IMG/VR virus record: IMGVR_UViG_3300009154_000216
Span: 1-27,505 of that record
Length of the DNA: 27,505 bases
DNA from: a virus
Strand: one strand, 5' to 3'
Within the stretch, counting starts at the first letter, position 1. Every line of letters begins with the position of its first letter. The translations under genes and the position numbers were made by a program. Of this stretch, positions 1 through 27,505 are shown piece after piece. The notes beneath the pieces were generated by a model that saw only the letters and a program-made list of their open reading frames with translations, was not told where the DNA came from and ran no database searches.

Positions 1-272
1 ACGGGCAACTGCTTGACCTTCTTGGCGGCGGCGGAGTTGTCGAAGAGCAGGCTCGGGTTGAGACTGCCCTCGCCGACGCGTAGCAGATCACCGACAAGGC
101 GCGGTGATGCGCCTGCACTCACCACCTGGTCGATGATGGTCGGGTCGTTCTCCTTGAGGCGAACGAGCATCTGAGCGGCTTGAAGCAGCGTGTTGGCGCT
201 GCCTTGTAGCAGCGTGAGGAAGCTCTCCACGCTGTCGGGGAGGGCGTTGTGTATTTCGATTTGTGTTTTCAT
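1..272 (-). CDS. Unknown phage protein, N-terminal part (3' end off window)
   Basis: An open frame starts at ATG 272-270 and runs without a stop to the left edge, giving about 90 residues. It begins MKTQIEIHNALPDSVESF and includes the segment VVSAGASPRLVGDLLRVGEG. Its ATG overlaps the TGA of the repeat-protein gene upstream by four bases (ATGA), the same coupling used throughout this operon, which is the main reason to trust it. The visible part looks soluble and largely helical, with no signal peptide or membrane segment. I do not recognise the family. It sits at the downstream end of a run of small early-type genes after a recombination ATPase, so a role in replication or host takeover is possible but unproven. 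Confidence 0.7.
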   Translation of the reverse strand, partial: MKTQIEIHNALPDSVESFLTLLQGSANTLLQAAQMLVRLKENDPTIIDQVVSAGASPRLVGDLLRVGEGSLNPSLLFDNSAAAKKVKQLP

Positions 273-787
273 TTTTGGATTTGGGCTGAGATTTGTTTCT
301 GTGCGGTGGCAGCGACCTTCTGAATGGCCGCGATTGTGGTTTGTAGCTCGCAGAGGTGGGCGTGCTGACGGGTTCGGCGATTTGAAGCCTTAACCTTTTC
401 AGGGTTGGCTTTTCGATATGCGGCCTCCCGCGAATTAACCTTTTCACGGTTGGCTTTTTGCCATGCGGCCTTCCGCGCGTTCTCTTTTGTAACATTGGCT
501 TTGTAGTATTCAGCATTCTGCGCCTTTATCTTTTCAGCGTTGGCTTTTCGATATGCGGCCTTTCGCGCCTTTTCTTTTTCGGCGTTGGCTTTCCTCCATG
601 CGGCCTTCCGCGCCTTTTCTTTTTCGGCGTTGGCTTTATTCCATGCGGCACTCTGCGCCTTTACCTTTTCAGGGTTGGCTTTTCGATATGCGGCATTCTG
701 CGCCTTAACCTTTTCAGGGTTGGCTTTTCGCCATGCTGTCCTCCACACCCGCCTACGCGCTTTCTGCTCTTCAGTCAGCAAGCTCAC
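269..787 (-). CDS. Basic tandem-repeat protein (15-residue KAN-EK repeats)
   Basis: This is a 172-aa protein with a GTG start at 787 that overlaps the previous stop as GTGA. Residues about 16-135 are about eight tandem copies of a 15-residue unit of the form (A/T)A(W/Y)RKANPEKVKAQ, with the aromatic residue at 19, 34, 49, 64, 79, 94, 109 and 124. The units are very rich in Lys, Arg and Ala and should form a long charged helix. Similar Y-x-x-N-x-E-K repeats are known to me as N-terminal extensions of phage HNH and endonuclease VII-type nucleases, but no nuclease domain follows here. The tail (about 137-172) is a Gln- and Ala-rich helix. Binding to DNA or RNA is a guess from charge. The repeats are also visible in the DNA as a 45-bp period. 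Confidence 0.75.
   Translation of the reverse strand: MSLLTEEQKARRRVWRTAWRKANPEKVKAQNAAYRKANPEKVKAQSAAWNKANAEKEKARKAAWRKANAEKEKARKAAYRKANAEKIKAQNAEYYKANVTKENARKAAWQKANREKVNSREAAYRKANPEKVKASNRRTRQHAHLCELQTTIAAIQKVAATAQKQISAQIQK
382..742 (-). repeat. 45-bp coding tandem repeat, about eight units
   Basis: On the plus strand the word ggcgttggctttcc or close variants recurs every 45 bases. A block of about 26 bases (cctttt, ctttttcgg, cgttggcttt) is identical in the copies near 566-591 and 611-636. The period is a multiple of three and encodes the 15-residue protein repeat. The near-identity of neighbouring copies points to recent slippage or unequal recombination. Confidence 0.85.
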
Positions 788-1023
788 GACGCCACCTCCA
801 TCATCTGCATCTGCTCTGGCACGCCCGACACCTTGAGCCCGGCACCACGCAAGATGGCTGCGTATTGCTGCACGGTGAGCGGCTCGGCGTAAGCCGTGCG
901 CGTCATGGTTATGCCATTGGATCGGGCGGCGCGCAGGGCCTCGGCTTTGTCCTTGGCGCGGGCAATGCAGGCGTGGCCACGGGATTTTTCTCGGCCAGAA
1001 TAAACAACGAAGAAGGCGATCAC
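784..1023 (-). CDS. Small conserved-looking protein of unknown function
   Basis: This gene encodes 79 aa. The start is taken as GTG 1023-1021 because it overlaps the ATPase stop as GTGA; a longer frame to 1191 exists but would run deep inside the ATPase gene. The protein begins MIAFFVVYSGREKSRGHACI, a short hydrophobic strand followed by a basic turn. Residues 23-35 and 50-62 look helical (KDKAEALRAARSN, TVQQYAAILRGAG). The length, the beta-alpha-alpha appearance and the position directly after a Sak4-like ATPase suggest a small accessory or nucleic-acid-binding protein, but I recognise no family. It overlaps the tandem-repeat gene downstream by four bases. Confidence 0.7.
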   Translation of the reverse strand: MIAFFVVYSGREKSRGHACIARAKDKAEALRAARSNGITMTRTAYAEPLTVQQYAAILRGAGLKVSGVPEQMQMMEVAS

Positions 1024-2252
1024 GCTACACCTCCACGCGCTGGAATCTTGGCCGATGCCGCAAACGCCGCCTCGCGCTGGATCAGCGACTCGGCGCGCTC
1101 GGCGCTGAGATCGCGCCAAGTCTGGCCGGCGTTGATCCAAAACTTCCCAATAAGAAAAGGGTTTACCACGTCCTCGTTTGCTGCCATCCAATCCGCGAAA
1201 CCTGCGGACCAGACAAACGGAGCGGCTGAGGTGGCGAGCGGGCCGGTGGGCTTCGCTGCCGGTGCAGGCTTATTCATCTCCTCCTGGCAACGAGTGATCA
1301 CCTTTGCGGCCTGATCGGTGGTGAGGTCGGACGGGCTGATCTGCCCGTAGTGGGCCAGCGCAGCGTCAATGATTTTGGCGCAGACCGAAGTCTTCCCGTA
1401 GGTGGTAAGCGTGGCGATTTGCTGAGGCGTAGCCAACGCCACCGGCATGTCCGCCGCCCGCCAGAAACCCGAGACCGGAGCGGGCTCAAGAGCAGCCACC
1501 GGAGCGGAGGGTCGGGGCGTCATCTTACCAGCGAAGATCGCGGCGAGCTCAGGCGGCAGCTCGTTCTGGATCATTGGCATGATCTCTGGGAGACCATATC
1601 GGTTCTTGGCATCCCAAGCTGCGGCGCGCTCGGAGATAAGGACGCGGCGTTTTCCACCGTCGCCCTTTACCCGCCCGTCGTTGCCCTTTATGGTCGAAGT
1701 CTCGTAGTTGGCGAAGAGCAGCAGATCGGCCCACTCCTTGAAAAGCGGCGCGGTCTGCTTGTGCAGCTTGAGCTCGTAGCGGTCGAAGCCATCCACCATA
1801 TCGGGAGGCGAAACCTTGACCGTCTTGGCGTGGGCGACCCAGACCACGTTCACTCCGTGGCTGATGAGGGTATCGCACGCGGCGAGCGTGCGGGCCATAT
1901 CCTCGGCCAGCATTATGTGTCCCTTGCCGAAGCCAAAGTCCTCAATGGACTTCTTTCCCTGCTTCTTGAGTAAGGCCTCGGCGGCAAGTCGCTCGCACCA
2001 GTCGGCTGAATCAATCACGACGGTCTTATAGCCGTCCGTATTGATTGCGAGCTGGGCAAGCGCCGATTGCAGCCCGGCAAACGTGTCCACGCTTGAGCGA
2101 GCGACGTCGAGCTGATGGGTGCCTTCCTCGAGGTCTAGGAAAAGCGGCTCGGGAAGGAGCGCGGCCAGCGATGATTTACCCACGCCCTCGACGCCGTAAA
2201 TTACGGCTCGCACTGCGGACTTCCGCGGGCCTCTTGTGATGTTTAAGCTCAT
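1020..2252 (-). CDS. Sak4-like AAA/RecA-fold ATPase (phage recombination)
   Basis: This 410-aa protein has a Walker A motif, GVEGVGKSS (residues 20-28), a Walker B strand, TVVIDS (77-82, Asp81), and a WVAHAK segment after the third core strand. This matches the AAA_24/Sak4 group of phage single-strand annealing or RecA-like ATPases, which bind ssDNA and promote recombination. Known Sak4 proteins are nearer 220-250 residues. Here residues about 265-410 form an extension holding two helical TxxQ/LTxxQA-type segments, such as ATPQQIATLTTYGKT and SPSDLTTDQAAKVITRCQ, which resemble C-terminal helical modules seen in other phage recombination proteins. It is coupled by four-base overlaps to both neighbours. 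The ATPase assignment is firm; the Sak4 sub-family is inferred. Confidence 0.85.
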   Translation of the reverse strand: MSLNITRGPRKSAVRAVIYGVEGVGKSSLAALLPEPLFLDLEEGTHQLDVARSSVDTFAGLQSALAQLAINTDGYKTVVIDSADWCERLAAEALLKKQGKKSIEDFGFGKGHIMLAEDMARTLAACDTLISHGVNVVWVAHAKTVKVSPPDMVDGFDRYELKLHKQTAPLFKEWADLLLFANYETSTIKGNDGRVKGDGGKRRVLISERAAAWDAKNRYGLPEIMPMIQNELPPELAAIFAGKMTPRPSAPVAALEPAPVSGFWRAADMPVALATPQQIATLTTYGKTSVCAKIIDAALAHYGQISPSDLTTDQAAKVITRCQEEMNKPAPAAKPTGPLATSAAPFVWSAGFADWMAANEDVVNPFLIGKFWINAGQTWRDLSAERAESLIQREAAFAASAKIPARGGVA

Positions 2253-2617
2253 TTAGATTCCTCCCCTGCAAACGCCAGCTTGCCTTGATCGCCATCGGCA
2301 AGGGCCGTGGCCTCGTTTGTGCGTTTCACCGAGTAGGATGATTTGACCGTCACCTCTGGGATCGGCTCGCCCGCCGGCCACGAGATGGCCAAGGAGAGTT
2401 TTGCCACGACCGGCTTGTCGTCGTCTGTGTCGCCAGCGGCTTCTGCTGCGGCTAACTCGACCTCCTCAATCTGATTTGCGATGGCCTCGTGGGTGAGTGC
2501 CAGGATAGTTTCAAGGATGTGGCGAGGACGGGAGATTGCGTTTGCGATCTCGCTGAAGCGCCCTGCGTGGTTTGCTGGGCCTCCGTTTATGCTGACTGTG
2601 GATCTGTCTGTGTTCAT
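2249..2617 (-). CDS. Acidic hypothetical protein upstream of the Sak4-like ATPase
   Basis: This is a 122-aa protein with ATG at 2617 overlapping the upstream stop (ATGA), and its own stop overlaps the ATPase start (ATGA). The middle (about 40-67) is acidic and helical with an ATDDD-like patch (AAGDTDDDKP). Residues about 68-98 form likely beta strands (VVAKLSLAISW, PEVTVKSSYSVK). The tail is charged. I do not recognise the family. Tight coupling to the recombination ATPase makes a partner role, for example as an ssDNA-binding or Gam-like protein, reasonable as a hypothesis only. Confidence 0.7.
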   Translation of the reverse strand: MNTDRSTVSINGGPANHAGRFSEIANAISRPRHILETILALTHEAIANQIEEVELAAAEAAGDTDDDKPVVAKLSLAISWPAGEPIPEVTVKSSYSVKRTNEATALADGDQGKLAFAGEESK

Positions 2618-2847
2618 AGGTTTTCGGTGTTGATGTGGTGAGATCTCACAATGCCGATTGCGGCGTCGTGAAAAGTGAGTGGGGCGAGGGTCGCCCAGGC
2701 GTTCATTGGCGCGGGCGCGGGCTGGTCTTCTGGCTCGCGGGCTGCCTCAAACGACTCGTGCCGCAGCGGTGCCTGCTCAGGGTAGGGCAGGCCATCGGCG
2801 GCGCGGTTGGCTAGGTAGGTGCCGGAGCAGAATTCTTTCAGACTCAT
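2614..2847 (-). CDS. Small hypothetical protein
   Basis: This gene encodes 77 aa from ATG 2847, with four-base overlaps at both ends (2844-2847 and 2614-2617). It begins MSLKEFCSGTYLANRAADG and is rich in Pro, Glu and Ala in the middle (REPEDQPAPAPMNAW), so much of it may be disordered. There is no membrane segment or known motif. The coupling is the main evidence that it is real, and no function can be assigned. Confidence 0.65.
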   Translation of the reverse strand: MSLKEFCSGTYLANRAADGLPYPEQAPLRHESFEAAREPEDQPAPAPMNAWATLAPLTFHDAAIGIVRSHHINTENL

Positions 2848-3041
2848 TTCCGGCCTCCGTTGCGGACACGCTTTTTAGGGCGGGGCTTAATTGAATTGAT
2901 GGGTTTGGGGGCGAGAAAATCGCGGGGCTTGCCGCGGTTGGCCTCGGTCAAATTTCGGTTGGCCCAGTCGCCACCAAGGGCGATCACGCCGATGATGGAG
3001 ACGCAGAGGGCAAGCAGGACTAGGAGCAGTGTGGTGTTCAT
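2844..3041 (-). CDS. Small single-span membrane protein
   Basis: This 65-aa protein has one hydrophobic helix at about residues 4-24 (TLLLVLLALCVSIIGVIALG), followed by a basic tail rich in Lys, Arg, Asn and Pro ending KKRVRNGGRK. This is an N-out or signal-anchor layout with a cytoplasmic basic tail by the positive-inside rule. It starts five bases after the stop of the preceding gene and overlaps the next by ATGA. It could be an inner-membrane effector such as a superinfection-exclusion or anti-restriction peptide, but the family is unknown to me. Confidence 0.65.
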   Translation of the reverse strand: MNTTLLLVLLALCVSIIGVIALGGDWANRNLTEANRGKPRDFLAPKPINSIKPRPKKRVRNGGRK

Positions 3042-3046
3042 GTGTG

Positions 3047-3232
3047 TTATTGTTGAAAATGTGGAGCTGTTTTTTCCACAAAAATGGTTTTGATCTGAGC
3101 ATCAATCGCCCGGCCTACGCCGCGTTTGTCGGCACGCAGGGCCGCTGCGGTCTCAGGCAGCACTCGCGCACTAATTGGCACGCGGCGTTTGGCGGCTGGT
3201 TTTGCGGCGTTGCGGTTTCCGCGGGGGCTCAT
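3047..3232 (-). CDS. Small basic ribbon-helix-helix-like protein
   Basis: This is a 61-aa protein. The start ATG 3232 is chosen because it overlaps the upstream stop as ATGA; an in-frame start at 3283 would lie inside the previous gene. Residues 17-51 (RVPISARVLPETAAALRADK, then RGVGRAIDAQIKTIF) read as a short strand followed by two helices, the arrangement of CopG/Arc-type ribbon-helix-helix DNA-binding proteins, and the N-terminus is strongly basic. A small transcriptional regulator is therefore likely. Its target is unknown; the non-coding stretch at 3451-3643 is the nearest candidate. Confidence 0.6.
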   Translation of the reverse strand: MSPRGNRNAAKPAAKRRVPISARVLPETAAALRADKRGVGRAIDAQIKTIFVEKTAPHFQQ

Positions 3233-3450
3233 TTGACGGAGCGAATGTTGAGTCGGAAATCTTCGCCAAGGCGCTTGCCGCACAAGTCGAGGTCTCCGTT
3301 GTTTTCCGTGGCGCTGTCCAGCTCGGTCACGTTTTCGTCGTTTTCGATGGCGGCGAGAGCGGCCTTGGCGTCGTCCACGAGCAGGAGGACGATTTCGTTG
3401 TGGCTAATGCTGCGGGCGATGGCGGGCTTGATTTCGGTGCGGGTAGTCAT
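3229..3450 (-). CDS. Small acidic hypothetical protein
   Basis: This gene encodes 73 aa if ATG 3450 is used. In-frame starts at 3504 and 3543 are also open, so the N-terminus is uncertain. The sequence runs MTTRTEIKPAIARSISHNE, then a helix-rich centre (VLLLVDDAKAALAAIENDEN), an acidic patch, and DLCGKRLGEDFRLNIRSVK at the end. No clear Shine-Dalgarno lies before 3450. The stop overlaps the RHH-like gene start (ATGA). No family is recognised. It follows the longest gene-free gap in the left half of the window, so it may be the first gene of a new transcript. Confidence 0.55.
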   Translation of the reverse strand: MTTRTEIKPAIARSISHNEIVLLLVDDAKAALAAIENDENVTELDSATENNGDLDLCGKRLGEDFRLNIRSVK

Positions 3451-3643
3451 TGTCGGATTTGTTTTTGTTCGTCTGAATTGGTCGGTCGGCGTTGTGCCTC
3501 CCATGCTCATGACCTTGCCCGCGCCGTTTTCGTTTTGCAACACAAAAAGAAAAGAATCTGAATCTATTTGTGCGACATCTTTTGCAAGTCGCGTTCAGTC
3601 GCTTGCTTATCGCATCTTTTATTTGCGCGCTAAAATCCGCCTG
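3451..3643 (-). other. 193-bp non-coding gap, possible control region
   Basis: No convincing gene fits between the 68-aa and 73-aa small proteins. The stretch is AT-richer than its surroundings. It carries an imperfect 23-bp inverted repeat at 3584-3606 (GCAAG-T-CG ... CG-CTTGC) and a TTGCAA box at about 3580-3588 on the minus strand, without a good -10 partner at the usual spacing. I see no terminator. A promoter or operator serving the small genes to the left would fit, but nothing is decisive. Confidence 0.35.
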
Positions 3644-3850
3644 CTACGGCGTACCCTTCCAATCCTCCTTGTCGTCATCGTCCTCGTCCAGCGCCTCGCT
3701 TGCCTGGCGGTCGAGCAGCCGGGCGACGCTGGAGACGTGGGCCTCAATAGTTTCAAATGTAGTTTTGTCAGGAACTTCACAGGCATAGACGTAATTCCGT
3801 TCGCTGCCAGTCCCGCCGCTTCGCGTCTCGACTGTAATTTCGATGCGCAT
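3644..3850 (-). CDS. Small acidic hypothetical protein
   Basis: This is a 68-aa protein from ATG 3850, whose A is shared with the upstream TGA (TGATG junction). It has an N-terminal beta hairpin pattern (RIEITVETRSG, RNYVYACEVP), then a helix (FETIEAHVSSVARLLDRQ) and a very acidic tail (EALDEDDDDKEDWKG). The strand-strand-helix layout and acidic tail are seen in many phage anti-host or DNA-mimic proteins, but no family is recognised. It is the last gene before the 193-bp gap. Confidence 0.65.
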   Translation of the reverse strand: MRIEITVETRSGGTGSERNYVYACEVPDKTTFETIEAHVSSVARLLDRQASEALDEDDDDKEDWKGTP

Positions 3851-4128
3851 CAGGAGACGATGACGTAGCGGGCGGCGTGTTGCAGTTTTCCGTCTTTGTC
3901 GAGCACTCGCCCCGTAAGCATTTTAAGTCGGCCCGCTTCCATTTCTTTTTTTAGGAATTTGTGCACCTGAGACGGGGAACAGCATATCCCCATTCCCTTG
4001 CGCATGGCCATAATTTCTTCCTTTGATTTGGAGTCCGCAGGAAACACGGTCTCTCGGCCTTTGAGTTCTGCCGCAAACATTGCAGCCCAACTGTTGGTCT
4101 TAGTAGCTTTTAATTTCGGTAGCGGCAT
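3850..4128 (-). CDS. Small winged-helix-like protein
   Basis: This gene encodes 92 aa. ATG 4128 is chosen because a strong Shine-Dalgarno GGAGGA lies seven bases upstream (4136-4141); the longer frame to 4191 lacks this. The gene overlaps the end of the metallophosphoesterase gene by 29 bases. The segment from about 45 to 92 (MAMRKGMGICCSPSQVHKFL, KKEMEAGRLKMLTGRVLDKDG, RYVIV) looks like helix-turn-helix followed by a beta wing, so a DNA-binding role is plausible. The specificity and target are unknown. Confidence 0.65.
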   Translation of the reverse strand: MPLPKLKATKTNSWAAMFAAELKGRETVFPADSKSKEEIMAMRKGMGICCSPSQVHKFLKKEMEAGRLKMLTGRVLDKDGKLQHAARYVIVS

Positions 4129-4843
4129 AAAATCGTCCTCCAATGTTGCGGGTCTGGAAAAGCTGGTAAGTGCCGTCCTCGAAAAGAACACCGTAAGCCC
4201 AGCCCTGCGCCCACCGGAGCTTGGCGGTTTTGCGGTTGATATAGGGCATATCGCGGCGGCAGAGGCACCCTATGGAGCGGGCCTCCGCTGGTTCGCGACT
4301 GGTGACTGGCGCAGACTCAATCGTGTGGACGTGCCCGAACAGGGAGTTGCCGTAAATGTTAGCATGCATCCTGGTGGCACCGATACCGCAATGGTAGCCG
4401 TGAAGCACGGTCAGTTTGCCAAGCTCGTAAACGCCCGTCTCAGCGTCGTAAGGCAGCATCGTCACGCCGAGGCGTTTCATGATCGCCTCAACCCGCTTGA
4501 TCCCATCGGCGGCGTAGTCGCGGAGCAGCCCGGTGGCTGACTCGCGGAAATCATAGAGACGCTCGTCGTGGTTGCCTCGGAGGAAGACGTTAGTCGATCC
4601 CCCCCTAAAGAACTTTTCCAAGAACCTAGTGCCACAGTCCCAGTCATCCTCTAGGGATGCAGCCTTCTCCTCGTCTGATGCTCCCCGCCTGAGATTCCGT
4701 AGATCCCAATTATCCCCTGCATGGATGCGTATCTGGGGCTTGTAATCTGCCATGAAGGCGAACAGCGCCTCGGTAGCGGTGGCGTCGGCCATGTCGCCGT
4801 GATTGTCAGAAACAACTACGAAGCGGCGCGGTTTGAATTTCAT
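4100..4843 (-). CDS. Calcineurin-like metallophosphoesterase
   Basis: This is a 247-aa protein with the full set of metal-binding motifs of the calcineurin-like phosphoesterase family: S-D-x-H-G (Asp13, His15), G-D-N (Asp44), G-N-H-D-E (Asn91, His92), a later H-G (His148) and G-H-x-H (His171, His173). Such enzymes bind two metal ions and hydrolyse phosphomono- or diesters. Phage members include protein phosphatases, nucleases and cyclic-nucleotide phosphodiesterases, and the motifs do not separate these. It starts six bases after the stop of the holin-like gene, so it is cotranscribed with the membrane-protein cluster. The family is certain; the substrate is unknown. Confidence 0.9.
   Translation of the reverse strand: MKFKPRRFVVVSDNHGDMADATATEALFAFMADYKPQIRIHAGDNWDLRNLRRGASDEEKAASLEDDWDCGTRFLEKFFRGGSTNVFLRGNHDERLYDFRESATGLLRDYAADGIKRVEAIMKRLGVTMLPYDAETGVYELGKLTVLHGYHCGIGATRMHANIYGNSLFGHVHTIESAPVTSREPAEARSIGCLCRRDMPYINRKTAKLRWAQGWAYGVLFEDGTYQLFQTRNIGGRFYAATEIKSY
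4136..4141 (-). promoter_or_regulatory. Shine-Dalgarno deciding the 4128 start
   Basis: The minus strand reads GGAGGA followed by seven bases and then ATG 4128. This is one of the few strong ribosome-binding sites in the window. Most other genes start by stop-start overlap or have pyrimidine-rich leaders. Confidence 0.8.
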
Positions 4844-4849
4844 GGGATT

Positions 4850-5104
4850 TTACTCGCTCTCCACCACTACCGGGCTCTTTACGATGCGGCGGATCTTGAG
4901 AATGACGTAAACCAGAGTGGCGGTCGCCGATAGCCCACCGACCACCGCAGCATAAAGCCCGATGTAGATGGTGGCCTGCCCGATCCACACCGGAGGCGCA
5001 GTGAGCTGCGACGCACCGAATAGGCTCAGCGAGCTGGTGCCGGTTCCGAGCTGCACGGCGCGGTCTGCGAGAAGGTCTGCAAGGATGGTTTTGATGGTGG
5101 TCAT
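4850..5104 (-). CDS. Small membrane protein, holin candidate
   Basis: This 84-aa protein has one long hydrophobic stretch at about 43-70 (GQATIYIGLYAAVVGGLSAT, ATLVYVILK), a polar N-terminal half and a short charged tail with KIRRIVK just after the membrane segment. It is coupled by ATGA to the lipoprotein gene upstream. Small size, a single span and clustering with other membrane proteins after the tail fibre make a holin or other lysis role plausible. It could equally be an unrelated inner-membrane protein, and no endolysin is recognised nearby. Confidence 0.65.
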   Translation of the reverse strand: MTTIKTILADLLADRAVQLGTGTSSLSLFGASQLTAPPVWIGQATIYIGLYAAVVGGLSATATLVYVILKIRRIVKSPVVVESE

Positions 5105-5700
5105 GCGGCGGACTCTTTAGCGTGGATCTGGTTGGCTGCGGCGAAGGCGGCGGCAGCGACGAGAAAGAGCAGCGTGGCACCCGTCACCCACGGGTGGGCC
5201 TTGGTCCACTGGTAGGCCTGGAGCATCACGAAGACCGAGCCGCCGGCACCGATGAGCGCGTAGCCGATGCGCGGCCCCAAGAAGGCAAGCTGGGCCATCA
5301 GAAAAAACGTAGCGACTCCACCAGCGACAAGCAACGCCACGAGTGCGTAGCCACCGATGATGATGGTGCGATCGGTCTGGTTGCGTGCCTCGTCGCGCTC
5401 TTTGGTAAGGGTCGCAATCTCCTTGAGGAGCTGCGCCGCCTCGGCCTCAAGTGCCTTGACCAGCCGGGATACGTCTGCCGCCGGAGCAGCCGCAACTGCG
5501 GCGCGCTGTGCATCGGTGTGGGGCTTGGCTGCGGGAGCGATAGCGTCGATCTGCGCGGCCTCGGAGAGCACGGTGCGGTCCTTGCCATCCTGACTCGCTA
5601 CAATGGGCGCAGAGACCACCGCAGGCCGCAAAGCGGGGGCGCGGGAGGTTGAGCATCCGGTCAGCGCAAGCAGGGCGAGGAGAGCGACGGTGGGGTTCAT
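5101..5700 (-). CDS. Lipoprotein with coiled coil and three membrane segments
   Basis: This is a 199-aa protein. The N-terminus is a lipoprotein signal peptide with lipobox LTGC (residues 13-16), so Cys16 would be lipidated. After a Pro/Ala-rich linker, residues about 77-110 form a charged coiled coil (VSRLVKALEAEAAQLLKEIA onward). The C-terminal half holds three likely membrane helices at about 112-134, 141-163 and 171-190. A lipid anchor plus three spans in one short protein is unusual. The context (tail fibre, small membrane proteins, holin candidate) suggests a lysis protein of spanin or holin type, as inference. It is coupled by ATGA on both sides. Confidence 0.75.
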   Translation of the reverse strand: MNPTVALLALLALTGCSTSRAPALRPAVVSAPIVASQDGKDRTVLSEAAQIDAIAPAAKPHTDAQRAAVAAAPAADVSRLVKALEAEAAQLLKEIATLTKERDEARNQTDRTIIIGGYALVALLVAGGVATFFLMAQLAFLGPRIGYALIGAGGSVFVMLQAYQWTKAHPWVTGATLLFLVAAAAFAAANQIHAKESAA

Positions 5701-5804
5701 GTGAGTAGGTGGAAAAACAGCGTGCAGATGCCAGCCATCACCCCGACGCCGATCACAACGACGGAGAGCAGGAACTGGATGGCGTCTTGTTCGTCGCGGT
5801 TCAT
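5697..5804 (-). CDS. 35-residue single-span membrane peptide
   Basis: A complete 35-codon frame begins ATG 5804-5802 and ends TGA 5699-5697. Both ends overlap neighbours as ATGA, with the 63-aa gene upstream and the lipoprotein gene downstream, which is strong evidence for translation. The peptide starts MNRDEQDAIQ and continues with a hydrophobic helix at about 11-34 (FLLSVVVIGVGVMAGICTLF). The acidic N-terminus followed by a single helix resembles small phage holin- or antiholin-like peptides. The exact role is unknown. Confidence 0.75.
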   Translation of the reverse strand: MNRDEQDAIQFLLSVVVIGVGVMAGICTLFFHLLT

Positions 5805-5992
5805 TCGATTACGTCCGTTTGCGTTAGCTCTAAGCGAAGAGCATCAAGGGCAGCTTGCTTTTCAGCGTCCTTGGCGATGCCAAGGGCTTGTAATGCAGCA
5901 GCGTTTTCGCGGATGAGGTCATCGCGGAAATTGGACAGCGCAACCATGTGCTGCGTGATACCAAGGGAGGCAATAAGTTCTTCAAGTTGCAT
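5801..5992 (-). CDS. Small helical protein after the tail fibre
   Basis: This gene encodes 63 aa, with ATG 5992 four bases after the tail-fibre stop; the longer in-frame start at 6118 lies inside the fibre gene. The sequence (MQLEELIASLGITQHMVALS ... AEKQAALDALRLELTQTDVIE) is almost entirely helical with heptad-like leucines, so it may form a short coiled coil. Its stop overlaps the 35-residue membrane peptide (ATGA). Small helical proteins directly after a fibre gene are sometimes fibre chaperones or adaptors, and that is the best guess here. Confidence 0.65.
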   Translation of the reverse strand: MQLEELIASLGITQHMVALSNFRDDLIRENAAALQALGIAKDAEKQAALDALRLELTQTDVIE

Positions 5993-5996
5993 AGGT

Positions 5997-8048
5997 TTAG
6001 TTGGTGACCAAGAAATTAACACGGGTCTCAGCGGTAGGTGCAGTAGTTGGGTAAATCGTAAACGAACCCGCAGCAGCAACGGCGATTGCGCTCCGCATCG
6101 TCGTATCGTTAGTGGCAACCGTTAGCAGGATAACGCTGTTTATGGTGACAAGCGAGTTGGTTACGACTAGTGAACTTGCAGCAGCAGCAAAGTTTACCGC
6201 ACCACTAGACTTATTTATCGTTTGTGCACCAGTTGTAGCAACAGCGGTGATCGTCTTAGAGAGGCGGATTTCGTTTAGCGAAAGTGCGCCAGTAACATCT
6301 CCAGCCGAACCGCCAGAACCAACACCAACAACACCTGCAGATACGCGAGAAAGACAGGTGTCCCTAGAACCGTTTAAGGTTGCGTTGCTGCCCCATGAAA
6401 AGCAAAGGCTTGATGAAGCGTGAAATCCATATTGCAAGCTGCCGCTGAGTTGTGAAACGGAATTACCACTTGAATTGGTGCAACTGACTGAACCTTGCTG
6501 ACCACTTTGTCCAGCAGTAAAAAAAGATGCCGCCATGCCCGCTTGTAGGGAATCGTCTGCCAACCTTGATTCAAGAGTTGCTCCATTTCGCTTTAGTGCG
6601 GGAAATGATGATGTGGTTCCAACAAGCCGAATCAAACCAGAGGCATCTATAGTCGTAAACGCACCAGTAGAAGCAGTAGTCGCGCCAACCGTTCCGTTAA
6701 TGTTAATTGAAGCCGTGCCAGTTAGGTTTGTGACCGTGCCACTAGATGGCGTGCCAAGTGCGCCACCGTTTACTACGGGTGATCCTGCGGTTCCGATGTT
6801 GATCGCCAGCGCAGTCGCCACATTCGCGCCAAGGCCCGTGATGCCACCAACCGCAACCGTGGGAGTCACCCAAGCGTCATCGTAGTCATTGCTGGAGACT
6901 TTCGCCAGCACCTGACCCGTCGTGCCGCCACTTGGGATCGCGCCTGCACCGATGCCGCCGACGTTCACGGTCCAGACTGCGTAAGTGCCAGAGCCAGTGT
7001 GACTATTTACGTCTACCACCAACGCACCCGTCGCCGAGTTGTAGCTCGTCACCGCTGCGTGCATGTGGTGTGCCGCATCAAAAACGATGGTAATGTCTTG
7101 CGTCGGCGAATAGGCGAGGCCCGTGCCAACGGTGAAAGTTTTGGCTCCGTTGCCAATCGTGTTCGAGGTCGTCGAGCTGGTCAGGTAGCGGTCGCCGACT
7201 TGGGAAAGAAAGGCGAGGGGATTTGTGTTTATGGTGAGGCTGCCGTTTACCGAGCGAACGGCAGAATAATCATTGAGCACGTTGTCGAATATTTTTAATA
7301 CGCCCTCCGCGCCGCTGTTATCGCCAAGCAAAACCTCGCCATTGTCGGTCAATTCTAGCACGTTCCCAGTAGCCTGTCCAACATCTCGATACGCTGCGGT
7401 GCCGAGGCCACTCACTCCACCACCAGAATCCACACCACCACCCGCACCACGAGCCGCGACCAGCATCCACTGCTTTGACTTTTTAGAAGGCGGCTGGGTG
7501 GGGTTCTCGACAAGGGCGATGTAGGAGGAGCCGTTGCTGCTAACGTAATCGAAGGGCTTGTATTTCTCGCCGGGCTCGTAGGCTCCGCGAGGGTTGAAGG
7601 ATTGGGGAGCGGCGGCCTGCGCTTCCGGCTTGGCGAACTCAGTCTTGAGCGCGGCGAGTTGAGCGGGAAAATTGGCCTCAATTTCCGTCATGCGCTGCGC
7701 GATTTCGGCGGCGGCGATGTTTGCGGCCCCGGTGGTTTTCGCGGCCATTTCGCGCACCGTCTCCATCTCGCTGCGAACGGCGGAAAGCTCAATGGGCAAC
7801 GCCTGCGCGATGCCGTCAATGCGCTGGCTGAGTGCGCTTGCCGTTGCGGTGGTGTGTTGCGCCAACTTTTCCGCAACGCTTTGAACGGCCTCGTGAAACT
7901 GCGTCTGGATAACCGCCGCCTGCTTTCCGCCTTTGGTCTCTAGCGTCTGAATACGCTTCAGCGACTCGGCCAAACAGCGCGCCAGCTTGATTTCGCGGGC
8001 GTGCGATTCGCTTAGGCACTCGGCAAACTTCGTGAGTTGTGGATTCAT
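5997..8048 (-). CDS. Tail fibre / receptor-binding protein
   Basis: This is a 683-aa protein coupled to the portal gene by ATGA. Residues 1-145 are a long helical coiled-coil region. Residues about 153-198 (GAYEPGEKYKPFDYVSSNGS through QWMLVAARG) match the small CBM5/12-like module with conserved aromatic residues that is common in phage fibres. A Gly-rich hinge follows (about 201-218). The remaining part is beta-rich and contains VGATTASTGAFTTIDASG, a segment I know from many environmental phage fibres, likely a trimeric beta-prism or helix. There is no clear intramolecular chaperone or lyase domain. The C-terminal third (6000-6750) uses more A and T than the rest, suggesting exchange of the receptor-binding tip. 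Confidence 0.8.
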   Translation of the reverse strand: MNPQLTKFAECLSESHAREIKLARCLAESLKRIQTLETKGGKQAAVIQTQFHEAVQSVAEKLAQHTTATASALSQRIDGIAQALPIELSAVRSEMETVREMAAKTTGAANIAAAEIAQRMTEIEANFPAQLAALKTEFAKPEAQAAAPQSFNPRGAYEPGEKYKPFDYVSSNGSSYIALVENPTQPPSKKSKQWMLVAARGAGGGVDSGGGVSGLGTAAYRDVGQATGNVLELTDNGEVLLGDNSGAEGVLKIFDNVLNDYSAVRSVNGSLTINTNPLAFLSQVGDRYLTSSTTSNTIGNGAKTFTVGTGLAYSPTQDITIVFDAAHHMHAAVTSYNSATGALVVDVNSHTGSGTYAVWTVNVGGIGAGAIPSGGTTGQVLAKVSSNDYDDAWVTPTVAVGGITGLGANVATALAINIGTAGSPVVNGGALGTPSSGTVTNLTGTASININGTVGATTASTGAFTTIDASGLIRLVGTTSSFPALKRNGATLESRLADDSLQAGMAASFFTAGQSGQQGSVSCTNSSGNSVSQLSGSLQYGFHASSSLCFSWGSNATLNGSRDTCLSRVSAGVVGVGSGGSAGDVTGALSLNEIRLSKTITAVATTGAQTINKSSGAVNFAAAASSLVVTNSLVTINSVILLTVATNDTTMRSAIAVAAAGSFTIYPTTAPTAETRVNFLVTN

Positions 8049-9982
8049 TTAGCGGTGTCGGTGAAACCAGAAAGCAAGTCGTTAAAAATCACGTTGCCGC
8101 CGATGTCGCGGCCTAGCTTGCGGACGCCGGCAGTGTTGCGGTGGGCGAGACCCTTGGCCACGTCGAGGTGCGCTTGCATGGCGGCGGGCGTGGTGGCGGA
8201 GGGCTCGGGCGGCAGAGCAGAGACGGCCTGCGCGACTCGGTTGGCGGATTCCTGCGCCATGCCGGCGGACAGCATGAACTCCTTGGCGGTGTCGGAGGTG
8301 ATCTCGCCAGCGCGTAGGTTTTCCAGCACCGAAATCACAGCGGTGACCTGCGCGCCATTAAGGTTGGAGAGCTCGGCGGAAATATCGGCAAAGCGGCTTG
8401 CGCTGGGTGCTATCGCGGCTTGCGATGCCTCGGCGGCGGCTGCACCGACCTGCGAGCCAGATGCAGCTGCGGCGGAAGGCGTGGAGGGCAACGAGGAAGT
8501 GGTCAGGCGGATGGCGGTCTCTGGCACGCCGTAGCGGGCGGCGAGCTCCGAGACTTTCGCGGCCTCAATGGCAAGCTGCTCAAGGGTGTCCTCGTAGTCG
8601 TATCCATTCTCGGCGGCGATCTGCTGGCCGGATTTGATGCCCTGGCGGTTTTCGTTGAGGTTGGCGGTGGACTCGCGGCCCACGTCGATCGACATCCGAG
8701 CGGGCCAACGCCACTCACCACGAAGGGCGCGGCGAAGGGCTTGCACCTCGGTCTCGCCAGCTTTTGCGGGCGGGGCGGGGATTTCGCCTTCGGCAATGGC
8801 GATCAGGATCACGTCGTTCTTGATTGGGTCAAGCACCTTGTCGGAGAGCACGCCACGGTGGCGGTCCCAGACGCGATCAGCCTGAGCGAACTCGGCGCGG
8901 ACGTTCGGGCCTTTGTAGCCTTGGGTGCCGAACAGCACGCCGCCGGGGATGCCGAGGCCCATCGCAATCTCGTCCATCAGATGCTCGACAAAGCCGGTAA
9001 AAGCGGACGACGGGCGCGACGGCATCACCTCCACCTTGTCGGAGGTGTTGAAGTATTTGATCATGCCCATCTCGGACAACTCGTCCTTGCGCTGCTGCCC
9101 GTTTTCAAGGGTGAGCGACGGCGCTGCGCTGAAGGCTTGGCGCAGCGAGGCGGACCCGCGCTCGTTGAAGACCAGCGCGGCCTGCTGGGATGCAAAGCGC
9201 ACGCCGACCTTCTCGGCATCGAGGATGCCCTTGAGCATTCGGGCGGTGTTGATCACGGCGTGGAACTCGGTGACGCCGCGGTATTGGTCGGCGCGGAAAG
9301 GATCGAAATAATGGCAGAAGGCGCGGGCGGGGACGTCCTCGGGGTTTGAGTAGGAGCCGTTGCGGTCGCGCTGGAACACGCGATAAGCGACCGGCTTTCC
9401 AAAATCATCAACGACGATGCCGTCGATGTATTTGTCGAAGTTCGAGATCTGGGCGGGGTTGCCGATTAGGTCGGCAGGGACGAGTTGGAGACGAAGGCCG
9501 TCGGCGGTCTTACGCAGCGCGAACCCGCAGTCGCCGTCCACGGGGCGCATTTGCAACGCCATGCCGATTAGCTGGCGGAAGCTGTGGCGACCGGTGACGT
9601 CGGCCTTCTTGCACCAGGCGTGGAAGTAGTCGGCGATGGCGCGGTCGTAGTCGCGGTCACCGGTGGCGGGGCTCCACTCGTTGGGCGTGCAGTTGAGAGC
9701 GAACTTCTCAGGAACGCCAGCGATGGCGGAGAAATTGGCGATGAGGTCGCGGGCCTCAAACATCATCACCTTGCGCTCGCGGCTCGTCTTCGGGCTCTCG
9801 CTTGGTGCTTCGTTGGTGCGAGGATTAAAGAGGCGATTTGCTTGCGCGGCCTGATACTCAAAGAGGTGCTTTTCGATGCGGGCGCGGAGGCGCTGCGTTG
9901 CCCAGCCCGGTGCGATGGCACCGAGCGCACGCTCAAAAGCGTTCTGATTCTGCACGAGGCCGGCGATGTCGGGACGTTCCAT
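8045..9982 (-). CDS. Lambda-type portal protein
   Basis: This 645-aa protein resembles the lambda gpB portal family. Residues about 80-130 (MFEARDLIANFSAIAGVPEK), 150-190 (FRQLIGMALQMRPVDGDCGF) and the C-terminal core (AMGLGIPGGVLFGTQGYKGP, then NVRAEFAQADRVWDRHR) are the typical conserved blocks. The portal is the dodecameric ring through which DNA enters and leaves the capsid. After about residue 470 comes an Ala/Ser-rich linker and a helical LNGAQVTAVISVLENLRAGE segment seen in the C-terminus of several phage portals. The gene lies two bases after the gpW-like gene, the same order as W-B in lambda, but it is placed after the tail genes instead of beside the terminase. Confidence 0.9.
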   Translation of the reverse strand: MERPDIAGLVQNQNAFERALGAIAPGWATQRLRARIEKHLFEYQAAQANRLFNPRTNEAPSESPKTSRERKVMMFEARDLIANFSAIAGVPEKFALNCTPNEWSPATGDRDYDRAIADYFHAWCKKADVTGRHSFRQLIGMALQMRPVDGDCGFALRKTADGLRLQLVPADLIGNPAQISNFDKYIDGIVVDDFGKPVAYRVFQRDRNGSYSNPEDVPARAFCHYFDPFRADQYRGVTEFHAVINTARMLKGILDAEKVGVRFASQQAALVFNERGSASLRQAFSAAPSLTLENGQQRKDELSEMGMIKYFNTSDKVEVMPSRPSSAFTGFVEHLMDEIAMGLGIPGGVLFGTQGYKGPNVRAEFAQADRVWDRHRGVLSDKVLDPIKNDVILIAIAEGEIPAPPAKAGETEVQALRRALRGEWRWPARMSIDVGRESTANLNENRQGIKSGQQIAAENGYDYEDTLEQLAIEAAKVSELAARYGVPETAIRLTTSSLPSTPSAAAASGSQVGAAAAEASQAAIAPSASRFADISAELSNLNGAQVTAVISVLENLRAGEITSDTAKEFMLSAGMAQESANRVAQAVSALPPEPSATTPAAMQAHLDVAKGLAHRNTAGVRKLGRDIGGNVIFNDLLSGFTDTAK

Positions 9983-9984
9983 GG

Positions 9985-10233
9985 TTACCAGGTGTTCGGG
10001 CTGTTAAAACTCACAAAGGTCGTCTCGGCGGTGGTGCCGCTGGCGATGTCGAGCGCGGCCTGGAGCTGGCCCACCATGTCCTTTACCTCGTTCAGATTGG
10101 CGCGGGTGAGGCTGCGCCCGTTAAGCGAGTAGCTCTGGTTGGTGAGGATGGCGGACAAACAGGCGACGGCCTGCGTTTTCAGCGTGGTGAGCGTCGCCGA
10201 ATCGAGACCTATAAAAGGGTTTGCCATCGCCAT
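9985..10233 (-). CDS. gpW-like head-tail connector
   Basis: This gene encodes 82 aa if ATG 10233 (MAMANPF) is used; ATG 10227 would give 80 aa. The pattern SYSLNGRSLTRANLNEVKDM followed by GQLQAALD matches the gpW-like fold (helix, short hairpin, helix) known from lambda gpW and related phage connectors. gpW attaches under the portal and is needed for tail joining. The position directly before the portal supports this. A longer frame to 10311 exists but would overlap the divergent glycosyltransferase start. The upstream region carries the recurring CGTAAAA motif and an inverted repeat. Confidence 0.7.
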   Translation of the reverse strand: MAMANPFIGLDSATLTTLKTQAVACLSAILTNQSYSLNGRSLTRANLNEVKDMVGQLQAALDIASGTTAETTFVSFNSPNTW

Positions 10234-10249
10234 ATTAAAAAGGGCGGTT

Positions 10250-10263
10250 CGTAAAACTTTACG
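10250..10263. promoter_or_regulatory. 14-bp inverted repeat between divergent genes
   Basis: The 43-bp space between the gpW-like gene and the plus-strand glycosyltransferase contains CGTAAA-AC-TTTACG, a perfect six-base inverted repeat with a two-base centre. Placed between two divergent starts, it is a good candidate operator or shared promoter element. Its left half is also a copy of the CGTAAAA motif found at 18421, 22975 and 23125. Confidence 0.5.
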
Positions 10264-10276
10264 GGGCGGGGCAGAT

Positions 10277-11947
10277 ATGTCCCAAATCTCCCTCTGCATG
10301 ATCGTCGGCAACGAGGCGGCTCATATCCTCGCCTGCCTCAACTCTTTCGGCCCCGCCTTTGACCAGCTCTCGCTGGTGCGGGCCTGCGGAAACCGCGCAG
10401 CCGACGACACCGCAGCGACTGCGGCGGACTGGTGCGCGGCGAATGGAAAAAAGTTCGTGTTTTCTGAATATAAAAACGGACCCAGCGCGGCGGACTGGGA
10501 CCACGTGGACTCCTTTGCCGCGGCGCGTAACGCCAGCTTCGCGCAGGCCAGCGGAGACTGGCTCATGTGGTGCGACGCCGACGACGTGGCGGTGGGCATT
10601 GAGGGCGTGCGGGCCTGCGTGCAGACCACCGACGCCGACCTCCTGCTGTTTCCCTACGACGTGCCGGGGACAAACAAGTCGCCGATGCGGGAACGGTTAA
10701 TCTCGCGCAAGATCTGGGATGCGGGGCGGCGCTGGATTTATGCGGTCCACGAGAACTTCTGCTGCGAGCCAACCGACCGCCGGCATAATTTTGCAACGCC
10801 GGTCTGGCGCCACGCGCCGGTGGCGGAAAAGCCGATGAGCCATGCGCGCAACCTCCGCATCCTGAGCAACCAGCTGCGCGATGCGGCCAGCCAGCTTTTC
10901 TACGTTCACCAGGAGCACTACTACGCGAAGTCGAAAGCGAAGGCGCGGGAGTTTGGCGAGATCGCGCTCTCTATGCCCAACCTCCACGAGTCGTTCCGGT
11001 TTGAGATATTGATGAACCTTGGCCGCATGGCCGAGACGCCGCAGCAATCGCTGCCTTGGCTTGGTCAGGCTTTTGCCGAGAACCCGCACCTGCGCGAACC
11101 GCTGGCTGCGCTGATCGCGGCCAACCTTGAGCTTGGCAACCACCAGCGGTCGGCGGACTGCGTGCAGGCGATGCTCGCGCTGCCCGAGCCACCGGCCCAC
11201 CGCCGGCCTTGGTCTTACGAGGCGAAGTGGTATGGGTGGGCGGGGCTGGATCTAGCCGAGCGCATTGCCCGGCTCAATGGCCGCGAGCCGGAGAAGCGGG
11301 AGGGCGTGCGGATCTCGCTGCTCCATGCCACGCGGGGGCGGGCTCAGGCGGCGTGGGAGTGCCGCGAGCGTTGGCTTGGCATGGCGGCGAATCCGGCAGC
11401 GGTGGAGCATATCCTCGCGGTGGATTCTGACGATGCAGGGAGCGTGGAGCTGGCGAAGCAGTTCTCCCACGTGGTGGTCGAGCCCGGCTCGTGCGTGCGG
11501 GCATGGAACGCAGCGGCGAAGGTGGCGCTTGGGGACGTGCTGGTGCAGTTGTCGGATGACTGGATTCCCTGCTACGGCTGGGACACTGCAATCCTCGCCG
11601 AAATCGGCGACACCTCGCAGGAGTGGGTGCTGGCCGTCAGCGACGGCAACCGCACCGACTCGCTGCTCTGCATGGCCATCTTGACCCGCGCCCGCCTTGA
11701 GCGGCAGGAAGGCGGCACGCTCTTCTCGCCTAAGTATTTGTCGGTGTATTCCGACAACGAGTTTTCCCACCGAGCTTGGCGGGATGGCGTGGTGATCGAC
11801 GCCCGCGAGCGGCTCAAGTTCCGCCACGTCCACCCTTACTTCGACTCGTCGGTGCCGATGGATGCGACCTACAAGGCGAGCAACGCAGCCGAGCGTTATG
11901 ACCAAGGGCGGACGGTGTTTGAACTCAGGAATCCTGACGCTGTGTAA
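10277..11947 (+). CDS. Two-domain GT-A glycosyltransferase (plus-strand moron)
   Basis: This is a 556-aa protein and the only convincing plus-strand gene. ATG 10277 is chosen because MSQISLCMIVGNEAAHI is the classic start of a GT2-family domain and a G-rich stretch (GGGGCGGGG) lies just upstream; an upstream extension to 10139 would cross the divergent gene. The first domain (1-160) has SLCMIVGNE and a DxD-type motif CDADD (99-103). Residues about 190-335 are helical, TPR-like. A second GT-A-like domain (about 343-520) has VRISLLHATRGR, AVDSDD and SDDW (426-429). It ends with FRHVHPYFD. The role is sugar transfer to a virion or host-surface acceptor. Its 3' end overlaps the Cys-rich gene by 23 bases tail to tail. 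Confidence 0.85.
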   Translation: MSQISLCMIVGNEAAHILACLNSFGPAFDQLSLVRACGNRAADDTAATAADWCAANGKKFVFSEYKNGPSAADWDHVDSFAAARNASFAQASGDWLMWCDADDVAVGIEGVRACVQTTDADLLLFPYDVPGTNKSPMRERLISRKIWDAGRRWIYAVHENFCCEPTDRRHNFATPVWRHAPVAEKPMSHARNLRILSNQLRDAASQLFYVHQEHYYAKSKAKAREFGEIALSMPNLHESFRFEILMNLGRMAETPQQSLPWLGQAFAENPHLREPLAALIAANLELGNHQRSADCVQAMLALPEPPAHRRPWSYEAKWYGWAGLDLAERIARLNGREPEKREGVRISLLHATRGRAQAAWECRERWLGMAANPAAVEHILAVDSDDAGSVELAKQFSHVVVEPGSCVRAWNAAAKVALGDVLVQLSDDWIPCYGWDTAILAEIGDTSQEWVLAVSDGNRTDSLLCMAILTRARLERQEGGTLFSPKYLSVYSDNEFSHRAWRDGVVIDARERLKFRHVHPYFDSSVPMDATYKASNAAERYDQGRTVFELRNPDAV

Positions 11948-12230
11948 AAGGCAGCAAGCGATTCATTGCATCCTGCCGCTTGGCACAGCCGCACTTTGAT
12001 TTGTCGAGGCCGATGACGCGGGCGATGGGCTCGGCAAACTTTGCAACAAGATCGCCCAGACCGCGCATGGGCGCGGCAGCGACTGCCTCGGGTGTGCATT
12101 CGCCCCACGTGCTCCAACGTTTGATGCCGCAGCTTGAGCACTTGTCCGCTGGATCTGGACGAGGATTGCACGGCGTTGGGCAATCTTTGCAGATGTCTGA
12201 GCGAACTTGAATAACTCCGGTGGGAATCAT
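11925..12230 (-). CDS. Small Cys-rich (zinc-ribbon-like) protein
   Basis: This 101-aa protein starts with ATG 12230, overlapping the upstream stop as ATGA. Cysteines at 14, 17, 21, 31, 34, 45, 80 and 82 include two CxxC pairs (CKDC, CSSC) and a CGC-AKRQ segment near the end, so metal binding is likely. The motif [20 protein letters not shown] followed by [16 protein letters not shown] is a pattern I have seen in small phage proteins near tail genes and glycosyltransferases, of unknown function. Its 3' end overlaps the convergent glycosyltransferase gene. Confidence 0.75.
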
Positions 12231-14413
12231 GGGCAGGCGGTGCCGTCGCAGACGGTGCGGACGTTAGCGACTAGCGTAGTGCCGTCAGTTGCGGGAACGG
12301 CTAGTTCGTAGTATTTCCAAGGTGCGGTTCCGGTGCTGCCGATGAGCGGGTAGGTGCGGGTCACGCCATCGACGTAACCCAGCGGAGTCGTGCCAGTGGG
12401 CTGAGCGTTGTCAGCATATTCGGTTTCGGTTCCAAAGTGTGCGGCGAGAAGAATGGTCTCGGTGCCGTAGTAGCTTAGGTTAAGCGTGGGGTTGGTTTTG
12501 AAACCTGAGCCAGCGGCGGTCAATGTTACTCCGCTGATTGCGCCGGAAGAGTTGAGTGCGACCGTTGCAGTTGCTCCGGCGCCGCTTCCACCCGTGATGG
12601 ATAACGTGGGCAAATAATCACCCTGCAACACAACCGTGATGCCTGTGACTGCGCCACCCGAAACCGTAGCCGTAGCAGTTGCACCCGATCCGCCGTTGCG
12701 CCCTGTGATTGTGACGGTGGGTGCAGAGGTGTAGCCCGTGCCTCCTGCGCCAACGCTGATCGCGGTGACTTTGCCATCTGCCGAAAATCCGGTGACCGTT
12801 GCAGTTGCTCCGGTGCCGCCACCGTCAGAGATGGTCACGGTGGGTAGGTAATTGCCGCCGTGGACGACTTCGATGGACGTGAGCGCATGGCCGGCATCCG
12901 CCACCTCTCGCTTTACCCACTTGCCGCCAAGCGTGGTGCCACCCCAGACCGCGCACTTGGCGGTTTCGGTGCCGAGGTGGATAATTAAATCGGCGGCGGT
13001 TGAGTCGGTGACTTTCGCCGTGATAGTCAAGGTCGGCTCGCTTGTGTAGGCAGACCCGCCCGTAACTGTTACGGCTGCAATTCCGCCCGTAGAATCCACC
13101 GTGCAAGTCGCGGTGGCGCTTGACCCGCCGCCGCCCGTAAACGCAAGCGTGGGAAGATAGTTGCCTGCGTTTCCGCCAGTAATTGTGGCGACCTCCCCAG
13201 TCGTGGCGAGGGTCGCAATCCAACCCGTCGAAGTCGTGCCTCCACCTGTTGCCGTTTGCACGGTAACCGTGGGCCGGAAGTCGCCCGCTGTGCCTACGTT
13301 AATTCCGGTGACCACGCCGCCCGTAACAACTGCGGTGCCGGTGGCGCGAACTCTGGGTGCGGTGACGTTGGTAAAAGCAACTGTAGGCGCGGAGGTGTAG
13401 TTAGACCCGCCGCTCGTAATCGTCACGCCCGTGACTGCACCAGATAAATTGATAATTGCGATTGCCGCCGCGCCCGTTCCACCTCCTCCCGAGAATGTGA
13501 TGAGGGGAATGTAGCCCGCGCCTGGGTTTAGAATTGATAGACTGGCAACCGTGCCATCGCTTGCCATCACGGCAGTCGCGGCGGCATTAGTGCCTAGAGG
13601 TGAAGTGGAGATGGTGACGGTTGGACGATAAACTCCGCGTGCGTAAACTTCCACGCTGGTAACCGCAACGCCTGCCTCGGCGATGAACCGCTCAACCCAC
13701 GATGCGCGGAGTTGTTTGCCCGTGTTTACTTTCGGGATTTTGAAGCGCAGGCGGTAGCGGGACTCGCGGATGGAGTAGCTGAGTTCGTCTGTGGAGAGGT
13801 TCGCGAAGCTGCCTGCCGTGCCGTTCCAGTCGTCGTCGTAAGCGGGCAGTGCTGCAACTACTGTGGATATTAGGAGAGCATTAGTGTATTCGTTAGAAAG
13901 GGTGCAGCTACCAGCTCCAGATTGATATGTAGCGTAAGTGCCAGAAACCGCAGTAGCACTGATTGAATTAAAATACACTTCAGAGCTGAAATCAGCGCAA
14001 TCGCCCTCGTATGGACAAATATTAGCATATCCTTCGTCCAGCAAGTTTTTGGGGCCAAAGCCTTGCTCAAATATTCGGTATGCATATGTTAGCCCCGTAA
14101 GTGGCTCAGTAATTATTATTGCAGCTCCGCAAGCATCTTCATTGCATGTTGATGGGTTAAGAGTAGCACTTCCAGCGTATGTTATATCATACGAATCTTG
14201 GTTATCGTCGCAAGGTTTTTCTCCGTTGGCATCAAAAAAAACTGTTGCTGATATCCCTGCAAGAGTCGCGGTAAGGTATTTTTTGGGGGGGGTTGAGACA
14301 AATCCTTCAAACTCCTCTATTCCGCATTTCGTTCTACTCGCACTCCGCGAGTCCCACTCCACCGTCGCGGTCGGGCAAGTGCAGCAATCAGGGCATTGGG
14401 CGGCGATGCTCAT
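12227..14413 (-). CDS. Large Gly-rich beta-repeat tail protein
   Basis: This is a 728-aa protein. The first 20 residues are Cys-rich (CPDCCTCP) and the next 240 are a unique region with more Cys ([17 protein letters not shown]). From about 255 to 650 there are about seven imperfect repeats of some 40-48 residues with the form [21 protein letters not shown], then G-AVTGITVTxGGxGYTSAP. Such repeats occur in phage tail-fibre and adhesin-type proteins and should build a long beta structure. The end (about 680-728) is again non-repetitive and closes with CDGTACP. It is coupled by ATGA to both neighbours in the distal-tail part of the operon. A role as side fibre or baseplate-hub decoration is inferred. 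Confidence 0.75.
12526..13650 (-). repeat. Imperfect coding repeats (Gly/Thr/Val beta units)
   Basis: About seven units of roughly 120-150 bp encode the [13 protein letters not shown]...[11 protein letters not shown] pattern. Plus-strand words such as gttgcagttgctccggcgccgc and gttgcagttgctccggtgccgcc recur at 12564 and 12799. Copies have diverged more than the 45-bp repeats at the left end, so expansion is older. Confidence 0.7.
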
Positions 14414-14952
14414 GATTCCCAGATGGCGGTGCCGTTGCAGAGGTAGAGGGTCTGATTGGTATTTAGAATCGAGGTGACCGAGGTGAACGCGTCGCTCGCA
14501 GAGGTCCAGCCTCCGATGGTCTTGTATTTGTTGGTCACGGTATCTGCGGTGGCTGTGGAGACGTTCTGCACGATCACGGCGGTGATGATTCCGGCACCGT
14601 CAATCCTGGCCTTGATTTCGATCACGCCAACTAAGCCGGTGACGGTCAGAGTCGGGCGAGGAAATGCGCCAAGGGAAACGCCACCGATGGTCGGGACAAA
14701 GTTATTCACCAGTCCGGGGTTGATGCTGATCTTGGCGGTGCCGGATTCAACTGTGCCTGTTAGGAACCAAGGCGGGATGCGGTTCTTAATGCTGCTCTTA
14801 TCAAGGCCGATCAGTATATTGCTCTCGGAGCGCGTGATGATAAGCCCGGTGCCAGCCTCAAGCGGCGGGTTGGCGTCAATGATCTCATTGACCTTTTGCC
14901 CAATCGTCGCAAACGGACCGACGACGGAAACCAGCTTTTGAATCTTTTTCAT
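14410..14952 (-). CDS. Distal tail / baseplate-region protein, unknown
   Basis: This gene encodes 180 aa with ATGA overlaps at both ends. The N-terminus ([40 protein letters not shown]) is helical, followed by a beta-rich body with segments such as [20 protein letters not shown]. The end [12 protein letters not shown] resembles C-termini of small phage fibre modules. No defined family is recognised. The position between a tail protein and the long repeat protein suggests a structural component that connects or trimerises fibres. Confidence 0.7.
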
Positions 14953-15608
14953 TTGGCTTTCACTTGAACCGTGCGGCGCTCGTAAAAGTTGCCTTCCCAG
15001 CGGTTAAGAGTTTGGGCTTCGGCGGTAATGGAGAACGATGATTTACTAGCTCGGTCGGAGCTAACTTTTGCAATGTAGGTCGAAATTGTAAAATCGGTCG
15101 AGGTCGTAAGCTCTACGCTAGAAAGAAGCGGTGCGGTGTTATTGGCTGAAAAAGTAACGACGGTTGCATCTGCCAAATCAGGCACGTTGGGGCCGCCGAT
15201 TGTAAAATCGCTTACCAAGAAGTAATCCAATGTAATCTTAGCCATGCTGCTTGCGTTGATCGGATCTCGGATGAATTGATAGCCTGGAAACTGCGCTGCC
15301 ATGGTAGTGTATTCAACGCGATCTGCCGGCGTAATTGCGTAGTAACGGCTCCACTGGTGCTGGCCACCACCGATGGATCTAAAATCAGACTCGCGCACCA
15401 AGACGAAATTGGTGTAGCCAGCGCCGGTGTAGGTGGAACTCATCGCCAGCGGAGACCAGCTGGAGATGTTCTGCTGAAAGGTCTGGCGGAATAAAACCTT
15501 GTCGGTAACACCGGGAAACGGTGCTTGCCATTCCATCGGGCCAACGGTGGCGACGGCAGTAAATGCCACGCCTGCGCCGGGGTAAAAGGTAACGGAGGTA
15601 ACGCTCAT
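14949..15608 (-). CDS. Distal tail protein candidate, unknown family
   Basis: This is a 219-aa protein directly downstream of the tape measure gene, coupled by ATGA on both sides. It is predicted beta-rich with many Thr, Ser and aromatic residues (QNISSWSPLAMSSTYTGAGY, RYYAITPADRVEYTTMAAQF) and no membrane segment. In siphophage genomes the gene after the tape measure usually encodes the distal tail protein or another tail-tip component, so this is the likely role by position. The sequence itself is not diagnostic to me. Confidence 0.7.
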   Translation of the reverse strand: MSVTSVTFYPGAGVAFTAVATVGPMEWQAPFPGVTDKVLFRQTFQQNISSWSPLAMSSTYTGAGYTNFVLVRESDFRSIGGGQHQWSRYYAITPADRVEYTTMAAQFPGYQFIRDPINASSMAKITLDYFLVSDFTIGGPNVPDLADATVVTFSANNTAPLLSSVELTTSTDFTISTYIAKVSSDRASKSSFSITAEAQTLNRWEGNFYERRTVQVKAK

Positions 15609-17401
15609 TTTATTTTTTGTGGGGCGAGTGTGTCTTTGTTAAGAATTTGGAGTTGCTCCTTAATTTCCACTAATTCTTTTTCCATTGCCGCGTTGGGGTT
15701 GGCATCGGAGATGCGGGAGCCGAGAAGATTCTCGTTGGTGGTAATTCTGGAACGTGTTTGATCAAGCTCACTGCGGATACGACGGCCTTTTCCAAGTGGA
15801 TCTTCGCCCATTATTGAAGGTATGCCTCCGATGGAATCCACTTTTGCTGAGCTAATTCCTCCTGGATTGTAAATGCCTCCTGTTTTTATTCCAGACGCAA
15901 GCTCCTCACGCGCCCGCTGCTCGGCGTCCGCAAGGTCAAGGGCGCTGGCACGATCTCGTTGAAGTTGCGTCGCCCGACCACGAGCAACGCCTCCGATGTT
16001 GCGCTTGCCTGAGACGACATCGGCCATGGACGGCAAGAGCGATGCCTTGGCCTGCGCGGCCAGCGTCTGCTCAATGGTCTTTTTTTGCTCAAGGAGGGTC
16101 TTCTGCTGCTCTTTGAGTTTGTCGGTGCGGGCTTGTTCGGCGGCGGTTTTTTTATCAATTGAGTCAAAAAAGGAATCAAGCTCGTTTTGAATTGCGTGCT
16201 CTTGCTTCTTTTTTCTTTTGTCCTCTTCTTCTGCTGTAAACTTACTGAGATTGTCCCTTGCTTCATCTACTGCTAAATTAGCTTTAGTCAGTTGTAATTT
16301 TGTTAAGCCATTTTTATTTGCCTCCTTTTCAGCTTCGGCAAGACTCATCTGCAAATACTTAATTCCATATTTCTTTTTTAATTCATCTGACAAAGATTTA
16401 CTTCTTTGATCACTTATGGCTTTTATTTGCTCTTCCTCACTGGCGGCATCATTTGCTGCCGCTTCCTGCATAGTGGTTTTATGTTCTTGTAGTGCAATGT
16501 TGGCTTTTTCAGACGCGGCTTTAGCTTTGAGTGTTTTTAAGTCTCCCTCTTCGTTTATTGATGTGGCATAAGCTATTTTGAAGTTTAATGACGCTTGATC
16601 TGCTTCGTCTTGAAGAAACTTTAATTTCTTTTTTGGATCTTTATCTAATGATTTTAATAAAGAGTCTCTTGTTCGTTGGCCGGATTCTGCCATTAACTCT
16701 GTAATTTGTTTTGTTCTTTCGGCTATATTATCAATATATTCGTTGATTTTCTTGTATCCATATACAATTCCAGCAATCGCGGCAGCTACTGCAACGGCAG
16801 GGCCAGCCGCCGCAGCAGTTCCTGCTCCGGCGGCTGCGGTAGCAACGCCTGCCGCTTCAGGAAATAATCCTGCTAATACTCCACCTAGTCCAAGTTTACC
16901 TCCGATTGATTTAACTAGACCCAATCCTTTAGATGCATTTCTTGATAAAAAACCACCCGTAGCTGCACCAGCAACACCACTTGCAATTTGTCCGCCAGCT
17001 CCTCCAGATGAAGCAGCTACCTTTTTTTGAATAGATTTAGTGAATGAGGCATCTGAAGCAGCAACTGAAGCAGATGCTGAGGCTTCGGCTTGTTTTTGAG
17101 TTACTCTAACTCTGCCGATCTCAACCATTTTTTTCTCAATCTCAAGTTGAGTTGATAAATATGGTGCAGACCCGGCAATTGCAATCTTTCTTAGATTATA
17201 AAGCTGAACCAATTCACCCTGTAAGATTTTAATCTTATTTAGATCAGTAGCCTCTTCAAGTGCTTTATTCCTTCTAAAGTCGGCAAGCTTTGCCTGCGCA
17301 TCTGCTGATTTTTTTGCCGCTCGATTTGCATCAAGCATTCCCTTCTCAAATTCGCTAATATCCAGCCCGAGGCGTGCGTTGATTTCTGAGAAGAAGGCCA
17401 T
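15605..17401 (-). CDS. Tape measure protein (short, about 598 aa)
   Basis: ATG 17401 (MAFFSEINARLGLDISEFEK) is chosen over 17440 because the longer form overlaps the previous gene. The start matches the usual phage tape-measure opening, LGLDxSxFxxGM. Residues 20-130 and about 220-470 are long charged helices. Residues about 130-216 are Gly/Ala-rich and hydrophobic, with a likely membrane-inserting segment (GLFPEAAGVATAAAG ... AAAIAGIVYGY). Tape measure proteins set tail length and help DNA pass the membrane. About 600 residues predicts a fairly short tail. The stretch 16200-17380 is clearly AT-richer than its neighbours, with many poly-T runs on the plus strand, pointing to mosaic origin. Confidence 0.85.
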   Translation of the reverse strand: MAFFSEINARLGLDISEFEKGMLDANRAAKKSADAQAKLADFRRNKALEEATDLNKIKILQGELVQLYNLRKIAIAGSAPYLSTQLEIEKKMVEIGRVRVTQKQAEASASASVAASDASFTKSIQKKVAASSGGAGGQIASGVAGAATGGFLSRNASKGLGLVKSIGGKLGLGGVLAGLFPEAAGVATAAAGAGTAAAAGPAVAVAAAIAGIVYGYKKINEYIDNIAERTKQITELMAESGQRTRDSLLKSLDKDPKKKLKFLQDEADQASLNFKIAYATSINEEGDLKTLKAKAASEKANIALQEHKTTMQEAAANDAASEEEQIKAISDQRSKSLSDELKKKYGIKYLQMSLAEAEKEANKNGLTKLQLTKANLAVDEARDNLSKFTAEEEDKRKKKQEHAIQNELDSFFDSIDKKTAAEQARTDKLKEQQKTLLEQKKTIEQTLAAQAKASLLPSMADVVSGKRNIGGVARGRATQLQRDRASALDLADAEQRAREELASGIKTGGIYNPGGISSAKVDSIGGIPSIMGEDPLGKGRRIRSELDQTRSRITTNENLLGSRISDANPNAAMEKELVEIKEQLQILNKDTLAPQKIK

Positions 17402-17411
17402 GTGGAAAAAG

Positions 17412-18050
17412 TTAAGCAGCGGGGCGGTTGATCTCTTCAAGCCAGTCGCTCATTACCTTGTCGGATGGCGACGAGTCCTTGAACTCACCCTCGGCCTCGT
17501 TGGCGCGAATGGCTTTGAGATATTGGAAAATGCGCGCGAGCGGGGAGCGCGCCCAGACCTCGCCGGTGGCGGGATCGTGGGGGCCGAGCGCAGAGGCAAG
17601 CCTGGTGAGCATGGAGGCCATGAAGCACACGCCGAGGGGCCGGCGGTCGGACTTGCTGCCCTTCGGCGCATCTTGGAAAACGTCGGCCATGTAGGCATCG
17701 ATTTGCGTGCCGCACTCCGCCAGCGGGTCCACGGCTTTGATTTGGGCCACTCTCTGGATCAGCTTGCGGCGCTGATACCACTTGCGGAGCCGACTGCCCT
17801 TATTCTCGACGGAGAGCACCCAGAGAAACTGCATCACGTCCACGGCCTCGGGGTAGGCCTCGCCGGCAACGTAGGGGTTGCCGAGACCTTGCAGCATCAG
17901 CATATCGCCGAGGGTCATCTGGCGGATGCGCTCGCCGCATACTACCGAACTCCACTCAATGAACGCCTGCTCGCGCAGCGCGTTCTCCCTCGCCTGCATT
18001 GCGTGCCAGCGAGGAAAGTATTTCTCAGCCCATAGAGCGGTGGAGTCCAC
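17412..18050 (-). CDS. Tail assembly chaperone-position protein
   Basis: This 212-aa protein has a GTG start at 18050 preceded by AAGGA eleven bases upstream. It is almost entirely helical and has a conserved-looking core (RQMTLGDMLMLQGLGNPYVA, AVDVMQFLWVLSVENKGS). It ends ten bases before the tape measure start, where tail assembly chaperones (gpG/gpGT-like) normally sit. I looked for a slippery sequence with a second frame, as in lambda, and did not see a convincing one. The assignment rests mainly on position and on the resemblance of the core to other phage proteins in this slot. Confidence 0.65.
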   Translation of the reverse strand: MDSTALWAEKYFPRWHAMQARENALREQAFIEWSSVVCGERIRQMTLGDMLMLQGLGNPYVAGEAYPEAVDVMQFLWVLSVENKGSRLRKWYQRRKLIQRVAQIKAVDPLAECGTQIDAYMADVFQDAPKGSKSDRRPLGVCFMASMLTRLASALGPHDPATGEVWARSPLARIFQYLKAIRANEAEGEFKDSSPSDKVMSDWLEEINRPAA

Positions 18051-18064
18051 GGGGTTTCACGTCC

Positions 18065-18412
18065 TTAAACGGATTCGCGGAAGGTAATATCGACCATCTT
18101 AAAACCGTTCTGGGACTCAGGCTTGGAGACCTCGGTGATAAAGAAGGTCACCGAGTTCGCAGTGAACTGGTCGCCCGCTGCGGGAAAGGTTGTGGAGGTG
18201 GTGGCGAGCTGGAGCGAAGCCGAGCCGGTGATCGGCTGGCGGATGCCAACTGCACCGTTCGGCGCGCCGACCTCATCCTGGCGGTCGATGACTTGCAGTC
18301 CGGTGGAGGTGGAGAAGCTGTTGGCGATGTAGCCAACTGCGCTCAAAGTAAGAACGCGGGAGCCGTAGGGGAGAGTTGCGGTGGTAAGATATGGGATGGC
18401 CATGTTACCCAT
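18065..18412 (-). CDS. Tail tube protein candidate
   Basis: This gene encodes 115 aa from ATG 18412, or 112 aa from ATG 18403 (MAIPYLTT). The protein is beta-rich (RVLTLSAVGYIANSFSTSTG, SASLQLATTSTTFPAAGDQF, VTFFITEVSKPES) and ends with MVDITFRESV. Its size, composition and position between the tail terminator and chaperone genes fit a small tail-tube or tube-associated subunit, but it is shorter than most siphophage major tail proteins. Its leader carries one copy of the recurring CGTAAAA-core motif (18421-18427), placed on the stop codon of the preceding gene. Confidence 0.6.
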   Translation of the reverse strand: MGNMAIPYLTTATLPYGSRVLTLSAVGYIANSFSTSTGLQVIDRQDEVGAPNGAVGIRQPITGSASLQLATTSTTFPAAGDQFTANSVTFFITEVSKPESQNGFKMVDITFRESV

Positions 18413-18420
18413 GGCCGCTT

Positions 18421-18427
18421 CGTAAAA
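18421..18427 (-). promoter_or_regulatory. Recurring leader motif, copy A
   Basis: The minus strand reads TTTTTTACGAAGCGGCCATG up to the first start codon of the tube candidate, and continues GGTAACATGGC. This is nearly the same as the leader of the protease gene (22956-22982). The seven-base core on the plus strand is CGTAAAA. It is not a Shine-Dalgarno or a standard promoter box. Confidence 0.5.
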
Positions 18428-18429
18428 AA

Positions 18430-18924
18430 TCAGACCAGCGTGCCGGAGGTTGGCACGGTGTAGCTGGAGCCAAGCAGACCAATCGGGAGGCGATAGGAAA
18501 CGGTTGAGGTGTCTTCGCGGGTCTCCTCGGTGACCTCGTGGCTCTCACCCGACTCAACGATGTCGAGCGGCTCAAAGAGCGTGACCACCGGAGAGACAAA
18601 CGACTGCGCCTCGCGGCTCATCAGGTAGCGAACGCGCTGAAGGATGAGGTCGTGCTGCGCGGCCCCGTCGCCTGCGCGGTCGGAGACGATGGCAATGTCC
18701 ACTCCAACCTCAAAATGGTTGAAGAAGAACGCGCCGTTGGCGGATGCCATCTGCTCGCTGGCGCGGCTGACGCCGGTGACCGTAACATCAATGCGCGGAG
18801 CGACCGCGGCGATGTCGCTGCGGTTGGTGCGGATGGCGGCGGTGGGAACGTAGTTTTGACCGGCGGCGAGGACGCTTTTCACGGCGTCTTTTACCATGTC
18901 GGTGATGTCGTATTGGGTGGGCAT
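18430..18924 (-). CDS. Tail terminator-like protein
   Basis: This is a 164-aa protein with ATG 18924 three bases after the preceding stop. It begins MPTQYDITDMVKDAVKSVLA and shows the helix followed by alternating strands (RIDVTVTGVSR, FEVGVDIAIVSDR) and the helix HDLILQRVRYLMSRE that are typical of the gpU/tail-terminator or tail-completion fold. Position after a gp10-like gene and before the tube gene supports this. The assignment is by layout and fold pattern, not by a diagnostic motif. Confidence 0.6.
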   Translation of the reverse strand: MPTQYDITDMVKDAVKSVLAAGQNYVPTAAIRTNRSDIAAVAPRIDVTVTGVSRASEQMASANGAFFFNHFEVGVDIAIVSDRAGDGAAQHDLILQRVRYLMSREAQSFVSPVVTLFEPLDIVESGESHEVTEETREDTSTVSYRLPIGLLGSSYTVPTSGTLV

Positions 18925-18927
18925 AAA

Positions 18928-19776
18928 TTATTCGGAATTAAAGGATTTTCGACGAGTCAGGATCTTGCCGGTGGAGGCAAATGAATTGACCAAGCGCTGG
19001 ATTTCGGCGGTGAGTTTCTTTCCTCGAATTGCAATGGCCATATTGGCTGCTCCCTGTGCGCCAGGAACATGTGATCTTCCGCCTAGAGTGACGGCAAAAG
19101 TTTCTCCGCTACCCTCTTCTGAATATGAACCAAGATCACCATGTCGCCTTACCCAAGGAGGTATGCGCTTCATGCCTAAAATCATGGCTGCGGCATTAAA
19201 TGTGGCCTTGGCAGCTCCAACATTATAAATCAGGTCCGCCAAATATCGTGAATAAACCTCGTTTGGAACTATAAGTTTTTGTTTGGCAACCCATCGACCG
19301 ATGTTGTTGTCCGCTCTGCCGTAGGACTTGTCGCCCATCTTGTAGTGGTTCGGCGGGCGTCCGCGCTTATCCATCTTACTGCGATGAAACTTGCTTAATT
19401 CTCCGGTTGTAAAAGCAACTTTATCCCAATCAATCAAATATGGTTTTTTACTTCCTTTCTTAAAAAACTGCTTTCGGATTTGAGTCGTTCCGCCAAATTC
19501 CTTGACCACAAAATGGAGGAACCCTTCTTCGGCGTGGCCTGCGACTTGGGCAAGGTCATGCGTGATAAGTTTTTTCCCTGCCTCAAAGTCAGCGCTATTT
19601 CCAATGCTTTTTCCGTAATTACCTTTTGCAAATGGTGGCGTGAGCTTCATGAACTCGCCGATAAAAAGCCGTGCCTCTTCTCGGATTAACTCGGTAGAAT
19701 TGGCTCGTAGCTCACGCACCGCCCGCTGCGCGGCCATGCGGAACTCGGCGGTATTGAGGTCGATATTCAGGTTCAC
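18928..19776 (-). CDS. Tail completion / gp10-like neck protein
   Basis: This 282-aa protein has a GTG start at 19776 overlapping the previous stop (GTGA). The start MNLNIDLNTAEFRMAAQRAV, and then RELRANSTELIREEARLFIG and the MKLTPPFAKG block, resembles phage HK97 gp10-like or minor tail proteins, in which the TPP turn follows a long helix. The middle (RADNNIGRWVAKQK, then YNVGAAKATFN) is found in related phage proteins. It is longer than HK97 gp10 (about 110-150 aa), so it may carry an extra domain. The segment 19050-19700 is AT-richer than its neighbours. Confidence 0.6.
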   Translation of the reverse strand: MNLNIDLNTAEFRMAAQRAVRELRANSTELIREEARLFIGEFMKLTPPFAKGNYGKSIGNSADFEAGKKLITHDLAQVAGHAEEGFLHFVVKEFGGTTQIRKQFFKKGSKKPYLIDWDKVAFTTGELSKFHRSKMDKRGRPPNHYKMGDKSYGRADNNIGRWVAKQKLIVPNEVYSRYLADLIYNVGAAKATFNAAAMILGMKRIPPWVRRHGDLGSYSEEGSGETFAVTLGGRSHVPGAQGAANMAIAIRGKKLTAEIQRLVNSFASTGKILTRRKSFNSE

Positions 19777-20087
19777 GCGAGGCGCTTGTTGAGCGTGCAG
19801 TCGTAGGCTTGCAGGTCCGGCTTGAAGTCGGTGATGCGGTAGGTGGTCGAGTCGAAGGGGCGATAGACCAGCGCGTTGATCGTGGGGGTGTAAACGCCCC
19901 GGCTGAATGCCAGGCTGACGGTCGCATCGGTGCGGTTGCCGACGAGCTCAAAACCGAACTGCTGGTCGGTCTGGCCGAACACGCCAGAGTAGGTCACGCC
20001 ACCAACGACGAAGGCTTCGCCGGAATAGGTGGTGGAGCAGATGGCGCTCATGTCGGTTTCAAGTTGGGTAAGGTCGAAGTCGCTCAT
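19773..20087 (-). CDS. Head-tail joining protein candidate
   Basis: This gene encodes 104 aa with ATG 20087 overlapping the FkbM-gene stop (ATGA); a frame to 20105 also exists. After an N-terminal helix (SDFDLTQLETDMSAI) the protein is beta-rich (GEAFVVGGVTYSGVFGQ, ATVSLAFSRGVYTP, TTYRITDFKPDLQAYD). The short YSGVFGQ strand-turn and the size resemble lambda gpFII-like head-tail attachment proteins. Position between head and tail-completion genes fits. Moderate confidence only. Confidence 0.6.
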   Translation of the reverse strand: MSDFDLTQLETDMSAICSTTYSGEAFVVGGVTYSGVFGQTDQQFGFELVGNRTDATVSLAFSRGVYTPTINALVYRPFDSTTYRITDFKPDLQAYDCTLNKRLA

Positions 20088-20674
20088 AGTCGTGCGTAGA
20101 TACAATTGGCCGCATTGTTGAATATCCGCTTCATGCCGTGGCTGGCGGCGTGGTTGTCGAACGGCACGATGTCGCTGCCGTTGTGCTCAACGCAAACCAG
20201 CCGCACGCCGAGGGCGGATAAATCGAACTGGCGGAAGATCAGGAGGTCCGATCCTTCGGCGTCAATGCTTAGGAAATCCACCCGCGAAAGTTCGGCGCGC
20301 TTGAGCAGGCTTGCGACGGTCAGGGTCTCAACCTGAACCTCGGCAAAGGTGTAGCAGCTCCACCTTTGCAGTTCCGATTCGACTAGCGACGAAACCATGT
20401 GCCGGCTGTTGGCGTCGGACTCGTGGAACGTTGCCTCTCCGTCCTGATCCGACACGGCGACCTGATAGGCGCAGGCGTTGGGGAGGTTCTGCTTGAGCTT
20501 GGCGAACGCTGCGGCCCCGGGCTCAACGTGGACGCCTCGCCAGCCCAGATCGACGAGGGCGCGGGTGTTGGAGAAGGTCACGCCGTCGTTGGCTCCGATG
20601 TCGAGGAACACGCCAGGTGCGCCGCAGTGGGCCAAGATGACTGCTTGCTCGCCGTGCTGAGAGTAATCGTTCAT
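20084..20674 (-). CDS. FkbM-family methyltransferase
   Basis: This is a 196-aa protein from ATG 20674 (MNDYSQHGEQ); an in-frame TTG at 20680 is less likely. It has the S-adenosylmethionine motif FLDIGANDG (23-31), the HVEPG strand (49-53) and the late DFLSIDAEGSDL block (133-144), which together are diagnostic for the FkbM methyltransferase family. These enzymes O-methylate sugars or small molecules, often on surface glycans. The gene is inserted between the major capsid gene and the head-tail genes and begins five bases after the capsid terminator. With the plus-strand glycosyltransferase it suggests modification of a glycan on the virion or host. Confidence 0.9.
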   Translation of the reverse strand: MNDYSQHGEQAVILAHCGAPGVFLDIGANDGVTFSNTRALVDLGWRGVHVEPGAAAFAKLKQNLPNACAYQVAVSDQDGEATFHESDANSRHMVSSLVESELQRWSCYTFAEVQVETLTVASLLKRAELSRVDFLSIDAEGSDLLIFRQFDLSALGVRLVCVEHNGSDIVPFDNHAASHGMKRIFNNAANCIYARL

Positions 20675-20678
20675 GCCC

Positions 20679-20708
20679 AAAAAAGCCCACCCCGGTAAAA
20701 GGGTGGGC
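20679..20708 (-). terminator. Intrinsic terminator after the major capsid gene
   Basis: The minus strand reads GCCCACCC, an eight-base loop, then GGGTGGGC followed by six T. The stem is 20685-20692 paired with 20701-20708, with the T run at 20684-20679. It lies 22 bases after the capsid stop and ends five bases before the FkbM start, so most transcripts should stop after the capsid gene and only read-through would express the genes downstream. Confidence 0.85.
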
Positions 20709-20729
20709 TCAGAACTAAGCGCTTATGGC

Positions 20730-21680
20730 TTAGGAATATTGAGTAGCAATAATTTCCCCAGCGGCGGAATTGACAACCTTTTCGGCGGTCGAGTGCGCGG
20801 CGCGAACGATGTCCGACTTGATCGGTTCGTCACGGTAGGTCTCGACGTTGAGAACGGTGCCATACTGCGACCAGTTGAGGGTGTAGGCAGCGCCACCGTC
20901 TAAGATGCTGGTGCCGACATTACCCACCCAAATGTAGCTGTTCGACCAGATCAGGGAGCTGGAGAACGCGATACCTTCGGCAGCACCATCATAAGCGGCG
21001 CGACCGATGAGGACGCGGTCAACACCGAACACGTCGGCCATGGCGGACGCATCAAGGTTTAGGATAGAATCGCTTGAAACACCTGCACCGCGAGCGCGGT
21101 TCTGGAATTTCGTGGAAGCGCGGAGACGGGTGGCGACCTGATAGGGGATGACGACGGTGTTCGCGGTCTCGCCCTTGCTGATCAGACGATCCTTGGCATC
21201 ATCGACGTCATTGCCGACATCGAACGTGGCGATGTTGGCGGTGGTGTAAGCGGTGCCAGAGTTGGTGCTGGTGAAGGTAGTGGCATTGAACAGCACGGCG
21301 GCGGCGCGGAGCTCGTGAGCGAGCAGGAGCTTGCGGCGGGCAAGGCGGGTGGCGATCACCTCGGAGTCGAAGAACGTGGCGTTCTTCAAACGGATCGTGT
21401 CATCGACAGCCTGCTCGAAACCATACTCCAAGCAAGTGTAGGTGTCCTGAACAAAAGACGAGGTGCCGCGAGCAAAGCCGGAGTAAGGCGCACGGGCCTT
21501 AACCTCGGTCTTGAGCAACTGGCCCTGTTGTTTCTGGAACTTAGGATATTGACCTTCGGGAAGGGCAACCTCGACAACGGGCAGCGCGAGCGTGCCAATG
21601 AGGTTCTTCTCCCAGCCTTCGGTCTCGAAAACGTGACCGGCCAACTCGGCGCGGTAAATGGCATTTGAATTTGAATACAT
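20730..21680 (-). CDS. Major capsid protein
   Basis: This 316-aa protein follows the protease/scaffold and decoration genes, the usual place for the major capsid protein. The N-terminal part (MYSNSNAIYRAELAGHVFET) has no long delta domain, as expected when a separate scaffold is made. Central helices (ARRKLLLAHELRAAAVLFNA) and the DVDDAKDRLISKGETANTVV, NTVVIPYQVATRLRAS and ADVFGVDRVLIGRAAY blocks are typical of HK97-fold capsids. Codon use is regular and rich in preferred codons, as for a highly expressed gene. No Shine-Dalgarno is seen before ATG 21680. A strong terminator follows. Confidence 0.85.
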   Translation of the reverse strand: MYSNSNAIYRAELAGHVFETEGWEKNLIGTLALPVVEVALPEGQYPKFQKQQGQLLKTEVKARAPYSGFARGTSSFVQDTYTCLEYGFEQAVDDTIRLKNATFFDSEVIATRLARRKLLLAHELRAAAVLFNATTFTSTNSGTAYTTANIATFDVGNDVDDAKDRLISKGETANTVVIPYQVATRLRASTKFQNRARGAGVSSDSILNLDASAMADVFGVDRVLIGRAAYDGAAEGIAFSSSLIWSNSYIWVGNVGTSILDGGAAYTLNWSQYGTVLNVETYRDEPIKSDIVRAAHSTAEKVVNSAAGEIIATQYS

Positions 21681-21692
21681 GATGGGTAGTGA

Positions 21693-22046
21693 TTAGAGGG
21701 TGTTGGCGATGAACTCGATGATCGCGCCAGTGACGGCGGAGGTGGTGAGGGACTTGCCGATGGCGACGGTGCCGGCAGGCGAAACATTGCCGGCGTTGGC
21801 GGCATAAACCACGTCACCGATGGTGATCGGGGAAGCGGAGAGCGCGCCTTTCTGGGTGCCGGGGTTGTGAAGGAATTTGACCGAGACGTAATCGCCAGAG
21901 GCGCCGTCGATCAGAGCGAAACCGTCCGGCTTGGTGGAGCCGGAGTTGAGGGTGATGCCGCCATTGCTGGACAGCACCACGGCGCGGAAAGCGGTAACGG
22001 TGGTGTTCGCAAGGAACGTGCCGTTGCCTGAATATAGGGTGGACAT
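21693..22046 (-). CDS. Capsid decoration (cement) protein
   Basis: This is a 117-aa beta-rich protein (MSTLYSGNGTFLANTTVTAF ... DGASGDYVSVKFLHNPGTQK ... IGDVVYAANAGNV). The alternating short strands and Gly-Asp turns are typical of DUF2190-like and related head decoration proteins, which bind the capsid surface after expansion. Position between protease and capsid genes supports this. The leader before ATG 22046 is pyrimidine-rich (CCATCCATCCC), with no Shine-Dalgarno. Confidence 0.75.
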   Translation of the reverse strand: MSTLYSGNGTFLANTTVTAFRAVVLSSNGGITLNSGSTKPDGFALIDGASGDYVSVKFLHNPGTQKGALSASPITIGDVVYAANAGNVSPAGTVAIGKSLTTSAVTGAIIEFIANTL

Positions 22047-22064
22047 GGGATGGATGGATTAGGG

Positions 22065-22958
22065 TTAGAACAGAATCACCTCGCCCTTTTGGGCGCGGGA
22101 AAGGTAGGTGGCGTAGAGTTCGGGCTTCTCGGCCTGAGTCTTACGCACGGCGTCGTTGTGCTTGGTGCCGCCGGCCTTGAGGGCGCGAACGATGCTCTCG
22201 AAGCTCTCGGCGGTGGGCTCGACCGCAGGAGCGGAGAACTTAACCGGAGCAGGGAGATTGGCCGAGAACTCGCGCAGGACGGACAGCGCGGCTTCTTTGG
22301 CAGCAAGTTGGACCTTGGCCTTGTCGGCTTCGGACATGTTGGTGGCATGCGCAGCCGTATCGACTGCGTTGGCGGCTTCAAGGGCCGCGATTTTCTCGGC
22401 CAGGGGGGCGAGGGCGGCAGCAATCGCTGCCTGGATTTCTTCGGGAGTCATTTGTGGGGGGGAGGTGGGTTGGGTATCGCCGGCCTGAAATAGGCCGGAA
22501 GGGTTTGCGGCGGGCTCACTCACGATGTCGGCGGAGTAAATCTCCGTGCATCGGGCAAACACGTGGTCGCCGATCTTTTCGTCGGCGCCGGAAAATGAGA
22601 TGGAGAGGCCGAACGTGTCGGGAATGGTCGAGGCGATCTCCAGCACGTAGTCGCGGTGGGGAGAGGACTTGAGCAGGGTCAGGTCGGCGCGCACGGCGTC
22701 GCCTTCAATGCGGAAACCGCGAAGGTAGCCGACGATGGCACCGGCGGAGTCGGTGTGGTCGAGCTTCACCTTCATGCCGCCCTCGTAGGTGTTGGCTTGA
22801 GCGACCACGCCGGCAAGGGTCGTGTCGTCCACCGACATCCCGTGGCCGAGAGCTGGGCCTTTGGTGATGACTGCAACGCCGTAGATCACGCCCTCAGCCG
22901 CATCAATGCGGTTGCCGAGGGTCGCAAACTGGGTGCAGAAATTGGACACGGTAGCCAT
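22065..22958 (-). CDS. Prohead protease fused to scaffold
   Basis: ATG 22958 (MATVSNFC) gives 297 aa; the TTG two codons upstream is less likely. Residues about 20-165 carry the prohead-protease pattern: GxxxGMSVDDTT, the catalytic-type KLDHTD (His68), RADLTLL and the GLSISFSG serine block (Ser119 or Ser121). Residues about 175-265 are an Ala/Glu-rich helical region (EEIQAAIAAALAPLAEKIAA), a typical scaffold. Protease and scaffold in one chain is common: the scaffold guides capsid assembly and is then cut. The leader holds a copy of the recurring CGTAAAA motif (22975-22981). Confidence 0.8.
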   Translation of the reverse strand: MATVSNFCTQFATLGNRIDAAEGVIYGVAVITKGPALGHGMSVDDTTLAGVVAQANTYEGGMKVKLDHTDSAGAIVGYLRGFRIEGDAVRADLTLLKSSPHRDYVLEIASTIPDTFGLSISFSGADEKIGDHVFARCTEIYSADIVSEPAANPSGLFQAGDTQPTSPPQMTPEEIQAAIAAALAPLAEKIAALEAANAVDTAAHATNMSEADKAKVQLAAKEAALSVLREFSANLPAPVKFSAPAVEPTAESFESIVRALKAGGTKHNDAVRKTQAEKPELYATYLSRAQKGEVILF

Positions 22959-22982
22959 TACCAATGGCTCGCATCGTAAAAA
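22956..22982 (-). promoter_or_regulatory. Recurring leader motif, copy B
   Basis: The minus strand reads TTTTTACGATGCGAGCCATT and then GGTAATGGC into the protease start codon. It matches the leader of the tube candidate (copy A) at most positions across nearly 30 bases, although the proteins are unrelated. No Shine-Dalgarno is present in this leader. Confidence 0.5.
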
Positions 22983-23124
22983 GTGGCGGGGTGAGGCGAT
23001 TGCCAGCGCCCCCGCCTGCGCTGTGATAAAACCCCGGATGGGGACTAGCCGCGCCCCATCGCGTCGGAGGGTTGGCGGTAGCTACACAAAACACGGGAAC
23101 CTAAACCCGCATTAGGCGGGCGAG

Positions 23125-23131
23125 CGTAAAA
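23125..23131 (-). promoter_or_regulatory. Recurring leader motif, intergenic copy D
   Basis: The minus strand reads TTTTACGCTCGCCCGCCTAA and then TGCGGG just after the terminator. It shares TTTTACG, the following CG/CC-rich stretch and a TAATG with copies A, B and the one at 10250, but here the ATG opens only a four-codon frame, so this copy is not at a gene start. Confidence 0.35.
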
Positions 23132-23141
23132 TGTGGACACG

Positions 23142-23166
23142 AAAAACCCCACCGTTGCGGGTGGGC
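23142..23166 (-). terminator. Intrinsic terminator after the Dam-like gene
   Basis: The minus strand reads GCCCACC-CGCAAC-GGTGGG followed by G and five T. The stem is 23148-23153 paired with 23160-23165, and the T run is 23146-23142. It starts 29 bases after the methyltransferase stop. Its stem begins with the same GCCCACC as the terminator behind the capsid gene. Confidence 0.8.
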
Positions 23167-23194
23167 TTGTGATCTGATTTGGAAAAGGTTCCGA

Positions 23195-23686
23195 CTACTC
23201 CCTGTTAGGCAGAAGAATAAAGGCCGCGATATATCGCCCGGTTCCCTTGCCTCGGGATCCGTCCTCGGTCGCCAGCCAGCGCACGTCGCCCAGATTGCGG
23301 ATGTTGCCCGCTCCGGTCGCGTTGAGCATCATCAGAACCCACTTGTCCACCGGATAGACCACGACGGACAGCTTTCCTTTTTTCTGCTCCTCTATCGCCT
23401 TTCGCATCCATGCGGTCGGGCCTTTTTTTTTCCCGTTGTGCATGATGGATCCAAAGGGCGGGTTTACCCAGTTGCGTTGCCCCCATTCGCAGGTCAGGCC
23501 GTCGAAGTCCGCAGGTTTGGGGCAGGGGCATGGGTCGAAGTCGAACGGGCCGAAATCGGCCACCAGCTTGGCGATTGCGGGTTCCTCCCATGGCGTCAGC
23601 CAGTAGTGCTTGCCGTCCTCGCCGTTGCCGAGATGGAATTTGTTATCCGCAGGGCTGAGTTGGGATTGGTGTAGCGTTTGTATCAT
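23195..23686 (-). CDS. Dam-like phage DNA adenine methyltransferase
   Basis: This 163-aa protein has the N6-adenine methylase catalytic motif NPPFG (75-79) preceded by DFDPCPCPK (49-57) and a WLTPWEEPAIAKLV opening (29-42). This matches the short phage N-6-adenine methyltransferase (Dam) family, which methylates adenine in a short DNA site and often protects phage DNA from restriction. It lacks a target-recognition domain of its own, as usual in this family, and is at the short end of the range. It lies 56 bases after the large terminase and ends before an intrinsic terminator. Confidence 0.85.
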   Translation of the reverse strand: MIQTLHQSQLSPADNKFHLGNGEDGKHYWLTPWEEPAIAKLVADFGPFDFDPCPCPKPADFDGLTCEWGQRNWVNPPFGSIMHNGKKKGPTAWMRKAIEEQKKGKLSVVVYPVDKWVLMMLNATGAGNIRNLGDVRWLATEDGSRGKGTGRYIAAFILLPNRE

Positions 23687-23742
23687 AAAGAAAATCGGAA
23701 GACGGAGTTGAACCAGCTAAATCAAAGATTCTTTTCTTAGGC

Positions 23743-25506
23743 TCACGCAGGGCTCCGCAGAATACCACGAGCCAGCGCGACCGCGATCTGCATGGCAGCG
23801 GTGTCAAGGGCGTGATTGTTGTTTTGCTTCACCTCGATCCAGTGCCAGATGCCAGGTCTCACCTCGCGCTTCTCCTCGCTTTTGACCTGCTCAGGCCAGA
23901 GCGGGTTGTGGTCGTCGGGGAGCAAATAGGGGAAGCCGCGACCGGAGAGGCTAGCGGAGAGGACGTCCTTGGCCCACTCGCCGTCAAACTCGATGTAAGG
24001 TGCGGTCTGGTCGTTGCCGACCGTCGCAAACAGGGTGTCGGAGATGGGCGTCAGAATCATGCTGCCGTCATGGGCGCGCATCGGCCAGCGCTTGCCTTTA
24101 GTCTTGGCGCCTTGGATGCCGCTCCAACCGAACGCAACCGAGTCGCGGTCCACCTCGCTCGGCATATAGCCGCGATCCTGACCGACTGCGTAGTCCTTCA
24201 CGCCGTAAATGCGCTGGAGCTCGCGCAACATATCGCGGGTTTCGACTTTGCCAAAGTAGAGCTGGCGGTAGGTGGGCTCGGGAGTCCACGCGCCGATCTC
24301 CACCCACCAGCCGGCCTGCTGCTTGTCGCAGGTCATCACGCGGGCGATCTCGCCAGGCAGCGGTGCGTCGCGGTGGGTCTGGCTGGTGTAGCCGGAGGGC
24401 TTGCGGTCGCCGAGCTCGATCACGTTGCGCTCGATGGTCCAGAAGCCGGCCTCCTTCTTTTGTTTGAAATTGCGCCGCTCGGTCTCGTCGCCCATCTTGG
24501 CGAACACGTTCTCCGCAGCGCAGAATTGGGCGGCAAGGGTTTCCATCGGGAGCGCAACCACGGCGTCGTAGGTGAAGCTCACGCGGCGGCGGGCGGGTGC
24601 CTCGCCGGTGGGTGTGACGTAGCGGCCCGTCGTGCGCCACTGGTGGCGGGTGCGGTCGGTGTCGGCGTGCTCGTGGCCGCAATGAGGGCAGACGAAGCGC
24701 ACCGATGCCGCGGCGAGTGCAACGTCGAAGGTGCCGTCGTCGCGCTTCGCCTTTGCATCCCATACCACGCCCGCGCGTCCACCATCGGTGCGGCTGCATC
24801 GAAACTTCAGCGGCATAGGTTTGGCGCAGCCAGCGCAGTCGGCGTGCCAGACTTCTTTCGTGCCGCCGTCAAAACTGGTCCAAGCGGTGTCGCCTTCGGT
24901 GCCGCCTTGGGAGATGTCGAGGATGTGAGAAATGCCTTGGGCCTCGAAAGCGGAGACGCGGGCGAGGGCATGCGGGTAGATCTCGGCCCAGCGAGGGAAC
25001 CAAAGCTCGTCGTTGATTTTGAAGCGGATGGATTGGCTTTGCTGGTGCGCGAGGTTGGCCGAGTTAAGAACCAGGAACTGGTTGCCGAGAAAGATCTCTT
25101 GCTGGGTGCGGAGCGGGCCTGGGCGCGGAAGCAGGCGGGCGACGGACTCAATGGAGTCAAGCAGCGGCATCAAGCGGGTCTTGGCTTCCATCGCGGCCAT
25201 CTCGTCGGATTGAAACGTGAAGGAGCAGGGACCGGGGTCGTTGGCGAGGCGGTAGGCGACGGCCAACTCGGCGAGCAGGGTCTTGCCCGTTTGCACCGGC
25301 GCGATGAGCGTGGTATGGCGGCAGAGCGGGTCGGTGAGCGTCTCAAACGGGCGCTTGAGCCACGGGGAGTTGCGGATGTCGAAGCGACCGCGGATCGGCG
25401 AGCCGGGGATGTCGGCAACGTGGTCACGCGCCCACTCGTAGATGGGGCGGGTATCACGCGCCGGGATGCCCCAAGCGTCGGCCAGCGGTTGAGGAATCCT
25501 AAGCAT
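23743..25506 (-). CDS. Terminase large subunit (GpA family)
   Basis: This is a 587-aa protein with a Walker A-like motif APVQTGKT (69-76), the FTFQSDEMAAMEAKTRLMPL block, the SANLAHQQSQSIRFKINDEL region and a zinc-ribbon-like part with CAGC and CPHCGHEH, all characteristic of lambda gpA-type packaging ATPase/nucleases. The enzyme cuts concatemeric DNA and drives it into the prohead. The C-terminal nuclease part includes SEVDRDSVAFGW and the late DHNPLWPEQV and NNHALDTAAMQIAVALA blocks. The length is slightly below lambda gpA (641 aa). ATG 25506 overlaps the small-subunit stop by eight bases. Confidence 0.93.
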   Translation of the reverse strand: MLRIPQPLADAWGIPARDTRPIYEWARDHVADIPGSPIRGRFDIRNSPWLKRPFETLTDPLCRHTTLIAPVQTGKTLLAELAVAYRLANDPGPCSFTFQSDEMAAMEAKTRLMPLLDSIESVARLLPRPGPLRTQQEIFLGNQFLVLNSANLAHQQSQSIRFKINDELWFPRWAEIYPHALARVSAFEAQGISHILDISQGGTEGDTAWTSFDGGTKEVWHADCAGCAKPMPLKFRCSRTDGGRAGVVWDAKAKRDDGTFDVALAAASVRFVCPHCGHEHADTDRTRHQWRTTGRYVTPTGEAPARRRVSFTYDAVVALPMETLAAQFCAAENVFAKMGDETERRNFKQKKEAGFWTIERNVIELGDRKPSGYTSQTHRDAPLPGEIARVMTCDKQQAGWWVEIGAWTPEPTYRQLYFGKVETRDMLRELQRIYGVKDYAVGQDRGYMPSEVDRDSVAFGWSGIQGAKTKGKRWPMRAHDGSMILTPISDTLFATVGNDQTAPYIEFDGEWAKDVLSASLSGRGFPYLLPDDHNPLWPEQVKSEEKREVRPGIWHWIEVKQNNNHALDTAAMQIAVALARGILRSPA

Positions 25507-26080
25507 CGGCCTCGGTGGTCTCGTCCTCGGTGTTGAGTTCTTCCATGGCAGCGGCTTCGTCTTTCTGGGTCTGCTCGTCTTCGCCGGCCATGATCTCGGG
25601 CGCTATCTCGCCCACGAAAAGCGTGCGGCTGATTGCGCTGAGCTCGGCGACGACGGCGCGCATCTCTTCGCGCATCTCGGCGGAATCTTTGCCGACCAGC
25701 CGCGCCGGCGCTTCGGTCTCTAGCTTGGTTGCAAGGATGCTGCCCCACTTTGCCGTAGCGAGCGTGACCATTGCGCGGATCTCCTCGGCGGCCACGACGT
25801 CCTTGTCGCGCACCGAGTTCTCGCGCTGCTTCATTTTTAAGTCCTCAAGGGCGATGAGTCGCTTGACCTCGGCAAGCTCCTTGCTGCCGCCAGTGCGGTC
25901 GGCGCGCTCGCGCAGGAACTTAACGTAGCCACGCACCGAGTCCATCAGCGCGTAGGTGCCATGCCCGACCTTCACGATCACGCCCGCGCTGGCGAGTTGC
26001 TGCACTCGCATCGGGGTAAGGTCAAAGACCTTGGCCAGCGTGGTGACGCCGACGCCCTTCGTTTTGTCGGGGCCGCTCAT
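25499..26080 (-). CDS. Terminase small subunit (Nu1-like)
   Basis: This 193-aa protein begins with ATG 26080 overlapping the methylase stop (ATGA). An N-terminal helix-turn-helix (TTLAKVFDLTPMRVQQLASA, about 13-33) is followed by a winged segment (YALMDSVRGYVKFLRERA) and a long helical region (about 68-150), ending in a very acidic tail (EELNTEDETTEADA). This is the layout of lambda Nu1-type small terminases, which recognise the packaging site. The gene directly precedes the large subunit, as expected. I did not locate a cos site. Confidence 0.85.
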   Translation of the reverse strand: MSGPDKTKGVGVTTLAKVFDLTPMRVQQLASAGVIVKVGHGTYALMDSVRGYVKFLRERADRTGGSKELAEVKRLIALEDLKMKQRENSVRDKDVVAAEEIRAMVTLATAKWGSILATKLETEAPARLVGKDSAEMREEMRAVVAELSAISRTLFVGEIAPEIMAGEDEQTQKDEAAAMEELNTEDETTEADA

Positions 26081-27426
26081 TTCTTTGCGCCTTCCATCTT
26101 GGCCTTCGTCTCGTCAAAGGTTTTGCCGGTGGCTTCGTTGGTCGCCTGCTTGCCGGTAAAGTTCTGCCAGCGGGTGACGATTACGTCCACGTATTTGGGG
26201 TCGAGTTCCATCAGGCGGGCGGAGCGGCCTAGCTGCTCGCAGGCGATGGCCGTGGTGCCGGAGCCGCCAAAGGAATCAAGGACGACGCCTCCCACCTTTG
26301 AACTGTTGCCGATCTGGTAGGCAAACAACTCGACCGGCTTCATCGTCGGGTGCTCGGCGTTGCGGCTCGGCCTTTCAATTCTGATCACCGAACCAGCAAG
26401 GTCTTCGACCATCATTTCTATTCCATGAATCCGAAGGTTTCGTGAGCCAACTGATAGTTGAAGGGAGCCGTCTTCGTTTTGTTGGATGATCTGCTCGGCG
26501 GACTCGCGCACCGTGGTCTGCTTGCGGTCGCTGCCCCAGTAGTGGGCTGCGCCTTCTTTCCATCCGTAAAGACAAGGTTCGTGCTTCCACTGGTAGTCCT
26601 GCCGACCCATCACTAGCGAGCTCTTTACCCAGATCAAACACTGGCGGACTTTCCAACCTACGTCTTGCGCAGCACCGCGGAAATTAAAGCCCTCTGAGTC
26701 GGCGTGCCAAACGTAGAACACCGCGCCCTCTTTCATCACGGCGTCGGCTGCACCGTAGGCGGCGACTAGGAATGCGCGGAAGCTGGCGTCGTCAATGTCG
26801 TCGTTTTTAATGGTGAGCCCGGTGCCTCCTTCGTAAGCGACGTTGTAAGGCGGGTCGGTGATCCAGAGCTCGGCCTTTTCGCCGGCCATCAGCTTCTCCA
26901 CCGACGCAACCTCGGTCGAGCTTCCGCACATCACCCGGTGGTTGCCCATCACCCAAACGTCGCCAAGGACTGAAGCCGGCATGGCTGGGACGCTCGGTGC
27001 CTCGTCGGGCTCGGTTAATCCTTGGGTTTCTTCCCTTAGCTCCGCCAGCTCATCAGCCGTAAAGCCAAGCACGTCCAGGTCGCTGCCCTCCTCGGCCATC
27101 AGCGCGATCTCGGCGGCGAGCATCTCCTCGTCCCAGCCGGCATTAAGGGCGAGCTTGTTGTCGGCCACCACGTATTGCCGACGCTGGGCGGGTGTCAGGT
27201 GGGAGAGGTCCACGGTGGGGACTTCCTGCAGGCCAAGCTTCCGAGCGGCCATAACGCGCCCGTGGCCGGCAAGGATCGTGCCCTCGGCGACGCAAATAGG
27301 GGCGGCGAAGCCGAACTCTTTAATCGATGCGGCGATCTGGTTCACCTGCTCGTCCGAGTGGGTCCGGGAGTTGCCTGCGTAAGGTAGCAGGTCGTTGGTC
27401 TTTAGGTAAGTAATTTGGAGTTTCAT
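26077..27426 (-). CDS. ParB-nuclease / DNA adenine methylase fusion
   Basis: This is a 449-aa protein. Residues 1-115 are a ParB/Srx-like domain (DLLPYAGNSRTHSDEQVNQI, then GTILAGHGRVMAARKLG and the ADNKLAL segment). Residues about 150-430 are a beta-class N6-adenine or N4-cytosine methylase, with catalytic DPPYNV (191-196) before the SAM motif FGGSGTT (386-392), plus the TMKPVEL block. Such ParB-methylase fusions are frequent in phages and sit beside the terminase. They may protect phage DNA or mark the packaging site. It is coupled by ATGA to the small terminase. The sequence specificity cannot be read from the protein. Confidence 0.9.
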   Translation of the reverse strand: MKLQITYLKTNDLLPYAGNSRTHSDEQVNQIAASIKEFGFAAPICVAEGTILAGHGRVMAARKLGLQEVPTVDLSHLTPAQRRQYVVADNKLALNAGWDEEMLAAEIALMAEEGSDLDVLGFTADELAELREETQGLTEPDEAPSVPAMPASVLGDVWVMGNHRVMCGSSTEVASVEKLMAGEKAELWITDPPYNVAYEGGTGLTIKNDDIDDASFRAFLVAAYGAADAVMKEGAVFYVWHADSEGFNFRGAAQDVGWKVRQCLIWVKSSLVMGRQDYQWKHEPCLYGWKEGAAHYWGSDRKQTTVRESAEQIIQQNEDGSLQLSVGSRNLRIHGIEMMVEDLAGSVIRIERPSRNAEHPTMKPVELFAYQIGNSSKVGGVVLDSFGGSGTTAIACEQLGRSARLMELDPKYVDVIVTRWQNFTGKQATNEATGKTFDETKAKMEGAKK

Positions 27427-27429
27427 GTC

Positions 27430-27505
27430 TTATTGAGATTGAGTCTTGAAAGCAAAGCGGATGGCAAAAAGTTGTTCGCTCAAAACTGCGTTAGGTAACA
27501 AAACC
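27430..27505 (-). CDS. 3' end of an upstream gene (partial)
   Basis: The minus strand is open from the right edge through 24 codons (VLLPNAVLSEQLFAIRFAFK then TQSQ) to TAA 27432-27430, three bases before the methylase start. The tight spacing and the compact style of this genome make a real upstream gene likely. Too little is visible to suggest a function, and another frame could be used. Confidence 0.4.
   Translation of the reverse strand, partial: VLLPNAVLSEQLFAIRFAFKTQSQ

Follow-up and report, generated by a model that had tools for sequence, protein, structure and literature searches.

How is a gene expressed when its start codon sits only a few bases behind the probable terminator of the abundant capsid message, and what is a methyltransferase doing among head genes? 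Both questions are raised by IMG/VR virus record IMGVR_UViG_3300009154_000216, of which positions 1 to 27,505 were analysed as one stretch (hereafter the window). On its minus strand, the gene for the major capsid protein is followed by a hairpin with a T run and, four bases later, by the ATG of an FkbM-family methyltransferase gene (Table 1). The initial annotation had described a strong terminator with an 8-bp stem and six T at this place, and the sequence reads exactly so. An alternative register of the stem gives 9 pairs, including one G-T, at -17.7 kcal/mol.

Table 1. Position and strand of the features discussed, numbered along the window
Feature	Position	Strand	Remark
Second, weaker terminator-like hairpin	23148..23165	-	upstream of three genes ending with capsid
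Major capsid protein gene, 316 aa	20730..21680	-	phrog_1005 major head protein, E 7.5e-35
Terminator-like hairpin of capsid gene, GCCCACCC/GGGTGGGC stem + T6	20679..20708	-	direct reading, conservation, covariation
Hairpin 5' arm, GCCCACCC	20708-20701	-	
Hairpin loop, TTTTACCG	20700-20693	-	
Hairpin 3' arm, GGGTGGGC	20692-20685	-	
T6 after stem	20684-20679	-	
GGGC	20678-20675	-	
FkbM ATG	20674-20672	-	
FkbM-family methyltransferase, 196 aa	20084..20674	-	accessory; PF05050 E 1.3e-19
GGCATGAA at FkbM start	20670..20677	-	putative left repeat of L006/L065 deletion
GGCATGAA near FkbM 3' end	20130..20137	-	putative right repeat; in window, absent from L008
Next gene after FkbM	19773..20087	-	ATGA overlap; relatives known; 'head-tail' by position only
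Two-domain glycosyltransferase	10277..11947	+	PF00535 E 6.6e-9; phrog_13126

The hairpin stands out from its surroundings. Under a strict criterion (stem of at least 8 Watson–Crick pairs with at least 6 G-C, loop of 3-9, at least 5 T in the next 6 bases) it is the sole such stem in the 27.5 kb window, where it is found in two overlapping registers, and the chance level estimated from 200 first-order random sequences is 0.02 per window. A default terminator scan of positions 15000-27505 returned 13 weaker sites against 16.0 expected and left the post-capsid hairpin out of its output, probably because lengthening the stem by G-T pairing uses up part of the T run. Since the second, weaker hairpin lies upstream and the strong one downstream, a three-gene unit ending with the capsid gene is bracketed by terminator-like hairpins. 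The other two genes encode a 299-aa protein with no family match and a 117-aa protein whose Phage_cement_2 match is sub-threshold (18.5 bits against 24). An Rfam family for the strong hairpin was rejected, as the single match listed, rnk_pseudo, scored 24.6 bits against a cut-off of 55. A separate small hairpin lies across the capsid stop codon (20715-20733). Many relatives share it, one group having AAGCC/GGCTT and a second AATCC/GGATT.

A search of viral contigs with the capsid protein gave 67 relatives. A hairpin follows the capsid gene in all 65 records that were scored (the window and 64 relatives; 43 distinct sequences), beginning 20-41 bases from the first base of the capsid stop codon. 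In each it consists of an unbroken stem of 9-15 pairs, G-T allowed, and then a T-rich tail, which is no independent count because the T run was among the scoring criteria. The 65 records leave out L063, which is cut off, and L067 and L068 (39% and 32% capsid identity), in which no such hairpin is seen by eye. Among 14 distinct hairpins, 99.2% of the pair cells are standard and both sides have changed in 36 cells; the covariation score reaches 0.869, whereas shuffles give 0.239 and none of 500 is as high, and sliding the partners by 1-3 columns as a control leaves at most 0.179. This set omits L014, L017 and L026, which are out of register, and L066, all four of which have an unbroken stem in the 65-record scoring. 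As the hairpin is present behind the capsid gene whatever gene comes next, it belongs to the capsid gene. Its GC-rich stem with an immediate T run, its conservation and the pairing maintained across relatives indicate that it is probably the intrinsic terminator of the capsid unit.

The stretch between the hairpin and the next head-region gene is a site where accessory genes come and go. The slot has been seen with FkbM, empty, with an HNH-like gene or with glycosyltransferase genes. The 19 close relatives (86-100% capsid identity) divide into ten with FkbM (L002-L005, L008, L010, L011, L013, L014, L016), six with the next gene directly behind the hairpin (L007, L009, L012, L015, L018, L019), two with an FkbM remnant (L006, L065) and one with an HNH-like gene (L017). 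Relatives with about 60% capsid identity usually have a homologue of the window's glycosyltransferase in the slot, about 41-50% identical over most of its length; behind it comes either another glycosyltransferase-like gene or a methyltransferase of class I (PF13489, L039). An HNH-like gene precedes the slot glycosyltransferase in L026, L031, L040, L042 and L043, its ATG directly at the end of the T run; the name rests on a marginal HNH match (21.3 bits in L031 against a cut-off of 21.4, none in L017). The suggestion that FkbM is a non-structural insert in the head region was therefore borne out, since relatives have other contents, or none, at this place. In one of the relatives, L059, a glycosyltransferase is split across three open frames (120-2084 after the capsid match) and so looks broken.

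The capsid tree requires at least four changes between presence and absence of FkbM, without distinguishing gain from loss. Neighbours with and without the gene (L015 and L018 against L016; L009 and L012 against L010) share the capsid 3' end (92-97% identity) and the hairpin region (91-96%), and their sequences diverge at the T run; the script used for this comparison did not locate the next gene in L013 and L016. Exchange sometimes carries the hairpin along, because at 92-93% capsid identity the hairpin of L017 differs from that of L012 (52%) and the hairpin of L007 from those of the remnant records L006 and L065 (77%). The exact window string from hairpin to ATG was found in seven viral contigs, all among the capsid relatives.

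The two remnants show what the loss of the gene can look like. L006 and L065 retain the hairpin and GGGCATG, and nearly all of FkbM is gone; a 16-codon in-frame ORF runs from the same ATG, and its stop still overlaps the next gene. The deletion appears to have occurred between the GGCATGAA repeats, a conclusion drawn from window-like relatives because L008 lacks the second copy, and it is probably one event in the two records. L007, which is without the remnant, groups with them on the capsid tree, and this is taken as recombination. A comparable in-frame remnant, of the HNH-like gene, occurs in L059, and the in-frame state of the two remnant cases could be due to chance.

The protein itself is an unremarkable member of its family. 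It matches the PF05050 (Methyltransf_21) profile at 71.5 bits against a curated cut-off of 22.7, and its confidently predicted structure (mean pLDDT 90.5) has the SAM-methyltransferase fold, resembling SAM methyltransferases in the PDB at TM 0.4-0.56 and viral FkbM models at up to about 0.8; by sequence, no PDB chain was matched at E 0.01. Relatives are frequent in phages, with 417 found by a profile scan, and the stretches DIGANDG and SIDAEG, which we take to be family motifs, are shared with phage relatives. The protein is thus an FkbM-type methyltransferase, with a sugar as its most likely substrate.

The stop codon of FkbM (TGA, 20086-20084) overlaps the start of the next gene (ATG, 20087-20085). 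The initial annotation had read this ATGA as a junction with a head-tail gene. The overlap stands; the head-tail identity comes from position, with no Pfam or PHROG match at E 0.01 and a structure prediction of low confidence (mean pLDDT 43). As an extra gene between neighbours in relatives, FkbM resembles phage moron or cargo genes. However, strict morons have a promoter and a terminator of their own, whereas here the preceding terminator belongs to the capsid gene and the strict criterion finds no strong terminator behind FkbM in the 27.5 kb window. A promoter in the gap before FkbM was rejected, as four bases leave no room for one.

The reading that we favour, with a probability of about 0.72, combines a leaky capsid terminator with an exchange slot in which FkbM is optional. 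The hairpin would end the capsid transcription unit and would be leaky, so that the genes downstream are made at a lower level than the capsid. FkbM would be one accessory gene in the slot, with its start right after the T run and its stop over the start of the next gene. Read-through RNA would supply a small amount of its product, and initiation would probably not use a Shine–Dalgarno sequence, as presumably holds for much of this phage's translation. The overlap may couple translation and thereby keep the downstream gene translated. The product would methylate a sugar, and the phage's own glycosyltransferase might plausibly be the enzyme that adds it.

T7 offers a parallel to this scheme: its capsid gene (gene 10) is immediately followed by Tphi, and the next gene starts a few bases later (Tphi at 24210, gene 11 from 24228 in the T7 genome). 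The T7 gap between Tphi and gene 11 holds a Shine–Dalgarno sequence. Tphi differs in serving T7's own RNA polymerase and in that gene 11 is a tail gene, whereas the first downstream gene in the window is optional cargo. According to PMC5592923, T7 genes 11 and 12 are expressed only via read-through of Tphi.

Several observations fit the leaky-terminator scheme less well. A promoter-like site (20776-20749, 9 of 12 matches) lies upstream of the hairpin, five such sites having been found against 4.4 expected, and antitermination or another promoter may drive the genes behind the hairpin. L067 and L068 show no such hairpin by eye, exchange did not always occur at the T run, as L017 and L007 show, and the glycosyltransferase, on which the glycan part of the scheme depends, is distant from FkbM and on the other strand.

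That glycosyltransferase is about 8.1 kb away from FkbM and is encoded on the plus strand, whereas the phage genes around it run on the other. Its start is likely at 10277, where relatives begin matching, within an open frame from 10139. It matches the family 2 profile at 36.4 bits against a curated cut-off of 23.3 and has a weak PDB match to GmaR (E 8.2e-6, residues 38-153). In the 69 records compared (the window, the 67 capsid relatives and L141), a glycosyltransferase homologue is present in 51 and FkbM in 12. All 12 records above 25 kb contain the glycosyltransferase, and the three of these with FkbM (the window, L003 and L008) have both genes. The other nine FkbM records, of at most 13 kb and with no glycosyltransferase present, test nothing on pairing, since the two genes lie so far apart. 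In 48 records, close relatives L006, L007, L017, L018 and L065 included, the glycosyltransferase occurs without FkbM, so it does not need FkbM.

The surroundings of FkbM in other phages are informative here. Fifteen loci were compared, drawn from 77 (in part the best 80 of 417), of which 41 had long flanks, and thinned at 75% identity. Two glycosyltransferase families account for 23 of the 89 genes within three positions of FkbM (12 of the 15 loci), against 8 of 121 further out and 1 of 52 beyond six positions; the near-to-far enrichment has a Fisher p of 1.4e-4, with neighbouring genes not independent and with family labels partly seeded from an FkbM neighbour, which favours the enrichment. 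The C-terminal domain of the glycosyltransferase in the window belongs to one of these families, which is found at 9 of the 15 loci. Among the 89 neighbours, 16 match Pfam Glycos_transf_2 and 18 match a glycosyltransferase PHROG, which is the most frequent PHROG there. The proposed pairing of FkbM with the glycosyltransferase thus held up in part. FkbM without the glycosyltransferase, looked for as a check in relatives, was not seen in FkbM records above 25 kb, and FkbM lies near glycosyltransferases in other phages; against this stand the 48 records with the glycosyltransferase alone. FkbM also lies inside glycosyltransferase-like gene clusters in L071, L142, L146, L156 and L191, and the scanned neighbours include GDP-mannose dehydratase and radical SAM genes. 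No terminator-like hairpin lies within 90 bases of the FkbM start among 69 starts in L142-L210, some with little upstream sequence. One does lie 37 bases before FkbM in L141, a fragment that begins inside a capsid-like C-terminus.

FkbM proteins can have non-sugar substrates. The substrate might thus be a lipid, a small molecule or a host protein, in which case the association with the glycosyltransferase would be coincidental. This would agree with FkbM being optional while the glycosyltransferase is constant in the long records, and with the distance and opposite strands of the two genes. Nevertheless, the glycosyltransferases near FkbM in other phages, including homologues of the very C-terminal domain found in the window, make it unlikely. 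A role in glycan synthesis and methylation for the two genes is a reasonable idea, and counterparts have been described elsewhere. In chlorovirus PBCV-1, with A064R as the example, virus-encoded glycosyltransferases and a sugar methyltransferase build the viral N-glycan (PMC9614988), and according to PMC12363180 the mycobacteriophage glycosyltransferases Che8 gp110 and Corndog gp38 are needed for capsid glycosylation. The comparison is by description, and for the window phage a virion glycan is hypothetical. The word FkbM is absent from PMC9614988.

Turning from the enzyme to the hairpin, a different function of the stem has to be weighed. Hairpins of this sort can protect mRNA 3' ends, and the structure could mainly serve to stabilise the abundant capsid mRNA or to mark it for processing, setting no limit on downstream genes. 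Strong conservation of the stem directly behind the capsid gene would be expected under this explanation too. However, protection of a 3' end does not need a T run such as the six T of the window or the T-rich tails displayed for relatives, and such a role is improbable.

The loop raises another possibility. A hexaloop YTNACY (YUNACY in RNA) is kept in most relatives despite widely differing stems; L017 has GAAA. Of the 43 distinct sequences, 40 have T at the second loop position, 41 have A at the fourth and 38 have C at the fifth. Only one loosely similar loop occurs at 24 other hairpin-and-T sites in the same records, nine of which are the other strand of post-capsid hairpins. A loop conserved above the stem suggests recognition, and a phage or host protein may bind it and so set read-through into a slot specialised for capsid-glycan enzymes. 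We regard such a regulated gate as a long shot. UNAC loops are generally stable and GNRA-like, and this explains the conservation more cheaply than protein recognition.

Finally, the initial annotation had suggested that bases in the 3' arm of the hairpin may act in both termination and initiation, the arm then also serving as a ribosome binding site for FkbM. The best anti-Shine–Dalgarno match in the FkbM leader is GGGGTGGGC, at -7.0 kcal/mol and a usable distance; this is the third strongest pairing among 26 valid starts, which were hand-picked from the ORF list and are not all proven genes (a 27th entry, 22955, has no start codon and was dropped). In the window group and near relatives the arm ends 5-10 nt before the FkbM start, a distance that in some varies with the choice between two adjacent ATGs. 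These points favour the idea, and for this leader it is reasonable to describe the arm as the sole purine-rich stretch ahead of the start codon. On the other side, the arm is identical in FkbM-free L007, L012, L015, L018 and L019, so its sequence is set by the stem. Its positions -15 to -11 have an unpaired probability of 0 in the predicted RNA, and the FkbM AUG is partly open in the predicted read-through RNA (0.75, 0.81 and 0.45 unpaired). The wider spacing in L141 also argues against a double role, and 14 of the 26 starts, those of the capsid and cement-like genes included, have anti-Shine–Dalgarno energies above -2. With an arm that is kept without FkbM and buried in the hairpin, and so many starts lacking such pairing, the double role was rejected and is very improbable; the simplest view is Shine–Dalgarno-independent initiation of FkbM on read-through RNA.

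The arrangement is tidy and mostly ordinary, and it is no new kind of system. What it offers is a recurrent exchange site behind a capsid terminator, seen in several states including natural deletion remnants, and phage FkbM genes tied to glycosyltransferases. If the virions are glycosylated and methylated, capsid glycosylation would extend to a group of uncultured phages; otherwise, the locus would represent ordinary phage mosaicism. Judged by titles among the matches listed, no paper describes this arrangement. Annotated phage records gave no match to the window's capsid protein at E 1e-5 and none to its glycosyltransferase. A scan of bacterial genomes with the capsid protein alone confirmed nothing, and one with the capsid alignment gave eight loci. 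Two of these are in bins titled as beta-proteobacteria, namely L079, the closest full-length match (59%), and L086, a 41-residue piece (63%); the other six are at 26-32% and in bins of other phyla. Weak terminase matches span many hosts, Verrucomicrobia phages included. In L079, an apparent hairpin with a T run and a glycosyltransferase-like start can be read behind the capsid gene. Elsewhere in the window, also on the minus strand, positions 269-787 hold a 172-aa open frame of repeated KANPEKVKAQNAAYR-like units, and positions 12227-14413 encode a 728-aa protein with repeated glycine-rich units that resemble a 15-residue type sequence.
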